A stretch of 64,000 bases of DNA, from assembly GCA_031284485.1 (NCBI GenBank), contig JAISZT010000057.1, positions 1 through 64,000 on the forward strand, given 5' to 3'. Both the position numbers and the translations under genes were made by a program. Origin of the DNA: Desulfovibrio sp. (lineage in GTDB: Bacteria > Desulfobacterota > Desulfovibrionia > Desulfovibrionales > Desulfovibrionaceae). The notes under the pieces are model-generated. The model was not told where the DNA came from. It did no database searches and saw nothing but the letters and a program-made list of their open reading frames with translations. Below, piece after piece: positions 1 through 64,000 of this stretch (position 1 is the stretch's first letter; every line of letters begins with the position of its first letter).

Positions 1-63
1 CCGCTTGCTTAATCCACGCAGGAGGACAACATGTTTATCCGAAACTTATCCATAACGCAGAAA

Positions 64-97
64 GCGGTTAGCCCTTTTGGAGCTAACCGCCTGTTTT
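64..97. terminator. Bidirectional intrinsic terminator
   Basis: A perfect 9-bp stem (GCGGTTAGC at 64-72 pairing with 82-90) with a 9-base loop is followed on the plus side by a run of six T. On the minus side it starts 11 bases past the 3' end of tRNA-Lys and is followed by TTT. It can end transcription of the tRNA and also of a plus-strand gene lying left of the window. Confidence 0.7.
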
Positions 98-101
98 TTA
101 A

Positions 102-177
102 TGGTGGGTCGTGCGGGGATCGAACCTGCGACTCTCTGCTTAAAAGGCAGATACTCTACCTACTGAGTTAACGACCC
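102..177 (-). tRNA. tRNA-Lys (anticodon UUU)
   Basis: Read on the minus strand, 76 bases fold as a standard cloverleaf. The acceptor stem begins GGGTCGT and ends ACGACCC, with an encoded CCA. The anticodon arm TCTGC-CTTTTAA-GCAGA places TTT at positions 34-36, and the T arm contains GGTTCGATCC. It stands alone, with a hairpin terminator just downstream. Confidence 0.95.
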
Positions 178-340
178 GAAACAAAAATATTTAGTCGCAA
201 GCCGCCTGACTGTCAAGCGCGCTTCAGCCGTTGGCGCTCCAGCGCCTTACGGATGAAGACAGCAATTAGTTACGCGAAATTTCATCTCCGAGAACCGCTG
301 TCGCTATCCGTAAGCCGGAAGACCGGCAACGAGCGCGCAT

Positions 341-487
341 CTAGCGCGGGCTGTTGTTACGCCTCTTTTTTGAAGGGTACAGCACGGTGTTCCAATAAAG
401 CACATAGACGGGCAGAATGATGAACATCATTATGTAAGCCCAGTTCTTCGTGTACAAAAAGTAGTCATAAAATATATGAAATTCCAT
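341..487 (-). CDS. nhcD: Small membrane subunit of the nine-heme cytochrome complex (NhcD-like)
   Basis: A 48-residue protein beginning MEFHIFYDYF, with one hydrophobic segment at about residues 17-36 and a basic tail ending KKRRNNSPR. GGAGGGAATTCTC sits directly before the ATG. It starts 17 bases after the NrfD-like gene stop, so it is the last gene of the operon. Complexes of the Hmc/Nhc type in Desulfovibrio carry a tiny membrane subunit at this position. The family assignment comes from position, length and the aromatic-rich N-terminus and not from a conserved catalytic motif. Its role in the complex is unknown. Confidence 0.7.
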   Translation of the reverse strand: MEFHIFYDYFLYTKNWAYIMMFIILPVYVLYWNTVLYPSKKRRNNSPR

Positions 488-504
488 GAGAATTCCCTCC
501 TGCC

Positions 505-1719
505 CTAGTGGGCGTCCTTGAAATCCGGATGTTCATAGAGCACCGGCATGTGGTAGACGATAAAGCGGTACGCCGTCACAATCATGGTCACGACAAAGAC
601 GGAGATGCATATCTCCCACAGGCTCGGGAAATATCGCTCCGCCGAGGGCAGAGCGTAATTGAAAGCGATCATGGAAACATTGAAACGGTTGAGCACAATG
701 CCGAGCACCGTATTTGCGGCTGCAAAGCGGCAGATCCGGAGGTTGCGCTGCCGTGACCCCCTGGCATAGAGCAGGGCGGGCATGAGCACAAAGAACAGCA
801 TTTCCACCAGCCACCACAGCCCGTAGCCGGAGAAGACGTAGGGCAGATTGGCCTGCACCAGCATATCGGTGAACTTGAGCATGAAATAGGCGAACAATAT
901 GAACGAGGCCGCCTTGGAGAAGCTGAAGACCACTTCGTCGGCTTCACGCAGATGGGTGTCGTCCATGTAGTGATGAACGCCCTTATGCGCGAACATGCCC
1001 TCAAAAATAACCATCGACGCGCCCGCGGCCATGGAACTTACAAAGAAGAACATGGGCATGAAGGGCGAATACCACAGCGGGTGCAGTTTGCCCGGCGCAA
1101 TGAGATACAGTGAACCCAGGGACGACTGGTGCAGGGTGGAAAGCGTCACGCCGAAGATGGTCAGGATAATGGTGCAGCGGACTACCAGTTTGCGCCAGTT
1201 GAGAAGGAAGGGAAATCTTCCCGCAAGCCATTCCATGGGCGCGACGGAAAATTCCACAAAGAGCACCGTGAGATATGTAGCCACGCACAAACCCACTTCA
1301 AAAAGTACGGATGTGGTGCCGGGAAAGAAGAACATATACGGAAGGCGCAACGGATGGCCAAGATCATACAGAAGGGCGACCACCACGAAGGTGTAGCCCA
1401 GAAAGGCCGTGGTCACGGCCGGGCGCACCGCCGAGTGAAAGTGCTTCATGCCCATAATATAACAGCCGACAGTGGTGAAGTATCCGCCGGCGGCCAGACT
1501 CACGCCGCAGAGCAAATCAAATCCGATCCACATGCCCCAGGGCTGCACGTCGGAGAGATTGGTGACGGAGCCGATGCCCTGGGTAAAGCGGATGACTGTA
1601 ATGACAAGACCGACCGCCAGTATGATCGCCGTGATAAGGTTGCCCCGCCTGCGCAGCGAAAATTCGCCGAGGTTGAACAACTTGTCTTTTGTGGGAATGA
1701 CAATGTTGTGGTGTGCCAT
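505..1719 (-). CDS. nhcC: NrfD/HybB-family integral membrane subunit of the nine-heme cytochrome complex
   Basis: 404 residues with about ten hydrophobic segments, typical of NrfD/PsrC/HybB proteins that exchange electrons with menaquinone in the membrane and can take part in charge translocation. Family-like features include RFTQGIGSVTNL near residue 45 and NPWG/QPWGMW-type motifs before the second helix. The start codon directly follows the stop of the ferredoxin gene, which indicates translational coupling. It should pass electrons between the menaquinone pool and the four-cluster ferredoxin, and on to the nine-heme cytochrome. A clear paralogue, much of it alignable by eye, lies at 8396-9556. 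Confidence 0.85.
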   Translation of the reverse strand: MAHHNIVIPTKDKLFNLGEFSLRRRGNLITAIILAVGLVITVIRFTQGIGSVTNLSDVQPWGMWIGFDLLCGVSLAAGGYFTTVGCYIMGMKHFHSAVRPAVTTAFLGYTFVVVALLYDLGHPLRLPYMFFFPGTTSVLFEVGLCVATYLTVLFVEFSVAPMEWLAGRFPFLLNWRKLVVRCTIILTIFGVTLSTLHQSSLGSLYLIAPGKLHPLWYSPFMPMFFFVSSMAAGASMVIFEGMFAHKGVHHYMDDTHLREADEVVFSFSKAASFILFAYFMLKFTDMLVQANLPYVFSGYGLWWLVEMLFFVLMPALLYARGSRQRNLRICRFAAANTVLGIVLNRFNVSMIAFNYALPSAERYFPSLWEICISVFVVTMIVTAYRFIVYHMPVLYEHPDFKDAH

Positions 1720-2778
1720 TTAATTATGTCCTCCCTTGTCTTGCATGGCCTCTGACATGGCCTCGCGAACCGTGTCGGCCGCGGCCTGTCCATGGGTTTC
1801 AGCAACTTTATGCGCCGCAGAGTTGACGGCATAGGTCATGTCGTTTTTAATTTCCTTGATCGCCGCTTCCTTTTCAGCCTCATGGATGGCGTCACGGCGT
1901 TTGCTTATGGCATAAGCCCCGCCGAACAGCACCGGCCAGAAAGCGACAATCATGGGCACCGCGCCAAGAGCGCCGTAGGTAAGCTCGCCCATGGGCCGGT
2001 TGCCCAGGTGCGTGTCAAGACCAAGGGCCTGCATGGCGCCGTCAGGTTTGGCGGCCGCGCCCGGGGCCGGGGCCAGTATCATCCAGGCCGTGCCTCCGGC
2101 GTCCCATTCTCCATAAATATAGTCCGCGTATTTGCCGGGATTCTTCGCCATGCGGGCGCGGGCCACCTTTATCAGGTCGCTGCGCCTGCCGAAGGTCAGG
2201 GCGTCCATGGGGCAGGCTTCCACGCAGCCGGGGAGCTTGCCCTCCTTGAGGCGCGGTTCGCAAAAGGTGCATTTTTGCACCAGCGGGTCAAAGGCTTCGT
2301 CATACTGGAAGCCGGGCGCATAGAAAGGACAGGCTATCATGCAATAGCGGCAGCCCACGCATTGCGAGCCGTCGTAGGTTACGCTGCCGTCCGGCTGCTT
2401 CTGGAAGCATTTGGCAAAGCAGGCGGAGGCGCAGGCCGGATCATTACAGTGAAAACACTGCAATTTCCGGAAAACCTGCCGTCCGTTGACTTCGTATTTG
2501 TTGACCACTGTCCACTCGTACGCCGAGGTGCGGCGACGCGTGTCGCAGACGGTGAGATCCTCAAAGGGTTTTTTGGGTTGGGGAAGGCTGTTGACCTTGT
2601 TACAGGCCTTTTCGCACTCACGGCAGCCAATGCAGCGGGTGGTGTCGTGCAACACCCCGAAACTGCCGTCGTAGTAGGGAAAGGTGTGCGTGCCTCCGGC
2701 GGCTTTGACCTCAGCTGTGCTCAATGCTGAAACCACGCCCGCGCTGCCCAGAATAGTCAGGAATTTTCTGCGGTTCAT
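1720..2778 (-). CDS. nhcB: Tat-exported HybA-like ferredoxin with four [4Fe-4S] clusters and a C-terminal anchor
   Basis: 352 residues. The start at 2778 was chosen because GGAGAACGTAT precedes it and because it puts the Tat motif MNRRKFL at the N-terminus. The four cysteine groups are CIGCRECEKAC, CFHCNDPACASAC, CVGCRYCMIAC and CTFC...GCVEACP, a HybA/DmsB-like arrangement. A hydrophobic segment around residues 280-300 (GAVPMIVAFWPVLFGGAYAI) is a membrane anchor, followed by a charged tail. It should sit on the periplasmic face and wire the nine-heme cytochrome to the NrfD-like subunit. It is flanked in one operon by both partners. Confidence 0.88.
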   Translation of the reverse strand: MNRRKFLTILGSAGVVSALSTAEVKAAGGTHTFPYYDGSFGVLHDTTRCIGCRECEKACNKVNSLPQPKKPFEDLTVCDTRRRTSAYEWTVVNKYEVNGRQVFRKLQCFHCNDPACASACFAKCFQKQPDGSVTYDGSQCVGCRYCMIACPFYAPGFQYDEAFDPLVQKCTFCEPRLKEGKLPGCVEACPMDALTFGRRSDLIKVARARMAKNPGKYADYIYGEWDAGGTAWMILAPAPGAAAKPDGAMQALGLDTHLGNRPMGELTYGALGAVPMIVAFWPVLFGGAYAISKRRDAIHEAEKEAAIKEIKNDMTYAVNSAAHKVAETHGQAAADTVREAMSEAMQDKGGHN

Positions 2779-2792
2779 ATACGTTCTCCGTA

Positions 2793-3830
2793 CTAGTTGA
2801 CGCTCTGCGGGGTTATGGACCCTTGCCCGGAGGACTGGGAGTCCATTGTCAGGCTCTGCGTGGCGCGAGGCTTGTGGCATGTGGCGCATGACGTGTCAAC
2901 GGGTCTGGCGACCTGCATGCCTTTATGGCAGTTCATGCACATCAGGTGATACGCGGCCTTGAGATTGGTGCGGCCAGGCTGCTCCGGATCAATGGTCGCC
3001 TTGTGACAACTGCCGCATTTGGGCGGAGTGGCCGACAACGGAGAGATGTGATGACAGGTGGCGCAGAGCGTTTCCGGATTGGCGTGAAAGGCCTGGGCCA
3101 GCTTGTTGTCCGCAAGTTTTTCCATGACGGATTCAACATGGCGGCGGTGCGCGTACATATTCGACCCAAATTTGTCGGAAAGTCCGTCGATGTACACCTT
3201 GTAGGGGCCGTCCTCGGGCGTGAGGTAGCGCGCAGGTTCTCTGGCTTTAATGGTTGCGCTGGCCAAGGCCAGTTTTTCCACATCGGGCAACGTGCCGGCA
3301 CTGCCCTGTTGCATCTGCTCCGTAGTCATGGAAGGCGTCATGTTGTGACATGGCGCGCAACTGGAGGCGCTGCGCGCGGGCTTGACGATGCTGTGGCATC
3401 CGGCGCATTCCGGCTTGCTTTTTGTTTGCTGCGCATGGCAGCTGATACAGCTTTGCGGTGTCGCAGTCCCTTCCGGACGCTGTGCAATGTGGCGTTTGTG
3501 CATCGCCGCGGTAAGGGTGACAAAGCCGCCTTCGTCCTTGCCTTCCATGGTGTGACAGGATGTACAGGCCACGGTAATTCCATTGTGATGACAGGACATG
3601 CAGTTGCCGGCCTTTTTCACGTGGACGAAATGATTGAAAGCGGTTGGTTGCATACCAACGCCCGCCGGATTTGGCTTTTCACTGACCGGAAAGATGGCCC
3701 TGTAACGCGAGTCTTTGTAGTCCTCAATCTCCGAGACCTGGGCCTCTCCGGCTGCCACGTCGATTGTCGGACACGCCGCGCTGATCAGGGCAACCGCCGC
3801 CAGCAGAAGCAGTGTTTTGCCGTTCCTCAT
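2793..3830 (-). CDS. nhcA: Nine-heme cytochrome c (class III type)
   Basis: 345 residues with nine CXXCH motifs: CMSCH, CTSCH, CISCH, CAGCH, CAPCH, CATCH, CGSCH, CMNCH and CATCH. They fall into two groups separated by a stretch of about 100 residues, as expected for two cytochrome c3-like domains plus one extra heme (9HcA of Desulfovibrio desulfuricans is the type protein). The N-terminus MRNGKTLLLLAAVALISAAC is an export signal. The cysteine at 20 could also allow a lipoprotein form, though the lipobox is weak. AAGGACAAACAC precedes the chosen ATG; an in-frame ATG lies 6 codons upstream. It likely takes electrons from periplasmic hydrogenase or cytochrome c3. Confidence 0.88.
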   Translation of the reverse strand: MRNGKTLLLLAAVALISAACPTIDVAAGEAQVSEIEDYKDSRYRAIFPVSEKPNPAGVGMQPTAFNHFVHVKKAGNCMSCHHNGITVACTSCHTMEGKDEGGFVTLTAAMHKRHIAQRPEGTATPQSCISCHAQQTKSKPECAGCHSIVKPARSASSCAPCHNMTPSMTTEQMQQGSAGTLPDVEKLALASATIKAREPARYLTPEDGPYKVYIDGLSDKFGSNMYAHRRHVESVMEKLADNKLAQAFHANPETLCATCHHISPLSATPPKCGSCHKATIDPEQPGRTNLKAAYHLMCMNCHKGMQVARPVDTSCATCHKPRATQSLTMDSQSSGQGSITPQSVN

Positions 3831-3874
3831 GTGTTTGTCCTTTTGCATGCAGACAGTACCCCCACCCCCGAGTC

Positions 3875-3891
3875 TGCGACACCATGTCGCA
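3875..3891. promoter_or_regulatory. Inverted repeat upstream of the nine-heme cytochrome operon
   Basis: Perfect 7-bp arms TGCGACA and TGTCGCA with a 3-base centre, located 44 bases upstream of the nhcA start codon. Length and symmetry fit a dimeric regulator site. The cognate regulator is not identified. Confidence 0.4.
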
Positions 3892-3942
3892 AACTTTCGC
3901 CAGCCCCCCGAGCGGAGGGCAGACGGATTACTATTTTGAACT

Positions 3943-4941
3943 TTATGAGAAAACAGCAAACGCGTCAAGATGGTGCTCGTCTAAAAATGTGTTTTTTGCC
4001 TGAAGTGTTGGCCGGGGCTGGCAGCGCGCTTCAGCCGTTGTTGCTGAAGCGGCAACGGCCAGCGCCGGCAGCACCTTTTCCGGGGCGATCAGCAAGGCCT
4101 CCGGCTGGGCGCGAAACCACGTCAATTGGCGTTTGGCATAGGCGCGGGTGTTTTTCAGCCAGAGATCGCGGCATCCCGCAAGATCTATGCGCCCATGCAG
4201 GCATGCCAGAATTTCAGCCGCGCCTATGCCGCTCCAGCCGGGCGCCGCCGGATCATTGCACCGGTCAAAAGCCTTTTTCGCTTCTTCAAGCGCCCCGTTG
4301 GCGAGCATCTGATCGATGCGGCGGGCCAGACGCGGCTTGAGCCGGTTCAGATCGGTGTTGATGACAAACAGCGGCCCTTTGCAACGGGGCGGAGTCATGG
4401 CGTTTTTATGCCACCAACTGAACGGGCGGCCTGTGGCCTCCACCACCTCCAGAGCGCGCAGGATGCGCTGGCGGTCATTCGAGTGGATACGCGCGGCATA
4501 GTCCGGGTCCGCCGCGGCAAGCTCCCGGTGCAGGGCGGGCGCGTCCGATTTTTCCAGACGGGCGGCCAGACGCGCGCTGATTACCGGGTCAATCGGCGGT
4601 ATATTTGTAATGCCGCGCAGGAGCGCTTGAAAATACAGGCCGGTGCCGCCTGTCAGAATGGGGATTTTCCCCGACCTGACCACTTCATCGGCTTTTGCCG
4701 CAGCCATCTCCACCCAGCGGCCGGCGCTGATTTTTTTGTCTGTGGACAAGAATCCGTACAGATGATGCGGCGCTCCGGCGCGTTCTTCCGGAGTCGGCTG
4801 GGCGGTGACAAGGGGAAAATCGGCGTAAACCTGGCGGGAGTCGGCGTTGATTATCTCACCGTTCAGGGCCTTTGCCAGAGTCAGGGCCGCGGCGGTCTTG
4901 CCCGAGCCTGTCGGCCCCGCCAGGCAGACAACCGGGATCAT
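3943..4941 (-). CDS. miaA: tRNA dimethylallyltransferase
   Basis: 332 residues. It transfers a dimethylallyl group to A37 of tRNAs reading UNN codons. The P-loop GPTGSGKT is at residues 9-16, followed by the family motifs DSRQVYADFPLVTAQP and GGTGLYFQALLRG, and by a C-terminal WFRAQPEA segment. The start at 4941 was chosen because its ATG overlaps the coaD stop (ATGA), indicating a coaD-miaA operon; a longer form from 4977 would overlap coaD heavily. The length is normal for the family. Confidence 0.95.
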   Translation of the reverse strand: MIPVVCLAGPTGSGKTAAALTLAKALNGEIINADSRQVYADFPLVTAQPTPEERAGAPHHLYGFLSTDKKISAGRWVEMAAAKADEVVRSGKIPILTGGTGLYFQALLRGITNIPPIDPVISARLAARLEKSDAPALHRELAAADPDYAARIHSNDRQRILRALEVVEATGRPFSWWHKNAMTPPRCKGPLFVINTDLNRLKPRLARRIDQMLANGALEEAKKAFDRCNDPAAPGWSGIGAAEILACLHGRIDLAGCRDLWLKNTRAYAKRQLTWFRAQPEALLIAPEKVLPALAVAASATTAEARCQPRPTLQAKNTFLDEHHLDAFAVFS

Positions 4942-5477
4942 GTGACCTTGAATCCGCCATATGTCGGCGCCAAACACGGCGTGCCCTGGCGCACTTCACC
5001 ATCGGCATATTTTTTTCCCAGGCAGAAGCGCACGTTTTCCGGCACAAGCCCGCCGATGTCCGCGCCATGGCTGGCCGCGGCCTTGACCATGGTGGAACTG
5101 ATGAACAGCCACTGGTAGTCGGTCATTATAAACACGGTTTGTATTTTGCGCTGTAACCTGCGGTTCATCAGAGCAAGCTGAAATTCGTATTCAAAGTCTG
5201 AAGCGGCGCGCAGACCGCGCAACATGGCGCACACGCCGTGTTTGGCCGCAAATTCCACCGCAAGGCCGGAAAAAGGTTCAACCGTAACGCGTTCCAAATG
5301 GCTGAGAGCTTCGCGGGCCATCTCCACGCGCTCTTCATGGCTGAACAGCGGGAATTTTGGCGTGTTGTCCGCCACAGCCACAATGACCTGATCAAAAACA
5401 TCGCGACCGCGACGTATCAGGCTGACGTGCCCGTTGGTCATCGGATCAAAAGTGCCGGGATAGAGTGCTGTTTTCAT
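4938..5477 (-). CDS. coaD: Phosphopantetheine adenylyltransferase
   Basis: 179 residues. It joins ATP and 4'-phosphopantetheine in the penultimate step of coenzyme A synthesis. The nucleotidyltransferase signature GTFDPMTNGH is at residues 8-17 and the second signature WLFISSTMVK is near residue 123. The first gene of a two-gene operon with miaA, overlapping by 4 bases. It is slightly longer than the roughly 160-residue norm because of a short C-terminal tail. Together with coaX at 43473 the window holds two steps of CoA synthesis. Confidence 0.96.
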   Translation of the reverse strand: MKTALYPGTFDPMTNGHVSLIRRGRDVFDQVIVAVADNTPKFPLFSHEERVEMAREALSHLERVTVEPFSGLAVEFAAKHGVCAMLRGLRAASDFEYEFQLALMNRRLQRKIQTVFIMTDYQWLFISSTMVKAAASHGADIGGLVPENVRFCLGKKYADGEVRQGTPCLAPTYGGFKVT

Positions 5478-5529
5478 AGTGTTTTACTTTATGATTATCT
5501 CCTGCGGTCATCAAATAACAATTCCACGA

Positions 5530-5561
5530 AAAAAGCGCAAGGAAGTCCGCGCAACCTTGCG
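5530..5561 (-). terminator. Orphan intrinsic terminator in the coaD upstream region
   Basis: On the minus strand the stem GCGCAAGG/CCTTGCGC with a 12-base loop is followed at once by TTTTTT. It lies 53 bases upstream of the coaD start and points toward coaD, but no minus-strand gene precedes it. It could be an attenuator in a coaD leader or the end of a short unannotated transcript. Confidence 0.5.
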
Positions 5562-5639
5562 CGGCGCATCGGCAATGTATATACTCCGCACTGCATAACC
5601 GCCGGTTGTGTGTAAAAACAGCCAACAGACGGCAACGTC

Positions 5640-7187
5640 ATGAAAAAATATCTGCGCTACCTGGGGCCGGTCTTGATTGCCGCCATTTTTGTGCTGGCCG
5701 TCTATCTGCTCTATCATAAACTCAAGGCTTACAGCATCGCCCAGATTCGGGAGAGCATGCAGCAGATTTCGTACACGCGCATAGCGGCGTCCATGGCCCT
5801 TACGGTCATCAATTACATGATTCTGGTGGGTTATGACTGGCTGGCGCTCAAGGCCATCCGCAAAACCCTGCCCCTGCCGCGCGTCGGTCTGGTTTCCTTT
5901 GTGGGGCAGGCCGTCAGCTACAATTTCGGCGCGCTGCTTGGCGGCACCACAGTGCGCTACCGCTTTTATTCGGCCTGGGGTTTTTCCGTTACCGAGGTTG
6001 TGCGCCTTGTGCTCATGCTGGCCGTAACTTTCTGGGTGGGGGCGCTTGGACTTTGCGGGCTTATCTTCATGGTCGCGCCGCCTGTCATTCCGGAAGAATT
6101 ACTGACAAAAATGCCTGTCGCCGATGTACGCGTCCTGGGGATGATCCTTTTTCTCATTGCCTGTTCGTACCTGATTCTGTGCTTTACCATGCGCCGCCCC
6201 GTGCATATTTTCGGCAAGGAATTCACCTTCCCTCCGCCGCGCATCGCCATAGCCCAGGCCCTTGTGGCCGGAGTGGACATTGTCGCCGCCGCGGCCTGCA
6301 TGTACGTGCTGCTGCCGAGCGGATCCGGCATAAGTTTTATCGAATTCCTGCCGGGCTACCTCATGGCCCAGGTGGCCGTGGTGCTGACGCATATACCCGG
6401 CGGCGTGGGGGTATTTGAGCTTGTCATCCTGCATCTTACGCAGACCACGAGCGAACAGACGGTTTTTGCGGCGGTGCTGATTTTTCGCATTGTCTACTAT
6501 ATTATACCACTGCTCTCGGCTGCCGCGCTGTTGGCGGTTTATGAAGCCAGACAGCAGCGCAATATGCTGCACGAGGCCGGGCGCTGGCTTTCGGCCCTTT
6601 CCCATTCCATAGCGGCCATCGCCGCCTTTGCCGGCGGGATGATACTGCTTGTTTCGGCCACGCTGCCCACATTGCCGCGCAAAATCGCCATGCTGATCCA
6701 GGTGCTGCCCCCGCCGACCATTGCCCTGGGGCATTTTGCCTGCGCGATCTGCGGGGCCGCGCTGCTGTTTGTCTCCTACGGTCTGGAGCGCCGCCAGTCG
6801 CGCGCCTACAAGGCGGCTGTGACTTTGCTGATTTTTGGCATAATCGGTGTACTGCTCAAAGGTTTTTCGTGGGAAGCGGCTCTGATGGTCTGTGTTGTGC
6901 TGCTGGCCGTCTGCCTGACGCGGCGGCGTTTTTACCGCGTTTCCTTTTTCTGGGAAGAGAAAATCCCGGCGAACTGGCTGGCCGCGGCTCTGGGAGCGCT
7001 CGGGCTTGTCGTTTTTCTTGGCTGGGCCATTTATCATCCGGCCTGGGATCGCGCCACAAGCTGGGGTTTTGATCAGCCCCTCAACGCTTCGCGGGTTTTC
7101 AGGGCTTATTGCGGCATAGCGGCAGCGTTGGTGCTGGGCTTTGTCTGGCGTTTCGCCAAACGGCGGATGAACCGCAGGCGCCCATGA
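5640..7187 (+). CDS. Integral membrane protein with MprF/YbhN-type flippase domain
   Basis: 515 residues, almost wholly hydrophobic, with around 13 membrane segments. It resembles the lysylphosphatidylglycerol synthase transmembrane (UPF0104/YbhN) family: SYNFGALLGGTTVRYRFY near residue 100 and HIPGGVGVFELVIL near residue 250 are typical. MprF proteins continue into a cytoplasmic aminoacyl-transferase domain, which is missing here, so only lipid flipping or a related envelope role is likely, not lysinylation. The gene diverges from coaD, and no strong ribosome binding site precedes the ATG. The substrate is unknown. Confidence 0.75.
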   Translation: MKKYLRYLGPVLIAAIFVLAVYLLYHKLKAYSIAQIRESMQQISYTRIAASMALTVINYMILVGYDWLALKAIRKTLPLPRVGLVSFVGQAVSYNFGALLGGTTVRYRFYSAWGFSVTEVVRLVLMLAVTFWVGALGLCGLIFMVAPPVIPEELLTKMPVADVRVLGMILFLIACSYLILCFTMRRPVHIFGKEFTFPPPRIAIAQALVAGVDIVAAAACMYVLLPSGSGISFIEFLPGYLMAQVAVVLTHIPGGVGVFELVILHLTQTTSEQTVFAAVLIFRIVYYIIPLLSAAALLAVYEARQQRNMLHEAGRWLSALSHSIAAIAAFAGGMILLVSATLPTLPRKIAMLIQVLPPPTIALGHFACAICGAALLFVSYGLERRQSRAYKAAVTLLIFGIIGVLLKGFSWEAALMVCVVLLAVCLTRRRFYRVSFFWEEKIPANWLAAALGALGLVVFLGWAIYHPAWDRATSWGFDQPLNASRVFRAYCGIAAALVLGFVWRFAKRRMNRRRP

Positions 7188-7242
7188 GGCGCGGAGGTCC
7201 ACACGCTGCCCGCAGCCGTGCGCAGGCAGCGAGGGGCCGCCG

Positions 7243-7932
7243 CTAATTGCAGGCTTTTTCGTCAATGGCGCAGCATTTCAGTTTTTCAGGTTCAAAAATG
7301 TCCAGAGCGTTGCGTCTATACGTGCCGATGATGCCTTTATCCTGCAGGCGATTGAGTGTCTTGTGCAGGGAGCTTCGGTGTATGCCGAGGAACGCGGCCA
7401 GTTCCTGCTGAGTCAACCGGGGATTGACAACGCCGCGTACCCTGTTGAAAAGATACATGCAGTAGAGAATCCGGCACACATTGCCAAAAGAACTCATGGT
7501 GCGCAGCGTGCAGAGTTGGAGGTACATGCACAGGGATTTTTTACTCAACGATTCAAAAAGGTTGAGAAACAGATCAGGGCTCTCCGCGATGAATTTCTTG
7601 GTGAATATTTTTTTGGGGAAGAAGACGGCTCTGGTGGATTCCATAGCGCTGAAAATGGCGCTGCCGGCGCTGTACTGAAACATGGGAACCTCACTGAACA
7701 GGGTGGCGCTGCCCATGTACATCATTATCCTCTCCTGTCCGTTGTAAGATATGTTGGACAGGCGGACACGTCCTTTTCTGATGAAGTATAAGCCTTCATC
7801 GCCCGGTCTTGTCTTGGGGGGAATTATGCTGCGGGCCGCGAACGTGACCGGCGAACCGAGCGACAGCACCTTTTCCCAGGGCTTGTTGAGATCTGTCAGA
7901 ATGACGGGGAAGAAATAATCATTGTAATTCAT
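7243..7932 (-). CDS. Crp/Fnr-family transcriptional regulator
   Basis: 229 residues. The N-terminal half is a cyclic-nucleotide-type beta barrel (GLYFIRKGRVRLSNIS near residue 47), followed by a dimerisation helix and a C-terminal winged helix-turn-helix (LTQQELAAFLGIHRSSLHKT near residue 175). No Fnr-like cysteine cluster is present at the N-terminus, so it is not an oxygen-sensing Fnr of the classical kind. It lies between the two NrfD-type redox modules, which suggests, but does not show, control of respiratory genes. A TTGCAA-N6-TTGCAA site just upstream may be an autoregulatory operator. Confidence 0.85.
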   Translation of the reverse strand: MNYNDYFFPVILTDLNKPWEKVLSLGSPVTFAARSIIPPKTRPGDEGLYFIRKGRVRLSNISYNGQERIMMYMGSATLFSEVPMFQYSAGSAIFSAMESTRAVFFPKKIFTKKFIAESPDLFLNLFESLSKKSLCMYLQLCTLRTMSSFGNVCRILYCMYLFNRVRGVVNPRLTQQELAAFLGIHRSSLHKTLNRLQDKGIIGTYRRNALDIFEPEKLKCCAIDEKACN

Positions 7933-7947
7933 AAAAACCTCAAAAAT

Positions 7948-7967
7948 ATTGCAAGCTATATTGCAAT
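7948..7967. promoter_or_regulatory. Palindromic site before the Crp/Fnr-family gene
   Basis: ATTGCAA and TTGCAAT are separated by six bases, beginning 15 bases upstream of the regulator start codon. The arms are perfect inverted copies. The position suits autorepression, but the sequence differs from the usual TGTGA-N6-TCACA of Crp-type sites. Confidence 0.35.
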
Positions 7968-7987
7968 GTTACGCGTTGTGAGTGATT

Positions 7988-8262
7988 CTAAATTTTGCTA
8001 TGCGATGTCATCCAGGCATTTGCCCCGGTGCGCTTTCCAAAAATCAGCACAAAGGGCGTCGGCAGCAGAAAGAGGATGGCGCAGGTTGTAAAGATGGCCG
8101 GGATGGCGTCGTTTCCCGGACCGGCCGTGCCGCCGAAGACGGCCAGAATAATGGGAATGACACATTGGAAGCCTGATACGGACAATCTGGCGAACGGATG
8201 TACCCGGTTGAGTTAAAAAGCGCGGTGGGTTCGCGGAAATCCAGCAGGCTGTTTTTCTCCAA
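7988..8262 (-). pseudogene. Remnant of an MFS transporter C-terminus
   Basis: In two minus-strand frames this stretch encodes pieces resembling the end of a sugar-porter-like MFS protein. EPTALFNSTGY in the first frame matches the usual (E)xxPTxxRxxGY region. After a frame change SGFQCVIPIILAVFGG, AIPAIFTTCAILFLLP and FVLIFGKRTG follow, the last resembling the family's FGxETxG end. About 75 residues remain, with no start codon or upstream helices. It is the main content of the 463-base gap between the Crp/Fnr gene and the next operon; the rest, 8263-8395, shows nothing I can name. Confidence 0.5.
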
Positions 8263-8395
8263 TTATAGTCATTTTAGTTTACAAAAAGGAATATTGCTGT
8301 TGCAAAATCGACATTTATCGGTTTTTCTTTCAGCTACGGCTGCTTTGCGGTTCCGCAAAGGCATGGCTCATCAGGAGGACTTGTGATGATGGCCG

Positions 8396-9556
8396 TCAGC
8401 TTTTGTAATTTTCATGCGTCTTCAATATCGGCATCCTGGAACAGATCCAGCGATACGCGATGACAAGCAGCGTAACAAGAAAAACGGAAATGGCGATTTC
8501 CATCCAGTTGGGGAAATAACGTTCGGAAGAGGGCAGGTTGTAGTTGAACGCGACAAGGCTCACATTGAAACGATTGAGAACCACGCCCATCACCGCAAGT
8601 ATCGCGGCCGCCTGCACCAGGCGCACGCTCCCCCTCTTTACGCCAAGGAGAAACATGAAGGCCGGCAACGCGACGGCTCCCGCGATCTCCAGCAGGAACC
8701 AGGTTCCGTAACCGGTGGAAAGATAGGGCAGGTTGCCGTTCGCAGCCACTTCAGCGAGTCTGAAAACCAGATAGACAAACATGAAGAGGCAAGCCGCTTT
8801 GCCGCAGCCCAAAACCGCTTTGTCAGCCGTTCGCGCATGCTGATCGTCCATATGGGCGCCCAGAAATTTATGGGCCAGACATCCCTCGACGACAACCATG
8901 CTCAGCCCTGCGAACAAACTTGAAACGAGAAAAAACAGCGGCATGAATTTGGAATACCACAAGGGGTGGATCTTGGAAGGGGCTACAAGATACAGAGCGC
9001 CCAGAGAACTTTGATGGATAACGGCGATCACGGCGCCGACCACAGCCAGAGGCGCCGCCCAGTTGACGACTTTGGCCCGTTGTCCGCTTTTGCCGAGCCA
9101 CTCAAAAAGCGCCGGCAGCAGTTCGACAAACAGCACTATCAGATACAGGGCAACGCAGAGTCCGACCAGAAAAAGCACGGAACTCGTGCCCTGGGACCAG
9201 AAAAAGGGGTACACAAGTCTCCACGGCTGTCCTACCTCGTACACCAGGGCGATCACTTCAAAAAAATAGCCGAGGAAGGCCGTTGTCAGGGCGGCCCGCA
9301 CGAATACGTTGAATTGCCTGAATCCGAAAATATAATAGGCGGCGGCGACTGCAAAGCCCCCTGCGGAAACGGCTATGCCGCAAAGGAGATCAAAGGCCAT
9401 CCAGAATCCCCAGGGGTTCTTGTCGTCCAGATTGGTAACGCCGCCGATGCCGGAAGTGAAACGCAGCAGGGTCAAGCCGATCCCCACAAGGAGTATGCAT
9501 AAAATTATACCGTTTTTTATATAATTTTTCTGTCCATTCTTGCATTCGGAGTTCAT
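8396..9556 (-). CDS. NrfD/HybB-family membrane subunit, second module
   Basis: 386 residues, around ten membrane segments, clearly paralogous to the subunit at 505-1719: for example RFTSGIGGVTNLDDKNPWGF against RFTQGIGSVTNLSDVQPWGM, plus the shared LNRFNVS and PSAERYFP/PSSERYFP blocks. It should exchange electrons with menaquinone in the membrane. Its ATG overlaps the stop of the ferredoxin gene by 4 bases. Unlike the first module, no small 48-residue subunit follows it. It is the last gene of an operon with a seven-heme cytochrome and a Tat-exported flavoprotein, so it most likely feeds quinol electrons outward to that reductase. Confidence 0.86.
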   Translation of the reverse strand: MNSECKNGQKNYIKNGIILCILLVGIGLTLLRFTSGIGGVTNLDDKNPWGFWMAFDLLCGIAVSAGGFAVAAAYYIFGFRQFNVFVRAALTTAFLGYFFEVIALVYEVGQPWRLVYPFFWSQGTSSVLFLVGLCVALYLIVLFVELLPALFEWLGKSGQRAKVVNWAAPLAVVGAVIAVIHQSSLGALYLVAPSKIHPLWYSKFMPLFFLVSSLFAGLSMVVVEGCLAHKFLGAHMDDQHARTADKAVLGCGKAACLFMFVYLVFRLAEVAANGNLPYLSTGYGTWFLLEIAGAVALPAFMFLLGVKRGSVRLVQAAAILAVMGVVLNRFNVSLVAFNYNLPSSERYFPNWMEIAISVFLVTLLVIAYRWICSRMPILKTHENYKS

Positions 9557-10458
9557 TGCCCCTCCTCCCCGCTGTTTTTTTCACGCCGTCCGCTGACAAG
9601 ATAAGCCACGCCGAAAAAGACGGACAATACGCCCGCGGCCATGCCCGCGGTTTCAAGGATGCCCGCCGTCGGTTCCGGGACAGGGGTTTTGCCAAGCTCG
9701 GGCTGGTCAAGATCCCTGTGCGGCACCGGGGACAGATAAAGCCAGCTGGTTCCGCCCACCTCATGCTCGCCGTAAATGTGCTCCACATAGAGTCCGGGAT
9801 CGTCGGCCATGCGTTGGCGGGCAATTTGCAGAAGTTCCGTTCGCTTGCCAAAAATCAACGCTTTTTCGGGGCATCTTGAAACACAGCCGGGAAGTTCCCC
9901 GGCGGCTATGCGCGGGGCGCACATTGTACACTTGTAGACCAATGGATTCCAGGCATTGTTGTAGTCATAAGCGGGCACATAGAACGGACAGGCAACCATG
10001 CAGTAACGGCAGCCGACGCAGAGTTCGGGCTTGTACAGCACGGGGCCTTCGGGCGTTTTGTAAAGCGCCTTGACAAAACAGGCGGAAGCGCAGGCCGGGT
10101 CTATACAGTGGTTACATTGAAATTTTCTGTGCACAGGATAGCGCCCTTCTATGGCATATCTGTTGACCACGGTGAAGCGCTGGAAATCTGTTCGACGTTT
10201 TGTTGCAAGCACACCCCTGTCATAGAAAGGCTTTTCCGGGATCTTGTAGTTTTCCGGCTTGGGCAGTATCGCGGAATTGACCGACTGGCAGGCGGCCTCA
10301 CAGCTTCGACAGCCGATGCACAACGCAGAGTCGTGGAGCACGCCGACAGCGTCAGGATTTTCTTTTACAGCGCCTGCGGAGGAAATTCCGGCATTGCCGG
10401 GCGAGATTGCGGCGGCAATGCCCACCGAGGCCAGCGACAGAAATTTTCTTCGGTTCAT
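9553..10458 (-). CDS. Tat-exported HybA-like ferredoxin, second module
   Basis: 301 residues. The Tat motif MNRRKFLSLAS is at the N-terminus and the four iron-sulfur groups are CIGCRSCEAAC, CNHCIDPACASAC, CVGCRYCMVAC and CTMC...GCVSRCP. One hydrophobic C-terminal anchor (around residues 265-288) is followed by RREKNSGEEG. It parallels the protein at 1720-2778 but lacks part of the central insert. Expected to stand between the NrfD-like subunit in the membrane and the seven-heme cytochrome in the periplasm. It begins 30 bases after the cytochrome gene and overlaps the next gene. Confidence 0.87.
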   Translation of the reverse strand: MNRRKFLSLASVGIAAAISPGNAGISSAGAVKENPDAVGVLHDSALCIGCRSCEAACQSVNSAILPKPENYKIPEKPFYDRGVLATKRRTDFQRFTVVNRYAIEGRYPVHRKFQCNHCIDPACASACFVKALYKTPEGPVLYKPELCVGCRYCMVACPFYVPAYDYNNAWNPLVYKCTMCAPRIAAGELPGCVSRCPEKALIFGKRTELLQIARQRMADDPGLYVEHIYGEHEVGGTSWLYLSPVPHRDLDQPELGKTPVPEPTAGILETAGMAAGVLSVFFGVAYLVSGRREKNSGEEGQ

Positions 10459-10488
10459 AGGATACTCCGTACCCGTTAGCGCCAGGGG

Positions 10489-11190
10489 CTATTGCTTCCC
10501 ACCGGGGATGGGATTCATCTCAAACTTGTGGCAATCCAGACAATAGGTGATGGAAGCCTCATGCGCCTTATGACAAAGCCTGCAGTTGACTACACCAAGG
10601 TGGGACGCGTGGGGATTTCTTGAGATATGATCCTTTCCCGGCGTTTTTTCAGCAAGCTGTTCGTAGCTGCCGTGGCACTTGAAGCAAACGGCGTTCTCCG
10701 GTTTGTCGTCGAGAACCGGCAGTTTGTCTCCATGGCACGAAGAACAGGCGACATCCTTTTTGGCATGGATTGTTGCCAGAAAGGGCGACTTTGCCCATTC
10801 AGCGGTTATTTCCGGCAGGAACTTCATTGTCTGCTCGTCAGGCACGCCGATGGATTCCCGACCGGGAAGAGAGAAGGACTTCCCGACATCAATGATATGA
10901 CAATAGGAACATTCCAGTTTCTTCTCCGAAAAATGTTTTTTGTGAACCTTGGCGGAAAAAACATGCGTGTCTCTGCGTGTCTCTGACGACGGAAGGTGAC
11001 ATTGCATACAGGATGAGATATTGTCTTCACCCTCCACAATCATGTGTTTTTCAGGCAAGACGGTACGCATGTCCGTATGGCACTCTGTCGCGCATTTACC
11101 CGGCGGTTCTTGCGCCGCGACAATTCCGGACATGAGTGGAATGACAGACGCCGCCAGAAACAGAAAGCAGTGCGGAATAATACGCTTCAT
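10489..11190 (-). CDS. Seven-heme periplasmic cytochrome c with one CX3CH site
   Basis: 233 residues with signal peptide MKRIIPHCFLFLAASVIP. Six canonical motifs are CMQCH, CSYCH, CSSCH, CFKCH, CRLCH and CLDCH, and a first, non-canonical site CATECH has three residues between the cysteines. It is unrelated in layout to the nine-heme cytochrome. Placement between a Tat flavoprotein and the ferredoxin/NrfD pair makes it the likely electron donor to the flavoprotein, as the cytochrome domain is in fused flavocytochromes c3 such as Fcc3. The 5' part is separated from the flavoprotein gene by a hairpin. Whether the CX3CH site carries heme cannot be told from sequence. Confidence 0.82.
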   Translation of the reverse strand: MKRIIPHCFLFLAASVIPLMSGIVAAQEPPGKCATECHTDMRTVLPEKHMIVEGEDNISSCMQCHLPSSETRRDTHVFSAKVHKKHFSEKKLECSYCHIIDVGKSFSLPGRESIGVPDEQTMKFLPEITAEWAKSPFLATIHAKKDVACSSCHGDKLPVLDDKPENAVCFKCHGSYEQLAEKTPGKDHISRNPHASHLGVVNCRLCHKAHEASITYCLDCHKFEMNPIPGGKQ

Positions 11191-11258
11191 GCCGGAACCT
11201 CTGCAGCGGGCTGAGATTCAAAACAAACTGTATTGAAAAACCAGGCAATGCCCTGCAA

Positions 11259-11287
11259 CAGATGGCAGAAAATTTTTCTGCCATCTG
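11259..11287. terminator. Intercistronic hairpin between flavoprotein and cytochrome genes
   Basis: Stem CAGATGGCAGAAA (11259-11271) pairs with 11275-11287 through 13 bp with a 3-base loop. On the plus strand it is followed by TTTTTA, but in the direction of the operon (minus) by TTGCAGG, so for the operon it is more likely a partial terminator or an mRNA-stabilising structure that lowers expression of the downstream genes. Confidence 0.45.
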
Positions 11288-11301
11288 TTTTTATTCAGGG
11301 G

Positions 11302-12843
11302 TTACGCTTTTTCCGTTGCCGCATTTCTCCCGGCGACGCGGCCAAAGACAATCGCATCTGAGGTGGCGTTGGATCCCAGACGGTTTGAACCGTGTATTCC
11401 GCCGGTAATTTCGCCGGCAGCATACAGTTTGGGTATAATCTCGCCGAAGACGTCAATAACCTGTGCTTTCGCGTTGATTCTGAGGCCACCCATGGTGTGG
11501 TGTATGGAAGGCCACTGCGGGATGCCGTAGAAGGGGCCTTTTTCCAGAGGGAGCATCTGGGGGGTGATGGGCTTGTTGAACTCAGGATCCTTCTTGTTCT
11601 TGAGCATCTCGTTATTCTTTTTAACGGTCTCTTCCAGCGCGGCCTTGTCTATGCCCAACTGGTCAGCTATACCGCCAATGGTATCGGACACGACAATGCG
11701 CTTCTTGTCCACAAAGCCCTGCAGGCGGCCCTTGTCCGTGCCGATTTTTTCAAGCATTTCCAGACTGAAAATGGAATAGGTGGCCTTTACGTCCGGGCCG
11801 AGATTAAGCTGGGCAAAAGAAACTTCATCGCGGCGTGCAAGTTCGCTGATAAAGCGTTTGCCTGCCTTGGTCACATACAGTACGCCGGCTCCGGGCCCAT
11901 TGAAGGGATAAAGGGCGGGTTCGTCAAGTATGCCGGATCCCGGTTCAGCATAGGGATACAACTGGATGAAGTTCATCTGCAAGGTATCCGCGCCGATGTT
12001 CTGGGAAAAACGGATTATTTCGCCTGTAGCGCCTTTCTGGTTGGTGGAAACAAATTTCTCCGTCAGGAAGGGGTAATGCTCGGTGCGCATTTTCAAATCG
12101 CGCGAAAAACCGCCCGCTGCCAGCACCAGTGCGCGGGTTGCCCTGATATTGCTGACTTTGCGCCCCTGTTTTACTTCAACGCCAAGCGCGGGGCCGCCGT
12201 CAGCGGCACGCCATATCCAGGTGACTTCACTTTCAAGGCGCAGGGGCTGCATGCCGTTTTTTTCGGCAATTTTGCGCAAAGGCTCCACATAGCCGCGTCC
12301 AACGTATTCTTCACAAATATGCGTGCGATAGGCCGAGTGCCCACCGGCGCGCGCCAGAACTTCGCGGACTTTACATCCGCCCTCGTTGATCATCCAGTTC
12401 AAAGCGTCAGGCGAACCCTCAACAAAAACTTTTACCAGTTCGGGAATGGGGAAAAAGTCGCCGCCCTTGACGGTGTCCTCCACATGCAAAGCAACGCTGT
12501 CATCGCCATAGCCCAGTTTTTGACGCAGGTGCATCTGGTCATCCCAAGCTGCCATCAGACCGCCATTGATGATGGAGTTGCCGCCGTATATCGGCATTTT
12601 TTCAAGGATGACTGTTTTTGCCCCGGCCTTTGCGGCTTCAGCGGCAGCGGACAGTCCGGCAAAGCCTGAACCGATAACAACAACATCAAAAGTTTCATCC
12701 CAGGTTGTCGGGAGCGCGCGTAATTTGGCTCCTGCCTTTGCTTCTTTTGCCGCACCAAGATCCATTGCCATAGAGGCGCCAACGACTGCGGCACTGGCGA
12801 TGGCGCCCTTCAGGAAAGAACGACGAGGTAATTTCTTGTCCAT
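11302..12843 (-). CDS. Tat-exported flavoprotein reductase of the fumarate/urocanate reductase family
   Basis: 513 residues. The start at 12843 follows AAAGGAGTCTGTT and gives the Tat signal RRSFLKGAIASAAVVGA. The FAD-binding motif VVIGSGFAGLSAAAEAA is near residue 55. Conserved reductase elements are GKRFISELARRDE (the Arg proton donor of Fcc3, Arg402), HHTMGG (His504) and GSNRLGSNATSD (Arg544). The fumarate-binding His365 of Fcc3 is replaced by Tyr in FIQLYP, as reported for urocanate reductase UrdA, but about five extra residues separate it from the catalytic Arg. It is therefore unlikely to use fumarate. The substrate may be an unsaturated or aromatic acid. It probably receives electrons from the seven-heme cytochrome. 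Confidence 0.8.
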   Translation of the reverse strand: MDKKLPRRSFLKGAIASAAVVGASMAMDLGAAKEAKAGAKLRALPTTWDETFDVVVIGSGFAGLSAAAEAAKAGAKTVILEKMPIYGGNSIINGGLMAAWDDQMHLRQKLGYGDDSVALHVEDTVKGGDFFPIPELVKVFVEGSPDALNWMINEGGCKVREVLARAGGHSAYRTHICEEYVGRGYVEPLRKIAEKNGMQPLRLESEVTWIWRAADGGPALGVEVKQGRKVSNIRATRALVLAAGGFSRDLKMRTEHYPFLTEKFVSTNQKGATGEIIRFSQNIGADTLQMNFIQLYPYAEPGSGILDEPALYPFNGPGAGVLYVTKAGKRFISELARRDEVSFAQLNLGPDVKATYSIFSLEMLEKIGTDKGRLQGFVDKKRIVVSDTIGGIADQLGIDKAALEETVKKNNEMLKNKKDPEFNKPITPQMLPLEKGPFYGIPQWPSIHHTMGGLRINAKAQVIDVFGEIIPKLYAAGEITGGIHGSNRLGSNATSDAIVFGRVAGRNAATEKA

Positions 12844-12885
12844 AACAGACTCCTTTGTTGTGGAGCAGACGGTGAGGGGAAATAT

Positions 12886-12904
12886 ACGGCGTTCATAACG
12901 CCGT
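12886..12904. promoter_or_regulatory. Inverted repeat in the leader of the flavoprotein operon
   Basis: ACGGCGTT and AACGCCGT, 8 bp each, flank a 3-base centre just downstream of the predicted start site of the promoter at 12917-12945. It could be an operator or a 5' mRNA hairpin upstream of the ribosome binding site. Confidence 0.45.
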
Positions 12905-12916
12905 TCGTTGATAGGT

Positions 12917-12945
12917 ATTATCATTAAAATCTTGACGAGTGTCAA
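12917..12945 (-). promoter_or_regulatory. Sigma-70-type promoter for the flavoprotein operon
   Basis: On the minus strand TTGACA (12945-12940), a 17-base spacer and GATAAT (12922-12917) form a near-consensus promoter, about 75 bases upstream of the flavoprotein start. The -35 is embedded in a small hairpin CTTGAC-ACTC-GTCAAG that may also end the acyl-CoA dehydrogenase transcript. Confidence 0.6.
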
Positions 12946-12990
12946 GACATTTTTTTATGGCAGCGACAGCTGTCATGTTGACAGCAACAC

Positions 12991-14127
12991 TCAGCGTAAC
13001 ACGTGCGAAGCAATGACGGCGCGCTGTATCTGGTTGGTGCCTTCAAAAATCTGGAAAATCTTCGCGTCACGCAGAAGTTTTTCCACCGGCATATCACGGC
13101 TGTATCCGTACCCGCCCATGATCTGAATGGCGTCAAGGGCATTTTGCACCGCTATATCGGAGGAATAGCATTTGGCAATGGCCCCTTCCATACCGTAGGG
13201 AAGGCCGTTTTGCACCAGCGTCAGCGCGTGTATGGCCATCTGCCGGGCGGTTTCCGTCCGTATGGCCATATCCGCCAGCATGAACTGTATGGCTTGCAGG
13301 GCGGAAACAGGATTGCCGAACTGCTTTCTGTTTTTGGCGTATTGCGTGGCCTCCTCCAGAGCGCGCCGCGCTATGCCCACGGCAAAGGGGGCGATGGCAC
13401 AGCGGGCCAGATCCAGCGTCCTCATGGCCAGTTTGAATCCTCCGCCTTCCCTGCCGACCAGGTTGTCTTTTGGAATACGCACATCATTAAAAACCACATC
13501 GGTTGTATTGCTCAGGCGTATGCCCATCTTGTTTTCTTCCTTGCCCACACTCAGGCCTTTGGCGCCTTTTTCCACAATAAAACAACTGAGGCCGCGCAGT
13601 TTTTTATCGGGGTCCGTGGAGGCGAACACCGTATAGAGATCCGACACTCCGCCGTTGGTAATGAAGCATTTGCTGCCGTTCAGCACATAGTCCGAGCCTT
13701 GCTTCACCGCTGTGGTCGCCACCGCGCTGGTATCAGAACCGGCATTGGGTTCGGTCAGGGCGAATGCGGCGAATTTTCCCTCCATGATGGCCGAGGCATA
13801 CAACTCGTTCTGCTCCGGCGTGCCGCCGAGCACAATGGGCTTATAGGCCAGAAAGGAGGCCGCCATGCTTACGCCGAAGCCGGAGTCAATGCGTCCTATT
13901 TCTTCGTACATGGCCGCAATGGTGATGTAATCCAGGCCGGGGCCGCCGAAACTTTCGGACAGTTCCACTGTGCTGAGGCCGAGGTCGGCGGCTCTTTTGT
14001 ATAGATCCACAGGAAATTCGCCTGACCTGTCAAACTCCGCGACGCGGGGTTTGAGTTCTTTTTCCGCGAATTCCCTTGCGGTTTGCACAAAAAGTTTTCC
14101 TTCATCATTCAGCATGTACCCACTCAT
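12991..14127 (-). CDS. Acyl-CoA dehydrogenase
   Basis: 378 residues, normal length for the short/medium-chain family. It oxidises an acyl-CoA at the alpha-beta bond, or runs in reverse with an electron-transferring partner. FAALTEPNAGSDTS and FITNGG are FAD/substrate motifs, and FEGTNQIQR near the C-terminus carries the usual catalytic glutamate. The start at 14127 was chosen for the strong GTAAGGAGGAACTGT before it. No etfAB genes are adjacent, which is unusual because these enzymes need an electron acceptor. It lies upstream of the exported reductase operon but that operon has its own promoter, so a joint role is only a possibility. Confidence 0.9.
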   Translation of the reverse strand: MSGYMLNDEGKLFVQTAREFAEKELKPRVAEFDRSGEFPVDLYKRAADLGLSTVELSESFGGPGLDYITIAAMYEEIGRIDSGFGVSMAASFLAYKPIVLGGTPEQNELYASAIMEGKFAAFALTEPNAGSDTSAVATTAVKQGSDYVLNGSKCFITNGGVSDLYTVFASTDPDKKLRGLSCFIVEKGAKGLSVGKEENKMGIRLSNTTDVVFNDVRIPKDNLVGREGGGFKLAMRTLDLARCAIAPFAVGIARRALEEATQYAKNRKQFGNPVSALQAIQFMLADMAIRTETARQMAIHALTLVQNGLPYGMEGAIAKCYSSDIAVQNALDAIQIMGGYGYSRDMPVEKLLRDAKIFQIFEGTNQIQRAVIASHVLR

Positions 14128-14324
14128 ACAGTTCCTCCTTACATTGCTAAAATTATCAAATAATAAACCCGCCGACATCCGGATGCGAGCTTTTTTCCCT
14201 TGCCCGAACTGTATATTCCCGCATGCGTCCGCTATTGGCGACGTCAAAAAAGATGTTTAAAATCTCCAGTGGTTGTGCCAGAAAATTTGGACGAAACAAT
14301 TATAACATTTTTTTTGGCCAAGCA

Positions 14325-15941
14325 CTAGCGCAGAAAATGTCCATCCCCCCCTTCAATCACAGTTGAAGAGCCTGCAGGGATATAGTTGTACGCGCCTATC
14401 CGTCTCTTGCCGTCGTCGATGGCGACAGCCAGGCGCAGGGCATCCGCGCAGGCGTTGCCGTATTCTTTTTCAAGCATCTGGCTCATACCGGCGGCTGCCT
14501 CTTTTAGCGCTTTTTCGGCGTCGGCGGCGCGCTTCAGTTCGATGACGACGGTTTTATCCTTATACCGGGCGACGATATCCATACGCCCGAGGTTGTTATG
14601 CACTTCCGCCTGCGCCCGGATGCCGGCGCCAAGGAGGAAGGTCTGCAGCGTCGCCCGGTAAAACGACTCATTGGAATTTACGCGATGATCATCATAGGAA
14701 ACGGCAGCATAGACACGGTTGAAAACCTTCACCAAGGCTTCTGCATCCTGTTTTGCAACGGCTGCTTGGACGTTTTTAAACAATTCGTCAGCTACGTAAT
14801 CTTCATGGATCATGTTTTGAATGCAATACGCCGACATTGCGGACAGGACTTCAAAATTCGGATAATCAAGGCAATACCCGTCGTCCCTCTTCCGCAGAGT
14901 CAGATAGCCCGCCTGATACAGGAAACCGTGCGGGGGCGTGGACTCGATCTCGCCCGGGGACGTGAGGAACGAACGCTGCACAGGAAGATTGCGAAACTGA
15001 TCGACGGTCAGGTTTTTTTCCCTGAGAAAATTGCGAATAAACGACGTCGATCCGGATTCCATCCAGTAATTGTCAAAAAAACCTCTCTGCAGCAGGCTCA
15101 GCGTGGAAAAAGGGTTGTAGACCAGCGTTTCGCCGTCAAAAGAAAAACCGTTGTAATACTCCTCAATTTTCCCCGGAAGTTCCGCGACAGCGATGCCGGT
15201 CTTTTTCGACAGACCTTCCAGATAGGGCTGGAAACAGTTTCCGAATTCTTCATGCGTGTAACCCATCATTGCGGCAAATTCGTGATCAAGCGAGATGTCA
15301 TAGAGATTGTTCAGCGAGGAAAAAACGCCCATCTTGCTGAACTTGCTCACGCCTGTGATGAAGGCAAAGTGAACGTAATCGGACGCGACCTTTATCTGCG
15401 AGTAAAAATCGCGCATAAACTCACGCACTCCCTCAAGCAACCGGGGATTGGAAAGCGCCTTGAAAATAGGCGCGTCGTATTCGTCAATGAGTATCACGGG
15501 TTCAACACCCATCTTCTGGGCCACGTCTTCCAGTAGAACACCAAAAGATTCCGCTGAATTAGACGAACAAGGCGTTAACTCAAAGGATGAGGCAATTTTA
15601 TGCAATCGCCGTGAAAGTGCTTCCTGAAATTCATCAAAACCCCGAAATAAAGGCATGGCACTCATGTCGAGTTTGATAACCGGTCTCGGCTGGAATTCAG
15701 CCGAGTTCATGCACTCCTCGACAGCGAGTCCCCGGAAAAGTTCTTTTTTGCCGCTGTAGAACGCCTCAAGCGCGGAGACAGTCAGGCTCTTGCCGAAGCG
15801 TCTGGGTCGCGCGCAGAAAACAACACTGCCCATTTTTCGCAATTCGGGAAGATAACGCGTCTTGTCAACGTACAGGTCACCGTTTTGGCGGATTATTTTA
15901 AAGCTTTGTGCGCCTAGCGGCAATTGCTGAAGGGCAGACAT
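14325..15941 (-). CDS. AAA-ATPase-like protein with C-terminal PD-(D/E)XK nuclease-like domain
   Basis: 538 residues. The N-terminus matches the AAA-ATPase-like family that is often multicopy in gut and oral bacteria: YVDKTRYLPEL, then ARPRRFGKSLTVSALEAFY (Walker A-like, GKS), and VILIDEYDAPI (Walker B). The C-terminus has GRMDIVARYKDKTVVIELK, the D...ExK pattern of the PDDEXK_9 domain. GGAGGCATCGAC precedes the chosen ATG. The function is not known for any member; a role with mobile DNA has been suggested. It is a single gene, adjacent to a nucleotidyltransferase remnant, in what looks like a locally rearranged region. Confidence 0.75.
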   Translation of the reverse strand: MSALQQLPLGAQSFKIIRQNGDLYVDKTRYLPELRKMGSVVFCARPRRFGKSLTVSALEAFYSGKKELFRGLAVEECMNSAEFQPRPVIKLDMSAMPLFRGFDEFQEALSRRLHKIASSFELTPCSSNSAESFGVLLEDVAQKMGVEPVILIDEYDAPIFKALSNPRLLEGVREFMRDFYSQIKVASDYVHFAFITGVSKFSKMGVFSSLNNLYDISLDHEFAAMMGYTHEEFGNCFQPYLEGLSKKTGIAVAELPGKIEEYYNGFSFDGETLVYNPFSTLSLLQRGFFDNYWMESGSTSFIRNFLREKNLTVDQFRNLPVQRSFLTSPGEIESTPPHGFLYQAGYLTLRKRDDGYCLDYPNFEVLSAMSAYCIQNMIHEDYVADELFKNVQAAVAKQDAEALVKVFNRVYAAVSYDDHRVNSNESFYRATLQTFLLGAGIRAQAEVHNNLGRMDIVARYKDKTVVIELKRAADAEKALKEAAAGMSQMLEKEYGNACADALRLAVAIDDGKRRIGAYNYIPAGSSTVIEGGDGHFLR

Positions 15942-16021
15942 GTCGATGCCTCCTGATGAATCACCTGAACAAGTTTGTGTGAAACCATACCCATTTTTAA
16001 GGTAAAAATCAAGAATTTTAA

Positions 16022-16192
16022 TTGGTTCATTCAATCGCGTCCCTGCTTTTTCTGACCCTGTTCGGATCAAGTCTCTACGGAACCGAAACGCCGGGAAAAT
16101 CCGATCTGGACGTGCGAGGGATTTTTTTGCCTTCCGCCAACTCACTGATTTTGCACAAGGCGCAAAAAAGGCTCGCGCCCATGACTTCTTGA
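16022..16192 (+). pseudogene. Nucleotidyltransferase-domain remnant
   Basis: A 56-codon open stretch encodes LFGSSLYGTETPGKSDLDVR followed by GIFLPS, the GS-x(8-12)-DxD core of the polymerase-beta-type nucleotidyltransferases (DUF4269/MNT-like relatives). It starts after a stop with no plausible start codon, and ends in the arm of an inverted repeat at 16192, so the N-terminus and most of the C-terminus are gone. Intact members are about 200-300 residues. It occupies the 302-base interval between the AAA-ATPase gene and cydB. Confidence 0.55.
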
Positions 16193-16224
16193 ATGGAAAT
16201 TCCATCAAGGGAAATGGGCGCGAG
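16172..16224. repeat. Long nested inverted repeat at the remnant boundary
   Basis: Outer arms CTCGCGCCCAT (16172-16182) and ATGGGCGCGAG (16214-16224) enclose inner arms CTTGAATGGAA/TTCCATCAAG (16188-16209) with one bulge. The structure would form one long cruciform or RNA hairpin. No T run follows, so it is not a standard terminator for cydB, although it lies 20 bases past the cydB stop. Confidence 0.55.
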
Positions 16225-16243
16225 GGCTGACGTCAGTTATGCA

Positions 16244-17269
16244 TCAATACGCGTGGTCGTCTTTCAGATCCGCCGCCGTGACCGGCTTTGAAAATAAATA
16301 GTACATCCAGCCCTGATACACCAGCACAATGGGCACCATAACCAAAGCCACGCCAAGCATGATTTTAAGCGTCAGCGGGCTGGACGCGCCATTGAAGGCC
16401 GTGATCGTGGCAGCCTTGTCCAGTGAGGAAATAATCATTCCGGGGAACATTCCCATAACCCCGAAGAATGTCACGCCCACAATAAACAGGGCGTTGCTTG
16501 CCAAAGCCAGCCAGAGCCGGCCGGCCTTGAGCATGACGCGCACCCCCAAAAGCCCGACCAGGGCCAGAACCGGCAGAGCAAGGAGCAGGGGCATGGCGAT
16601 ATAATTATCAAAGAGTTTCGTATACAGGGCCGTCAAAACCAAAAAAACCACAAGCAGGATCAGCATGACCGGCCAGCAAAACAGGGCCGTGGCCAACGCC
16701 TTTGTCTGCAAATTGCCTGTGCTCTTGATTGCAAGCCAGATAGCGCCGTGCAGCACAAACATGCAGATGAAAAACACACCGCCAGCCAGCCCGTACGGAT
16801 TAAGCAGCCCGAGCAAATTGCCGTGATAAACGCCCTGCACATCCACGGGGATGCCCTTGAACAGATTGGCAAAGGCCACGCCAAGCAGCAGAGCGGGAAC
16901 CAGATTGGCCAGAAAATGCACGGTGTCCCACAAGGAGCGCCAGGCGTCGCTTTGCACCTTGCCGCGAAACTCAAAAGAAACGGCGCGGAAAATCAGGGCA
17001 AAAAGCAACAGCAGCAACGGGGCGTACAGCGCGCTGAACATAACGGCGTACGCTTTCGGAAACGCGGCAAATGTGACGCCGCCGGCCGAAATAAGCCAAA
17101 CTTCATTGCCATCCCAAAACGGGCCGGCAGCATTGTACATGATGCGGCGTTCTTCCTCGGTTTTGCCGACAAATGGCAACATCGCGCCGATTCCAAGGTC
17201 AAAGCCGTCCGCAACAAAATATACGGCCCAAAGCAAGGCCCAAAGCACAAACCAGACAGTTTCCAGCAT
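16244..17269 (-). CDS. cydB: Cytochrome bd quinol oxidase subunit II
   Basis: 341 residues with about eight to nine membrane segments. ADGFDLGIGAMLPF near residue 20 and GPFWDGNEVWLISAGG near residue 50 are diagnostic. It forms the bd oxidase with CydA, reducing oxygen with quinol; in anaerobes this protects against oxygen. The start at 17269 follows AGGAGGTATAACACC, 4 bases after the cydA stop. No cydX-like small gene or cydDC exporter is in the window. Confidence 0.95.
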   Translation of the reverse strand: MLETVWFVLWALLWAVYFVADGFDLGIGAMLPFVGKTEEERRIMYNAAGPFWDGNEVWLISAGGVTFAAFPKAYAVMFSALYAPLLLLLFALIFRAVSFEFRGKVQSDAWRSLWDTVHFLANLVPALLLGVAFANLFKGIPVDVQGVYHGNLLGLLNPYGLAGGVFFICMFVLHGAIWLAIKSTGNLQTKALATALFCWPVMLILLVVFLVLTALYTKLFDNYIAMPLLLALPVLALVGLLGVRVMLKAGRLWLALASNALFIVGVTFFGVMGMFPGMIISSLDKAATITAFNGASSPLTLKIMLGVALVMVPIVLVYQGWMYYLFSKPVTAADLKDDHAY

Positions 17270-17273
17270 GGTG

Positions 17274-18590
17274 TTATACCTCCTGAGCGTCAGGGCCCAT
17301 AATTGCGTATTTGCGTAAAAGATAAATATCCAGAATTCCCAGTATCGAATAAACCACGATAAAGGCAATCAGTGAAATGCTTACATCCGTGGCCGAAACA
17401 GGAGAAGCGGCATCGCTTGTGCGCATCAGCCCGTAGACAATCCACGGCTGCCTGCCGATTTCGGCCACCGCCCACCCCAGCATCAATCCGATATAGGGCA
17501 GGGGAATGTTCCAGACCAGGACTTTTAAAAGGCCCCGGCAGGGTTCTTCGCGCTTTCTCTGCAATGTAGCCGCACAGGCAAGCAGCAGGAAAATCCCTCC
17601 GGCCACGAGCATCAGACGAAACGACCAGAACACGGGCGCCACCGGTGGACGATCCTTCTCCGGCACATCCTTGAGGCCCTTTACCTCGGCCTTTGTGTCT
17701 CCATGGGACAGCCAGCTCAAAAGGCCGGGGATGCCAATGGATTCAACGCTGTTGCGTTCTTTGGATTCATCCGGCAGAACCAGCAGATAAAACGGCGCAT
17801 TTTTTGCCGTTTCCCAATGCGCTTCCATCGCCGCCAATTTGACCGGCTGATATTTGGCGACGTTCATTCCCTGCTGGTGGCCGCTCACACAAAGCGCGAG
17901 CAGCAAAATCAGCGTAAAGGGCGCGACCATGGCAAATGACCGTCTGAAAAAGTCTGTCTGACTTTTACGCAGCAGATGCCATGCGGAAACGCCCAGCACA
18001 AAAAAGCCGCCCAGCGCCCATGACCCCAGAATGGTGTGCGCGTACATGCCCCAGGCATATCCGTTAAGGAGCACATCAAAGAAGTTGGAGAGTTCGGCCC
18101 GTTTTGCCGTCTCGTTAATCACATAACCGACAGGGTGCTGCATGAACCCGTTGGCCAGAATAATCCAGAGCGCGGACAGATTGCTCGCAAAAGCCACAAG
18201 CCAGATACAGACCATGTGGGTTTTTTTGCTCACCCGATTCCATCCGAAATGCCAGACGGCCAAAAATGTGGACTCCAGAAAAAAGGCCACAGTCGCCTCA
18301 ATGGCGAGCAGCGATCCGAAAATATCGCCCACGTATTCCGAATACCTTGACCAGTTTGTGCCGAACTGAAATTCCAGTGTAATGCCGGTCACTATTCCAA
18401 GGGTAAAATTGATGACAAAAAGTTTGCCCCAGAATTTTGTGTGTCTTTTCCATGCCTCATCGCCGGTAAGCACATAACGTGTCTCCATCCAGGCAAGAAT
18501 CACAGAAAGACCGAGAGTGAGCGGCACAAATATGAAATGGAAAAACACAGCCACGGCAAATTGCAGACGCGAAAGCATCACAACATCCAT
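17274..18590 (-). CDS. cydA: Cytochrome bd quinol oxidase subunit I
   Basis: 438 residues. LSRLQFAVAVFFHFIFVPLT at the N-terminus carries the heme b595 histidine, GRQPW near residue 390 is the family motif, and VSGHQQGMNVAKYQPVKLAAME marks the start of the quinol-binding Q loop. The Q loop is of the short type seen in Bacillus and Desulfovibrio rather than the long E. coli type. The first gene of the cydAB operon, with its start 207 bases from the divergent htpG gene. Confidence 0.95.
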   Translation of the reverse strand: MDVVMLSRLQFAVAVFFHFIFVPLTLGLSVILAWMETRYVLTGDEAWKRHTKFWGKLFVINFTLGIVTGITLEFQFGTNWSRYSEYVGDIFGSLLAIEATVAFFLESTFLAVWHFGWNRVSKKTHMVCIWLVAFASNLSALWIILANGFMQHPVGYVINETAKRAELSNFFDVLLNGYAWGMYAHTILGSWALGGFFVLGVSAWHLLRKSQTDFFRRSFAMVAPFTLILLLALCVSGHQQGMNVAKYQPVKLAAMEAHWETAKNAPFYLLVLPDESKERNSVESIGIPGLLSWLSHGDTKAEVKGLKDVPEKDRPPVAPVFWSFRLMLVAGGIFLLLACAATLQRKREEPCRGLLKVLVWNIPLPYIGLMLGWAVAEIGRQPWIVYGLMRTSDAASPVSATDVSISLIAFIVVYSILGILDIYLLRKYAIMGPDAQEV

Positions 18591-18722
18591 GAAAATTCCC
18601 TCCTTGCCTGTTCCTCAATTTATCTAGCGATACACATTCGCAATAAACTAGTCCGAATTTTTCTGAAAAGCAAGTGAAAACAGCCGACACGCCGCGCCCT
18701 GTTTTCTTTGGACGATTTCCCC

Positions 18723-18750
18723 TTGACGATTCGCAACGCGAGCTTATGTA
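18723..18750 (+). promoter_or_regulatory. Candidate promoter for htpG
   Basis: TTGACG, 16 bases, then TATGTA, ending 47 bases before the htpG start codon. The -35 lies in CCCCTTGACG, which could also be read as part of a heat-shock sigma factor site; sequence alone does not settle this. Confidence 0.35.
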
Positions 18751-18797
18751 TTTCCCGCGCCGAATTAAACAAATCCAGCAGTACAAGGGGTTAAGAC

Positions 18798-20750
18798 ATG
18801 GCAGCAACCGAGAAAAAAACACGGCAGTTCCGCGCGGAAGTGCGCAAGGTTTTACATATTCTGACACATTCCCTCTATACAAATCGTGAAATTTTTTTGC
18901 GCGAACTTCTTTCCAACGCCTCAGACGCGCTTGACAAACTGCGTTTTTACAGCAATCGGGGACAAACGCCGATCAACCCCGACTTGCCCCTGGAAATCCG
19001 CATCAGCGTCGATAAAGACAATAAAACTTTGACGGTCGCCGACACCGGCATTGGAATGACCGCCGAAGAACTGTCTGAAAACCTGGGAACCATTGCCCAA
19101 TCCGGGTCTGAAAAATTTCTCGCCGAACTGGATTCCCAATCCGGGGACGCCGCAACGCAAGACGGCGACGCGGAATCCGCCAGGCCCGACGCGGCCAACA
19201 TTATCGGGCGGTTCGGCATCGGCTTTTACGCGGTCTTTATGGTGGCGAACAAGGTTGAAGTGACATCGCGTCCCGCTGTCGGCGTTTCAGATCAGGCCGG
19301 CGTCTGGACAAGCGACGGCGACGGATCATACAGCGTCGCCCTTTCCAAAGCTGCCGAGCCGGTGCGGGGCACATCGGTCAAAATTTATCTCAAAGACGAT
19401 GCCGTGGAATTTCTGGAAAAATTCCGGTTGGAAGCGGTCATTCGCAAGCATTCAGCCTTTTTGCCGTTTCCCATATATGTGGACGGCAACCAGGTAAACA
19501 CGCAGCCCGCGCTCTGGCGTGAGCCAAAGTTTTCCGTCACAAAAGACCAGTACAACGCTTTTTACAAGGCTTTGGCCTATGACAGCAAGGACCCGCTGGA
19601 CGTGCTGCATCTTTCTGTAGACGCGCCGGTGCAATTCAATGCCCTGCTTTACATTCCGGATACCGCCGATGACTTTTTCGGCATGGACCGGGACCACTGG
19701 GGGCTTGATCTCTATGCCAGCCGCGTACTTATCCAGCATCACAACAAGGATCTGATTCCCGAGTACCTGGCCTTTCTCAAAGGTATGGCGGACACGGAAG
19801 ACCTGCCCCTGAACATTTCCCGCGAAACCCTCCAGGAAAACGCCGTATTGCGTAAAATCAACCAGGTGCTTGTCAAGCAGGTTCTGGGGCATCTGGAAAA
19901 ACTGGCCGGGGACGATGCGGAGAAATACAACAGTTTCTGGCGTCTGCACGGCAAAATATTCAAGCTCGGCTACCATGATTACCCGAATCGCGAACGCATA
20001 GCCGGTCTTTTACGTTTCCATTCCTCCACCCTGCCCGAGCCCGAAGCGCTGACAAGTTTTGACGACTATATGGGCAGGGCGGCGGAGGGGCAAAAAACAT
20101 TCTGGTATGTTTCCGCGCCAAATCGTGAGGCGGCGCGTTTAAGCCCGTATATGGACATCTTTCGCAAAAAGGGCATTGAGGTGCTCTATCTCTTTGAACC
20201 GATTGATGAATTTGTCATGGAAGGGCTTGGCTCATACAAGGAATGGAATTTCAAGCCGGTGGAAAAAGCCACTGACGATATTCTGGCGGCTTTTGCCGAC
20301 AAGGATGCGGAGCAACAGAGCGTTGCCCGGCTCTCCGAGGAGGACCGGACGTCTTTTGACGCGCTGGTTGCGCGGATAAAGGAAATTCTGGGCGATAAAG
20401 TCACGGAAGTGCGCGTGTCCCGCAGATTGGCGGACAGCCCCGCCGTGCTTGTTTCTCCCGACGGCGCCATGACCTCGTCCATGGAAAAACTGTTCAAGGT
20501 CATGCACAAGGACGACTCGGTGCCGGTCAAAATTCTGGAGGTCAATCAGGACCATCCCCTTTTGCGCAACATGTTGCGGATATTCAAGGCCGACAAGGAG
20601 GACAAGTCCCTTTCGCAAATCGTTCAGGGGCTTTTTGACTCCACTCTTCTGCTGGACGGCTATATCAAGGAACCACAAAGCCTTGCCAACCGCTCCATAG
20701 CGCTTTTGGAAGAAGCGGCCGGCTGGTACGCGGAGGTGCGAAAATTCTGA
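18798..20750 (+). CDS. htpG: Molecular chaperone HtpG (Hsp90)
   Basis: 650 residues. N-terminal GHKL ATPase motifs are clear: ELLSNASDALDKLRF (the Glu and Asn of the ATP site), DTGIGMT and GRFGIGFYAVFMVA. The middle domain contains LYIPDTADDFFGMDR and LPLNISRETLQEN. The C-terminal dimerisation domain is present. An acidic low-complexity insert, SQSGDAATQDGDAESARPDA, precedes the second ATP motif and is not in the E. coli protein. It is a single gene, divergent from cydA. Confidence 0.96.
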   Translation: MAATEKKTRQFRAEVRKVLHILTHSLYTNREIFLRELLSNASDALDKLRFYSNRGQTPINPDLPLEIRISVDKDNKTLTVADTGIGMTAEELSENLGTIAQSGSEKFLAELDSQSGDAATQDGDAESARPDAANIIGRFGIGFYAVFMVANKVEVTSRPAVGVSDQAGVWTSDGDGSYSVALSKAAEPVRGTSVKIYLKDDAVEFLEKFRLEAVIRKHSAFLPFPIYVDGNQVNTQPALWREPKFSVTKDQYNAFYKALAYDSKDPLDVLHLSVDAPVQFNALLYIPDTADDFFGMDRDHWGLDLYASRVLIQHHNKDLIPEYLAFLKGMADTEDLPLNISRETLQENAVLRKINQVLVKQVLGHLEKLAGDDAEKYNSFWRLHGKIFKLGYHDYPNRERIAGLLRFHSSTLPEPEALTSFDDYMGRAAEGQKTFWYVSAPNREAARLSPYMDIFRKKGIEVLYLFEPIDEFVMEGLGSYKEWNFKPVEKATDDILAAFADKDAEQQSVARLSEEDRTSFDALVARIKEILGDKVTEVRVSRRLADSPAVLVSPDGAMTSSMEKLFKVMHKDDSVPVKILEVNQDHPLLRNMLRIFKADKEDKSLSQIVQGLFDSTLLLDGYIKEPQSLANRSIALLEEAAGWYAEVRKF

Positions 20751-20753
20751 GTT

Positions 20754-21281
20754 TCAGCGATTGATCAATGCGCCGTTGTCGCCGGCTGAGTTCAAGGCCT
20801 TGAGGATGGCCCCCAGGTGGCGGCGAACCAGTTCAAGCTCTTTTTCGGCCACGGCTGGCATATCTGGGGGCCTTGTGCCGCTCATGTCGTTGCCTTCTTC
20901 AACAATAACCAGGGCAGCGGCCATACGGCCCATCACGCAAAAAAAGCGTTCCGGCTTCCAGCCTCTGGTTTTCACCCATGCCTCCGCTTTTGGTGAATAA
21001 AAAAAATCCGCCTTGCCGTTTCGCAACCCCACTGTCGGGGTGTCTTCCCTGTTTTCTCCTGTCCAGGATCGAAACAGGGGCAGAATTTCCAGAAAAGCGG
21101 ACAATTCCTTGTCTGTTACCAGAGGCTGATTTTCATATACTGTCACAGCCGCCGAGGCAGTTTTTTGGGGAGGGGGCTTCCCGGCGGCCCGGGGTGACGA
21201 GATGGAAAATATAAAAAGCAACGCGACAGTAGCTCCCCAAAACAGCCGCCTGCCTGACAGAGAATGCCCTGTATCCATCAA
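20754..21281 (-). CDS. Secreted protein of unknown function downstream of glpX
   Basis: 175 residues. The N-terminus has a basic segment and a hydrophobic stretch (WGATVALLFIFSISSPRAAG), so it is exported or anchored. The mature part has a hydrophilic, charged composition with SWTGENREDTPTVG and a C-terminal helix rich in Leu and Arg; no known motif was seen. Its ATG overlaps the glpX stop by 4 bases, which makes co-translation with fructose bisphosphatase likely and indicates a real gene. Conserved small secreted proteins with this placement occur in related genomes, as far as I recall, without an assigned role. Confidence 0.65.
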   Translation of the reverse strand: MMDTGHSLSGRRLFWGATVALLFIFSISSPRAAGKPPPQKTASAAVTVYENQPLVTDKELSAFLEILPLFRSWTGENREDTPTVGLRNGKADFFYSPKAEAWVKTRGWKPERFFCVMGRMAAALVIVEEGNDMSGTRPPDMPAVAEKELELVRRHLGAILKALNSAGDNGALINR

Positions 21282-22261
21282 TACCGAACCGCGCTGATTT
21301 TAGAAAGCCTGTCCATATTGTGGTATGACTCGACATAACGTAGCGTGCCGGTCTTTCCGCGCAACACTATGGAATGGGTCACCGCGTGCCGGGCGCTGTA
21401 ACGCACCCCGCGCAGAAAATCGCCGCCGGAAATGCCTGTCGCGGCAAAAAAACAGTCGTCGCTGCGCACCAGATCATTTACGTCGAGTATTTCACGCAGG
21501 TCGATGCCCGCCTCGTTGATAGCTTCTTTTTCAATGTAGGACTGGGGATCCAGTCTGGCCAGCATCTGTCCGTCCATACCCTTGATGGCGCATGCTGACA
21601 ACACTCCTTCCGGGGTGCCGCCGGTGCCCATCATGATATCCACTTCAGAACGCGGGTCCACAGCCATGAGCGCGCCGGCGACGTCTCCGTCCGTCTGGAG
21701 CTGAATGCGCGCGCCTGTTTCGCGAATTTCGGCTATCAGACGCTGGTGGCGCGGTTTGTCCAGCACAAAAACCACCAGATCCTGGACATGTTTGCCCATC
21801 GCCTTTGCCACGCTGAGCAGATTGTCCTTGATCGGCGCGTCCAGATCGACAACATCGCTTGCCTCGCCTCCAACCACCAGCTTTTGCATATAGAAGCTGG
21901 GACCGGGATTGAACATGCTCCCCCGCGGAGCAACGGCAACCACAGAGATGGCGTTGGGCCGCCCGTATGCGAGCAAATTGGTTCCTTCAACAGGATCCAC
22001 CGCCACATCCAAACGCGGGCCTTCGCCTTTTCCAACTTTTTCACCGCTGTGGAGCATGGGCGCGTTATCTTTCTCGCCTTCGCCTATGACCACCGTACCG
22101 TCAATGTGCAGGGTGGCAAAGCTGTTGCGCATGGCCTCAACAGCCGCTCCGTCGCCTGCCTCTTTATCTCCGCAACCCAGCCAGCGGGCCGACGCAAGGG
22201 CCGCAACCTCGGTAATGCGCACAATATCAAGGGCCAGATTTTTTTCCGGTGCTTCCGACAT
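21278..22261 (-). CDS. glpX: Fructose-1,6-bisphosphatase, class II
   Basis: 327 residues, normal for GlpX. Metal- and substrate-binding motifs are VVIGEGEKDNAPML near residue 55, VDPVEGTNLLAYG near residue 82 and MMGTGGTPEGVLSA near residue 185. It removes the C1 phosphate in gluconeogenesis. TTGGAGAAGATAGT precedes the chosen ATG; a longer version from 22330 would overlap the UbiD-family gene. With eno it supports growth on organic acids. Confidence 0.94.
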   Translation of the reverse strand: MSEAPEKNLALDIVRITEVAALASARWLGCGDKEAGDGAAVEAMRNSFATLHIDGTVVIGEGEKDNAPMLHSGEKVGKGEGPRLDVAVDPVEGTNLLAYGRPNAISVVAVAPRGSMFNPGPSFYMQKLVVGGEASDVVDLDAPIKDNLLSVAKAMGKHVQDLVVFVLDKPRHQRLIAEIRETGARIQLQTDGDVAGALMAVDPRSEVDIMMGTGGTPEGVLSACAIKGMDGQMLARLDPQSYIEKEAINEAGIDLREILDVNDLVRSDDCFFAATGISGGDFLRGVRYSARHAVTHSIVLRGKTGTLRYVESYHNMDRLSKISAVRY

Positions 22262-22326
22262 ACTATCTTCTCCAACGTGCTTTATGGTGACTGTCAGTAC
22301 AGCTTTACTCCACCGCGCGCCACTCT

Positions 22327-24168
22327 TCAAGAAAAATATCCGTGCAGCGGACCGCCCGGCGCGGCGAGCGCCTCAACTTTACGCGTAACCGCCGGATCTT
22401 CTTCCAGCAAAGGCGGATGAAACGCTTTTATACGCGCGTCAAGAACCAGCGGAGCGTCGCACATCCAGTGTTTTGCCAGAAAGCGCGCGTTAGCGCCATA
22501 GGTGTCCGTCGAGGGATCGGAGCGCGTAAAAACGGTCCACAAAAAATTTTCCATGCACGCGACACAGAAATCCGGATCATCTACTACAACAACCAGTGGA
22601 AAAGACTCACAATCACTCCATGTGCCAAGGCAATCGGCCAACAGCGCCATGCGTTCATCCGGGAGCGCGCGCTCCGCCGTATGCGCGGGGCCACGCAAGG
22701 CCAGCATGCCCGGCCCCGCGACGCGCACACGGGAAAATCCGGGCGGCAATGCCGGCGCGGATCCAAGCTCCGTTCCCAGATCGCGGCGTTTTTCACCGGC
22801 TGAAGCCCAGATCAATTTTGAGCCTTCGTGCAGGGCGGCACCTGTATAATCCAACGTGTCGTTGGTCGCGCCGGTTACAAAATGCAGATCACGGCCGAAA
22901 TCGGCCCGTTCCAGAATATGCCTGAAAAAAGCCGGCACATCGCGGCAGCTCAAGCCCGGCGCGTCTTCATGGGCGGCCAGCAGAACATATTTTGCCAAAG
23001 CCGTCTGGGTCGCCCCCAGCAGATGCAGGGCCGCCGTCAGCAGCTCGCGGGGCTGCCGTCTGCTCTCGTACGGCGTGTACCGCTCACTGCCAAGCGCCAA
23101 CAGCAGGGGATGCACCCCGGCGCAATCCACCGCATGCACCTCGCGGACGCCGTGAAACACCCGGGGCACCAGTTGCGCCGTTATCTCGTGAATAAATTCG
23201 CCAAAAACCGTGTCTTCCTGCGGCGGACGCCCCACAACGGTAAACGGCCATACGGCGTCCTGCCGGTAATGCACGGAATCCACCCTGAGAACGGGAAATT
23301 CGTGCCGTAGACTGTAATACCCGACATGATCGCCGAACGGGCCTTCCGGTTTGGTTTGCGGAAGCAGGCGTCCGCTGATGCAAAAATCGGCTTCCGCCAA
23401 AACCGGCAGCGGCAAATCGGGGCATTTGGACACAGCGGTGCGGCGTCCCCCCAATATGCCGGCAAAAGCCAGTTCGGGCAAACCCTCGGGTAGCGGCATT
23501 ACCGCCGCGACGCTGAGACAGGGCGGCCCCCCCACAAAAATATGCACCGGCAAGGACTGTCCGGCGGCAAGCGCCGCCGCGTGGTGCGCGCCGATGCCGC
23601 GATGTATCTGGTAGTGCATGCCGACTTCATCCGGGGCGTATTCGTTGCCCGCAAGCTGCACCCTGTACATGCCCAGGTTGGCCGCGCCCAGGCCGGGTTT
23701 TCCCGGATGCTCCGTGTACACCAGCGGCAAGGTAATAAACGGGCCGCCGTCCCCCGGCCAGCAGGTCAGACGCGGCAGGTCGGCAAGGGCGCAACTATAC
23801 GCCAATACCGGCGCGCGCCGCGTGAAGCGCGGGAACATGCGCGCGAAACTCGCGGCCAGGCCGAACAATTGCAGGGGACGTCGCAAAAACATGCAAGGAT
23901 CAACTTTTGCCCGCACAACGGCCTCAAGGCTTGCAAGGCTGTCGCGGAAAATAAAGCGCAGACGCTCGCGCGTTCCGAACAGGTTGGCAAGCATGGGGAA
24001 AGGCGTGCCCCTTACCCGCGAAAACAGCGCGGCCGGGGCCTTTGCCCGGAACAAACGCCGCTGGATGGCGGCCAGTTCCAGGCAGGGATCCACCTCAACG
24101 TCAACACGCAGCAGTTGCCCGTGCGCTTCCAGATCCGCAATGCAATCCCTCAGGCAGGCATAACCCAT
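22327..24168 (-). CDS. UbiD-family decarboxylase (menaquinone-type candidate)
   Basis: 613 residues, the length of UbiD family members with a C-terminal extension. It has the prenylated-FMN enzyme layout: LPLVYTEHPG and NLGMYRVQL near residue 155, then PEGPFGDHVGYYS near residue 280 with the catalytic E...D region. UbiD enzymes decarboxylate polyprenyl-aryl acids in quinone synthesis. In bacteria using futalosine-derived menaquinone, a UbiD homologue (MqnL) plays this part, which is the most likely role here. A UbiX partner for the cofactor is not in the window. It overlaps the NUDIX gene stop by one base. Confidence 0.82.
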   Translation of the reverse strand: MGYACLRDCIADLEAHGQLLRVDVEVDPCLELAAIQRRLFRAKAPAALFSRVRGTPFPMLANLFGTRERLRFIFRDSLASLEAVVRAKVDPCMFLRRPLQLFGLAASFARMFPRFTRRAPVLAYSCALADLPRLTCWPGDGGPFITLPLVYTEHPGKPGLGAANLGMYRVQLAGNEYAPDEVGMHYQIHRGIGAHHAAALAAGQSLPVHIFVGGPPCLSVAAVMPLPEGLPELAFAGILGGRRTAVSKCPDLPLPVLAEADFCISGRLLPQTKPEGPFGDHVGYYSLRHEFPVLRVDSVHYRQDAVWPFTVVGRPPQEDTVFGEFIHEITAQLVPRVFHGVREVHAVDCAGVHPLLLALGSERYTPYESRRQPRELLTAALHLLGATQTALAKYVLLAAHEDAPGLSCRDVPAFFRHILERADFGRDLHFVTGATNDTLDYTGAALHEGSKLIWASAGEKRRDLGTELGSAPALPPGFSRVRVAGPGMLALRGPAHTAERALPDERMALLADCLGTWSDCESFPLVVVVDDPDFCVACMENFLWTVFTRSDPSTDTYGANARFLAKHWMCDAPLVLDARIKAFHPPLLEEDPAVTRKVEALAAPGGPLHGYFS

Positions 24169-24647
24169 CAGACTGTCTCCACCGGGGCAAGTCGCCGTTT
24201 GCCCGCCAGCACCTCCCGAAAATCGGCCAGAATGCGCGCGTGGTCGAAGGCAAGCGGGAACGGCAGGTTGTCCAGAGGAAAAAAGGCGGCGCTCGCGGCA
24301 TCGTCACCGGCGCGCAGGGCGTCCGGATTGCGCGGTATGCCGGTGAACACCACGCTCAGCGTGTGTTGGCGGGGGTCGCGCGTCGGGTTGGAGTACACGC
24401 CCAACAACCCGGTCAGTTCCACATCAAGGCCGGTTTCTTCGCGCATTTCCCGTACGGCCGCCTCCTCCGCCCGCTCACCCTCATCAATAAATCCGCCGGG
24501 CAACGCGAAACCCGGAGGGGGGTTGGCCCTCCCAATGACAACCACGCCGCGTTGCGGCACATGAATGACGACATCTGTCGTGGGTGTGGGGTTTGCGTAA
24601 CGCCTGAAGCCCTGCCCGCAGTGCGGACAAACAATTGTTTTTTCCAT
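24168..24647 (-). CDS. NUDIX hydrolase
   Basis: 159 residues. The NUDIX box is complete, from GGFIDEGERAEEAA to REMREETGL (pattern GX5EX7REUXEEXGU). The N-terminus CPHCGQGFRRYANP has only one CXXC pair, suggesting a reduced zinc ribbon of the kind found in NadC/YjaD-like members. It probably hydrolyses a nucleoside diphosphate derivative; the substrate cannot be read from sequence. It is translationally linked to the UbiD-family gene. Confidence 0.88.
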   Translation of the reverse strand: MEKTIVCPHCGQGFRRYANPTPTTDVVIHVPQRGVVVIGRANPPPGFALPGGFIDEGERAEEAAVREMREETGLDVELTGLLGVYSNPTRDPRQHTLSVVFTGIPRNPDALRAGDDAASAAFFPLDNLPFPLAFDHARILADFREVLAGKRRLAPVETV

Positions 24648-24836
24648 AGTTGCCTGTATGCGGACGCCGTTATTTTTTTGGCGCTGAATTTACGCCGACC
24701 TGACAGAAATATGCTATCGAACCCGGGATGGCAAGTTGCCGTTGTTTAATGTCGCTGGCGCATGTCTGAACCCCTTGAGTCACCGCGGCCATCCATTGCC
24801 TGACGGCCCGGCTTTGCGCCTGCTGACAATGTTCAC

Positions 24837-26525
24837 TCAACGTGCCCCGGCAGAGCCGGGGGATGCATGACTTTGTTGTCCGGACAGAAGAATGGCCAGG
24901 CGGACCATCAGAGAGTAGTCAGGATCCTCCAGGGGTTTTCCCAAAAGATGCTGAATTTTCTCCATACGATAGGTTACGGTGTTGCGGTGTACGTAAATTT
25001 TTTTCGAGGTTCGGGTGATGTCGCCCTGGCAGTTCAGATAGGCCTCCAGGGTTTTACGGAAGTACAGGTTGTGTTCGTTTTCCGGGTAGGCCAGTTCGCC
25101 CAGGATGTGCAGACAGAAATGCCGGATATGCTCCCGGGGGACAAACTGGAACAGTTCTTCGGCTCCTTCGGAATAATAGAAGTGAACGAGCCGTCCGGCT
25201 CCCCGGCCGATCCCGTCACTCAGGGCTTTTTCCAGAGCGCTGACCGCCTCCAGATAAGAATGCTGCAATGACCCCAGGCTGTGGGCCTGGTTGCCCAGGC
25301 CGAAGCGCATATCCAGGGGCACTATTTTCCAGAGGCCCTCGGACAGCGTTTCCAACTGAGGCGGCAGGTTGTCCAGCTTTTCCTTCCACAGCAGCAGGAA
25401 TCGCCCCTGAGAGACTAACGGCAATATCTGGCAATTTTCTCCGATCGGGGAAAGTTTCTTTTTCAGCCAGCGATAGATCAGCTCAAAGTGGTCCCGGCCG
25501 GCCATTTCCCCGGAAAGACCATCGGCATTGAACCCCACGGCCACCACCTGGTAGACGTTGCCGTCCAATGAGGAGAAAAGGGGGGCGGCCTTCATCCAGG
25601 GAGCCATGAGGTGAATGTCCGTCAGGCCCGGCGCGCGGCTGTCCCCTGTCAGACGAAAGAACAACTCTTCCTGGGCCCGCCACTCGTTTTCCCAAAGAAG
25701 CCTCTGATTGTGCGTGGAAAAGGAAAAGACGTTGCCGGCCAGTTCGGTGACCAGAGAGGAAAAGGGTTCCACCATCGGCCCCTCGTGCAGAATGACCAGA
25801 AAAAAAGGGTATTGATTGCCAGCCACAACCGGTGAAACCATGCAGTGTATTTCCCCGAACGATCCTTGCAGCAGAAGTTCCTCGATGCCGGTAAAGGGCT
25901 TCAGCTTGTACGCCTCCAACAGCAAATCGCCTATTTCCAGGGTGCGCTTTTCGCTGAGAATCACTTTATGCCCGTAGGGCGCTGTTCCGAAGGCGGCGAG
26001 GTTGAAGAAATAGTCGTAGTAGAGCACATGCCGGTTCAGAAGCCGGGCGAAGTACCGGAGCAGTTCTTCCAGCGAGGAATTGCGGAACAGAGCTTGGGAG
26101 ATTTTTTTCTGGATGTCGAGGGCGTAGTGAAACTGCTTGGTTTCCAGCCTCATCAGCCTGGACTGGAGCATGTGAGACACGATGCCCAGAGTCGTGTCCA
26201 TGGGAACTCTGAGGATCGGGAAACCAAGTTCGTCCGCCTTTTTCATGACGCCGGGGGAAATATTGGCCACGAAACGGCCCAACTTGACGGCCAGACCGGC
26301 CGCCTTGGCATGGTGCAGCGCCTTGATCAATCCGGCCAGAGCCTTCTGGTCGTCCCGATACAGCATGGCCGTGGTCAGCAACAGGGTGTTTGGTTTGATG
26401 TACTTGGCGATATCCGGCGTTTCCGAGGTGTCCAGCCCGTCCACAGGCCGGTTCAGATCGGCTTTTTGATTCATCACCGTCAATCCGGCTTCCGGAACGG
26501 CCTCCAGCAATTCGCTCAGCTTCAT
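24837..26525 (-). CDS. PucR-family transcriptional regulator of the ureide cluster
   Basis: 562 residues. The N-terminus is a PucR purine-catabolism domain (LLEAVPEAGLTVMNQ, then DISETPDIAKYIKPNTLLLT-like signature around residue 35). The C-terminus is the helix-turn-helix of this family (ITRTSKKIYVHRNTVTYRME near residue 510). It diverges from allC across a 187-base gap, so it is the natural regulator of the allC-arcC operon and perhaps of itself. PucR proteins elsewhere activate purine and allantoin genes in response to a pathway metabolite. The ligand here is not known. Confidence 0.85.
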   Translation of the reverse strand: MKLSELLEAVPEAGLTVMNQKADLNRPVDGLDTSETPDIAKYIKPNTLLLTTAMLYRDDQKALAGLIKALHHAKAAGLAVKLGRFVANISPGVMKKADELGFPILRVPMDTTLGIVSHMLQSRLMRLETKQFHYALDIQKKISQALFRNSSLEELLRYFARLLNRHVLYYDYFFNLAAFGTAPYGHKVILSEKRTLEIGDLLLEAYKLKPFTGIEELLLQGSFGEIHCMVSPVVAGNQYPFFLVILHEGPMVEPFSSLVTELAGNVFSFSTHNQRLLWENEWRAQEELFFRLTGDSRAPGLTDIHLMAPWMKAAPLFSSLDGNVYQVVAVGFNADGLSGEMAGRDHFELIYRWLKKKLSPIGENCQILPLVSQGRFLLLWKEKLDNLPPQLETLSEGLWKIVPLDMRFGLGNQAHSLGSLQHSYLEAVSALEKALSDGIGRGAGRLVHFYYSEGAEELFQFVPREHIRHFCLHILGELAYPENEHNLYFRKTLEAYLNCQGDITRTSKKIYVHRNTVTYRMEKIQHLLGKPLEDPDYSLMVRLAILLSGQQSHASPGSAGAR

Positions 26526-26614
26526 CGGTGTCCTCCCGTCTTTTGTGTCGCGTCACTTTTTGTGCATTGTGAACAAAGAAGGAGTGTATTTTCGTCAATC
26601 TGGCCGATGATTTC

Positions 26615-26631
26615 TTGTTTACCCGCGGGTA
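26615..26631. promoter_or_regulatory. Palindrome in the pucR-allC intergenic region
   Basis: TACCCGCGGGTA (26620-26631) is a perfect 12-bp palindrome and overlaps a possible -35 element TTGTTT (26615-26620) facing allC. It lies 82 bases upstream of the allC start, midway between the divergent genes. It is a candidate regulator site. Confidence 0.4.
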
Positions 26632-26712
26632 GTATCCAAAATAAGGAAAATCAAAGAGTCAGTTTTTTACTTTTATCGAAGTACCGCCCCCGTGGCAACA
26701 AGGAGCAAAGGC

Positions 26713-27939
26713 ATGAATCAGGGAATCAAGGAGATGAGAGATTGTTTGGTTCGGCTCAGCGCCATCGGCGCGACCGAAGGAGGGGGACTGACCCGTCTGT
26801 TGTACTCGCCGTCCTGGCGGGAAGCCCAGGACTGTCTGAGCGCCATGTTTGAGGAAATCGGCCTGGCCGCCAATTTCGACCAGGTCGGCAATCTTTTCGG
26901 CCGGATCGAAGGCCGGGAAAAACCCGAAGAAACCGTCCTGACCGGTTCCCACGTGGATACGGTCAGAAACGGCGGCACTCTCGACGGGCAGTACGGCATC
27001 CTGGCCGGCTGGCTGGCGGTCGGACGTCTCCTTGCGAAACATGGCCGGCCCAAAAGATCAATCGAGGTGGTTTCCTTCGCCGAAGAGGAAGGCAGCCGCT
27101 TCCCCTATGCGTTCTGGGGCAGCAAGAATCTGGTCGGCCTGGCCGACAGGGAGGATCTGCGACAGGCCAAAGATGCCGAAGGCCATTTGTTCTCCGAGGT
27201 CATGGGGCAGGCCGGCTTTGACTTTGAAGCCGTGCGGCCCGCGCCCCGGAAAGACATCAAGGCCTTCGTCGAGGCCCATATCGAACAGGGCGGAGTTCTG
27301 GAAAATCTGAACCGGCAAATCGGCGTGGTGACGGATATTGCCGGACAGAAACGGTATACCGTCACTCTGACGGGTGAAGCCAATCATGCCGGAACCACCC
27401 CCATGTCCATGCGTCATGACGCCATGGAAGGCGCGGCCCGCTGTATGGTCCGCCTTCTGGACGAGGCCGGGAAACAGGGCGATCCCCTGGTGCTGACCTT
27501 CGGCAAGGTGGAAGTTCTGCCCAACATTGCCAATGTTGTCCCGGGGCTTGTTGTTTTCACGGTGGACTGCCGCCACACCGATCAAAAAGCCCTTGACGCT
27601 TTCGCCCGAACCATTGAAAGCGCCATTGGTCAATGCGCGGCCGATCTGGGGCTGACCGCCGAAATCGACTGCTGGATGAATGAGCCGCCCGTCCCCATGA
27701 ACCGTGAACTGATTGAGCGGATCACCCGCGTCTGCCGCGAACGAGGCCTGAAAACCCACGTGATGCACAGCGGCGCGGGACATGACTCCCAAATCCTGGC
27801 ACGGCATTACCCGACGGCCATGTTCTTCGTGCCCAGCATCAAGGGCATCAGCCACAATCCGGCCGAGGAAACCAGAATGGAGGATTTGGTGGCCGGGGTC
27901 GACGCCCTGGAAGCCATTCTCCACGACCTGGCTTATTAA
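26713..27939 (+). CDS. allC: Allantoate amidohydrolase
   Basis: 408 residues, M20/AllC family. It hydrolyses allantoate to ureidoglycine, ammonia and CO2 with two metal ions. Metal-binding motifs are GSHVDTVRNGGTLDGQYG near residue 77, EEEGSRFPYAFWGS, AHIEQGG and HSGAGHDSQ near the C-terminus. The start at 26713 is preceded by AAGGAG and 7 bases; an in-frame ATG 21 bases upstream lacks this. N-carbamoyl amino acid amidohydrolases share the fold, but the neighbours allE and allD make allantoate the likely substrate. Confidence 0.9.
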   Translation: MNQGIKEMRDCLVRLSAIGATEGGGLTRLLYSPSWREAQDCLSAMFEEIGLAANFDQVGNLFGRIEGREKPEETVLTGSHVDTVRNGGTLDGQYGILAGWLAVGRLLAKHGRPKRSIEVVSFAEEEGSRFPYAFWGSKNLVGLADREDLRQAKDAEGHLFSEVMGQAGFDFEAVRPAPRKDIKAFVEAHIEQGGVLENLNRQIGVVTDIAGQKRYTVTLTGEANHAGTTPMSMRHDAMEGAARCMVRLLDEAGKQGDPLVLTFGKVEVLPNIANVVPGLVVFTVDCRHTDQKALDAFARTIESAIGQCAADLGLTAEIDCWMNEPPVPMNRELIERITRVCRERGLKTHVMHSGAGHDSQILARHYPTAMFFVPSIKGISHNPAEETRMEDLVAGVDALEAILHDLAY

Positions 27940-27961
27940 TAGTCAAAAAAAAGGAATCGCC

Positions 27962-29215
27962 ATGATCAATCAAACGCAAACCAATTCTTTCGGGAGCTAC
28001 TGGCACAAAATCGTTGGCCTGCTCTGCTTCGGCTGGGTTTCGATCTGGATTTACCGAACCATCCTGACTCCCATCTATGGAGAAATGCAGGCATCCATAG
28101 GCATCACCAGCGATGCCGGCATGGGGGCTATCGCCAGTATTTATTTCTTCTCCTACACCGGCATGCAGATTCCTTCGGGATTCCTGGTGGACCGCTTCGG
28201 CATCAAGGCCGTTCTGGTACCGGGATTCACGCTTTTCGCCCTGGCGGCGATTCTCATCGGCTCGGCCACCAGTCTGGGCATGATTTATCTCGGGAGTCTC
28301 TGCGCCGGTCTCGGCACAGGCGCCTACTACGGATCGGCCTACTCGCTTTCCGGTCGCACCGTCCCCCAGGAAAAACGGAACTTCTCCAACGCCATCATCA
28401 ACAGCGGATCGGCCGTGGGCATGGCCATAGGCCTCATCGGCTCCAGTTGGCTGGTCAAAAGCCTGGGACTGCCCTGGAACACCATGCTCTACATTATCAG
28501 CGGCATCATTCTGGCAGCCATGATCTGCTTCATCGTGGTCATCAAACCCCAGCAGGACAACAGCAAAGGAAAGGGCGCCCAGGCAAGCGGCGAAGAGCCG
28601 GAAGACCTTTCGACGAAAACCGAACTGTTCTCCCCGCTCTCCATCAGCTACTACCTGCTGTACTTCGCCACCTGCTACGGCTATTACATGCTGGTGACCT
28701 GGCTGCCGAACTTTCTGGAGACAGAACGCGGCTTTACGGGAATGGCCATTGGCATGTCCTCAGCCCTGGTCGCCTTCGCCTCCATTCCCGGCGCCCTGTT
28801 CTTCAGCCGTCTGGCGGACCGTTTTCGCTCCCGTCGCCTGCTCTTCATCGTCTCTCTGGAATTCTGCGCCGCCCTGATGTTACTGCTGGTCGTGTATTCC
28901 CCCTCCTCCGGTTTGCTGCTGCTGGGTCTTCTGTTGTACGGCCTGACCGGCAAGCTGGCTGTGGATCCGATGCTCGTCTCCCTCGTGACTGAAAACTCGC
29001 CCCGCCGCCGCCTGGCCACGCATCTGACCACCTTCAACTTCTGCGGCATGAGCGCTTCGGTGGCCGCGCCTCTGGTGACCGGGCTTATTTCCGACAGTTT
29101 TCATTCCAAAATCGGCGGGTTCTACCTCTCCGTGTTCCTTTTAGTCGTCTGCACGGTTTTCTTTCTCCTTCTCAATCGCCGCCGGGCGGCCGTGCCGGTT
29201 TCCACCCCCGCCTGA
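27962..29215 (+). CDS. MFS transporter, candidate allantoate/ureide importer
   Basis: 417 residues with about 12 membrane segments and a central hydrophilic loop (QQDNSKGKGAQASGEEPEDL). The MFS motif GFLVDRFGIKAVLVPGF is near residue 75. It lies between allC and allE in one operon, so it probably imports the substrate that enters the pathway. The allantoin permease of E. coli (AllP) is of the unrelated NCS1 family, so this would be a non-orthologous replacement. No allantoinase gene is seen, which favours allantoate or another ureide over allantoin. Confidence 0.8.
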   Translation: MINQTQTNSFGSYWHKIVGLLCFGWVSIWIYRTILTPIYGEMQASIGITSDAGMGAIASIYFFSYTGMQIPSGFLVDRFGIKAVLVPGFTLFALAAILIGSATSLGMIYLGSLCAGLGTGAYYGSAYSLSGRTVPQEKRNFSNAIINSGSAVGMAIGLIGSSWLVKSLGLPWNTMLYIISGIILAAMICFIVVIKPQQDNSKGKGAQASGEEPEDLSTKTELFSPLSISYYLLYFATCYGYYMLVTWLPNFLETERGFTGMAIGMSSALVAFASIPGALFFSRLADRFRSRRLLFIVSLEFCAALMLLLVVYSPSSGLLLLGLLLYGLTGKLAVDPMLVSLVTENSPRRRLATHLTTFNFCGMSASVAAPLVTGLISDSFHSKIGGFYLSVFLLVVCTVFFLLLNRRRAAVPVSTPA

Positions 29216-29245
29216 CGTCGGCGGAATTACAACAAGGAGTACATC

Positions 29246-30040
29246 ATGGGTTACAAAAATGGACAAACCGGTTATCCCGGTGCGCCTCTGGCCTCGCGGG
29301 CCGTTATCAAAAAAGACAACTATGCACTTATTCCCCCCGCCGGGCTGGTGAAAAACCGCGTGCCCGGCTTCGACAACTGTGAAATGACTATTTTGGCCAG
29401 CCGCAAACTGGGGGCCAGTTTCGTGGACTATGTGGTCACCATGCTGCCGGAAGGCAAAAACGCTCTCGGTTTCGGCGGCGACGGGGTGGAAACCTTCGTC
29501 TACGTCCTGGACGGCCGGATTCGCGCGGGTGACGGCAGCCGGGACTATGCTCTGGAGCGGGACGGCTATCTCTATCTGCCGCCGGACAAAAAACTGTATC
29601 TGGAAAACCGGGCCGGCGGAAACAGTGAGCTTTTTCTGTACAAGCGGCTCTATCAGCCCCTGGTCGGCCATCAGCCCCGCGCCTTCGCCGGAAACGCCGG
29701 AGAAATCAAGTCCTATGACTATGAAGGTATGAAGGACGTCCGGATATGGGATCTTCTCCCCACCGACGATCTGGGCTTTGACATGAATTTCCACATTCTG
29801 AGCTTCGAACGGGGCGCCTCCCACGGCTACATCGAAACGCATGTGCAGGAACATGGAGCCCTTATTCTTGAAGGTGAAGGACTCTACAATCTCGACAACG
29901 AGTGGCTGACCGTCGGGAAAGGCGACTATATCTTCATGGCCGCCTATACTCTCCAGGCCGCCTACGGCATCGGCCGAAACGAATGCTTCCGGTACCTGTA
30001 CTCCAAAGACTGCAACCGCGACGAAAGCCTCAAGGAGTAA
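29246..30040 (+). CDS. allE: (S)-ureidoglycine aminohydrolase
   Basis: 264 residues, bicupin fold (YlbA/AllE). It hydrolyses (S)-ureidoglycine to (S)-ureidoglycolate and ammonia and holds a manganese ion. Both cupin halves are visible; the metal-binding motif lies in the second, in HGYIETHVQEHGALILEGEG near residue 192. ACAAGGAGTACATC lies before the ATG. The middle step between AllC and AllD, which flank it apart from the transporter. Length as expected. Confidence 0.92.
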   Translation: MGYKNGQTGYPGAPLASRAVIKKDNYALIPPAGLVKNRVPGFDNCEMTILASRKLGASFVDYVVTMLPEGKNALGFGGDGVETFVYVLDGRIRAGDGSRDYALERDGYLYLPPDKKLYLENRAGGNSELFLYKRLYQPLVGHQPRAFAGNAGEIKSYDYEGMKDVRIWDLLPTDDLGFDMNFHILSFERGASHGYIETHVQEHGALILEGEGLYNLDNEWLTVGKGDYIFMAAYTLQAAYGIGRNECFRYLYSKDCNRDESLKE

Positions 30041-30045
30041 GAAAC

Positions 30046-31155
30046 ATGAACGCCACTGCCAACACCCTGTCTCAGGAAAAACAATCGGATCAGGAAATTA
30101 TACTGCTGACAAAAGATCAGATCGTCGATCTCATCCGGAAAAAGCTTGAACAGGCCGGGCTCCCTCGGGAGCAGGCTCTGCAAGTCGCCGATCACCTGGC
30201 CTACGCCGATTCTCTGGGAGTGCACTCCCACGGCAGCGTCAGGGTGGAATACTACGCCGAACGCATCTACAAGGGGGGCAGCAATACCCATCCGGACTTC
30301 AAAATTGAGGAAACCGGCCCCTGTTCGGCCGTGGTGGACGGCGACAACGCCGTGGGCTTTGTGGTGGCCAACCTCGGCATGCGTCAGGCCATTGAAATGG
30401 CCCGGGAAAAAGGTCTGGCTATGGTCGGCATGAAGCGCATGGGCCATTGCGGCACCTTGAGCTATTACCTGCGTCAGGCGGCCGCCGAGGGGCTGATTGG
30501 CCTGTCGATGTGCCAGAGCGACCCAATGGTGGTGCCGTATGGCGGGGCGCAACCGTTTTTCGGCACCAACCCCATCGGATTCGCCTGCCCGGTGGATGGC
30601 GGATCGCCCATTGTTTTCGACATGGCCACCACAGTTCAGGCCTGGGGCAAGGTTCTGGACGCCAGAGCCCGCAAAAAGAAAATACCCGACGACTGGGCCG
30701 TGGATAAAGACGGCCGCCCCACCACCGACCCGTTCGCCCTGAGCGGCCTGTGCGCCGTGGCCGGGGCCAAGGGCTACGGCCTGATGATGATGGTGGACAT
30801 CCTCTCCGGAACGCTTGTGGGCCAGCCCTTCGGGCCGCACGTCACTTCCATGTACGCTCATCTCGATCAGGGCCGGGAACTGGGGCAGTTGCACATAGTC
30901 ATCAACCCCGCTTCTTTCGGCGACCCCAAGGTTTTCACCCGCAATATCAGCCAGATGGTCCAGGAACTGCACGCATGCAGACCGGCCGTCGGCCATACCC
31001 GGGTTCTCTATCCCGGCGAGCGTTCAGCGCAGGTGGAAAAGAAATACCGCGAAAGCGGCATTCCCATCGTCCGGGAGATTTACGACTATCTTGTCAGTGA
31101 CGACATTTTTCAAAACACATACGAACTCGGCGATCCTTTTGCCGTTCGCCGCTAG
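30046..31155 (+). CDS. allD: Ureidoglycolate dehydrogenase
   Basis: 369 residues, malate/L-lactate dehydrogenase type II family. It oxidises (S)-ureidoglycolate to oxalurate with NAD. YADSLGVHSHGSVRVEYY near residue 50 carries the conserved SxGxxSHG pattern, GHCGTLSYYLRQAA and PFFGTNPIGFACP bind cofactor, and FDMATTVQAWGK follows. AAGGAGTAAGAAAC precedes the ATG at 30046, 5 bases past the allE stop. Other LDH2 dehydrogenases act on lactate, malate or sulfolactate; the context decides here. Confidence 0.9.
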   Translation: MNATANTLSQEKQSDQEIILLTKDQIVDLIRKKLEQAGLPREQALQVADHLAYADSLGVHSHGSVRVEYYAERIYKGGSNTHPDFKIEETGPCSAVVDGDNAVGFVVANLGMRQAIEMAREKGLAMVGMKRMGHCGTLSYYLRQAAAEGLIGLSMCQSDPMVVPYGGAQPFFGTNPIGFACPVDGGSPIVFDMATTVQAWGKVLDARARKKKIPDDWAVDKDGRPTTDPFALSGLCAVAGAKGYGLMMMVDILSGTLVGQPFGPHVTSMYAHLDQGRELGQLHIVINPASFGDPKVFTRNISQMVQELHACRPAVGHTRVLYPGERSAQVEKKYRESGIPIVREIYDYLVSDDIFQNTYELGDPFAVRR

Positions 31156-31167
31156 GGGGAGGTTCCC

Positions 31168-34100
31168 ATGCTGCATACAATCATTCGGAAAAACAGCTAT
31201 CAGGATTCCATCACCCTGATGCTTCTGACCAATATGATCGCCACCATGGACGGCGTGGCCAAGGTATCCATCATGATGGGTACCCCGGCCAATAAAGACA
31301 TTCTGGCGGCCGGCGGGCTGGGTACGCCGGAACTGGCCGGAGCCGGAGCCAACGACATTGCCATGGTCATGGATATCGACAGCGAAAACCGCGTTGAAGG
31401 CCTCCTGGCGGCAGTTGACGAATTTCTGCGGCGACAGGGCGAAGGCAATGGACAGTACCGGGGGGGCGACAAACCTGTCCGGGACTGGGCACAGGCATGG
31501 TCCGCGCGACCCGACAGCAACATCGTGCTGTTGTCCATTCCCGGCGCCTATGTGGAAAGCGAGGCCGACCGGATACTGGAAGAGGGGCGGCATGTCTTCA
31601 TCTTCAGCGACAACGTCCCTCTGGAGGTTGAAAATCGTCTGAAGAAGAAAGCCGCCGACAAGGGTCTTCTGGTTATGGGGCCGGATTGCGGCACCGCGCT
31701 CATCCGGGGTGTGCCTTTTGCCTTTACCAATGTCATCCCCCGAGGCCGGATCGGTCTTGTGGGCGCGTCCGGCACGGGCATTCAGGAAATTTCGACCCAG
31801 ATCGCCCGCCGGGGCGCGGGCGTCTCCCAGGCCATCGGCACCGGCGGCCGCGACATAAACGGCGAGATCAACGCCTCGACCATGAAGACCGCCCTGGCCG
31901 TCCTGGCCGACGATCCCGACACGGATTGTCTGGTGGTGGTGGCCAAACCACCGGCTTCTTTGGTGCGGGAAGAAATCATGAGCCTCTTGCGGGCTATTGA
32001 AAAGCCCTGCGTGGCCGTCTTCATCGGCGAGCGCCCGGCCGCTCACGAAGAGGGGCTGTTCCTGGCCGACACGCTGGAAGAGGCCGCTGAACTGGCCGTG
32101 GCCCTGGCAACCGGCGAAGATCCCTCTGGCCGCGCCTATCGGCCGGAGTTGCCCCCAAGCCCGCCGGACGTGGCCGGCCGAACCATTCGCGGCCTGTATG
32201 CCGGAGGGACTCTGGCAGGTGAGGCCGCCGCTCTGCTGACCCGCGCCCTGGGTCTGACCGACAACGGGGCGGGCCATCATGAAGAGGGCTTCATGTTCCG
32301 CCACGGCGGTCATGAGATCATCGACCTGGGCGATGACGCCTATACCCGGGGCAAGCCTCACCCGATGATCGATCCGCAGACCCGCACCCAGCACATCCTC
32401 AACGCGGCCGGGGACGCGCGGACGGGTCTGATCCTTCTGGATTTTGTGGAGGGCTACGGCGCGCACACCGATATGGCCGGGGCGCTGGTTCCGGCCATCC
32501 GCGAGGCGGGACAGATTGCCGGGCGGGACGGGAGGTCGTTACTCTTCATGGCTTGCGTCTGCGGCACGGAAAACGATCCGCAGCCGCGTTCGGAGCAGGT
32601 CCGCATTCTGGAAGAGGCCGGGGTTTATGTGGCCCCCAGCAACGCCGCCATGGTCGCCGCCGCCCTCGGGGCACTTGGCCTGGATCTCGCGTTCCCGGCC
32701 AAGGAAATCGGCGCTCCCGGCGGCCCCAAAGCCTCAGCGCTCCCCCCTGTGCCCGAATCCGTCCGGCGGCTGTTCGCCGACGGTCCGGTGGTGGTCAACG
32801 CCGGGGTGCGCGGCTTCACCAGGCCCTTTGAGGACCTGGGCATCCCGTATGTCCAACTGGATTGGCGGCCCGTAGCCGGCGGTGATGTCGAACTGCAAGG
32901 CATGCTCAACTTTTTGAACCGCCATGACAATGGTTCCATTGATCTGGCCAATCAGGAGGTCATCGACAAAATTCTGACATCCTCGCCCTTTCTGCTGGAC
33001 GTCAGGCCCGCCCGCGAACTGATTCCCGCCCTGGCTGAAAAAAAGGTACTGCTCCACGCCGGGCCGCCCATTTGCTGGAAGAACATGACCCGTCCGATGC
33101 GGGGTTCCTGCGTGGGAGCCGCGCTGTTTGAAGGCTGGGCAGGCGACGAGGACGAGGCCCGGAATCTTCTGGAAACCGGCGGCGTCGAGTTCCTTCCCTG
33201 CCACAGCGTGAATGCGGTCGGCCCCATGGGGGGCATCACTTCGGCCAATATGCCGCTTCTGGTTGTTCTCAACAAAACCGACGGCAACTTCGCCTACTGC
33301 ACCATGAACGAGGGCATCGGAGCGGTGCTGCGCTTCGGGGCTTACAATGAGGCCGTCATCGAACGTCTGCGCTGGATGCGCGACGTACTCGGGCCGACCT
33401 TGTCAAAAGTGCTCGGCGGTATTGAAGGCGGCTTGAATATCAATGTCCTGGCCACCAAGGCCATTGCCATGGGCGATGAGTTCCATCAACGCAACATCGC
33501 CGGTTCTCTGAATTTCCTCAAGGAGATAGCCCCGCTGCTGGTGGCGGCTGACGTTCCGGAGGAGCATCGCCGCCAGGTCATGCGCTTTCTGGCCGACACC
33601 GATCAGTTCTTTCTCAACATCATGATGGCCGCCGCCAAAAGCGTCATGGACGCCGCCCGCACCCTCACGCAAGGCAGCGTGGTCACGGCCATGACCCGCA
33701 ACGGCGAGAACTTCGGCATCCGCATCTCGGGCATGGGGGACGAGTGGTTCACCGCTCCGGTCAACACGCCGGACGGGCTCTATTTCACCGGCTATTCCAG
33801 CGCCGACGCCAACCCGGACATGGGCGACAGCGCCATCACCGAAACCTTCGGCGTCGGCGGCATGGCCATGATCGCCGCCCCGGCCGTGACCCGTTTCGTC
33901 GGCAGCGGCGGCTTTGACGACGCCCTGGCAACCAGCAACGAAATGATGGAAATCTGCCTCGGCCGCAACCCCAATTTCCCGGTACCCACCTGGAATTTCC
34001 AGGGGATATGCCTGGGCATCGATGCCCGCCGGGTGGTGGCTACGGGCATCACGCCGGTCATCAATACCGGCATCGCCCACAAGCAGGCCGGTATAGGCCA

Positions 34101-34191
34101 GATCGGCGCGGGCACGGTACATCCGCCGCTGGCCTGTTTTGAAAAGGCCGTCCGCGCCTATGCCCGCAAGCTGGGATATGGTCGGGCGTAA
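31168..34191 (+). CDS. fdrA: FdrA-YlbE fusion protein (oxamate carbamoyltransferase component)
   Basis: 1007 residues, equal to FdrA plus YlbE of E. coli (about 555 and 419). Residues 1 to about 589 are FdrA-like, with CoA-binding/ligase folds: VMGPDCGTALI, GRIGLVGASGTGIQEIST and DFVEGYGAHTD. Residues from about 590 are YlbE/DUF1116: VLLHAGPPICWKN, CVGAALFEGWA and CHSVNAVGPMGGITSANM. The E. coli genes fdrA, ylbE and ylbF (renamed allF, allG, allH) are reported to encode oxamate carbamoyltransferase, which converts oxalurate and phosphate to oxamate and carbamoyl phosphate. The two parts run in frame with no stop or internal ribosome binding site at the junction, so this is a true fusion. Confidence 0.88.
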   Translation: MLHTIIRKNSYQDSITLMLLTNMIATMDGVAKVSIMMGTPANKDILAAGGLGTPELAGAGANDIAMVMDIDSENRVEGLLAAVDEFLRRQGEGNGQYRGGDKPVRDWAQAWSARPDSNIVLLSIPGAYVESEADRILEEGRHVFIFSDNVPLEVENRLKKKAADKGLLVMGPDCGTALIRGVPFAFTNVIPRGRIGLVGASGTGIQEISTQIARRGAGVSQAIGTGGRDINGEINASTMKTALAVLADDPDTDCLVVVAKPPASLVREEIMSLLRAIEKPCVAVFIGERPAAHEEGLFLADTLEEAAELAVALATGEDPSGRAYRPELPPSPPDVAGRTIRGLYAGGTLAGEAAALLTRALGLTDNGAGHHEEGFMFRHGGHEIIDLGDDAYTRGKPHPMIDPQTRTQHILNAAGDARTGLILLDFVEGYGAHTDMAGALVPAIREAGQIAGRDGRSLLFMACVCGTENDPQPRSEQVRILEEAGVYVAPSNAAMVAAALGALGLDLAFPAKEIGAPGGPKASALPPVPESVRRLFADGPVVVNAGVRGFTRPFEDLGIPYVQLDWRPVAGGDVELQGMLNFLNRHDNGSIDLANQEVIDKILTSSPFLLDVRPARELIPALAEKKVLLHAGPPICWKNMTRPMRGSCVGAALFEGWAGDEDEARNLLETGGVEFLPCHSVNAVGPMGGITSANMPLLVVLNKTDGNFAYCTMNEGIGAVLRFGAYNEAVIERLRWMRDVLGPTLSKVLGGIEGGLNINVLATKAIAMGDEFHQRNIAGSLNFLKEIAPLLVAADVPEEHRRQVMRFLADTDQFFLNIMMAAAKSVMDAARTLTQGSVVTAMTRNGENFGIRISGMGDEWFTAPVNTPDGLYFTGYSSADANPDMGDSAITETFGVGGMAMIAAPAVTRFVGSGGFDDALATSNEMMEICLGRNPNFPVPTWNFQGICLGIDARRVVATGITPVINTGIAHKQAGIGQIGAGTVHPPLACFEKAVRAYARKLGYGRA

Positions 34192-34209
34192 ACCTCGCAG
34201 GCGGAGGGA

Positions 34210-35088
34210 ATGAACATGCCCGGAGTAACGGCAACCGGGGGCGGCAGGTCTGCCGCAGCGGCCCCTGTGCTTCTGAAGCCGGTGCTGACCTCGGATACGG
34301 CGTCCCCGTTGTTGTCCCTGCCCCGTCCCTGGAAAGTACGGCTGCGTTTCCGCAAGGGGTTCCTGGCGCAAAGCTGTGACGACGCCCTTTTCATCGGCAC
34401 TGACGAGGCCAGCCCCGGTCCGTACCATCTTCTGCTGTCCAAACCGGACTTCAGCCAACTGGCCGATTGGGACGTAGGGAGCATCGTCACCTCCCACAAA
34501 GGGCGTCTCGGCCGGGGCCGCCTGTTTATCGACATTTCAGCCGCGGTTGAATACGGCACCTCGGCCGCTTTCCTTGATTGCGCGGCTTCGGCCTGGGCGG
34601 AAAAGCGCCTGGGGGATTTTCTGCGGGAGGAGAACCCGGAAACCGGCTTTGGCTGCCGCGCGCGCATGGCGTGCAGTGAAGACGGTCCCGTCCCGTTTTC
34701 GCCGATGGATATAATTGGTGCCCGAAGCCGGCTGGAACTGCTGAAATGGATGATCGGACGGGGGCCGGGCCTGACTCCCAGCGGTGACGATTTTATCATC
34801 GGTTTACTGGTCGTGTTGCCGCAATGCGGCGAACTGCATGAACAGGTCGCCGCATTGATCAGCCGTCCCGGCCTGACCGGTGTGGTCAGCCTCGCCTACC
34901 ATCGGGCCGCTCTGGCCCGCCGCTTCGACCGTACCCTTTGCCTGATGACCGAAGCGGCGGTCCAGAGAAATGAAAATTTGTTCATGAAGGCGCTCACCCA
35001 AATATTGGGTCACGGGCACAGTTCCGGGGCCGATCTGCTCTGCGGGATACTCTTCGCCCTGAGTAGCCGTGGAAAAAAAGGATGGTGA
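34210..35088 (+). CDS. allH: YlbF/DUF2877 protein, oxamate carbamoyltransferase third component
   Basis: 292 residues. The DUF2877 signature GRGPGLTPSGDDFIIGLLV is near residue 180, and GHGHSSGADLLCGI closes the protein. E. coli YlbF (AllH) is needed with FdrA and YlbE for oxamate carbamoyltransferase activity. Here it follows the fusion gene by 18 bases and abuts carbamate kinase by 1 base, so all parts are in one operon. The N-terminal 25 residues are low in complexity; a start at the second Met (34216) is possible. Confidence 0.82.
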   Translation: MNMPGVTATGGGRSAAAAPVLLKPVLTSDTASPLLSLPRPWKVRLRFRKGFLAQSCDDALFIGTDEASPGPYHLLLSKPDFSQLADWDVGSIVTSHKGRLGRGRLFIDISAAVEYGTSAAFLDCAASAWAEKRLGDFLREENPETGFGCRARMACSEDGPVPFSPMDIIGARSRLELLKWMIGRGPGLTPSGDDFIIGLLVVLPQCGELHEQVAALISRPGLTGVVSLAYHRAALARRFDRTLCLMTEAAVQRNENLFMKALTQILGHGHSSGADLLCGILFALSSRGKKGW

Positions 35089-35089
35089 A

Positions 35090-36046
35090 ATGAGTAAGAT
35101 AGTGAAAGAAAAATTGGCGGTAATCGCCGTCGGCGGCAACGCCCTGACCACGGATCAGGACCACCTGAGCCTCGCCAATCAGTATGAAAAAGCCGTGGAA
35201 GCGGCCGAACACATCGCCGACCTGATGCTGGACGGATGGAACGTGGTGGTTTCCCATGGCAACGGCCCCCAGATCGGATTGATGCTGCGCCGATCCGAAC
35301 TGGCCAGTACCGAGGTTCCGCAGATGCCCATGGACTACGCGGGAGCGACGACTCAGGGCGTGGTGGGCTACATGTTCTGCAAGTCTCTGCGTAACGCCTT
35401 CGCCCGGAGAGGTCTGAAGCGGGAGCCGGTAGCCGTGGTCACCCAGACCCTTGTCGACGGACGGGATCCGGCCTTCGCCGCCCCTGTCAAACCCATTGGC
35501 GGTTGGTTCACCGAAGAGCGGGCCCGCATTCTGGAGCGGGAACAAGGTTGGCGGGTGATTGAAGACTCCGGTCGGGGCTGGCGGCGGGTGGTGGCTTCCC
35601 CCGCTCCTATAAAAATAGTCGAACTGGAACCGATTTCCCGGATGATCAAGGCGGGCCTGACGGTTATCGCCGTTGGCGGAGGAGGTATTCCTGTGGTTCA
35701 GGGGCCTTCGGGCGAACTGATCGGGGTTGACGCGGTGGTGGACAAGGATAGGTCCGCCGCGCTTCTGGCCGGCGCGCTGCAAGCCGATATGCTGATACTG
35801 CCGACGGCGGTGGAAAAGGTGGCCGTGCGCTTCGGACAGCCGAACCAGAAGTGGCTCGACCACCTGAGCGTGGCCGAGGCCGAGGAGTATCTGGCCGGCG
35901 GCGAATTCCCGGCGGGTAGCATGGGACCGAAAATAGACGCCCTGCTGCGTTTCGTCAAAGCCACCGGCGGTTGCGGCCTCATCACCTCCCCTGACAAGTT
36001 GCGGGAGGCAGTCAAGGGCGACACCGGCACCCGCATTTCAGGGTAG
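35090..36046 (+). CDS. arcC: Carbamate kinase
   Basis: 318 residues, amino-acid-kinase fold. It transfers the phosphate of carbamoyl phosphate to ADP. AVGGNALTT near residue 12, VVSHGNGPQIGLMLRRSE near residue 50, VVTQTLVDGRDPAF and AVGGGGIPV are diagnostic. It ends the ureide operon and gives the ATP yield of allantoate fermentation, as AllK does in E. coli. The start at 35090 sits 1 base past the ylbF stop; an upstream in-frame ATG would overlap ylbF. Confidence 0.94.
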   Translation: MSKIVKEKLAVIAVGGNALTTDQDHLSLANQYEKAVEAAEHIADLMLDGWNVVVSHGNGPQIGLMLRRSELASTEVPQMPMDYAGATTQGVVGYMFCKSLRNAFARRGLKREPVAVVTQTLVDGRDPAFAAPVKPIGGWFTEERARILEREQGWRVIEDSGRGWRRVVASPAPIKIVELEPISRMIKAGLTVIAVGGGGIPVVQGPSGELIGVDAVVDKDRSAALLAGALQADMLILPTAVEKVAVRFGQPNQKWLDHLSVAEAEEYLAGGEFPAGSMGPKIDALLRFVKATGGCGLITSPDKLREAVKGDTGTRISG

Positions 36047-36076
36047 GACTGTTTCCCTTTGAAAATGTATATGCCG

Positions 36077-36110
36077 CGCGGCAGGGATTTGCTCACAAAT
36101 CCTTGCCGCG
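36077..36110 (+). terminator. Strong hairpin after the ureide operon
   Basis: Arms of 15 bases (CGCGGCAGGGATTTG, with its partner at 36096-36110) with one mismatch and a CTCA loop lie 30 bases past the arcC stop. The tract after it (TGATTGTTGC) is only weakly T-rich. It probably ends or protects the operon transcript. Confidence 0.5.
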
Positions 36111-36203
36111 TGATTGTTGCAAGGCGAATTTACATCGCTGTCAGGCAACAATCTCAATACGAAAATGTCCAGCCGATAATACCCCTGCATGCCGACCGGA
36201 GTC

Positions 36204-37205
36204 TCACTTTTTCATCAGCGTCCATGTTTGATGGAGGATTGCTGTTTCCGTCCAGTGGGCTTTGTAGGCCATACGCGGCCCTACAAGCGGCCCCATATCA
36301 TATCGTTGCGCCCCTTCCTCACAGAGCCAGCGGATTTTCTCCATTTGCATCAGGTTGCCGATGGAGGATTTTTTCCAGTCATCAGCGTAGCTGAACTGCT
36401 GGCCGCGATAAAACTTTCCTGCCATGCCGCCGAAAATAAAGCCTATATCCTCGTCTTCATATCGGGCAAAGATAACCCGCGCATCATTACTTCGGGCAAG
36501 CCGGTGCAGCATGAAGTCATAGAACTGTCTGGCCGGCGGTTCAGCCATGCCACAGCGGCCAATGCCTTTCCAGCTTGCAAGTTCAATATTGACCATTCGG
36601 GCGTATATTGTTGCCGCTTCTTCCGGCGATGCCGGGCTGACGCGTTCAAAACTCACCCCCTTCTCCAATGCCCGCCGGGCGGCTTTTTGGAGTTTATGGC
36701 GGTGATTGGCGGATCTTCTGGACAGATAACCATCAAGTCCGCCAAGCAGAGACGCTGAACATTGCATGCCCTTCAAGTGCACGTAAAAGTCAAAACTGCT
36801 GCCGAAGGTTCGCACCAGGCATTGCGCAAAAGCGCCACCCGGCCTGACCCCGCTGATCATGATTTTGGGGAAAGACGGCGCATGGAAATTTTCGAAGCAG
36901 GTTATCGCCTCTGACAGCAGCTCAACGGAATCTTCGCCAAGCAGCGGGCAACCAAAAAACCAGTGCGGTTCAATGGGCGTCATGTAGACGTTATCTGGAG
37001 AAAAGACCTTCTCCGCAAAGGCGATCAGACCGTCTGACGACGATTCAATGAGCAGTCGGCGTTTTGGGCTGAATGCGTCATGAAAGGCAAGCTGCCAGGA
37101 AGGGGCGCAGCAGAACGGGTCAGCCTGATCCGTGCTGATGGCGGCCTGATGCCAAACAGGAAGCTGAGCAGGCAAGAAATTTATTGGCACCGTTCTGAAC
37201 TGCAT
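36204..37205 (-). CDS. GNAT/FemAB-like acyltransferase of unknown substrate
   Basis: 333 residues, consistent with the Acetyltransf_6 (FemAB/BioF2-like) family. The core shows RSANHRHKLQKAARRALEKG near residue 165, ARYEDEDIGFIFGG near residue 245 and QQFSYADDWKKSSIGNLMQM near residue 275, as in other family members where the helix following YD..W is the acyl-acceptor region. Such proteins attach amino acids or acyl groups to sugars or peptides. It stands where the 3' end of apt should be, 17 bases past the altered apt stop, and is probably a newcomer at this site. Confidence 0.65.
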   Translation of the reverse strand: MQFRTVPINFLPAQLPVWHQAAISTDQADPFCCAPSWQLAFHDAFSPKRRLLIESSSDGLIAFAEKVFSPDNVYMTPIEPHWFFGCPLLGEDSVELLSEAITCFENFHAPSFPKIMISGVRPGGAFAQCLVRTFGSSFDFYVHLKGMQCSASLLGGLDGYLSRRSANHRHKLQKAARRALEKGVSFERVSPASPEEAATIYARMVNIELASWKGIGRCGMAEPPARQFYDFMLHRLARSNDARVIFARYEDEDIGFIFGGMAGKFYRGQQFSYADDWKKSSIGNLMQMEKIRWLCEEGAQRYDMGPLVGPRMAYKAHWTETAILHQTWTLMKK

Positions 37206-37222
37206 GCGGCACGCTACTTTCT

Positions 37223-37630
37223 TTAACGTCTGAATGAGTTTGCCCCTGAGGAACTTGCCATTCTCTCAGGGGCAACGAACTGAATAATTATCGGAGAACT
37301 CGTCCTGCGGGGGACGTCAAACGCATTCCCTGCCCGCTGTCCCAGCTTGTAGTCCTCGCCGATAACGCTCGCCGGCAATTTGCCCTTTTTGCGGATAAGC
37401 GCCTGTCCCGCGTCCAGCAGATAGGCCAGAGGGGAACCAATGAGAAAACCGCGCGCGTCAATGCTCACCACCCTGGTTATGCCGGCCTGCGCATAAAGTG
37501 CGGCAAGAACGTCAATGGCCCGGCGAAAAACGTCCGGCTTGAGCAACAGCGTGGTGATGTCACGAAAAAGTACGCCGGGCTTCGGATAGTCCCGCACCGT
37601 ACGGATATGGGAGGCAAAGTCAACAGACAT
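37223..37630 (-). pseudogene. apt: Adenine phosphoribosyltransferase, C-terminally truncated
   Basis: 135 codons. Residues 1-95 match Apt well: RDYPKPGVLFRDITTLL, VSIDARGFLIGSPLAYLL and IRKKGKLPASVIGEDYKL. After YKL, similarity stops. The PRPP-binding loop (VDDLLATGGT in intact enzymes) and everything after it are missing; instead there is an unrelated tail ending APERMASSSGANSFRR. Intact Apt has 170-180 residues. None of the other frames downstream carries the lost part, so it is a replacement and not a single frameshift. The enzyme should be inactive. Confidence 0.75.
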
Positions 37631-37787
37631 GGCATATTCGCAAACGACAAAGGCCCGTTGGTTGCGGGCCTTTGTGCTTCACCTTGCGGTCGTATTTGCT
37701 TCTGTCCTTGTGATACTGGACAGCCTTTGCCGTCTTTTTGCGTACCTTGGGTTCCGGCAAGGCCAAGGTCATGATGACTTTGCTCAT
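37620..37787 (-). CDS. Small basic protein upstream of apt
   Basis: 55 residues, MSKVIMTLALPEPKVRKKTA then KAVQYHKDRSKYDRKVKHKG and a less basic tail. It has TAAGGAGGATTTC before the ATG, which is strong, and overlaps the apt start by 11 bases. The high Lys/Arg content in the middle is like small ribosome- or nucleic-acid-binding proteins. The last 15 codons are encoded by an 11-bp hairpin (37647-37675). The 200 bases upstream (37788-37987) hold nothing I can name. The function is unknown. Confidence 0.55.
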   Translation of the reverse strand: MSKVIMTLALPEPKVRKKTAKAVQYHKDRSKYDRKVKHKGPQPTGLCRLRICHVC

Positions 37788-37987
37788 GAAATCCTCCTTA
37801 CAAATGCAATTTATCGTGTTCGGCGGAAAACATCAATATGGCCGCCTGGACCGGCTGTTCGCGGGAACGGCCGGCTTGACCCGCGATGGAAAGTCTGGCA
37901 ACAGGGATTGTCGAAATTATACGAGGTTGGACGCTCATTTCGCTGTCCTTCATGCTTTGAGGTGTGTTTGCCCGGAAAGGATGCTCT

Positions 37988-39568
37988 ATGAATACACGAA
38001 AAATATCCAGACCGATCATATTTTCCCAGGCCGGAATGGTCGTAAGCGGTCATCACCGGGCGTCGGAGGCGGGCGCGTCAATATTGCGCGCCGGCGGAAA
38101 CGCCCTTGACGCCGCCATAGCCGCTTCAGCCGCATTGTGCGTTGCCGTGCCGAATATGAACGGGCTTGGGGGAGATTGTTTCGCACTTTTCTATGACGCA
38201 AAGCGCAATAAAGTGACATGCATTAACGGCAGCGGCGCTGCCCCCGCCGCAGCTCTGCCTCAGGCCTATGTTGACAGAAATTGTCAGTCCATGCCCAAAA
38301 GGGGGCCTCTGCCCATTTCGGTGTGCGGGCTTGTCCATGCCTGGCAGTCCGGTCTCGCGGCCTTTGGTTCCGGCAGATACTCCCTGGCGCAACTGATCGA
38401 AAACGCCGCCTGTCTGGCCGAACAGGGAAGCGAAGTTGATGTGTGCCTGCAGGAATATTTCGCTTCCGACGCCTATCATGAGCTTGTCCTGAACGCTCCG
38501 GGTCTGAAGGATATTTTCGGGCCGCGCGCAAAGCGTTCCCTGGGTGAACGCATACCACAAAAAACATTGTCCGCGTCTTTGCGCCGGATCGCTGAAGAAG
38601 GCGTTGAAACCATGTACGGCGGCGCTCTGGGCCGTGATTTGATTGATGATCTGTCCCGCCAGGGCAGTTTGCTCACTCTGGATGATATGCGCAAGCATAC
38701 TACGCGACTTGTGGACGCGCTTTCCGTCAGCTTTTACGGTCGGCGGCTTTTTTTTGCTCCGCCGAATTCACAAGGCATCGCCCTGGGGCTTCTGGCCGGG
38801 TTGTGGAAGGCGTTGCGCGAGGGAAAGGCCGCCCCCGACCTCACTCCGGAAACGTACATGCGTCTCAAAAATATCGCTTTTGACCTGCGCGATCGCTATG
38901 CCGTTGATCCGGCGCGGGGCGTGCGCCTGCCGCCGGAACTGCTGGAGGAGAAAACACTCCATTCCCTTCTTGAAAAAAATCCGCCGCCCCCGCGTGACGG
39001 TGTCTGCTCCGGCGGCGACACCAGTGCGCTTGTGGTTATTGACCGCTGGGGCAATGCCGTAAGCTGGGTGCAGAGCTTGTTTGACGATTTCGGAAGCGGC
39101 GTTGTTTCGCCGTCCACAGGGATTGTCATGCACAACCGCCTTCGCCTGGAAGTTCTTGCCGAGAATTCTCCGCGCTGCGTGCAGCCCGGCATGCGGCCTT
39201 TCCATACCTTGTGCCCAGCGCTGCTTGTTGGCGACAGGCGCTGTGAAATCGCCATAGCCACTCCGGGGGATCATGGTCAGCCGCAGTCGCTTTTTCAGGT
39301 GCTGGTCAACATTTTTGCAAAGGACATGAACATACAGGCGGCGATTGAAGCGCCGCGCATGCGCCACGACAGCGGGACCGATCTTATGCTTGAGGGCGCT
39401 TTGTACGAATTGTACGCCCGTGAGGCGGAACCCCTGGGCATGCGCCCTGTGGATGTTGGAGAGTGGCCTCGTCTTATGGGTGGGGTCAACGCCATTCAAT
39501 GCGTGCCGGAAGGCGCATTGCTGTCCGGCGCGGATCCGCGACGTTCAAGCTACGCCGTGTCTGCCTGA
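37988..39568 (+). CDS. Gamma-glutamyltransferase-family hydrolase, cytoplasmic form
   Basis: 526 residues. N-terminal half shows GHHRASEAGASILRAGGNAL and PNMNGLGGDCF; the autoprocessing site SGGDTSALVVID places the catalytic Thr near residue 350, so the protein should split into a large and small subunit. Downstream FDDFGSGVVSPSTGIVMHNR and TPGDHGQPQ fit the family. There is no signal peptide, unlike E. coli Ggt, so it acts in the cytoplasm; substrate may be a gamma-glutamyl compound or a cephalosporin-acylase-like amide. AAAGGATGCTCT precedes the ATG at 37988. Confidence 0.82.
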   Translation: MNTRKISRPIIFSQAGMVVSGHHRASEAGASILRAGGNALDAAIAASAALCVAVPNMNGLGGDCFALFYDAKRNKVTCINGSGAAPAAALPQAYVDRNCQSMPKRGPLPISVCGLVHAWQSGLAAFGSGRYSLAQLIENAACLAEQGSEVDVCLQEYFASDAYHELVLNAPGLKDIFGPRAKRSLGERIPQKTLSASLRRIAEEGVETMYGGALGRDLIDDLSRQGSLLTLDDMRKHTTRLVDALSVSFYGRRLFFAPPNSQGIALGLLAGLWKALREGKAAPDLTPETYMRLKNIAFDLRDRYAVDPARGVRLPPELLEEKTLHSLLEKNPPPPRDGVCSGGDTSALVVIDRWGNAVSWVQSLFDDFGSGVVSPSTGIVMHNRLRLEVLAENSPRCVQPGMRPFHTLCPALLVGDRRCEIAIATPGDHGQPQSLFQVLVNIFAKDMNIQAAIEAPRMRHDSGTDLMLEGALYELYAREAEPLGMRPVDVGEWPRLMGGVNAIQCVPEGALLSGADPRRSSYAVSA

Positions 39569-39602
39569 AAAACACCGTTAATACCATGAGGATCAGGGCG
39601 TT

Positions 39603-40775
39603 ATGGGCAGTACAAATATCACGTCGGCGGAATTGAGCAAAGAGGAAATAGCGCGTTACAGCCGCCATCTCCTGTTGCCGGAAGTCGGCCTTGAGGGACA
39701 GAAAAAACTGAAAAAAAGTCGCGTTCTGCTTGTGGGGGCGGGCGGACTTGGTTCTCCCCTTGGCTTGTACCTTGCGGCGGCCGGGGTGGGCACAATCGGC
39801 ATTATCGACAACGACAGGGTTGAGGAAAACAACCTGCAACGCCAGATCATTCACAGAACCTGCGATGTAGGCCGGAAAAAGACCGACTCCGCCAAAGACG
39901 GCATCCTGCGGCTCAATCCCGAAATTTCAGTGCTCACCTTCAACACTACCCTTTCGAGTGCCAACGCATTGGAGATATTCAGCCGATTCGACATTATCGT
40001 GGACGGTTCGGACAACTTCCCCACCCGCTACCTGATCAACGACGCCTGCGCCCTGCTGGGCAAGCCGGATGTTTACGGAGCGGTGTATCGTTTTGAAGGG
40101 CAGGCCACGGTGTTTGACGCCAGGCAGGGCTGTTGCCTGCGCTGCCTAATGCCGGAACCGCCCGCGCCTGGGGAAGTGCCCTCCTGCGGTGAAGGCGGCG
40201 TTCTGGGCGTGCTGCCGGGTATTGTGGGAGGCATACAGGCAACAGAAACCATCAAGCTGATACTGGGGCAGCCTGCATCGCTCATCAGCCGCCTGCTCGC
40301 CTTTGATGCCTGGCACATGCGTTTTCACACCTTTCACCTCAGTAAAAAGGCGGACTGCCCCCTTTGCGGCGAACACCCGAGCGTCAGGGAACTCATTGAC
40401 TATGAGCGTTTTTGTGGTCTGCGCCCGGAGACAGCCCGGACGGATGAAGACAATGTGGAGTCAATCAGCCCTAAAGAACTGAAAAGGCTTCTGGATCAGG
40501 TGGCCGACATACAATTGCTGGACGTGCGTCTGCCGGAAGAGCTGTTTGTCAGCAAGCTGCCCGGAGCAACCCACATGCCCATGAACCGGTTATGCGCGCG
40601 CATGGACGAACTGGATCCCGGCCGGGACGCTGTTGTCGTGTGCAAAATAGGGGAAAGAAGTGAACTCGCCATCAGGATGCTGCGGGAAGAAGGCTATCGC
40701 GGACGTTTGCTCAACCTGCGGGGCGGCATGAACGCCTGGGCTGAGGATGTTGCCCCTGACCTGCCGACGTATTAG
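39603..40775 (+). CDS. ThiF/MoeB-type sulfur-carrier adenylyltransferase with rhodanese domain
   Basis: 390 residues. The E1-like domain has GAGGLGSPLGLYLAAAG near residue 42, QRQIIH and DNFPTRY. Two cysteine pairs (CCLRC and CPLCG) bind zinc. The C-terminus is a rhodanese domain (LLDVRLPEELFVSKL, with the active Cys in VVCKIGERS). It activates the C-terminus of a ThiS/MoaD-like carrier and passes sulfur. It converges on thiC, so thiamine synthesis is one option; molybdopterin is the other. It starts 34 bases after the gamma-glutamyltransferase gene. Confidence 0.88.
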   Translation: MGSTNITSAELSKEEIARYSRHLLLPEVGLEGQKKLKKSRVLLVGAGGLGSPLGLYLAAAGVGTIGIIDNDRVEENNLQRQIIHRTCDVGRKKTDSAKDGILRLNPEISVLTFNTTLSSANALEIFSRFDIIVDGSDNFPTRYLINDACALLGKPDVYGAVYRFEGQATVFDARQGCCLRCLMPEPPAPGEVPSCGEGGVLGVLPGIVGGIQATETIKLILGQPASLISRLLAFDAWHMRFHTFHLSKKADCPLCGEHPSVRELIDYERFCGLRPETARTDEDNVESISPKELKRLLDQVADIQLLDVRLPEELFVSKLPGATHMPMNRLCARMDELDPGRDAVVVCKIGERSELAIRMLREEGYRGRLLNLRGGMNAWAEDVAPDLPTY

Positions 40776-40820
40776 GCAGGATTTTCCGGCGGCATCGGAC
40801 TTGCCTTTGAACAAAAAATC

Positions 40821-42095
40821 TTACAGTCCCTGAACCATCTTCACGGCGCAGAATTTTCCGCACATGGCGCAAACTTCTTCGTCCTTATGGTCCTTGCGCC
40901 GCTCGCACACAGACCCCGGATCAAGGGCGGCGTTGGTCATGCCCTCCCAGTCCAGAGCTTTGCGGGCCTTGTTCATGGCCGCTTCACGGGCCAGAGCGTG
41001 GGACAGGCCCAAGGCCACTTCACCCACGTGCGCCGCCACCCGGGAGGCCATAACGCCCGCGCGCACATCGTCCACATCCGGCAGGGTCAAATGTTCGGCA
41101 GGCGTCAGATAACACAGAAAATCCACTCCGGCTTCCACTCCCACCGCGCCGCCGATGGCCCCGGCGATATGGTCGTAGCCGGGCGCGCTGTCGCAGCACA
41201 GAGGGCCGAGCACATACAGAGGCGCGTTGGCTGTCAGACGTTTGATGCCCTGAATCTGGGCGCGCACCTGGTTGAGCGGCACGTGGCCGGGGCCTTCAAT
41301 CATGCACTGTACGCCGCGCTCGGCGGCGTAGCGGCAAAGCCGCCCGAGGTTGATCACTTCTTCCCACTGGGCCGCGTCGCCCGCGTCCGCGCCGGAGCCG
41401 GGGCGCAGTCCGTCCCCCAGAGAAAGGGTCACGTTGTAGGGCAGGCATATCTCAAGCAGCCTGTCAAAATCGTCCAGCAGCGGGTTTTCGCAATTGTTCT
41501 CCGCCATCCAGCGCACCAGCATGGAGCCGCCGCGCGACACAACGCCCATAACCCGGTTTGCTCCCACCGCCATGTCGGCGGCGCGCCGGGAGATGCCGCA
41601 GTGCACGGTCATGAAGTCCACGCCCTGGCGCGCCTGTTTTTCAATTTCCTCGAACAGGTCGTCGGGGCGCATGGCGGCGATGTCCGCGCCGGAATCAATG
41701 ATCCGTTGCCCCACGGCATATAGGGGCACGGTTCCCAAGGGGACGGGACAGGCCGCGAGCATGCTGAGGCGGATGGCGTCCAGATTTCCGGCGATGGACA
41801 AATCCATTATCGTGTCGGCCCCCGCATCCAGGGCGGCTTTCAGCTTGCGCCCCTCGGTTTCCGGGTTGTTGCACAGGGGCGAAACGCCGATGTTGGCGTT
41901 GACTTTGACTTTGGCCGGTTGGCCTATCAAAACGGGTTCAAGGCCGGTGTGCGCGGGGTTGCCCAAAAGCGCCATTGTGCCCGCGCGCAGGGCTTCGGTG
42001 ATTGTTTCCGGAGCAAGATCCTCTTTTTGGACCAGGGCGGGCAGGCAACGGTCAAGCAGGCCGCGCAGGGCGGCATTGTGCGGATTACGTGTCAT
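40821..42095 (-). CDS. thiC: Phosphomethylpyrimidine synthase, short form
   Basis: 424 residues, the short ThiC type lacking the N-terminal domain of E. coli. It is a radical SAM enzyme converting aminoimidazole ribotide to HMP-P. C-terminal CAMCGKFCAVKM holds the [4Fe-4S] ligands. Other motifs are NANIGVSPLCNN, GADTIMDLSI, EGPGHVPLNQV and DALNKAR-like ARKALDW. No TPP riboswitch was seen in the short leader (98 bases to the nearest gene), which is unusual for thiC; a strong promoter at 42113-42141 would start transcription a few bases from the start codon. Confidence 0.95.
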   Translation of the reverse strand: MTRNPHNAALRGLLDRCLPALVQKEDLAPETITEALRAGTMALLGNPAHTGLEPVLIGQPAKVKVNANIGVSPLCNNPETEGRKLKAALDAGADTIMDLSIAGNLDAIRLSMLAACPVPLGTVPLYAVGQRIIDSGADIAAMRPDDLFEEIEKQARQGVDFMTVHCGISRRAADMAVGANRVMGVVSRGGSMLVRWMAENNCENPLLDDFDRLLEICLPYNVTLSLGDGLRPGSGADAGDAAQWEEVINLGRLCRYAAERGVQCMIEGPGHVPLNQVRAQIQGIKRLTANAPLYVLGPLCCDSAPGYDHIAGAIGGAVGVEAGVDFLCYLTPAEHLTLPDVDDVRAGVMASRVAAHVGEVALGLSHALAREAAMNKARKALDWEGMTNAALDPGSVCERRKDHKDEEVCAMCGKFCAVKMVQGL

Positions 42096-42112
42096 AAAAA
42101 CCTCTGGTGCGC

Positions 42113-42141
42113 ATTGTATAAAAATAAGATAACATAGTCAA
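42113..42141 (-). promoter_or_regulatory. Sigma-70-type promoter for thiC
   Basis: On the minus strand TTGACT (42141-42136), 17 bases, TACAAT (42118-42113). The -10 ends 18 bases before the thiC start codon, leaving a leader of about 10 bases, too short for a riboswitch. Confidence 0.6.
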
Positions 42142-42194
42142 GTCTCAGGCCTTGCTGTTGACACACGCTCCGGGGCACTCTTGCTGCCACGGGT

Positions 42195-46477
<4,283 letters not shown>

Positions 46478-46488
46478 GGAACGCGCTT

Positions 46489-47571
46489 ATGTACCGTAAC
46501 GCAAAAAATGTCGGGTATTACATGATAGGCCGGGGATGTCTGTCTCAACTGGGGGATATTCTGTCTCCCCTGCGCGGCGCCAGCAAAAAAAACCCGGCGG
46601 TCTTCTTTTTTGATCACTATTTCAAAAACGGCGCGCTTGCCGCCCGGTTGCCCGTGGAAGACCGGGACTTGACGGTGTACGTGGACACCGACAAGGAACC
46701 CACGACCCAAAGCGTGGACGCATACGCGCAACAGGTGAAAGATTTTTTGTCCGGCGGCAGGCCCTGCGCGCTGCTGGCCTTTGGCGGCGGCGCGACAATG
46801 GACACCTGTAAATGTGTCGGCAATTTGCTGACCAACCCCGGAAAAACGGAGGACTACCAGGGATGGGAGCTTGTCAGGCGCCCGGCCCCCCATAAAATCG
46901 CCGTGCCCACGCTTGCCGGCACCGGCTCTGAAAGCTCACGCACGGGCATCGTCTGCAATGAGGCGAAAAAACTGAAACTTGGCATGAACAGCGACTTCAC
47001 CATGTTTGAGCAGGTGATTCTGGACGCCGACCTGACGGCCACCGTGCCGCGCAACCAGTATTTCTACACGGGCATTGACACGTACATGCACTGCTTTGAA
47101 AGCATTTCGGGATCGTACCGCAACGCCGTCGTGGACGCCCTGGCCGAAAAAGCCATGAGCATGTGCAAAAACATTTTTCTTTCTGACGACATGATGAGCG
47201 ATGAAAACCGTGAGCGCATGATGATAGCCTCCTACCTCGGGGGCATGGCCGCCGGTTTTGTGGGAACGGTGCATCCGGTTTCCGCCGGTCTGAGCATGGT
47301 GCTGCACATGCCGCACGGCATTGCCAACTGCTACGCGCTTTCTGTGCAGAAAGACATATATCCTGAAGAATATAAAGATTTTATGGAGATGCTTTCACGT
47401 CAGCGCATTGATCTGCCCAAGGGCATCTGCGACAATCTGACCGACGCGCAATACAATGACCTGTATGAAGCGAGTATTGTGCATGAAAAACCGCTTACCA
47501 ACAAACTTGGCCCGGATTTTAAAAAAATTCTGACCAGGGAAAACGTTATAGAGCGTTTCAAGCGCATGTAA
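46489..47571 (+). CDS. kdnB: KdnB-like iron-containing alcohol dehydrogenase (Kdo 8-oxidase candidate)
   Basis: 360 residues. It belongs to the iron-dependent alcohol dehydrogenase group and resembles Shewanella KdnB, which oxidises the C8 hydroxyl of Kdo. FGGGATMDTCK near residue 100 binds nucleotide, PTLAGTGSESSRTGIV near residue 143, KLGMNSDFTMFEQVILD near residue 165, YTGIDTYMHCFESISG and MPHGIANCYAL hold the metal ligands. The start at 46489 has TGAGGAAC before it. The pairing with a DegT-type aminotransferase in the next gene is the KdnB/KdnA arrangement. It could also act on a related sugar acid. Confidence 0.78.
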   Translation: MYRNAKNVGYYMIGRGCLSQLGDILSPLRGASKKNPAVFFFDHYFKNGALAARLPVEDRDLTVYVDTDKEPTTQSVDAYAQQVKDFLSGGRPCALLAFGGGATMDTCKCVGNLLTNPGKTEDYQGWELVRRPAPHKIAVPTLAGTGSESSRTGIVCNEAKKLKLGMNSDFTMFEQVILDADLTATVPRNQYFYTGIDTYMHCFESISGSYRNAVVDALAEKAMSMCKNIFLSDDMMSDENRERMMIASYLGGMAAGFVGTVHPVSAGLSMVLHMPHGIANCYALSVQKDIYPEEYKDFMEMLSRQRIDLPKGICDNLTDAQYNDLYEASIVHEKPLTNKLGPDFKKILTRENVIERFKRM

Positions 47572-47590
47572 CCCGGCAGGGGAAACTCCA

Positions 47591-48775
47591 GTGGACATAA
47601 AAATCAATTTCAGCGGCCGCTCGGTCCGCTATACGGAAGAGGAAATCGCCGTGGTCGTCGAGGCCATGCGCAACGCGGATCCCCTGACGCAGGGAAAATA
47701 CATGCGCGAGTTTGAAAGCCGGTTCGCGCGCTATCAGCAAGTGCCCGAAGGAACCTGCTTCACCACCATGAACGGATGCGCGGCCCTGGAAATGTCGGCC
47801 CAGCTTTGCCGCTTCGCTCCCGGCGACGAGTTTGTCATTCCGGCGCACACCTTTACCGCTTCGGCCTATCCTTACCTTAAAAAAGGCGCTCGCCCCGTAT
47901 GGGCGGATGTGGATCTGCGCACCCGCGTCGTGACGGCGGAGACGGTTGAAAAGGCGCTGACGCCGAAGACAAAGGCTGTCGTTGTGGTGCATCTTTACGG
48001 GTATGTGGCCGACATGCCGCAGATAGCGGCGCTTTGCCGTGAACGCGGTCTTGTGCTGATTGAGGACGCGGCTCAGGCCATAGGCGCGGAAATAGACGGA
48101 AAAAAAGCCGGCAGTTTCGGCGACATGGCGATATTTTCTTTTCATTCGCACAAAAATCTGACCACCCTGGGGGAAGGCGGCATGTTGTACGTGCGCGACC
48201 CGGCCCTTGCCGCCGTTGTTCCCGGCTTGCGACACAACGGTCATTGCGCCTACACCTTTGAGCGCCCCGATTACTGGAAGCCCGCCATGGGTAATGTGGA
48301 TGTTCCTGTGCTCGGGCAAGACATGCTCATGCCCAGCAATTACTGCCTTGGCGAAGTGGAATGCGCTCTCGGCGCAAAGCTGCTGGAGCGTATTGACGCC
48401 ATCAACGACGAAAAACGTGAAAGAGCGCTCAGATTCATGGACGGGCTTGCCGATTGCCCTGAACTGGAATTTCATCGTGTTGCTTCCCGCCGTCACAATT
48501 ATCACCTGCTGGCCGCCAGAATGACGACAGGCCAGGATATGCGCGACAGATTTCTGCGCGCCATGTCCGAAGAGAAGGGCATAAAATGCGTTGTGCAGTA
48601 CCTTCCTCTCAACCGTTATGATTTCTACAAACGCCTTGGCTGCGGGCAGGCCCGCTGCCCCAATGGCGACGCGTTTTTTGACTGTATGGTTTCCTTTCCT
48701 TTTCAGCACTGGCTTACTGAAGAAGACACGGCGTACATGCTGGCCGCGACGCGTGACGTATTGCGCGGTCTTTGA
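47591..48775 (+). CDS. kdnA: KdnA-like DegT/DnrJ aminotransferase (8-amino-Kdo synthesis candidate)
   Basis: 394 residues with a GTG start preceded by GGCAGGGGAAACTCCA. PLP-dependent sugar aminotransferase family: PAHTFTASAYPYL near residue 84, IEDAAQAIGAEIDGKKAGSF near residue 157, and SFHSHKNLTTLGEGG with the Schiff-base Lys188. In Shewanella KdnA transfers an amino group from glutamate to the C8 aldehyde made by KdnB. It starts 19 bases after kdnB. Other sugar aldehydes or ketones are possible substrates. Confidence 0.78.
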   Translation: MDIKINFSGRSVRYTEEEIAVVVEAMRNADPLTQGKYMREFESRFARYQQVPEGTCFTTMNGCAALEMSAQLCRFAPGDEFVIPAHTFTASAYPYLKKGARPVWADVDLRTRVVTAETVEKALTPKTKAVVVVHLYGYVADMPQIAALCRERGLVLIEDAAQAIGAEIDGKKAGSFGDMAIFSFHSHKNLTTLGEGGMLYVRDPALAAVVPGLRHNGHCAYTFERPDYWKPAMGNVDVPVLGQDMLMPSNYCLGEVECALGAKLLERIDAINDEKRERALRFMDGLADCPELEFHRVASRRHNYHLLAARMTTGQDMRDRFLRAMSEEKGIKCVVQYLPLNRYDFYKRLGCGQARCPNGDAFFDCMVSFPFQHWLTEEDTAYMLAATRDVLRGL

Positions 48776-48796
48776 TGAACTGAATCGGAACCGTTT

Positions 48797-50425
48797 GTGA
48801 AAGAACGCTGCGTCATCATACCGGCCGTCAAAAAGAATGCCGTCATACCGGATCAACTGGTCAAAAAACTGGCCGGGGTCACGCTTATCGAGCGCGCCAT
48901 ACATACGGCGCGCTCCGTGGTTTCTGGCGATGATGTCATCGTCACCACGGACAGCGAGGAAATTTCGCTGATTTGTGAAAGATCCGGCGCAAGGTTTCGC
49001 TACAACCGGAATTTGCGTTTCAAAAGTCTTGATATTGTGGCTGAATTGCGTGACACGCTCTGTGAACTTGCCTCTCGCTATGCGCACTTTCTCATATTGC
49101 GCGCTTCCTGTCCGCTGCTGACATGGACAGACGTGGAGGACGCCTGGAAAAAATATCTGGACGCCGACGCGGACAGTCTTGTAACCGTCAAAAGCGTGCG
49201 GCAGCGCATCTGGAATGTGCGTGACGGCACACTGGAAAACCTGCTGGACGATAAAGCCGGAGAGGGGGAACAGTTTCTGGTGGAAAGCCGCGCCCTGATT
49301 ATTGTGCGGGGAAGTTTGCTGGCCGATTCCAATAATTTCAAAAAAAAACCGAAAATCATTCCTTATTTTCTCAACGAAAGGGCCATTGAAATCCAGAGTT
49401 ACCAGGACTGGTGGATATGTGAGCACCTGCTTTTGCGACGCCACGTTGTCTTTGTCGTGGCGGGCTATCCCGCCATCGGCATGGGGCATGTGTACCGGGC
49501 GCTTATGCTGGCGCATGAAATCACCAACCACAGGATCACTTTTGTCTGTACGCGCCAAAGCGAACTGGCTGTGGAAAGCATCGCCAGAAAAGACTACCGC
49601 AGTGTGCGCCAGGGGCAGGAACCACTGGCGGAGGTCGTGCTGAAGCTCCGTCCTGACCTCGTTGTCAACGATATCCTGAATACGGATGTTCCCTATATGG
49701 GGCGGCTGACCGCCGCCGGCGTAAAATGCGTCAATTTTGAGGATGAAGGCCCCGGCGCCGATATGGCGCAGCTTGTGATCAACGCGCTTTATGAAAGCGC
49801 CCGGAGCACTCGGCGCCTGCGTTGCGGGCCGGAATATTTTTGTTTGCGCGACGAGTTCGCGGGCGCCGCGCGCAATAAATTGCGCGAGGATGTGAAAGTG
49901 TTGCTCATCACCTTCGGGGGCACGGATTCCCGCAATTTTTCCCGGCGCGTGTTTGACATTGTTGAGCCGATCTGCCGAGGTATGGGCATTGCCGTCCGCC
50001 TTGTGGCGGGGCCCGGCTACGCGCATAAAAAATCCATGGAAGACCATTTGCAAAAACTGGACAATCCCCTGGTTGAATTCACCTGGGCCACCAACGCGAT
50101 GAGCCGCATGATGGAAGGCGCTGATCTGGCTATCTGCTCGGCCGGACGCACCGTGTACGAGCTTGCCCACATGCGCATCCCCGGCATGGTGGCGGCGCAT
50201 CATGAACGTGAGGCGCGCCACACATTTGCCCGCCCACGTAACGGGTTCACTTTTTTAGGGATTATGGACAGGATTGACGATGTAAAAATACGCAACGTGT
50301 TTCTGGCGATGCTGCGTTATCCCAGACGGGCGCGGTTTTTTGAGCGGCAAAGCCGTCTTGACTTTACCGGAAACAAGACAAGGGTAGTGGGATTGATGCT
50401 GGAGAAAATCACAAGGCAAGGATAA
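48797..50425 (+). CDS. CMP-sugar synthetase fused to a PseG-like domain
   Basis: 542 residues, GTG start. Residues 1 to about 215 resemble acylneuraminate/Kdo cytidylyltransferases (CVIIPAVKKNAVIPDQLVKK, VTTDSEEISLICERSGA, LILRASCPLLTWTDVEDAW), although the usual RxGSK(R) loop is altered. Residues from about 215 match PseG/UDP-sugar hydrolases and related GT-B proteins: GYPAIGMGHVYRALMLAHE, FEDEGPGAD, LITFGGTD and CSAGRTVYELAHM. PseG removes UDP in pseudaminic acid synthesis. The fusion suggests both domains act on one acidic-sugar route. It follows kdnA by 21 bases. The exact substrate is not clear. Confidence 0.72.
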   Translation: MKERCVIIPAVKKNAVIPDQLVKKLAGVTLIERAIHTARSVVSGDDVIVTTDSEEISLICERSGARFRYNRNLRFKSLDIVAELRDTLCELASRYAHFLILRASCPLLTWTDVEDAWKKYLDADADSLVTVKSVRQRIWNVRDGTLENLLDDKAGEGEQFLVESRALIIVRGSLLADSNNFKKKPKIIPYFLNERAIEIQSYQDWWICEHLLLRRHVVFVVAGYPAIGMGHVYRALMLAHEITNHRITFVCTRQSELAVESIARKDYRSVRQGQEPLAEVVLKLRPDLVVNDILNTDVPYMGRLTAAGVKCVNFEDEGPGADMAQLVINALYESARSTRRLRCGPEYFCLRDEFAGAARNKLREDVKVLLITFGGTDSRNFSRRVFDIVEPICRGMGIAVRLVAGPGYAHKKSMEDHLQKLDNPLVEFTWATNAMSRMMEGADLAICSAGRTVYELAHMRIPGMVAAHHEREARHTFARPRNGFTFLGIMDRIDDVKIRNVFLAMLRYPRRARFFERQSRLDFTGNKTRVVGLMLEKITRQG

Positions 50426-50430
50426 ATTTT

Positions 50431-51156
50431 GTGTCGAAAAAAGTAAAAACGGGCAGGACGGTGGCCGTCATTCAGGCGCGGCTCGGTTCAAGCCGGCTGC
50501 CCATGAAATCCCTGCTCTGTCTGCGTGATCTGCCCGTGGTCAACTGGGTGGCCCACAGGCTTTCGCAAGCCTCGCGGCTTGACGGCATTGTGGCGGCCAT
50601 TCCGGACACAAGGCTTGATCAGGCGCTGTTTGAACATTTGCGGCGTCACAATATACCGTGCGTCGCCGGCCCGGAAGACGATGTGCTGGCCCGGATGCTG
50701 CTGGCCGCCAAAACTTGTGATGCCGGCCTTGTGGTGCGCGTGTGCGCGGACAATCCCCTGATCTGGGGGGAAGCCGTAGACCGTTTGCTGGCGCACTATG
50801 AAAGTGCGGCCTGCGATTACGCCTACAATCACATACCCAGAAACAATCTCTGGCCCGACGGCCTGGGGGCGGAAGTTGTTTCCCGCGATCTTCTGGAAGG
50901 ACTTGAGGCGAAGGCGAAGCAGCCCTCACAGCGTGAACACTGCCTGAATTATATATGGGACAATGCCGCGAGTTTTCGTATTTCCACGTTTGACCCGGCG
51001 GAACCCTGGCTGCGACGTCCCGACCTCAAGCTGGACATGGACAGCCCGGAAGATTTCCGGCGCCTGTCGCTGCTGCCTTTGCATCCGGATATGGACGCGA
51101 AGGCCATTGTGAGGATTTTTCGGAAGACATTGCCACAATCCGCATCCGTCTTGTAG
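50431..51156 (+). CDS. SpsF-like cytidylyltransferase
   Basis: 241 residues, GTG start, 5 bases past the fusion gene. VAVIQARLGSSRLPMKSLL near residue 11 is the nucleotide-binding signature of the SpsF/glycosyltransferase-2-like cytidylyltransferases; VRVCADNPLI carries the metal-binding Asp. Such proteins activate acidic or aminated sugars in spore-coat, flagellar-glycan or surface polysaccharide pathways. As a second cytidylyltransferase in this operon it may be the enzyme that makes the CMP form of the final sugar. It ends the operon. Confidence 0.75.
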   Translation: MSKKVKTGRTVAVIQARLGSSRLPMKSLLCLRDLPVVNWVAHRLSQASRLDGIVAAIPDTRLDQALFEHLRRHNIPCVAGPEDDVLARMLLAAKTCDAGLVVRVCADNPLIWGEAVDRLLAHYESAACDYAYNHIPRNNLWPDGLGAEVVSRDLLEGLEAKAKQPSQREHCLNYIWDNAASFRISTFDPAEPWLRRPDLKLDMDSPEDFRRLSLLPLHPDMDAKAIVRIFRKTLPQSASVL

Positions 51157-51478
51157 AAGGACCAGGAAAATTTTCGTGTACGGCGTTTACGAGAACCTGC
51201 GCCGCTCGACGCGGTCATGGATTCGAGCGGGTGGGAGGTTTTTCCAGCACGGATCTGAAACCGTTACGTGCCCCTGCGCTGACGCGGTTCGCCGTTTGCT
51301 TTTTTTTGTTTTCTGTGTGGATTTTGCTTCTTGTCCTCGTCCCGGATGACGGGCATAATCCGTCGATAAAGCCTCCAAATACACGGGGAGACGCCATGAA
51401 GGCGCAATTGACCATACCCGGCGGACAGCCTGCCTGCGCGAGAGTCCGGCCAAACGTATTACGCAAGTGCGGGCCGTT
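51157..51478 (+). other. Intergenic region with possible terminator and short upstream reading frame
   Basis: The 322 bases between the sugar operon and rsmD show two things. First, CGGTTCGCCG followed by TTTGCTTTTTTTT near 51284-51307 is a weak terminator-like element. Second, a 31-codon frame begins at 51396 (MKAQLTIPGG...) after CGGGGAG and ends at 51491, overlapping the rsmD start by 13 bases. Its composition is not clearly protein-like; it could be a coupling leader for rsmD, which lacks a good ribosome binding site. Confidence 0.3.
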
Positions 51479-52057
51479 ATGCGCATCATAGCGGGAACGC
51501 TGGGCGGGCGCAGGCTGAAAACCGTGGAAGGCGAAGGCATGCGCCCGGCCATGGGCAGAACGCGCGAGGCCCTGTTTTCCATGCTAGCCTCACGTGGCAT
51601 TGACTGGCAATACGCGAGTGCGCTTGATCTTTTTGCGGGCAGCGGCAGTCTTGCCTTTGAAGCTGTCAGCCGCGGCGCGCGGCACGCCCTGCTGGTGGAA
51701 AACGCGAACGCGGCGGTGCGCTGCCTGCGTGAGAATATCCGGTTCCTGGGCATTGAGGCGCGGACGCGCGTGGTCAAAGACGACGCGCTGCGTTTTCTTG
51801 GGCAGTTGCCCGATCAGCGCCAGACCGCGCTCTTTAATCTTGTCTTCATTGACCCGCCCTACGGCAAAAACCTGACGGAGCCTGTGCTACGCCGCCTTGT
51901 CAACAACAACTGGCTGGCGGCCCGGGCTTTTGTCACGGCGGAGATAGAAAAAGACGCCGCCTTCGCCACACCCGATGCGCTTGTCCCGCTGGCCGACAGG
52001 CTTTTCGGCCAGACCCGCGTGTGCGTCTGGCGCATGGAAGATCGCGCTTCGGGCTGA
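51479..52057 (+). CDS. rsmD: 16S rRNA (guanine-966 N2)-methyltransferase
   Basis: 192 residues from MRIIAGTLGGRRL. The SAM-binding motif ALDLFAGSGSLAFEAVSRGA is near residue 48, and the catalytic IDPPYGKNL near residue 128. It methylates G966 during small-subunit assembly. Two in-frame ATG codons (51467 and 51479) are possible; the second fits the usual N-terminus. It is often linked to coaD in other bacteria, but not here. Confidence 0.93.
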   Translation: MRIIAGTLGGRRLKTVEGEGMRPAMGRTREALFSMLASRGIDWQYASALDLFAGSGSLAFEAVSRGARHALLVENANAAVRCLRENIRFLGIEARTRVVKDDALRFLGQLPDQRQTALFNLVFIDPPYGKNLTEPVLRRLVNNNWLAARAFVTAEIEKDAAFATPDALVPLADRLFGQTRVCVWRMEDRASG

Positions 52058-52092
52058 CGATTCGTGGCGGCGCTCTTCAGAATCCGCGGCAC

Positions 52093-52800
52093 TCAGCTTT
52101 TGGCCATCTCAATCACCAGCATGTGGGAATTTTCCCCGGCCTTGACGGCGATATTTTCCTCAACAATCTCCAGCGCGTCACGCATGTTCAAAGCGACGCC
52201 GTTGATTTCGGACTGCCCTTCAATCAGAACAAAATACGCCTGCCGTCCCTTGTTGACCTCAAAGTCGAGCGTCCTGCCCTTGTCCAGCAGGCTTGCGTAA
52301 ACGTTGACATCGGCATGCACGCTGATCGGGGCCTCGGATTGCGGGTTGCCATAGCGCGCGGCAACGGGCATCCAACGGTTGTCCCGCTCATGAAGCTCAA
52401 ACCGGTGGCTGCCGTAACTGGGGAGATAACCGTCCCTGTCGGGCAGAATCCAGATTTGCAAAAAACGGAGCGCCGAATCGCCCAGGTTGTATTCGCTGTG
52501 GTGCACGCCGGTACCCGCGCTCATGTACTGCACCTGCCCCCTGGTCAATGTTTCCCGGTTTTGCATACTGTCCGCGTGCGTCAACTCGCCCTCGACAACG
52601 TAGGACAGAATTTCCATATTCCGATGCGGATGCGTGCCAAAACCGGTGTCGGGCTGAACAAGATCGTCATTAAGCACCCGGAGCACGCCAAAGTTGATGT
52701 TCTCAGGGTTACGGTAGTCGGCAAAGGAAAAATGAAAATGACTGTCAAGCCACCCGTGAATGCCGCGCCCCATCTTTTTGCTGTCTATATATCGCAACAT
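52093..52800 (-). CDS. Pirin-family protein
   Basis: 235 residues, bicupin. GWLDSHFHFSFADYRNPENI near residue 14, GFGTHPHRNMEILSYVVEGE with two metal-binding His near residue 54, and AGTGVHHSEYN near residue 95. Related bacterial proteins have quercetin-dioxygenase or redox-sensor activity. The ATG at 52800 follows CTGGAGGCGTT and was chosen over 52821. It is a single gene, convergent with rsmD, with 111 bases to the LarA-family gene end. Confidence 0.9.
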   Translation of the reverse strand: MLRYIDSKKMGRGIHGWLDSHFHFSFADYRNPENINFGVLRVLNDDLVQPDTGFGTHPHRNMEILSYVVEGELTHADSMQNRETLTRGQVQYMSAGTGVHHSEYNLGDSALRFLQIWILPDRDGYLPSYGSHRFELHERDNRWMPVAARYGNPQSEAPISVHADVNVYASLLDKGRTLDFEVNKGRQAYFVLIEGQSEINGVALNMRDALEIVEENIAVKAGENSHMLVIEMAKS

Positions 52801-52911
52801 AACGCCTCCAGAATGTTTCAATCCACAACCGGCTCCATTCGCCTATTGACTCTGCTGTCTTTGCCCGTAGCTTCCTATGTCGCAACGGCTAAAGTGACTC
52901 CGCCCCGATTG

Positions 52912-54177
52912 TTAACCGCGCTGTACCGGCAGGGCCAGTGAACCGTCGGGCAGATAGGCCCAGGTGGCGTCCGGCCCGTATTCGGCCAGAAGCTTGTCCA
53001 CGGCTTCCTGAACAGTTGCGGCCTTTTTTGCCCAAATGAGCGAACTTTCGTCCTCGGTCAGCGTGGAAACGAGGTACACTTCCTTTTCGGCGGCGACCTT
53101 GGCAAAACCGTAGGCCTTGTGCCCGCCCAGCACAAAGTTCGCCTTGATTTCCCGCATTACCTTCGCCGGTTCCCAGCGGCGGCGTATCCAGTCTTCAAAA
53201 GTGGCCTCCGCCCATTTTTCCGGGCATTCCGCAGCCAGGATAATGGCCCCGCCGGGGCGGGTAATGCGGTCGGCGTGATCCAGCCCCTTTTGGGCCTGAT
53301 AGACGTTGATGTCGCGCGGACGCCCGCTGGCGCAGGTGACGGCGATATCCACCTGCCTGTCAAAGGGCACCTCGTACATTGAGGCGGAAACGTCAACAGC
53401 CTTGCGCCACGCCGCGTGCACCTCGCCCGCCGCCACATGGACGACTTCCCTGGATTCGTTGGTGACCACGTTCAGGATGAAATCCACGCCTGCCTGCCTT
53501 GCCGCCTCAATCATCTCGTTGCTCACCGGATTCTCGTCAATGGGGGGCAGATAATCCATAAGTTCCACCATGCGGGCATGGTTTTTTTCCACCGTTTCCT
53601 TGGCCACGAGACCCGGCAAAACAGATTTGCGGCCGCCGGAATACCCGGCAAAATAGTGCGGCATGACCACGCCGAGGGTGATCAGAAAATCCGCTTCCAC
53701 AGCCATGCGGTTCATAATGAATTCATAGCCGGACTTGAAAACGCCGAGTTTGACCAGATTGGATTCATCCAGCCCGTCATGATTGACGATTTTAAAGCGG
53801 CGAACGATCTCTTCGCCGTATACTTCCCTGTTTTGCGCGTCGGTGTGCGGATCGTGGATGCCCGTCGCGATAATCAGCGTCACCTGCTCGTCCTTGATGC
53901 CGGCCTGGGCGAAAATCTCCAGCATGGGCGGAAAGATCACGTCATAGGGCGTCGGACGGGTTATGTCGTTGACGACGATAACCACGGTTTTGGGATTTTT
54001 GGCGCGCAGCATCTCCAGCAATGGAGGCGTGCCGGCAGGATTTTGCAGAGCCTTGCGCGTTTCGCCGACGGGATCGGCCAGGCCTTTTTTGCTGTTCGTT
54101 CTGATGGTGAGCGGCCTGATGCTGTCAGGCAGGGTAAAATTCACTGTGGATTTGCCGTAGGCCAGTTCGTATTGCAT
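52912..54177 (-). CDS. LarA-family nickel-pincer racemase/epimerase
   Basis: 421 residues. It shows the LarA catalytic elements: HYFAGYSGGRKSVLPG near residue 175 (His and the pincer-bearing Lys) and NHARM near residue 200, with ATGIHDPHTD and VVNDITRPTPYDV upstream. LarA-type enzymes racemise or epimerise 2-hydroxy acids; homologues that act on malate and other acids are known. The cofactor genes larBCE are not in the window. It is the last gene of an operon after LeuC/LeuD-like hydro-lyase genes, in a region rich in malate and fumarate enzymes, so malate or a related hydroxy acid is the favoured substrate. Confidence 0.82.
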   Translation of the reverse strand: MQYELAYGKSTVNFTLPDSIRPLTIRTNSKKGLADPVGETRKALQNPAGTPPLLEMLRAKNPKTVVIVVNDITRPTPYDVIFPPMLEIFAQAGIKDEQVTLIIATGIHDPHTDAQNREVYGEEIVRRFKIVNHDGLDESNLVKLGVFKSGYEFIMNRMAVEADFLITLGVVMPHYFAGYSGGRKSVLPGLVAKETVEKNHARMVELMDYLPPIDENPVSNEMIEAARQAGVDFILNVVTNESREVVHVAAGEVHAAWRKAVDVSASMYEVPFDRQVDIAVTCASGRPRDINVYQAQKGLDHADRITRPGGAIILAAECPEKWAEATFEDWIRRRWEPAKVMREIKANFVLGGHKAYGFAKVAAEKEVYLVSTLTEDESSLIWAKKAATVQEAVDKLLAEYGPDATWAYLPDGSLALPVQRG

Positions 54178-54235
54178 GATGTGCCTCTCTTTTTAGATTT
54201 CAGACAAAAATTGCGGGACGCAATTTTATTACTTT

Positions 54236-54736
54236 TTATTGCAACTGTTTTTGCAGCAGCGGTTTTATGCCGCCGTTTTCCAGAATATGCATCATGTATT
54301 CGGTGACGACTTCCGCCCGGGCGATAACCTTGCCCGCCGCATCGGTTATTTCGCCGCTTTTCACGTCTATGGCGATAGTATCCCCGGTTTGCACCTTCGT
54401 GTGCAGATCAGGGCACACCAGAAGGGGCAGCCCGAGGTTGATGCCGTTGCGGTAGAATATACGCCCGAAAGAAGGCGCGACAACAGCTCCCACAGCCACG
54501 GCCTTCAGGGTGATGGCCGCGTGCTCACGGCTGGAGCCGCAGCCGAAATTGCTGTCGGCGACAATAAAATCACCCGGTTTGCAGGAGGAGGCAAACGTGG
54601 GGTCGGCCCCTTCCATGGCGTGCTTTGCCACATCGGGCACGTCGGTCAACTCCACAAAACGCCCCGGATATATCTGATCCGTGTCAATATTTTTTCCAAA
54701 AAGGAAAACACGTCCGCGCAGTGGTTTATCAAACAT
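54236..54736 (-). CDS. LeuD-like hydro-lyase small subunit
   Basis: 166 residues, the short LeuD type. NIDTDQIYPGRFVELTDVPD begins it, and NFGCGSSREHAAITLK near residue 63 is the active-site segment. The substrate-selecting loop, YLRT in homoaconitases and YLxx in isopropylmalate isomerases, reads FVEL here, which argues against both. GAGGGAACTGCA precedes the ATG. It follows the large subunit by 23 bases and precedes the LarA-family gene. Candidate reactions are dehydration of D-malate, citramalate or a dimethylmalate. Confidence 0.8.
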   Translation of the reverse strand: MFDKPLRGRVFLFGKNIDTDQIYPGRFVELTDVPDVAKHAMEGADPTFASSCKPGDFIVADSNFGCGSSREHAAITLKAVAVGAVVAPSFGRIFYRNGINLGLPLLVCPDLHTKVQTGDTIAIDVKSGEITDAAGKVIARAEVVTEYMMHILENGGIKPLLQKQLQ

Positions 54737-54759
54737 TGCAGTTCCCTCGTTCCTGAAAG

Positions 54760-56010
54760 TTACAGGTAGGCGGTGGGGTCGGCAATCGCCCCTTCCAGGG
54801 CGGACGCCGCAACCGTGGCCGGTGAAGCGAGAAAAATTTTCGCCTCCGTGCTGCCCATACGACCGGGAAAGTTTCTGTTGGTGGCCGAAATGCACACTTC
54901 ACCGGGGGCCAGCAGGCCCTGGTGCGTGCCGAGACAGGCCGCGCAGCTTGGCGAAACAAGGGTCGCGCCCGCCGTGACCAGGGTTTGTATATAACCTCTG
55001 TCCATGGCGTCAAGGAGCGTCTGTCTGGAGGCGGGCACAACAAGAAAGCGCACGGTTTTGGCGATGCTGCGGCCTTTGACGACGGCGGCGGCGGCGGCGA
55101 TATCCTCAAGCCGCCCTCCGGTGCAGGAGCCGACATAGGCCTGATCAATGCGCTGCCCAAGGTATTCCTTGATGGGCGCGCCGTTGTCGACGCTTGACGG
55201 CGCGGCCAGTTGCGGCGTGAGCGCGCTCACGTCAAAATGCAAATCTTCGGCGTACCGGTAATCGGCGTCTGTGCTCACGATGTCATAGTCGGTGATGCCC
55301 TTTTCGCGCAAAAACGCCTCTGTCACGGCATCAGGCTGGATATAGGAGCATTTTGCCCCTATTTCCGTGGTCATGTTGCAAAGGGCCATCCGCTCGGAGA
55401 CGCTCCAGCCGGAAACAGTGTCCCCGGCGAATTCAACCCCCTTGTACACGGCGTGATCCGCGCGCAGTTTGCCGATAATATGCAGGGCAACGTCCTTTGC
55501 GTACACTCCCCTGGCCGGCTTTCCCGTGATGGTGGTGCGGATGATTTCCGGCACACGCAGCCAGAGCTTGCCCGTGGCCAGTATGGTCGCCATGTCCGTG
55601 GCGCCCACGCCGGTGCCGAACGCGCCGAACGCGCCGTGGGTGGTCGTGTGCGAATCGGTAATGACAATGAGCTGACCGGGCTTGCTGAAGCATTTGTCGG
55701 CAAGCACCTGATGACAGACGCCCTCATTGACGTCCATAATCAGATCCGCGTTCTGCTCCCTGAAAAAGGCGCGGAACTGCTTCTGGTTGTCCGCCTGGGT
55801 GATGGTGGATGCGGGGGCATAGTGATCCATGAACATGACGACTTTTTCCGGGCTGGCAACCCGTTTGCCGCCTATTTCACGAAATGAGCGCACGGTTTGC
55901 AGGTACAGATCATTGATGCCCGCCACATCCACTGTGCAGTTCACAATTTCGCCGACATGCACAGAGTCCCGCCCGGCCTTTTTCGCCAGGATTTTTTCCA
56001 GCGCGTGCAT
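54760..56010 (-). CDS. LeuC-like hydro-lyase large subunit ([4Fe-4S])
   Basis: 416 residues from 56010, which has GAGGAATGT before the ATG. A longer frame to 56184 runs through palindromic repeats and is not credible. Three cluster cysteines are visible in VGSCTGGRLED, SPSCAACLG and around it; DSHTTTHGAFGAFGTGVGATD is the substrate-binding block. The family includes isopropylmalate isomerase, homoaconitase, citraconase and 2,3-dimethylmalate dehydratase. With the FVEL loop of the small subunit and a LarA partner, a leucine-pathway role is less likely than catabolism of a hydroxy acid. Confidence 0.82.
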   Translation of the reverse strand: MHALEKILAKKAGRDSVHVGEIVNCTVDVAGINDLYLQTVRSFREIGGKRVASPEKVVMFMDHYAPASTITQADNQKQFRAFFREQNADLIMDVNEGVCHQVLADKCFSKPGQLIVITDSHTTTHGAFGAFGTGVGATDMATILATGKLWLRVPEIIRTTITGKPARGVYAKDVALHIIGKLRADHAVYKGVEFAGDTVSGWSVSERMALCNMTTEIGAKCSYIQPDAVTEAFLREKGITDYDIVSTDADYRYAEDLHFDVSALTPQLAAPSSVDNGAPIKEYLGQRIDQAYVGSCTGGRLEDIAAAAAVVKGRSIAKTVRFLVVPASRQTLLDAMDRGYIQTLVTAGATLVSPSCAACLGTHQGLLAPGEVCISATNRNFPGRMGSTEAKIFLASPATVAASALEGAIADPTAYL

Positions 56011-56050
56011 ACATTCCTCACAGTTTTCAGGTTCAAAACATTCCGGATAC

Positions 56051-56067
56051 AACAAATCCGCGTCCGA
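56051..56067 (+). repeat. 17-bp direct repeat, left copy
   Basis: AACAAATCCGCGTCCGA, identical to and in the same orientation as 57471-57487. The two copies bracket the fic gene and the palindrome array. This copy lies 41 bases upstream of the LeuC-like start codon. Confidence 0.7.
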
Positions 56068-56103
56068 CCATCTGGATGCAGGGCCATAGCCATCTCTTAT
56101 TTT

Positions 56104-56196
56104 TTGTCGCTCACAAATGAGCGGCAATTTTTTTTGTCGCTCATTTATATAAAAAAATGAGCGACATTTTTTTTTATCGCTCATCCGTGAGCGACA
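56104..56196. repeat. Three tandem palindromes of TGTCGCTCA/TGAGCGACA
   Basis: Arms pair at 56104-56113 with 56118-56127, 56135-56144 with 56157-56166, and 56177-56183 with 56188-56194. The first two are followed on the plus strand by runs of 8 and 9 T. They lie between the fic stop and the LeuC-like gene. They may be stacked plus-strand terminators, operators for the downstream operon, or the end of an inserted element. Confidence 0.65.
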
Positions 56197-56204
56197 ACGA
56201 CAAA

Positions 56205-57335
56205 TCAGGCGACAATGTCCAACAATGCGTCAAAGGCCATTATGGCAGGGCTACGCCCGCTGGCGGGCCTCAGCAAGTTTAACGTGCCCGCCTCGGCAAG
56301 GCGCTGCGCAATACGCGTAGCCGTCGGCCTCGGAATGTTTGCGCCCGGAATAAAGGCGCTCATGCTGAAAATAGGGTTTTCAAATATCCAGTCCAGGGTA
56401 TGAATCGCATATTTTGATCCCGTCGCTTCGACAAGGTGCGACTTCATTGCATTATAAAGATCTAAAATTTTTGTGGCTTTGTTAAGATTTTCTTCTGATT
56501 GAACTTGTACGGCCTCCAGAAAAAAACGACACCATCCCGTCCAGTCCTTGTCTCGTGAAACAGCGAGCAGCTTTTCATAATAAACATCGCGGTGGGCCTC
56601 AAGATATGCGCTTATATAAAAGGCCGGACGTCGCAGTATGCGAGCCTGATACAGAAAAAGAGGAATGATCATGCGCCCAAGTCGTCCATTGCCATCCAAA
56701 AACGGATGTAAAGCTTCAAATTCAGCATGAACAACAGCAAGTTGCACAAGCGAATCACGTTCTTCCGCATGGATATATTTTTCCCATGTGGATATGGAAT
56801 CAGGCAGGGTATTCGCATCAGGAGGAACATAACGCGCATTATCAATGGTACAGCCGGGTGGCCCAACCCAGTTAGGTATCTTACGGTATTCTCCAACCGC
56901 TTTGTTTTGCCCTCTCACCCCTGAAAGCAAAATGGCATGCGCTTCTTTGATGATTCTTTGGGATAAGGGCAGTTCTTCCAGTTTTTGCTCCGCAAAACGC
57001 ATGGCCCGACGATAGTTGGAAATTTCTTGCATATCTGCGTCTTTAGGCGACTGTGGAGTCAATTTATCTTTTTCTTGCGCTTCATAGGTAAGCACTTCAT
57101 TGAGCGTTGCCTGCGTTCCTTCTATACGCGAAGAAAGCACAGCTTCATTGGTCATAAGAGGACTCAGCAATACTCCAGGATTGGGTATGGCCTGAAGCAG
57201 ACCGTCATATCTGGCAACAGCGCCATTGGCTTTACCGATAAGCGGCACCAGTTCCGACCAGTCAATATTTGTTGGGGGAAAGCCTCCTTTGTGATAGCGC
57301 ACCACGCCGGCAGTTCCCTTGCGCTGTCCTCTCAT
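56205..57335 (-). CDS. Fic-family protein (class II, self-inhibited)
   Basis: 376 residues. The Fic active site HPFLDGNGRLGR is at residues 210-221 and is complete. The inhibitory motif SSRIEG (pattern S/TxxxEG/N) is at residues 68-73, upstream of the Fic core, as in class II Fic proteins that block their own AMP transfer. An N-terminal Fic_N-like part and a C-terminal winged-helix (RPTATRIAQRLAEAGTLNLL) complete it. It would AMPylate an unknown protein. The gene sits between a 17-bp direct repeat, splitting the LeuC operon region from its transporter neighbour. Confidence 0.88.
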   Translation of the reverse strand: MRGQRKGTAGVVRYHKGGFPPTNIDWSELVPLIGKANGAVARYDGLLQAIPNPGVLLSPLMTNEAVLSSRIEGTQATLNEVLTYEAQEKDKLTPQSPKDADMQEISNYRRAMRFAEQKLEELPLSQRIIKEAHAILLSGVRGQNKAVGEYRKIPNWVGPPGCTIDNARYVPPDANTLPDSISTWEKYIHAEERDSLVQLAVVHAEFEALHPFLDGNGRLGRMIIPLFLYQARILRRPAFYISAYLEAHRDVYYEKLLAVSRDKDWTGWCRFFLEAVQVQSEENLNKATKILDLYNAMKSHLVEATGSKYAIHTLDWIFENPIFSMSAFIPGANIPRPTATRIAQRLAEAGTLNLLRPASGRSPAIMAFDALLDIVA

Positions 57336-57470
57336 GCTTTTCCTCCCACATTCACCTCAACAAAATCGCCTGTCCATTTTCGCCGCACAGCGTACAATAG
57401 TGACTGACAAAAAAACAAGCAAGGGCAAGAAGTCACAGCGGTGAATCGCCCATTCCCGGCTATATGGTAA

Positions 57471-57487
57471 AACAAATCCGCGTCCGA
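57471..57487 (+). repeat. 17-bp direct repeat, right copy
   Basis: Identical to 56051-56067. This copy is the distal arm of the terminator hairpin of the DASS transporter gene, which suggests it is the original site and the left copy the duplicate. Confidence 0.7.
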
Positions 57488-57512
57488 TCAGGCGATCAAG
57501 GCGCGGATTTGT
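57472..57512 (-). terminator. Intrinsic terminator of the DASS transporter gene
   Basis: On the minus strand ACAAATCCGCG (57512-57502) pairs with CGCGGATTTGT (57482-57472) across a 19-base loop and is followed by TTTACC. It begins 33 bases past the transporter stop. Confidence 0.6.
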
Positions 57513-57544
57513 CTCTTACAGTACTGTTACAGCGGGTTGGGGGT

Positions 57545-58990
57545 TCACAACGCCCTCGGGAACCAGAACATGGCAAAAACGGCGTATACGGCGAAGAAAA
57601 TAAAGCCGTATATTGATCCGAAAGCCCAGAAGGTTTTCTTTTCGATGTAGCCGGTGTTGTAGTAAACCGGGCTCGGGCCTGTGCCGTAAGGTGTAAGAAT
57701 GCCCATAATGCCCAGGCTCCCGGCGAGCATCATGCCAAGCAGGCGCATGTCCATCCCCGGCACAGCCGCGCCGGTGGCCAGCAGCACGGGCATGATGGCC
57801 GTGGTGTGGGCGGTGAGGCTGGCGAAGAAGTAGTGCGAAAAATAAAAGAAGGCCAGCAAACCGAACATGATGACAAAGATGCCGTAGCCGGAAAGATAGC
57901 CGGCGAAGATCGCGCCCAGCCATTTGAGAAAGCCGACGCGGGCCAGACCGGAGGCCATGGCCACAAGAGTGGCGAACCAGGTCAGGGTGTTCCAGGCGCT
58001 CTTGTTGGAGGTGACGTCGTCCCAACTGATGACGTCCAGAATAACCATCAGGCAGAGCACTATCAGGGCGACCATGGTGGCGTTGAACAGCTTGGCGCCG
58101 AATATCCAGAGGACAAGGGCGATAAGGGCCATAAGGGCCATCTGCCATTCCTTGAACGTGACCGGCCCCAGTTTTTCAAGCTCGCCGGCGGCCCATTTGG
58201 GCGTTTCCGAAAAAACTTTCTGGGTGGGCGGATAAATAACATAGGTCAGGATCGGCACCAGGATAAAGAGGATGACGCCGGCGGGCAACATGCACCAGAA
58301 CCAGTCCATCCAGGTGATGGCGACCTTGGCGGCGTCCACGCCGGGCGCTTTTCCGATCAGGGAAAGGGCCAGCAGGTTCGGCGCAAGACCGGTGAAAAAC
58401 ATGGAGCTTGTCACCGAGGTCGTGGCGATACATATCCACATCAGGTACGCGCCGATTTTGCGCGGCTCGCTTTCAGGCAGAGAGCCGTACATGGGCGGTA
58501 TATTTTTAACGACCGGATAGACGGAACCCGCGCTGCGGGCGGTGTTGGAGGGGATAAACGGGGCCAGGCACAGATCGGCAAGGGCCGTGGCAAAGCCCAG
58601 TCCCAGAGCCTTTCCGCCGAGTTTCTTTATGAGCTGCAGGGCGATGCGCTTGCCAAGGCCGGTTTTTTCATAGCCCATGGCGAACATGTAGGCCACGAAT
58701 ATGAGCCACACGGTGCTGTCCACAAAACCGGACAATGCCCAACCAAGAGAACCGCCCAAGCCGGCGGGGTTGCCGTTGGGCAGCGGAACCAGTTGCAGGG
58801 CGCCGGCTAGGGTGCAGCCGATGAGGCCAACAGCGGAGTTGGGCAAAGGCTCAAGAATGAGGGCGAGTATCACGCCCAGAAAGATGCCCAGGTAGCACAT
58901 GGCGTTTGGCGTCAGTCCGTCCGGAACCGGCAACACCCACATGAGGGCTGCAACGGCTACGCAGATAATAGCTTTTGTCAATCTGTTCAT
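57545..58990 (-). CDS. DASS-family dicarboxylate/anion transporter
   Basis: 481 residues, about 12-13 membrane segments. SNTARSAG near residue 155 and TPYGTGPSP near residue 425 are the paired SNT-like substrate/sodium loops of the divalent anion:sodium symporter family (CitT, TtdT, SdcS). It exchanges or imports C4-dicarboxylates, tartrate or citrate. The ATG at 58990 has CTGGAGTGAGT before it; a GTG 6 bases upstream would overlap the GGAG. It lies 84 bases after the mdh stop and shares direction with it, so malate or fumarate uptake is likely. Confidence 0.88.
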   Translation of the reverse strand: MNRLTKAIICVAVAALMWVLPVPDGLTPNAMCYLGIFLGVILALILEPLPNSAVGLIGCTLAGALQLVPLPNGNPAGLGGSLGWALSGFVDSTVWLIFVAYMFAMGYEKTGLGKRIALQLIKKLGGKALGLGFATALADLCLAPFIPSNTARSAGSVYPVVKNIPPMYGSLPESEPRKIGAYLMWICIATTSVTSSMFFTGLAPNLLALSLIGKAPGVDAAKVAITWMDWFWCMLPAGVILFILVPILTYVIYPPTQKVFSETPKWAAGELEKLGPVTFKEWQMALMALIALVLWIFGAKLFNATMVALIVLCLMVILDVISWDDVTSNKSAWNTLTWFATLVAMASGLARVGFLKWLGAIFAGYLSGYGIFVIMFGLLAFFYFSHYFFASLTAHTTAIMPVLLATGAAVPGMDMRLLGMMLAGSLGIMGILTPYGTGPSPVYYNTGYIEKKTFWAFGSIYGFIFFAVYAVFAMFWFPRAL

Positions 58991-59074
58991 ACTCACTCCA
59001 GTTACGATAAGGTTCTTTTATGACACACAAAAAGCACTACGCAACTTGTTTTGCCGTGTCAATCCCGCGTTTTT

Positions 59075-59998
59075 CTACTCTTCCAGTTCCTTGAGCAACC
59101 CGCGTATGTGGCGCGCGGTCTCGGCGATCTGGTTTTTCTCGTTGTCCGTCAGTTCAAGTTCGATTATGTCCTCCACACCGCAGGCCCCCAGGCGGATCGG
59201 CACGCACATGTAGATACCGTCCACTCCGTACTGGCCTGTCATGTACACCGAGCAGGGATAGGTGGTGTGCGAGTCGCTCAATATGGCCTCAGCCATGGCG
59301 GTTGCCGCGATGCCGGGCGCGTAGTAGGCCGAGCATCCCATAAGATCAACAACCTCACCCCCGCCGTGCGCTGTGCGGTAACGGATTTCAGCCAGTTTTT
59401 CCGCGCTGAGCAGCTTGGTGGCAGGCACGCCGCCCACAGTCGCCAATCTGGTCAGCACGGCCATGGAGTCGCCGTGCTCGCCCATGGTAAGGCCTGTCAC
59501 GGTGTGGGGCCCGGCGCCCGTGGCTTCGGCGATGTAATAGCGCAAGCGTGAGGAGTCAAGCAGCCCGGACAATCCGATAACCCGTCTGTGGTCGAGACCG
59601 CTGGCTTTCCACGCCACCTGGCTCATGGCATCCAGGGGGTTTGTTATGACAATCAGGATCGCGTCCGGAGAGTGCTTCACCACTTTGCGGGTCACATCAT
59701 CCACAATCGCGGCGTTTATTTTCAGAAGGTCATTGCGGCTCATGCCCGGCTTGCGCGCCCGGCCGGCGGTTATGATTACCACCTCGGAACCCGACGTGTC
59801 CGCGTAATCGGAAGTGCCGCTGACAGAAAACAACTGGTCGTGCAGAGCGGCGGCGTGCGACATGTCCAGCGCCTTGCCCTTGGCGACGTTTTCAACAGCA
59901 TCCAGCATGACCACTGTGCCGAGATTTTTGAGCAGACAGCATTGCGCCACTGAGGCACCCACATTTCCCGCTCCGATAATGGAAATCTTACTGCGCAT
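59075..59998 (-). CDS. mdh: Malate dehydrogenase
   Basis: 307 residues, lactate/malate dehydrogenase superfamily, of the LDH-like tetrameric type. IIGAGNVGASVAQ binds NAD, GRARKPGMSRNDLL holds the substrate-binding Arg residues, and TMGEHGDSM the catalytic His. It has Arg in the specificity loop, as in malate enzymes. It is transcribed toward the DASS transporter gene. A 19-bp LysR-type box lies 137 bases upstream. Confidence 0.93.
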   Translation of the reverse strand: MRSKISIIGAGNVGASVAQCCLLKNLGTVVMLDAVENVAKGKALDMSHAAALHDQLFSVSGTSDYADTSGSEVVIITAGRARKPGMSRNDLLKINAAIVDDVTRKVVKHSPDAILIVITNPLDAMSQVAWKASGLDHRRVIGLSGLLDSSRLRYYIAEATGAGPHTVTGLTMGEHGDSMAVLTRLATVGGVPATKLLSAEKLAEIRYRTAHGGGEVVDLMGCSAYYAPGIAATAMAEAILSDSHTTYPCSVYMTGQYGVDGIYMCVPIRLGACGVEDIIELELTDNEKNQIAETARHIRGLLKELEE

Positions 59999-60134
59999 GC
60001 AACCTCCGTACAGGGTTTACAGGTTGACCGGCCGGATTGCACCATGCGCCGCACCGGCAGAAATCAAATCCGCGCTCCGTCCCTGCCTGATCCGACGCAT
60101 AATTGTTCTCTATCAAGGAAATGGTCATAATGTA

Positions 60135-60153
60135 AAATCATAAATATTGATAA
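60135..60153. promoter_or_regulatory. LysR-type box upstream of mdh
   Basis: AAATCATAAATATTGATAA contains the palindrome ATCA-N7-TGAT (a T-N11-A LysR motif). It is repeated exactly, inverted, at 61108-61126. A further half-site CTTATCAAT at 60168-60176 pairs with ATTGATAAG at 60146-60154. Confidence 0.6.
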
Positions 60154-60171
60154 GGTTATAAGGGGGACTTA

Positions 60172-61053
60172 TCAATGCAGGCCGGAGAAATACCGGATGA
60201 CCCCCTGCACGGAGCTGTAATGCGCGCGGCTTGCTTTCCAGACAAGGGAAAGGTCAAGCTCAATCTTTTTTTTGAAACTGATGGGCACAACGCCTTCCAG
60301 CAGTTTTACGGCGTCAGAATACAAAAAAGATGTGCCGATGTTCTTCTGGATAAAGCTGGCAATAGTAAACACTTGATTTGTATATAATATCACTTTCGGC
60401 TCAATCCTGGCTTCCCGGAAACAGGTCGTGATAATTTCTTTCTGAATGTATCCCTCTTTGAAAAGCAGCAGACGTTCATCCTTTATGTCTTTGATATCTA
60501 TTGCTTTTTTGTCAGCGAACCGGTGCTCCGGCGACACGCAGAACATAAGCTCGGTGGACGAAATCTTCAGAAATGACATGGAAGAATTGCTGTAGCGAAA
60601 CCGGCTGGAATCCGCAACGATTGCCAGATCAATGCTTTCAGAATAGATTTCCTGCAACAGTTCGATGGAGCCGCCTTCTTTCAGTTCCAGGTTTATGTCC
60701 GGACGCGCCTTTTCAAGGCCTGTAAACACATGAGGAAAAACAAAGGATCCGATCATCGGCGGAATGCCGAGGCGCACCGTTATTTTATGTGTGCCCATAT
60801 TGCGCATTTCATTGTTTATGGATGAAAACTCCTTGATCACCGCGCTCATTTTGTCAAAATAAACTTTGCCGTCCTCTGTCAGATGCACACGCTGCCTGAT
60901 CCGCCTGAACAACTGCACACCCAGATCTTTTTCCAGCGATTTTATCGCGTCACTCACAGCGGGCTGGGAAACATGAAGCGCCCTCGCCGCCCCGGACACG
61001 CTGGCGTGCTGCCCGACAGCGATAAAGTATTGTACCTTGTTCAGGTTTATCAA
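60172..61053 (-). CDS. LysR-family regulator of dicarboxylate genes
   Basis: 293 residues. N-terminal helix-turn-helix VSGAARALHVSQPAVSDAIK near residue 19, followed by the usual linker helix, and a C-terminal effector domain (IPPMIGSFVFPHVFTGLEKA near residue 98). The gene is flanked on both sides by the same 19-bp palindromic box, one before fumarase and one before mdh, so it probably controls both and itself. The effector is likely a C4-dicarboxylate, but that is inference. Confidence 0.9.
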   Translation of the reverse strand: MINLNKVQYFIAVGQHASVSGAARALHVSQPAVSDAIKSLEKDLGVQLFRRIRQRVHLTEDGKVYFDKMSAVIKEFSSINNEMRNMGTHKITVRLGIPPMIGSFVFPHVFTGLEKARPDINLELKEGGSIELLQEIYSESIDLAIVADSSRFRYSNSSMSFLKISSTELMFCVSPEHRFADKKAIDIKDIKDERLLLFKEGYIQKEIITTCFREARIEPKVILYTNQVFTIASFIQKNIGTSFLYSDAVKLLEGVVPISFKKKIELDLSLVWKASRAHYSSVQGVIRYFSGLH

Positions 61054-61107
61054 AAATTGTCCCTCAGCTTCTTTTTGTTCCTGTGACTATAATCTGTCCC
61101 TATAAAG

Positions 61108-61126
61108 TTATCAATATTTATGATTT
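61108..61126. promoter_or_regulatory. LysR-type box upstream of fumarase
   Basis: The exact reverse complement of 60135-60153 (TTATCAATATTTATGATTT), 75 bases before the fumarase alpha start and 55 bases from the LysR start. A TATAAT at 61088-61093 lies just upstream on the plus strand and could be its -10. Confidence 0.6.
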
Positions 61127-61200
61127 CACATCGTGCCGTTTTTTTGCTAATGATATTGAAAAGGCAACAAGATTACAAAATTTTATCCGGAGGCATACTG

Positions 61201-62037
61201 ATGCGAACAGTAAAAACCAGCGACATAACCAAAGCCGTGCGGGATATGTGCATACACGCCAATCTCCATTTTCCGGAAGACTGTAAAAAGGCCTTTCGGG
61301 AAGGCGCTGCCAGGGAGGAATCGCCAACCGCGAAGGAGGTTTTTCGGCAGCTCATAGAAAACATTGATCTTGCCGCCGAGACAGGCGTGCCGCTCTGCCA
61401 GGATACCGGGCTTGGCGTACTTTTTGTGGAAGTCGGGCAGGAGGTGCAGCTTGACGGCAATCTGCGCGAAGCGCTCAACGAAGGCGTGCGCCGGGGCTAT
61501 CAGGAAGGCTATCTGCGCAAGTCCGCCTGTGATCCCTTTACCCGCAAAAACACCGGCGACAATACTCCGGCCGTCATTCACTTTGACATCGTCCCCGGCG
61601 ACAAGGTGCGCATCGCGCTCATGGCCAAAGGCGGCGGCGCGGAAAACATGTCCCGCGTCACCATGCTCGCCCCTTCCGAAGGATGGGCAGGCATTAAAAA
61701 ATTCGTGCTCACCCGCGTCGCGGAATCGCGCTCCAATCCATGTCCGCCCGTCATCATCGGCATCGGCATCGGCGGCACCTTTGAGCATTCCGCGAAACTG
61801 GCCAAAAAGGCCCTGCTGCGCAAACTTGATGACACGCACCCGGACGCCGACCTTGCCGCCAAAGAAAAAGAACTCTTTGATCTGGTGAACAAGCTGAACA
61901 TCGGCCCCATGGGCCTTGGCGGCAAAACAACCTGCCTTGGCCTTAAAATGATTGTTGAACCTTGCCATATCGCAAGCCTGCCGCTCGCTGTAAACATTCA
62001 GTGTCATTCTTCGCGGCATGAGGAGGTGGAAATCTAA
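61201..62037 (+). CDS. Fumarate hydratase (class I), alpha subunit
   Basis: 278 residues. The two-subunit iron-sulfur fumarase/tartrate dehydratase family. Cluster and substrate motifs are GVPLCQDTGLGVLFVEVG near residue 62, ENMSRVTMLAPSEGWAG near residue 145, NPCPPVIIGIGIGGTFE and VEPCHIASLP. GGAGGCATACTG precedes the ATG at 61201. It interconverts malate and fumarate. The TtdA form, for L-tartrate, is close in sequence; mdh and the fumarate reductase next door favour fumarase. Confidence 0.88.
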   Translation: MRTVKTSDITKAVRDMCIHANLHFPEDCKKAFREGAAREESPTAKEVFRQLIENIDLAAETGVPLCQDTGLGVLFVEVGQEVQLDGNLREALNEGVRRGYQEGYLRKSACDPFTRKNTGDNTPAVIHFDIVPGDKVRIALMAKGGGAENMSRVTMLAPSEGWAGIKKFVLTRVAESRSNPCPPVIIGIGIGGTFEHSAKLAKKALLRKLDDTHPDADLAAKEKELFDLVNKLNIGPMGLGGKTTCLGLKMIVEPCHIASLPLAVNIQCHSSRHEEVEI

Positions 62038-62594
62038 TGGCCCAGTACGAACTCAACGCCCCCCTTTCTGATGAGGACGCCCGCAAACTGCGGTCAGGCG
62101 ATGTCGTTTATTTGAGCGGCACCATTTACACGGCCCGCGACGCGGCCCACAAAAAACTGTGCGACCTGCTCGACGCCAAGGAAAAACTGCCTCTGGAACT
62201 GGAAGGGGCCGTCATCTACTATGTCGGCCCGTCGCCGGCGAAGCCGGGCAATGTCATCGGCGCGGCCGGCCCGACCACAAGCTACCGTATGGACGCGTTC
62301 GCTCCGCGCCTGCATTCGCTGGGGGTCAAGGCCAGCATCGGCAAAGGCATACGCAACGAGGCCGTGAAACAGTCGCTCAAAGACTATGGCGCGGTGTATT
62401 TCGGCGCGACCGGCGGGGCAGGCTCCCTGCTCGGCACCTGCATCAAGGAGGCCGAAGTCATCGCCTTTCCCGACATGGGGCCGGAGGCTCTGCGCCGCTT
62501 GCGGGTGGAACGTCTGCCGCTGCTGGTCATCAACGACTCTGTCGGAGGCGAACTCTATGTCCAGCCCGATCTGAAAGCGGTGGGGCTTGCCTAG
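62037..62594 (+). CDS. Fumarate hydratase (class I), beta subunit
   Basis: 185 residues. DVVYLSGTIYTARDAAHKKL near residue 22, YYVGPSPAKPGNVIGAAGPT near residue 61, and KGIRNEAVKQSLKDYGAVYF are family motifs. Its ATG overlaps the last base of the alpha stop. It forms the active enzyme with the alpha subunit. The stop lies 38 bases before the fumarate reductase start. Confidence 0.9.
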   Translation: MAQYELNAPLSDEDARKLRSGDVVYLSGTIYTARDAAHKKLCDLLDAKEKLPLELEGAVIYYVGPSPAKPGNVIGAAGPTTSYRMDAFAPRLHSLGVKASIGKGIRNEAVKQSLKDYGAVYFGATGGAGSLLGTCIKEAEVIAFPDMGPEALRRLRVERLPLLVINDSVGGELYVQPDLKAVGLA

Positions 62595-62632
62595 CACATT
62601 TTTGTCACTCTTATTAACGCTGGAGAAATGCA

Positions 62633-64000
62633 GTGCAGATAATCACTACCGATTTGGCCATTGTAGGGGCCGGTGGCGCAGGCATACGCACGGCAATTGC
62701 AGCGGCGGAAAAAAACAGGAACATCAGGGTCGCCCTGATTTCCAAGGTCTACCCGATGCGCAGCCACACGGTTGCCGCTGAAGGCGGTTCCGCCGGCGTG
62801 ATACAGGATCACGACTCGTTCGATTCACATTTTAACGACACGGTTTCCGGCGGCGACTGGCTCTGTGAGCAGGATGTCGTGGAGTATTTCGTCAAACAGT
62901 GCCCGACGGAAATGATTCAGCTTGAGCAATGGGGCTGTCCCTGGAGCCGCAAACCCGACGGCACGGTCAATGTGCGCGCCTTTGGCGGCATGAAGATCGA
63001 ACGCACCTGGTTTGCCGCTGACAAAACAGGCTTCCACATGCTGCACACCCTGTTTCAGACCTCGCTGAAATATCCGCAAATTACCCGTTTTGACGAATTT
63101 TTTGTGCTGGATCTTCTTGTGGACAACGGCCGCGTGTGCGGCGTTATCGCCCTTAACCTGATGGAAGGAGAGCTTGTGCAGATACGCGCCGGCGCCGTTG
63201 TCATGGCTACCGGCGGGGCCGGGCGCGTTTACCGGTACAATACCAACGCGAGCATCGTCACCGGCGAGGGAATGGGCATCTGCTTCAAACACGGCGTGCC
63301 CTTGCGCGATATGGAATTTGTGCAGTACCACCCGACGGGACTGCCCGGTTCCGGCATCCTCATCACCGAGGCCTCACGCGGCGAAGGCGGCATCCTTGTC
63401 AACAAGGACGGCTACCGCTACCTGCAGGATTATGGCCTTGGCCCTGAAACGCCCTTGGGCGAGCCCAAGAACAAATACATGGAACTTGGCCCGCGCGACA
63501 AGGTTTCGCAGGCCTTCTGGCACGAATGGCGCGCGGGCAGGAGCATAACCACGCCGCGCGGCGATGTGGTGAACCTGGATCTGCGCCACCTTGGCCCCAA
63601 AAAATTGGCCGAACGCCTGCCCTTCATCTGTGAACTGGCCAAGGCCTACATGGGCGTTGACCCTGTGCACGAGCCGATTCCTGTTCGTCCGACTGCCCAT
63701 TACACCATGGGCGGCATTGAAGCGGACAGCCGGTGCGAAACCCGCATCAAGGGGCTTTTTGCCGTGGGCGAATGCTCCTCTGTCGGCATGCACGGCGCGA
63801 ACCGCCTTGGCTCAAACTCTCTGGCCGAGCTTGTCGTGTTCGGCAAACTGGCCGGAGATACGGCGGTTGAACGCTGCGCCGAAAAGTACAGCGCCAGTGA
63901 AGCGGCGCTGGACGCGCAGGTAGCCGACGCCGAAAAACGACTGAAAACGCTCCTCAAACAAAAAGGCAAGGAACGCTGGGCGACCATCCGCGACGAAATG
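62633..64000 (+). CDS. frdA: Fumarate reductase/succinate dehydrogenase flavoprotein subunit (3' end outside window)
   Basis: 456 codons are present and the frame is open at the window end; intact subunits have about 570-640. GTG start after GGAGAAATGCA. IVGAGGAGIRTAIAAAEKN binds FAD, and RSHTVAAEGG holds the His that links FAD covalently. FVQYHPTGLPGSG, TEASRGEGGILVN, HYTMGGIE and GANRLGSNSLAELVVFG are the active-site blocks, with the fumarate-binding His intact in QYHPTG, unlike the exported flavoprotein at 11302. It follows fumarase closely, so malate to succinate reduction can run through one transcript. FrdB and FrdC are not visible downstream. Confidence 0.92.
   Translation, partial: MQIITTDLAIVGAGGAGIRTAIAAAEKNRNIRVALISKVYPMRSHTVAAEGGSAGVIQDHDSFDSHFNDTVSGGDWLCEQDVVEYFVKQCPTEMIQLEQWGCPWSRKPDGTVNVRAFGGMKIERTWFAADKTGFHMLHTLFQTSLKYPQITRFDEFFVLDLLVDNGRVCGVIALNLMEGELVQIRAGAVVMATGGAGRVYRYNTNASIVTGEGMGICFKHGVPLRDMEFVQYHPTGLPGSGILITEASRGEGGILVNKDGYRYLQDYGLGPETPLGEPKNKYMELGPRDKVSQAFWHEWRAGRSITTPRGDVVNLDLRHLGPKKLAERLPFICELAKAYMGVDPVHEPIPVRPTAHYTMGGIEADSRCETRIKGLFAVGECSSVGMHGANRLGSNSLAELVVFGKLAGDTAVERCAEKYSASEAALDAQVADAEKRLKTLLKQKGKERWATIRDEM

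Follow-up and report, generated by a model that had tools for sequence, protein, structure and literature searches.

Our results suggest that four genes in the 64,000-nucleotide stretch of Desulfovibrio sp. DNA analysed here (the window) probably encode a menaquinol-linked periplasmic 2-enoate reductase, in which a flavoprotein and a cytochrome of the Mrd/Mcc type are combined with an iron-sulfur protein and a membrane subunit of the Hmc/Nhc type in a layout like that of NrfABCD. The parts are already known; their fixed four-gene combination appears to be new. The literature search turned up no description of a complex composed in this way, and the lists of NrfD complexes in two reviews (PMC8076601, PMC10564751, both in excerpt) name none with a flavoprotein as catalytic subunit. 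The four genes of the cassette are as follows:

11302..12843, minus strand: Flav, Tat-exported FAD flavoprotein of 513 aa, predicted Mrd-type 2-enoate reductase (profile, PDB, model, tree)
10489..11190, minus strand: Cyt, exported seven-heme cytochrome c (Cytochrom_c3_2, heme sites)
9553..10458, minus strand: FeS, 4x[4Fe-4S] protein, HmcB/NhcB-like (NF045715, 16 Cys)
8396..9556, minus strand: NrfD, predicted quinone-reactive membrane subunit, HmcC/NhcC-like (NF045714, residue tables, tree)

The original prediction took these genes as one operon for a Tat flavoprotein, a seven-heme cytochrome, a four-cluster ferredoxin and an NrfD subunit, and both points are borne out, the former by position, strand, spacing and synteny, the latter by the profiles, the seven heme sites, the 16 cysteines and a PF03916 match. 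The co-oriented genes form a single block, with 111 bp between Flav and Cyt, 30 bp between Cyt and FeS and a 4-bp overlap of FeS with NrfD. The order Flav-Cyt-FeS-NrfD is kept in all seven loci of the flavoprotein subclade (the window and L015 to L020), some of which are incomplete at a contig edge (the flavoprotein is cut in L018, L019 and L020, NrfD in L016), and because it recurs in all seven, the grouping is not a matter of chance. Four of the six further loci are labelled Desulfovibrio, and the sample codes of two point to lower termites. Flanks were compared upstream in three loci (the window, L015 and L017) and downstream in four (the same three and L011), and they are unshared except for one 53-residue upstream match between L015 and L017. 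At none of 18 other named loci does an Hmc-type pair stand beside the Mrd-type gene (L031 and L037 end too early), and therefore the Flav/Cyt core works without such a pair elsewhere, which counts against our reading.

On their profile scores, FeS and NrfD are not HybAB but probably a divergent pair of the Hmc/Nhc type, the best-scoring family. FeS reaches 390.3 bits against NF045715 (HmcB) and NrfD 513.5 bits against NF045714 (HmcC), both slightly below the curated cut-offs of 420 and 550. The HybA/HybB-like module proposed originally had to be abandoned, since those families score clearly lower (222 bits vs a cut-off of 263, and 250 vs 450). FeS has a Tat-like N-terminus (MNRRKFLS), 16 cysteines in four groups of four, and two hydrophobic segments (residues 7-25 and 264-291), the second being a C-terminal helix; NrfD matches PF03916 with 76.9 bits, contains numerous hydrophobic stretches and is nested within or beside Hmc/Nhc in the tree (AU p 0.128). 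The cassette resembles NhcABCD and HmcABCDEF of Desulfovibrio in its FeS and NrfD (47-54% identity for NrfD) and shares the proton-path residues with them; unlike them, it lacks a nine- or sixteen-heme subunit and the D-F genes, carries a seven-heme Mcc-type cytochrome instead and includes a flavoprotein. The genome also holds an ordinary nine-heme operon about 4.6 kb from the cassette:

505..1719, minus strand: NhcC/HmcC, paralogue of the cassette NrfD with 51% identity (20 of 20 published NhcC residues, offset 0)
1720..2889, minus strand: NhcB/HmcB, paralogue of the cassette FeS
2793..3830, minus strand: nine-heme cytochrome, NhcA-like (nine CXXCH in the open frame 2793-3980; the start, a Met preceding a signal-like segment, was chosen by judgement)

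Within NrfD, eight of nine residues of the N-side (cytoplasm-side) proton path and five of six of the P-side path are kept in all five cassettes compared, the remaining P-side residue being Arg or Lys. The quinone pocket is changed at two of five positions (E107 and L130) in five of the six full-length cassette copies, the sixth (locus L018) being without the changes, which counts against our reading; all five have E for D119 and L for E141, where 29 of 29 Hmc/Nhc rows retain D and E. When Qrc residues are used for reference (numbering checked by 17 of 17 matching residues in locus L108), the path residues D70, Y110 and Y150 and the pocket residue S138 are all kept, as D56, Y97, Y138 and S126, and D120 and E142 of the pocket are not, being E107 and L130; E at position 120 also occurs in 2 of 12 QrcD rows.

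These features bear on an alternative that we consider rather unlikely, namely that electrons from H2 or formate reach Cyt through the c3 pool of the periplasm and go on from there either to Flav or, via FeS and NrfD, to menaquinone, generating proton motive force (pmf) in the manner of Qrc, so that the cassette partly replaces a missing Qrc. QrcD occurs in none of 37 genomes of the genus (the window's own included, some incomplete) vs 20 of 24 other members of the order, the proton path of NrfD is almost intact, the make-up parallels QrcABCD one to one (multiheme cytochrome, large periplasmic subunit, FeS, NrfD), and Nhc has been described as a TpIc3:quinone oxidoreductase (PMC8076601, in excerpt). 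However, Nhc is already encoded in the genome, a Flav of this type is found, among the matches listed (121 genomes), only in the window's own genome and one congener, and a bare c3-fed reductase would not require FeS and NrfD. L130, moreover, takes the place of a Glu that all 29 Hmc/Nhc rows and all 12 QrcD rows retain. The large subunit of the cassette is a flavoprotein with its catalytic residues, whereas that of Qrc is a molybdopterin-family relic.

Between Flav and Cyt lies a conspicuous element:

11257..11289, minus strand: strong hairpin immediately 3' of the Flav stop codon (16-nt perfect arms)

The spacer folds with z = -3.62 (equally stable in 0 of 200 shuffles), and a strong hairpin occupies the same position in L015 to L018 and L020. 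A U-run is absent on the operon strand, and it is the opposite strand that scans as a terminator; the hairpin is likely an mRNA processing or stabilising element. Its position between Flav and the remaining genes nevertheless counts against a single unit. It would suit an arrangement in which FeS and NrfD serve another partner (e.g., c3 or the nearby nine-heme cytochrome) and are part of the operon by location only, with soluble cytochromes feeding Flav and Cyt, as would the Mrd-type loci elsewhere that are without the module and the NrfD module of the L056 type, also seen without a flavoprotein in the stretch examined. Yet the close spacing from Cyt to NrfD, the synteny of four genes amid unshared flanks and the missing U-run make this arrangement improbable.

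Flav scores 388.5 bits against TIGR01813 (cut-off 285.45), also matches FAD_binding_2 and carries the Tat motif RRSFLK; the family search matched neither an FMN-binding domain nor a heme family. UrdA and Fcc3 are its closest solved structures (34-37% identity), and UrdA is also the best Foldseek match of its AlphaFold model (pLDDT 81.6). Arg338, His448 and Arg488 are invariant across 26 alignment rows. Cyt (233 aa vs 231 aa in its family) contains seven heme sites, six CXXCH and, as the first, a CX3CH at residue 33; residues 134-229 are a tetraheme domain of the Fcc3/Ifc3 type (1qo8, E 1.3e-16), to which three N-terminal hemes are additional. Judged by homology, Flav and Cyt look like a Mrd/Mcc-type pair, comparable to a split Fcc3 to which three hemes have been added: the flavin fold, the tetraheme domain and the Arg/His/Arg set of Fcc3/Ifc3 are kept, but on two polypeptides, without the fumarate-binding His/Thr and with five more residues before the catalytic Arg.

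The probable kinship of Flav with Mrd of Geobacter sulfurreducens AM-1 was traced via locus L052. In the tree, Flav groups with homologues at 59-65% identity, including that of L052; this locus has a flavoprotein (510 aa, RRSVIK) and a cytochrome (109 aa, four hemes) that agree in length, Tat motif and cytochrome with the published Mrd/Mcc homologues of Desulfatibacillum (511 aa, RRSVIK; 109 aa, 4 hemes; PMC4427408). Mrd/Mcc, the methacrylate redox system of AM-1 (PMC4427408), likewise comprises a heme-free Tat flavoprotein, followed by an exported cytochrome as a separate protein, which has as many as seven heme sites, and there is a terminator-like hairpin between both genes; the catalytic residues and the loop spacing are shared, with 42 residues from the hinge residue to the catalytic Arg both in Mrd (W311 to R353) and in Flav (Tyr296 to Arg338) vs 37 in Fcc3 and 38 in UrdA. 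Unlike the cassette, the AM-1 genes are flanked by pseudogenes, a transposase and a GTP cyclohydrolase gene, without FeS and NrfD (PMC4427408). AM-1 Mrd has Trp at the substrate position where Flav has Tyr, an observation that counts against the Mrd assignment.

For the flavoprotein reductases of this family, the known electron donors are fused hemes, FMN domains and separate cytochromes; the original restriction to CymA/NapC-type or fused cytochromes is too narrow, given the separate seven-heme cytochrome of Mrd/Mcc (PMC4427408) and the SirCD precedent (PMC11434368, in excerpt). Similarly, the Tyr at the Fcc3 His365 position (Tyr296) and the insertion of about five residues in the loop before Arg338 are real, but they are family-wide and not special to this locus, because Tyr also occurs in UrdA (Tyr373) and the insertion equals the Mrd spacing. 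That Tyr and the closest structures are what could be said for a fumarate or urocanate reductase, which is very improbable. The His365/Thr377 pair has no counterpart in Flav (Glu stands in the Thr377 column), the column of UrdA Asp388, a residue called critical in UrdA (PMC7921117, in excerpt), holds Leu instead of Asp, Asn or Gln, that of Glu177 likewise holds Leu, and the FMN domain and fused hemes are absent. The original view of an exported reductase without the fumarate-binding residues is supported, and we infer that the substrate is probably not fumarate but an enoate that has one carboxylate and a non-polar side group.

For the menaquinol-linked reductase, we infer the use of quinone and an outward direction of electrons. 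NrfD would oxidise menaquinol, and electrons would pass through the four FeS clusters to the three additional hemes at the N-terminus of Cyt and on through its Fcc3-like tetraheme domain to Flav. There, the FAD would transfer hydride to a carboxylate with alpha,beta-unsaturation, held by Arg488 and His448, with Arg338 supplying the proton. By analogy, a precedent for a route from quinol via FeS/NrfD to fumarate is SirCD, which natively serves the sulfite reductase SirA and, to our knowledge, is not encoded with a flavoprotein; the cassette pair, unlike SirCD, is of the Hmc/Nhc type and shares an operon with its reductase. The SirCD pair of Shewanella oneidensis, a 4Fe-4S protein and an NrfD/PsrC-type quinol dehydrogenase, can stand in for CymA with fumarate as acceptor, and so supply the flavocytochrome route (PMC11434368, in excerpt). 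NrfABCD also moves electrons from quinol to a periplasmic acceptor through a catalytic subunit, a multiheme mediator, a four-cluster FeS protein and NrfD (PMC8076601, in excerpt); the cassette differs in having, in NrfA's place, a flavoprotein and not a pentaheme protein as catalytic subunit, and an NrfD of the ten-helix Hmc/Nhc type. The suggestion that a quinone module takes the CymA/NapC place is supported by the two NapC/NrfH-type proteins of the genome, which, judged from their neighbours, belong to nap and nrf clusters.

Coupling to charge movement, as originally proposed, probably has the opposite sign. Because the path faces the cytoplasm, quinol oxidation would send protons inward and spend pmf, a weaker inference by analogy that holds unless the altered pocket changes the outcome. 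With the path intact, full coupling would be costly, because about one charge per electron stands against a driving force of roughly 70-100 mV. Menaquinone, at -74 mV, lies below urocanate/imidazole propionate, which counts against Flav running in reverse. Such an enzyme, which would oxidise a saturated acid in the periplasm and supply menaquinone, would fit the supposed quinone reduction by the nearest module relatives (PMC6303296, in excerpt) and is scarcely credible, as the potential of urocanate/imidazole propionate is close to 0 mV and UrdA has been described as working in one direction only (PMC10882135, in excerpt). In systems of the Qrc/HybB/Hmc type, quinol oxidation should place protons in the cytoplasm and electrons in the periplasm at the expense of pmf (PMC6303296, PMC13059093); that Nhc, Hmc and Qrc are thought to reduce quinone and not to oxidise it (PMC6303296, PMC8076601, both in excerpt) counts against our proposal. 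Quite tentatively, the cassette may represent an undescribed NrfD-family complex that has a flavin 2-enoate reductase as its catalytic subunit and in which pmf pushes menaquinol electrons outward, as a Qrc loop in reverse. The carboxylates of its quinone site would have been relocated (L130 for E, E107 for D, E100 for V), and by it a gut Desulfovibrio would respire an unsaturated acid whose potential is too low to be served by menaquinol directly.

Should the complex function as we propose, a new partner would join the NrfD family, and enoate respiration would be tied to the menaquinone pool via a proton-conducting subunit. The cassettes would also offer natural quinone-site variants for asking whether modules of the Qrc/Hmc type can act as quinol oxidases, and termite-gut Desulfovibrio might use an electron acceptor in addition to sulfate and fumarate.

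Finally, two features may relate to the control of the cassette:

7243..7932, minus strand: Crp/Fnr-family regulator downstream of the cassette (PF13545, PF00027)
12917..12945, minus strand: promoter-like TTGACA-17-GATAAT 5' of Flav (11 of 12 consensus positions)

The Crp/Fnr-family protein is a possible regulator of the cassette, although no Crp match was found in the other cassette loci. Sites of the quality of the promoter-like one number 7 in 7100-14400 vs 5.0 (sd 2.2) in shuffles. The palindrome TTGACGAGTGTCAA (12932-12945), the only exact TTGACN4GTCAA in the window, overlaps the -35 region.

The flavoprotein, cytochrome, iron-sulfur protein and NrfD genes that the original prediction had read as one operon do form a single unit, with the order Flav-Cyt-FeS-NrfD on the minus strand from 12843 to 8396, and the order is kept in all six other loci carrying this cassette (L015-L020). 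The genes are closely spaced by their coordinates, with 111 bp between Flav and Cyt, 30 bp between Cyt and FeS and a 4-bp overlap of FeS and NrfD. The interpretation attached to the unit, by contrast, is only partly supported.

11302-12843, minus strand: Flav, Tat FAD flavoprotein
10489-11190, minus strand: Cyt, seven-heme cytochrome
9553-10458, minus strand: FeS, protein with four [4Fe-4S] clusters
8396-9556, minus strand: NrfD, quinone-reactive membrane subunit
505-2889: ordinary Hmc/Nhc pair of the genome, after a nine-heme cytochrome

In profile searches, Flav belongs to the flavocytochrome c family TIGR01813 (388.5 bits against a cut-off of 285.45), carries the Tat motif RRSFLK and matches no heme or FMN family. 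Cyt falls into Cytochrom_c3_2 and has seven heme sites (residues 33, 61, 94, 149, 169, 203 and 217), the first of which reads CX3CH throughout the cassette loci, the window included, apart from L017 (7932-8633), where it is CX4CH; in the seven-heme homologues of the Syntrophus type, all seven sites are CXXCH. FeS is an HmcB-type protein with 16 cysteines in four groups and NrfD is HmcC-type. The genome itself spans 2.54 Mb in 138 contigs, and its nearest named relatives in the comparison are Desulfovibrio MAGs.

Flav and Cyt match in make-up the methacrylate redox system that two genes encode in Geobacter sulfurreducens AM-1: Mrd is a heme-free Tat flavoprotein of 526 aa, and Mcc is a Sec-exported cytochrome that has 231 aa and at most seven heme sites (PMC4427408). 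The link to the AM-1 clade was made not through the AM-1 sequence but through L052, a locus in a 6.5-Mb genome encoding a flavoprotein of 510 aa with the motif RRSVIK and, downstream of it, a four-heme cytochrome that counts 109 aa from an inner ATG. In Desulfatibacillum, the homologue shares 65% identity with Mrd and has 511 aa, RRSVIK and a 109-aa partner with 4 hemes (PMC4427408), and the L052 flavoprotein is 63% identical to Flav over aligned columns. The distance from the hinge residue to the catalytic arginine is 42 residues in both Flav (Tyr296-Arg338) and Mrd (W311-R353), compared with 37 in Fcc3 and 38 in UrdA, and the C-terminal half of Cyt corresponds to the Fcc3/Ifc3 tetraheme domain (1qo8, E 1.3e-16). 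On these sequence grounds, namely the Mrd/Mcc match, the loop spacing and the tetraheme domain, Flav and Cyt together are a split Fcc3 with three additional hemes. In the flavoprotein tree, built by a quick method without the duplicates L019 and L023 from an alignment of matches with at least 170 bits and 400 residues, the subclade of the window and the Syntrophus-type subclade are sister groups (SH-aLRT 97).

The catalytic residues Arg338, His448 and Arg488 are invariant in 26 aligned rows, and when the AlphaFold model of Flav (pLDDT 81.6) was compared with PDB folds in a Foldseek search run for the flavoprotein only, UrdA ranked first, followed by Fcc3. The tyrosine replacing the fumarate-binding His365 of Fcc3 and the insert before the catalytic arginine are both present, but they were rejected as traits of this locus in particular, since the alignment shows them running through the Mrd-type clade. 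The tyrosine is shared with UrdA (Tyr373) and with all 36 rows (34 distinct sequences) at least 51% identical to the window protein; a Ligilactobacillus flavoprotein (44% identity) has Phe there. UrdA Asp388 and Glu177 lie near the imidazole (PMC7921117), and Flav has Leu in both columns. Because of these leucines and the tyrosine, the likely fit for the pocket is a monocarboxylic enoate whose side group is non-polar. AM-1 Mrd has Trp at the position of the Flav tyrosine (PMC4427408), which makes methacrylate an uncertain substrate. An acyl-CoA dehydrogenase gene at 12991-14247 was dropped as a substrate clue, having a single weak match elsewhere, in L032.

The original prediction of a HybA/HybB-like module did not hold, as profile scores were far higher for Hmc/Nhc proteins, and FeS/NrfD is, judged by sequence, nearest to the Hmc/Nhc type. 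In the tree, the cassette NrfD clusters with Hmc/NhcC (97/95), its closest neighbours being the L018 NrfD (94/95) and NhcC of the genus (82/91), although an alternative tree placing Hmc/Nhc together apart from the cassette NrfD was not rejected (p-AU 0.128). This final tree used 15 of the 29 Hmc/Nhc rows and 4 of the 12 QrcD rows; it replaced one with an uninformative distant outgroup, computed without the duplicates L059 and L060, without L079 and without the truncated L016 NrfD. Of 61 genomes, 55 have an NrfD homologue (E up to 1e-40), among them the present one, in which PF03916 matches only the cassette NrfD and the Nhc copy. QrcD was found in 0 of 37 genomes of the genus versus 20 of 24 other genomes of the order. 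The structure model of NrfD (pLDDT 55.1, seven rows) is good for a rough helix count only, and no solved structure matched at E up to 1.

In QrcD numbering, anchored by 17 of 17 residues (L100, L108-L110), the essential D70, Y110 and Y150 as well as S138 are kept in the cassette NrfD as D56, Y97, Y138 and S126. All 20 residues that PMC8076601 lists for Desulfovibrio NhcC recur at offset 0 in the NrfD of the ordinary Nhc pair; of the listed path residues, 8 of 9 on the N-side and 5 of 6 on the P-side are unchanged in five of five cassettes, the sixth of the latter being Arg or Lys. Changes appear in the five-residue quinone pocket, where D119 and E141, present in 29 of 29 Hmc/Nhc proteins, are replaced in the five cassettes by E107 and L130. 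Twelve positions invariant in the 29 proteins are fixed differently in the cassettes, and 10 of them fall within residues 49-188, approximately the first helix bundle as we delimited it (post hoc binomial 0.001). At L018:2386-4583, in a cassette that is typical in other respects, the NrfD, the sixth full-length cassette copy, lacks the pocket changes, and the FeS C-terminus appears HmcB-like by eye; a chimeric contig, an intermediate state or recombination may account for this.

In layout the cassette is close to NrfABCD, which is fed by quinol and uses a multiheme mediator (PMC8076601). In Qrc, protons for quinone reduction are taken from the cytoplasm, one per electron, and the Qrc studies argue that the proton motive force (pmf) drives the reverse direction in Hyd-2 hydrogen evolution and polysulfide reduction (PMC6303296, PMC13059093). 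Since the cassette NrfD keeps a Qrc-type path, oxidising menaquinol would put protons into the cytoplasm at the expense of pmf. With menaquinone near -74 mV and enoate couples near 0 mV, full coupling at normal pmf would be uphill. The urocanate couple lies at about 0 mV (PMC10882135). Either the coupling is looser owing to the pocket change, or the levels of pmf and substrate permit it, or electrons come from periplasmic cytochrome c3, the rival to quinol feeding. We favour, as an inference, quinol feeding of Flav and Cyt through NrfD on four grounds: the joint occurrence of the four genes, the apparent placement of the genome's two NapC/NrfH proteins in nap and nrf clusters, SirCD as a precedent, and the concentration of changes around the quinone pocket. 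A menaquinol-linked periplasmic 2-enoate reductase is the best explanation, one we hold to be moderately probable and marginally more so after the SirCD precedent. The cassette is a variant combination of known parts; the portions of the open-access literature searched yielded no NrfD complex in which a flavoprotein reductase is a subunit.

Independent recruitment of NrfD in L028 and L056, where a module of six-heme cytochrome, NrfD and FeS lies beside a flavoprotein (L028:6941-12352, L056:12292-16554), was down-weighted as support for quinol feeding: the same module stands alone in L142 (3820-7562), and a flavoprotein lies within 1.5 kb of such an NrfD in 1 of 30 loci (30 of 49 matched genomes gave a locus). 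A 12-heme cytochrome adjoins the module in L028 and L142.

A scan of genome contigs for Flav homologues gave 24 loci. The flavoproteins of L015-L020 cluster with that of the window in a single subclade (SH-aLRT 100), L019 being represented by the same contig, L011. In L016, Flav is present as two tandem copies and NrfD is truncated; Flav is truncated in L018-L020. Comparison of the flanks (three loci upstream, four downstream) gave a single match of 53 residues. The sample codes Roe453 and Nm470 denote the lower termites Roisinitermes ebogoensis and Neotermes meruensis (PMC11707648). The L016 and L018 contigs are labelled Gracilibacteraceae (Bacillota) yet carry the Desulfovibrio-type cassette, through misbinning or transfer. 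An Hmc-type FeS/NrfD pair adjoins Flav in 0 of the 18 remaining loci (Syntrophus, Telmatospirillum, Acidobacteria, Ligilactobacillus and others), with the L031 and L037 contigs ending too early to tell; L028 carries a remotely related pair (26-29% identity), and L029 only a remotely related FeS. Cyt is recognisable in 12 of these 18, two with fewer than seven heme sites. Among the matches listed for 121 relatives, Flav of the window type occurs only in its own genome and one congener, two further matches being 37-38% homologues. The congener also has a second flavoprotein paralogue (51% identity) on a short contig (L012:2427-4013). Five Syntrophus-type loci (L021, L022, L023, L028 and L029) carry a second flavoprotein directly upstream of the Mrd-type gene, about 35-38% identical and with Gly at the His365 position. 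At L053:2378-4291 and L054:5778-7712, beside a seven-heme cytochrome, the Mrd-type frame has some 130 residues ahead of its Tat motif, RRGFLK (residue 136 or 143), either as a true extension or as a long open frame.

A strong hairpin at 11257-11289, with no U-run on the operon strand, follows the Flav stop codon (z -3.62) and recurs in L015-L018 and L020 with a different stem sequence, a pattern that points to Flav being made in excess of the membrane subunits and not to a transcription stop. The Geobacter mrd/mcc operon also has a terminator-like hairpin between its two genes (PMC4427408). Terminator-like sites in 7100-14400 number 14, against 10.0 (sd 3.1) in shuffles. Before Flav lies a near-consensus promoter overlapped by a palindrome, though sites like this promoter do not clearly outnumber those in shuffles. 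The palindrome TTGACN4GTCAA with at most one mismatch occurs 4 times in the window versus 1.78 expected, and 10 of 100 shuffles reach 4. The palindrome was not found in the 400 bases before Flav of L015, L016 and L017. The Crp/Fnr gene was rejected as a conserved regulator, its sole match elsewhere being weak, in L021. Directly upstream of this gene, at 7945-7970, is the near-palindrome ATTGCAA-N6-TTGCAAT, a possible auto-operator.

Follow-up and report, generated by a model that had tools for sequence, protein, structure and literature searches.

To determine what is encoded by a long FdrA–YlbE-like frame in a Desulfovibrio sp. contig, we analysed a 64,000-nucleotide stretch of DNA (the window) and asked whether the frame is a genuine fusion of two oxamic transcarbamylase (OXTCase) subunits, which pathway it serves and what its junction says about the enzyme. 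Up to 2024, OXTCase counted as an orphan enzyme. Candidate genes were proposed in 2012 by CanOE (PMC3364942), and Kim & Kim (2024) purified AllF–AllG–AllH of E. coli and demonstrated OXTCase activity, making E. coli the only organism for which the genes are identified and the activity shown (PMC11326118). An earlier note on this DNA had cited E. coli FdrA, YlbE and YlbF as an oxamate carbamoyltransferase, which agrees with that purification. The locus encodes a known enzyme of a known pathway in the form of a common fusion, and the functional reading of the earlier note is sound. The features are as follows.

24837..26525, − strand: PucR-family regulator, divergent from the operon
26692..27939, + strand: allC, allantoate deiminase (600 bits against a cut-off of 532; alternative ATG at 26713)
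27962..29215, + strand: MFS transporter, likely for ureide uptake, its substrate judged from context
29246..30040, + strand: allE, (S)-ureidoglycine aminohydrolase (312 bits against a cut-off of 200)
30046..31155, + strand: allD, ureidoglycolate dehydrogenase (528 bits against a cut-off of 496)
31168..34191, + strand: allFG, fused AllF (FdrA) and AllG (YlbE), 1007 aa, OXTCase subunits 1 and 2
31168..32754, + strand: AllF core, residues 1 to ~529, succinyl-CoA synthetase (SCS) alpha / NDP-forming acyl-CoA synthetase fold without the phospho-histidine motif
32755..32931, + strand: junction module d, residues ~530–588, VNAGVRGF...LDWRPVAGG
32932..34191, + strand: AllG part, residues ~589–1007, PF06545
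34210..35088, + strand: allH (DUF2877/PF11392), third OXTCase subunit (79 bits against a cut-off of 25, model positions 1–109/109)
about 35090..36046, + strand: allK, catabolic carbamate kinase, passing its family cut-off (GTG at 35069 as alternative start)

Positions 31168–34191 (+) form a single open frame of 1007 codons with an ATG start. GGGGGAGG stands upstream of this start, and purine-rich sequence precedes most gene starts in the operon. Within allFG a full AllF (residues 1–587) is joined to a full AllG (588–1007): the NCBIfam FdrA model NF004760 matches residues 1–584 over its whole length (1–555/555, 629 bits; cut-off 433 bits), and the Pfam AllG model PF06545 matches residues 673–888 (1–215/215, 313 bits). 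By sequence match, residues 83–587 correspond to E. coli FdrA (3dmy) and residues 591–999 to the E. faecalis DUF1116 protein (3clq) in the PDB, and these ranges together with the family-model matches place the F/G boundary at residue ~587–590. The modelled AllG fold also matches 3clq (TM 0.94 by target). The earlier note had described one uninterrupted 1007-codon FdrA–YlbE frame with a junction near residue 589; the frame is borne out, with both parts full length by family models, and the junction position is correct. The OTCace Pfam domains, used as a test for ATCase/OTCase-type transcarbamylases, gave no match in AllFG or AllH.

Many relatives are split by just one in-frame stop at the junction, for example in Listeria (L037) and E. 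coli (L161), and the long frame might therefore come from a split allF/allG pair whose stop codon was lost or is hidden by a sequencing error. This explanation is disfavoured, to the point of being negligible, by two loci from separate assemblies, L033 (96% DNA identity) and L034 (92%), which are 90–95% identical, differ in 4–8% of bases and are both open across the F/G junction. Both align with the window free of indels between residues 93 and 883, the sole gap outside the contig end falling at residue 92, and synonymous codon changes outnumber amino-acid changes (54:44 and 105:86, respectively); both contigs terminate inside allFG. A third locus, L035, is likewise fused at 66% DNA identity. 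Because the separate L033 and L034 assemblies are open at the same junction, allFG is no frameshift artefact, and the stop or frameshift named in the earlier note as fatal to its reading was looked for in these two loci and not found. A further copy, L032, which is 81% identical and comes from the same MAG as L033, has a TAG at L032:2086–2088 that breaks AllF near residue 361; this copy may be a decaying pseudogene or an assembly error.

The genuine fusion lies in the gene order allC, MFS, allE, allD, allFG, allH, allK, all on the + strand, with the PucR regulator divergent. Every pathway enzyme from allantoate to ATP passes its family cut-off within this one cluster, confirming the proposed complete allantoate-to-ATP gene set and, after the fusion, YlbF (DUF2877; here AllH, PF11392) and carbamate kinase (AllK). 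The claim that allC, allE and allD lie upstream holds for all three genes, each over its cut-off; the MFS gene between allC and allE, the divergent PucR regulator and the allantoinase encoded elsewhere in the genome were not mentioned in the earlier note. It is very likely that the cluster is a catabolic allantoin-branch operon, probably horizontally acquired, in a dsrA-bearing host, with AllFG and AllH phosphorolysing oxalurate. In this route the MFS protein would probably import the ureide, AllC would form ureidoglycine, AllE would form ureidoglycolate and AllD would oxidise ureidoglycolate to oxalurate; the AllF–AllG fusion with AllH would then phosphorolyse oxalurate to oxamate and carbamoyl phosphate, from which AllK, with ADP, would yield ATP, NH3 and CO2. 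We infer OXTCase activity and this direction for the present bacterium; the reaction could run towards oxalurate instead, and the 2024 kinetics are given with carbamoyl phosphate and oxamate as substrates (PMC11326118).

Relatives of these genes also occur beside genes for other ureides. Nitrifier allFGHK adjoins biuret genes (PMC12625717), and a related pair on a Klebsiella plasmid adjoins genes for a ring-opening amidohydrolase and a carbamate kinase, and atzF, which would fit a fused protein acting as a carbamoyltransferase on another ureido substrate. We regard this as unlikely, since AllFG of the window falls with the E. coli type in a 66-row clade with support 100, apart from the type that its own family carries, and since allFG directly follows allC, allE and allD. 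The middle module of the window copy also sits on the F side, as in the E. coli type. The Klebsiella plasmid is conjugative and carries its FdrA and DUF1116 genes with these neighbours at L164:5983–11075, with IS3 transposases nearby; the cluster is likely a transcarbamylase cluster for another ureide, and numerous plasmids of Citrobacter and Enterobacter give similar matches.

A possible chemistry for oxalurate phosphorolysis by AllFG and AllH is suggested by the fold of AllF, whose model resembles both SCS alpha and the ADP-forming acyl-CoA synthetases. In SCS, an acyl donor and Pi give an acyl phosphate, whose phosphate then passes via a histidine to an NDP. At the GHAGA phospho-histidine loop of SCS, AllF of the window reads FLADT in an alignment of remote homologues, and histidine occupies the phospho-histidine column in just 30 of 92 aligned AllF rows, so that the column is not conserved. 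As AllF lacks this loop, it would keep the acyl-phosphate half-reaction alone (N-carbamoyl and Pi to carbamoyl phosphate), with the ureido carbonyl serving as acyl donor for AllFGH and phosphate transfer to ADP left to AllK. The PF00549 and PF02629 matches and the SCS-like fold of AllF would also suit a CoA-dependent enzyme of the SCS or acyl-CoA ligase type, a reading suggested in PMC3364942; it is very improbable, given that the phospho-histidine loop is not kept and that E. coli AllFGH has transcarbamylase activity (PMC11326118). Neither a structure of the assembled OXTCase complex nor an assigned catalytic subunit was found in the literature. For the transcarbamylase, AllH contributes an invariant GxGxGLTPSGDD and a conserved GHSSGxD, motifs that look catalytic or phosphate-binding, in a divergent protein with 18–28% identity to most relatives, a divergence that counts against the OXTCase reading. 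In its model (pLDDT 92), a small barrel forms the N-terminal part, and the C-terminal half, where the invariant residues lie, is helical. Foldseek against the PDB returned no match to this model at E <= 0.001, and VIA-align 2 gave middling Z only, 5.3 at most, in matches that covered the N-terminal barrel; a new fold is not implied.

The host genome carries dsrA (641 bits; cut-off 393), so the description of the genome as sulfate-reducer-like stands, and the ATP-yielding allantoate route is placed in a dsrA-bearing bacterium. An allantoinase encoded elsewhere in the genome is barely over its cut-off (365 against 358), and allantoin itself may therefore be used. The 1007-aa AllFG type was found in no other of 288 family genomes, and 19 other family genomes hold more distant matches only, in most of which F and G are split and AllG carries the module. 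Because genus and family relatives are without this AllFG type, the operon was probably acquired horizontally in this lineage. A chimeric or mis-binned contig was considered and is unlikely, as ThiC, encoded 4.8 kb downstream, is present in 71 of 79 genus genomes at 65–82% identity. The closest AllFG sequences belong to MAGs that carry the labels Candidatus Adiutrix, Accumulibacter and Coriobacteriia and whose isolate codes look to us like those of termite-gut sets; some of these MAGs may be mis-binned.

In E. coli, allFGHK adjoins allECD (PMC11326118), and the window shares with that system all subunits, the carbamate kinase, the three preceding enzymes, the F–G–H–K order and the F/G boundary, E. 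coli AllF ending with the d module. By contrast, F and G are fused in the window and separate in E. coli, allC–allE–allD lies upstream on the same strand where the E. coli counterparts are divergent, and MFS and PucR genes belong to the cluster, unlike in E. coli; identity to the E. coli proteins is ~43% for AllF and ~63% for AllG. The PucR–allC–MFS–allE–allD–allFG order of the window recurs in MAGs labelled as other lineages, namely L033 (Ca. Adiutrix bin) and L034 (Accumulibacter bin), at 90–95% identity, and L035 (Coriobacteriia), at 64–66%. In Paenibacillus L041, the genes from allC to allK follow the window order and PucR lies on the opposite strand.

Both fused and split forms, for which the earlier note had proposed a search, are present in related genomes, and one open F–G frame occurs in 62 of the 80 best related public-genome loci, a count that includes the window itself (L001) and L032, interrupted inside AllF. 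Fused loci come mainly from Lachnospiraceae, Clostridium and some Bacilli, and also from Butyricicoccus, Pasteurellaceae and a Leptotrichiaceae bin; in the order of Listeria booriae, 36 of 295 genomes have an uninterrupted match (hand count). The fused proteins of Lachnospiraceae, Clostridium, E. faecalis and Paenibacillus radicibacter share the junction, measure ~1000–1040 codons and are about 50–58% identical to the window copy, in separate fused lineages on the tree; carbamate kinase is usually nearby and allC/E/D often. At 35 fused loci, allC, allE, allD and allK each have a homologue no more than about 8 kb away, some of the allC matches being only about 35% identical and possibly paralogues. 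The fusion is therefore not unique, nor is the operon in its fused form, and so common a fusion alters no known pathway. The earlier note had presented the route as undescribed; this novelty was overstated, since OXTCase has been known as AllFGH since 2024, the operon follows the E. coli logic and many public genomes carry the fusion. Our search within open-licence full text found no mention of an AllF–AllG fusion, and the literature matches listed include no description of the pathway in a sulfate reducer, a weak negative. The E. faecalis fusion (WP_002355249.1) is annotated merely 'fdrA', and the database label 'acyl-CoA synthetase FdrA' for fusions masks the AllG half.

On F+G trees built without the junction columns (92 rows, quick; 38 rows, mixture model), the best estimate is four changes between fused and split states, at least three being forced by well-supported branches, and always at one point. 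The 38-row mixture-model tree gave four changes over the 5–95% bootstrap range, with one-change trees at 0%. The fused lineages are the window with L034 and L035; Lachnospiraceae and relatives; Enterococcus/Clostridium/Bacilli; and Paenibacillus radicibacter. With split enterics as outgroup, repeated fusion is the simpler reading, and some of the changes may instead be losses. In split relatives of the E. coli type, F and G usually share a frame, often with one stop codon between them, which makes fusion easy. Apparent giant fusions in some genomes (G634, G673 and G587), with open frames of 700–1757 aa around F or G, were rejected as ordinary split F-d and G genes in DNA whose stop-free frames are long.

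The point of joining coincides with a ~55-residue module, d, with the pattern NxGL...WxPxAGG, which is carried by AllF, by AllG, by F-d-G fusions or by a free ~56-codon ORF. In E. coli-type pairs AllF extends 53–85 residues beyond residue 510 and AllG begins near 585, and in the other AllFG-like type, that of the window's family relatives, AllF stops at ~510 and AllG starts at ~533. The free ORF lies between allF- and allG-like genes (L119:3055–3246, L127:1487–1683 and L129) and encodes peptides of the pattern INIGLxxFAxxLxxQGVxxVHVDWRPPAGG; two of them align with the final 50 positions of the FdrA model (E = 2.5e-12 and 1.1e-14), and against Pfam none of the three was over cut-off. In the AlphaFold model, residues 530–588 form helix-strand-helix-strand-helix with pLDDT of about 82–94. 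Four encodings of one conserved segment suggest that d is a discrete, separable piece of OXTCase-type enzymes and not a linker; the repeated one-point fusions would then mean that d bridges the dimers of F and G, and perhaps does so at the active site, in a carbamoyltransferase on an SCS-like fold that lost the phospho-histidine. As a whole, we hold this reading tentatively, at somewhat less than even odds. Fusion would link adjacent genes that already share a frame, at the point where AllF ends anyway, and would fix a 1:1 stoichiometry around d. The earlier note took the fusion as independent support for an F–G complex; it does add support, to a complex that joint purification had already suggested. 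The movable module, which might be the sole part a specialist would not expect, is a specific candidate for the F/G interface, and the natural F-d-G fusion would allow structural and kinetic work on a construct of fixed 1:1 stoichiometry.

Two further loci of the window lie outside the operon. A gene at 37964–39568, 1.9 kb past allK and a separate unit, encodes a protein of the gamma-glutamyltranspeptidase (GGT) family, which includes the oxamate amidohydrolase HpxW. In the PDB, this protein is closest to 2nlz (193 bits), and 5hft, which we take to be HpxW, scores lower at 121 bits; the protein might consume oxamate as HpxW would, the similarity being unspecific. At 56205–57335, a Fic-domain protein (Fic_N and Fic) adjoins an aconitase-family gene and the lactate racemase LarA.

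Follow-up and report, generated by a model that had tools for sequence, protein, structure and literature searches.

Nonulosonic acids (NulO) are surface sugars that hosts and phages recognise and that many flagella need, and NeuB is the nonulosonate synthase. The only characterised relative of the KdnB-like dehydrogenase described here is a Shewanella enzyme, the substrate of which is a free ulosonic acid. In the literature, KdnB is listed as a Kdo 8-oxidase (PMC5125639), and the legionaminic NulO pathway of Bacillus subtilis employs a PseG-like protein and SpsF (PMC7439481). NeuB is present in the Shewanella sfmABCDE flagellin cluster, but its partners differ (PMC3765264), and the flagellin Pse/Leg genes of Campylobacter concisus were described without a cassette of KdnB, aminotransferase, fusion protein, SpsF, and NeuB (PMC3219677). 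Among open-licence PMC articles, none was found that describes this gene set or a 9-amino-9-deoxy NulO of natural origin, an absence that carries little weight at that scope.

The window, i.e. the whole stretch of 64,000 nucleotides analyzed (Desulfovibrio sp., contig JAISZT010000057.1), contains four intact ORFs at 46489-51156, where an earlier note on this DNA had placed them, all on the + strand and separated by gaps of 19, 21, and 5 bases. These and neighboring features are as follows.

44304..45617, + strand: eno (enolase), housekeeping, upstream synteny anchor outside the pathway (ORF map, genus synteny)
45614..46477, + strand: folD, housekeeping, upstream synteny anchor outside the pathway (ORF map, genus synteny)
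46489..47571, + strand: KdnB-like Fe-containing alcohol dehydrogenase, 360 aa (PDB 5k8c, E 9e-87; tree; metal ligands)
47591..48775, + strand: DegT/DnrJ/EryC1/StrS aminotransferase (AT), 394 aa, cassette-specific family (PF01041, 4e-84; identities; lysine motif)
48797..50425, + strand: fusion protein of 542 aa that joins a degenerate CMP-NulO-synthetase fold to a PseG/MurG-like GT-B domain (profiles, AlphaFold2, Foldseek/VIA)
48797..49435, + strand: fusion N-domain, aa 1-213, with the fold of CMP-NeuAc/CMP-Kdn synthetases but lacking the canonical CTP motif and DxD-type metal site (9t4z, 6ifd, motif reading)
48815..48859, + strand: replaced motif IIPAVKKNAVIPDQL, fusion aa 7-21, which is IPARGGSKGIPRKN in the intact homologue (sequence comparison)
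49436..50422, + strand: fusion C-domain, aa 214-542, PseG/MurG-like with the GMGH histidine kept, putative UDP-sugar hydrolase (TIGR03590, 3hbm, 1nlm)
50431..51156, + strand: SpsF-like cytidylyltransferase, 241 aa, with an intact QARLGSSRLPxK motif (PF02348, 2e-16; PDB 6oew, 1.4e-18; motif)

The order KdnB-AT-fusion-SpsF is kept throughout the genus and between phyla, which shows that the arrangement is not due to chance. The earlier proposal that the fusion and SpsF-like genes belong with the KdnB/AT pair was correct. A single transcript with eno and folD, also proposed, fits the 11-base gap between folD and kdnB. However, the eno-folD neighborhood is frequent but not universal in the genus, and a promoter/terminator scan was uninformative, with terminator-like sites at chance level.

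A neighborhood survey, one of the checks put forward in the earlier note, revealed that the cassette clusters with NeuB across phyla, not with kdsB/waaA. All five genes lie together in one cluster in 18 of the 22 tabulated loci, with 1.6-2.7 kb between fusion and NeuB in five-gene clusters. Such clusters are found in Desulfovibrio cuneatus DSM 11391, C. concisus, Sulfuricurvum, Nitrospina, Omnitrophota, Wallbacteria, and Bacteroidota, and cassette genes are also clustered with NeuB in Desulfarculus. In D. cuneatus DSM 11391, which is cultured, the whole set sits in one cluster that also includes an LIC12162 gene. In the genus of the window, NeuB lies away from the cassette, beside a gene for an LIC12162-family putative transferase, and is present in each of the 35 cassette-bearing genomes. 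Two genomes (G006 and G008) have no cassette; the first also has no NeuB and the second no LIC12162. The NeuB of the window's own genome (PF03102, 2.4e-71; SAF, 5.9e-14) keeps catalytic-type and SAF motifs and scores 317 bits with the Neu5Ac-synthase model and 225 with PseI, both under cut-off. The LIC12162 protein beside it scores 372.8 bits with TIGR04331, above the subfamily cut-off of 225. Its predicted structure is of low confidence (pLDDT 58.8) with weak WaaG/MurG-type GT-B matches, and a PDB search returned no sequence relative. One Riflebacteria locus was counted against the pathway proposed below: it encodes fusion, NeuB, SpsF-like, and LIC12162 proteins without KdnB or the cassette AT, and has a class-III aminotransferase instead.

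As suggested earlier, the KdnB/AT pair together with the fusion and SpsF-like genes indicates an uncharacterised aminated acidic sugar. The most probable product of the five-gene set is a sialic-acid-like sugar that has not been described before and bears an extra amine, and on balance we favor the view that the four window genes are most of a cross-phylum five-gene cassette that makes and activates a NulO. How the precursor might arise was considered in the window's own genome, a 138-contig assembly that is 100% complete. It encodes no Epimerase_2 protein (NeuC/WecB), and a Neu5Ac pathway via NeuC was therefore rejected. A Leg/Pse route via PseB/LegB/PglF was rejected as well, since none of these was found among the NDP-sugar SDRs read (all but two weak matches): the best PF02719 matches are GalE, a CDP-glucose dehydratase, RmlB, a TviC-type epimerase, and one fragment on contig C123. 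The two weak matches and the division of the assembly into 138 contigs count against the pathway proposed below. With no NeuC/WecB and, as far as read, no PseB/LegB/PglF, KdnB and AT probably replace the usual dehydratase/aminotransferase.

From the observed gene content and conservation, folds, motif loss, and NeuB linkage and co-occurrence, we infer the reactions, their order, and the product. The KdnB-like dehydrogenase would oxidise a UDP-N-acetylhexosamine at its primary alcohol (C6), and AT would convert the resulting aldehyde to a 6-amino sugar. The PseG-like domain would take off UDP, perhaps inverting C2, and the unlinked NeuB would join the free sugar to PEP, yielding a NulO with a C9 amine. 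SpsF would then form the CMP sugar, with the LIC12162-family protein as likely transferase. That KdnB and AT put in the terminal amine is a reasonably good supposition; that they do so before NeuB, on the nucleotide sugar, comes just short of an even chance. We propose more tentatively still the complete picture, in which an Fe-ADH and AT aminate C6 of UDP-GlcNAc/UDP-GalNAc to give a C9-amine NulO, a dead NeuA domain is tethered to the hydrolase as scaffold or sensor, and the system spans at least six phyla and is retained even where Desulfovibrio genomes are reduced to 1.4-1.6 Mb.

The same gene set would equally serve a NulO pathway in which KdnB and AT act after NeuB, on C9 of the free nonulosonate, before SpsF activates the aminated sugar. 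This chemistry is just as natural and analogous to the action of KdnB/KdnA at C8 of free Kdo, and homology points the same way, since the Shewanella enzyme, whose structure (5k8c) the window KdnB matches with an E-value of 9e-87 (41% identity), has a free ulosonic acid as its substrate. Even so, we regard this order as rather improbable. It requires unmodified hexosamine to reach NeuB, and in a genome without NeuC/WecB the PseG-like domain is its sole possible supplier. Moreover, cassette KdnBs differ from canonical ones (Shewanella and KdnA-linked) at clade-specific positions, including P263 (canonical Ala) and A266 (canonical Tyr), near H262. The metal ligands D197, H201, H262, and H276 are invariant in 46/46. 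In a tree of 46 sequences, a 100/100 branch splits the two kinds of KdnB. As judged from its sequence, the window KdnB is thus a member of a separate, nonulosonate-cassette clade.

Returning to the pathway with amination before NeuB, its hydrolytic step depends on the fusion protein. Structure prediction of both fusion domains, which the earlier note had advised, yielded a whole-protein AlphaFold2 model with a pLDDT of 90.6, and Foldseek/VIA confirmed two folds, a CMP-NeuAc-synthetase fold and a PseG/MurG fold. The C-domain matches MurG (1nlm) with Z 26.9 over 308 residues and PseG (3hbm) with Z 23.3 over 265. It might therefore be a MurG-like glycosyltransferase and load sugar onto a carrier instead of hydrolysing a UDP-sugar, MurG giving the longer match. 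We consider this unlikely because the top profile is PseG, the histidine of the G-M-G-H motif is present in 74/74 sequences, and NeuB requires a free sugar in a genome that has no NeuC. The C-domain is probably a UDP-sugar hydrolase. The fold of this domain is as near MurG as PseG, and its TIGR03590 PseG score (112.4 bits) is below the equivalog cut-off of 153.55, both of which were counted against the best explanation.

The N-domain has the CMP-NeuAc synthetase fold (9t4z, E 4e-12; 6ifd, Z 22.1; 1eyr), and the fusion matches Pfam CTP_transf_3 (6e-7) and TIGR03584 PseF (1e-10). The cytidylyltransferase-PseG fusion proposed earlier is thus sound in its folds and profile matches, but not in its cytidylyltransferase half, which has no CTP motif: RGGSxGxPRKN is replaced by a conserved IPA-KKNAVIPDQL in every fusion member read, and the DxD-type metal site is altered too (E-x-Q-like). 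Consequently, the route once envisaged, in which a single chain carries both activation and a GT-B-type step, is unlikely. This domain is very probably not a working CMP synthetase, and its role may be structural, regulatory, or repurposed. Strong cross-phylum conservation of the new motif, beyond expectation for a decaying domain, would fit an active nucleotidyltransferase that uses another nucleotide or chemistry at the new site KKNAVIPDQL, but the changed DxD-type site, and the intact-motif SpsF adjacent in most clusters, make this doubtful. Loss of the CTP motif makes the SpsF-like protein the better activation candidate; its motif is intact, and it is probably the CMP-NulO synthetase and true activator. 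Counted against the best explanation, the SpsF-like genes of two Bacteroidota clusters show weak similarity (22-32%), and one of them has an altered motif.

AT belongs to the DegT family and, on its sequence relationships, is not KdnA. It carries the FSFHSHKNLTTL lysine motif and is 55-62% identical to cassette ATs of other phyla but 26-28% (27.7%) to KdnA-type enzymes, which share a mean identity of 64% among themselves. KdnA (5k8b) is far from the top PDB match of AT, with perosamine synthases and others ranking higher, and the best profile score of AT is to PseC (223 bits, under the PseC cut-off). A plasmid search for AT returned a single 41% match and nothing else. Of the KdnB/KdnA pair first reported, only the KdnB homologue stands. 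Biosynthesis of 8-amino-Kdo (Kdo8N) as in Shewanella, with fusion and SpsF serving something else, is very improbable despite the KdnB similarity and a KdsB encoded elsewhere in the own genome: AT is not KdnA, KdnB falls in a clade of its own, NeuB rather than Kdo genes accompanies the set, KdsB also occurs in genus members without KdnB, and in other Desulfobacterota the canonical KdnA-KdnB loci are unlike the cassette, two of them having a KdsB-like gene next to KdnB. The Kdo8N reading was rejected on the tree split, the AT identities, and the look of these loci, and a NulO pathway is highly probable in its stead.

The conserved cassette in Desulfovibrio (gut/symbiotic sulfate reducers), C. 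concisus, and other phyla would imply an unrecognised amino-NulO, which D. cuneatus DSM 11391 makes directly testable. "KdnB / Kdo 8-oxidase" labels are misleading. KdnB homology alone should not predict 8-amino-Kdo, nor should the NeuA-like match in the fusion count as a CMP-sialate synthetase.

Among known systems, Shewanella oneidensis Kdo8N synthesis shares a homologous Fe-ADH beside a PLP sugar aminotransferase gene, presumably for conversion of alcohol via aldehyde to amine. In the cassette, however, AT is of another DegT subfamily, KdnB is of a separate clade, and the partners are NeuB, the PseG-like fusion, and SpsF, with no Kdo genes. The Neu5Ac pathway (NeuC-NeuB-NeuA) shares a NeuB homologue and the NeuA fold, but here there is no NeuC, the NeuA fold has no catalytic motif, and a dehydrogenase and an aminotransferase are added. 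Pseudaminic PseB-C-H-G-I-F shares a PseG-like domain, a DegT AT closest to PseC, a NeuB-family synthase, and a cytidylyltransferase; it differs in that no PseB was found, AT and the PseG domain score under the PseC/PseG cut-offs, and NeuB is closer to the Neu5Ac-synthase class. The B. subtilis legionaminic pathway (SpsM-C-D-G-E-F) likewise has a DegT aminotransferase, PseG-like SpsG, NeuB-like SpsE, SpsF, and UDP-linked precursors (PMC7439481), whereas the cassette has a KdnB-like dehydrogenase in place of an SpsM/PglF-type dehydratase, and its PseG domain is fused to a NeuA-like fold. Unlike Leg/Pse, which end in a 9-deoxy position, the proposed NulO would have a C9 amine. Finally, a fusion of the same two-domain architecture (30% identity) adjoins NeuB in a genome of the same order but another family (G038, locus L052), which has no KdnB at E 1e-40. 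That NeuB is 65% identical to the NeuB of the window's genome, but the fusion, unlike that in the window, keeps the IPARGGSKGIPRKN and DID motifs and has an active-looking CMP-NulO synthetase half.

The four open reading frames of the cassette were confirmed where the earlier note had placed them, with short gaps between them. The window is part of contig C85 of a 2.54-Mb genome (138 contigs, 100% complete), hereafter G000, whose relatives in the genome collection are Desulfovibrio/Desulfovibrionaceae.

46489-51156, + strand: four genes encoding, in order, a KdnB-like Fe-ADH, a DegT aminotransferase, a fusion of CTP_transf_3 with a Glyco_tran_28_C-like/PseG domain, and an SpsF-like CTP_transf_3 protein

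The genome and its genus have a single NeuB-type synthase, which is unlinked to the cassette. In G000, it lies on contig C42 and is adjoined by a putative transferase of the LIC12162 family (372.8 bits; cut-off, 225 bits). Each of the 35 genus genomes that carry the fusion has a NeuB. Scanning GTDB genomes with a fusion profile yielded 79 loci, and the neighborhood survey proposed in the note found all four cassette genes in a single cluster with neuB in 18 of the 22 tabulated loci, usually in the order KdnB-aminotransferase-fusion-SpsF-NeuB. These clusters include Desulfovibrio cuneatus DSM 11391 (with LIC12162), Campylobacter concisus, Sulfuricurvum, Nitrospina, Omnitrophota and Wallbacteria; of the other four loci, three are cut by contig ends and one is a Riflebacteria variant. 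The clustered NeuB is in most cases 60-71% identical to the unlinked copy of G000. The decisive point is that this unlinked NeuB supplies the fifth gene that completes a nonulosonate cassette.

Two genus members lack both KdnB and the fusion. In G006, a search for NeuB found none; in G008, NeuB is present and LIC12162 was not found. Since G006 nevertheless keeps a LIC12162-family protein (L224:7426-9360), this protein may also use another donor. The Riflebacteria locus (L216:8612-17058) encodes the fusion, NeuB, SpsF-like and LIC12162 proteins together with a class-III aminotransferase, with no KdnB or DegT aminotransferase nearby; here the amination step has a naturally occurring substitute. 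Three reduced genomes of 1.4-1.6 Mb (G035, locus L062; G009, L063; Candidatus Desulfovibrio kirbyi, L175) keep the cassette, NeuB and LIC12162, which suggests an important envelope role.

In some Desulfovibrio relatives, a WcbI-family gene (PF18588, polysaccharide biosynthesis) lies between the KdnB and aminotransferase genes (L066:4302-5171, L067:7133-7999 and L080:4186-5217), and a methyltransferase gene is inserted in C. concisus and Chitinophagales. These insertions suggest that the sugar is modified further. A DUF4910/DUF2172/HTH_47 protein with a weak match to M28 peptidases adjoins NeuB or SpsF in L201:13336-14634, L203:5772-7088 and L123:2495-3868. In several phyla, the cassette is closely followed by radical SAM/SPASM-type enzymes (L203:8070-9149, L206:13287-14252 and L211:15067-17219). 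In G000, the NeuB-LIC12162 pair (L051:9602-15246) is divergent to, and beside, fliD-/fliS-like genes, named by eye; none were seen in the neighborhoods of L056, L057 and L058. A short G000 contig (C123; L230:1730-3817) carries a phosphatase-like ORF, a PseF-like cytidylyltransferase and an SDR frame with an in-frame TAG.

The note had read the first two genes as a KdnB/KdnA pair, of which only the KdnB half stands. The dehydrogenase is clearly homologous to KdnB of Shewanella (5k8c; E 9e-87, 41% identity) and retains all four metal ligands, although it belongs to a separate clade. There are two kinds of KdnB in the phylum. In most of its loci, the first kind, 38-45% identical to the window protein, has a KdnA-type aminotransferase (MPGFE...) as its neighbor, and a KdsB-like gene adjoins it in two loci; the second occurs in the window's genus and in one genome, G149 (sequence identical to a Desulfarculus record). 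In a 46-row tree, a 100/100 branch splits 26 cassette proteins from 20 canonical ones (including 5k8c). Group-specific changes around metal-site H262 (P263/A and A266/Y) would fit a different substrate. Among solved structures, the aminotransferase comes closest to perosamine synthases and further sugar aminotransferases, with KdnA ranking far lower. It is 55-62% identical to orthologues in Desulfarculus, Nitrospina, Omnitrophota, Campylobacterota and Bacteroidota versus a mean of 27.7% to KdnA-type enzymes, which rules out KdnA and makes it a different enzyme.

An AlphaFold2 model of the fusion (30 homologues as input; pLDDT 90.6) bore out the two predicted folds, i.e. a CMP-NeuAc/CMP-Kdn synthetase fold in residues 1-213 (9t4z, E 4e-12; 6ifd, Z 22.1) and a PseG/MurG GT-B fold in residues 214-542 (PseG, Z 23.3; MurG, Z 26.9). 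The motifs speak against the cytidylyltransferase activity implied by the note. In active family enzymes, the CTP motif and D-x-D site bind CTP and metal. At the place of the CTP motif, all members read, from the genus and other lineages, have IPA[VI]KKNAVIPDQL or near variants, and the D-x-D type site is E-I-Q in the window protein versus DID in the G038 homologue, whose N-domain has an intact motif, IPARGGSKGIPRKN. Judging from these residues, cytidylyl transfer by the N-domain is unlikely; as the replacement motif is itself conserved, the domain is retained for some role. The C-domain GMGH histidine is invariant among members aligned, and QARxGSxRLPxK is intact in most SpsF-like neighbors. 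In G038, the related fusion with the intact motif (L052:828-3523) has NeuB directly after it in an O-antigen-like cluster; it probably represents the ancestral state of the degenerate fusion.

Searches for Epimerase_2 proteins (NeuC and WecB) found none in G000 or in 20 of 28 genus members searched. The NDP-sugar SDRs read from G000 are GalE, CDP-glucose dehydratase, RmlB and a TviC-type epimerase, with no PseB, LegB or PglF among them. As far as read, the usual routes to a NeuB substrate are therefore missing, which makes KdnB, the aminotransferase and the PseG-like domain natural candidates. We infer every reaction of the proposed route, in which these three would prepare the NeuB substrate. 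By analogy with KdnB, a Kdo 8-oxidase (PMC5125639), the amine should be terminal. Bacillus subtilis genetics show that a PseG-like protein and SpsF serve a UDP-linked nonulosonic acid (NulO) route, legionaminic acid requiring spsG and its transfer to the spore spsF (PMC7439481).

Membership in the 8-amino-Kdo pathway was rejected, since three tested features did not hold. The cassette also falls outside the Pse, Leg and Neu pathways in their defined form, because the genes read include neither the dehydratase nor NeuC. A strain-specific gene list of Leptospira interrogans annotates kdnB beside neuA genes (PMC8510873), which hints that similar sets have already been seen without interpretation. 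As proposed, the cassette works like the NulO pathways and has in common with the 8-amino-Kdo pathway the idea of oxidation/amination.
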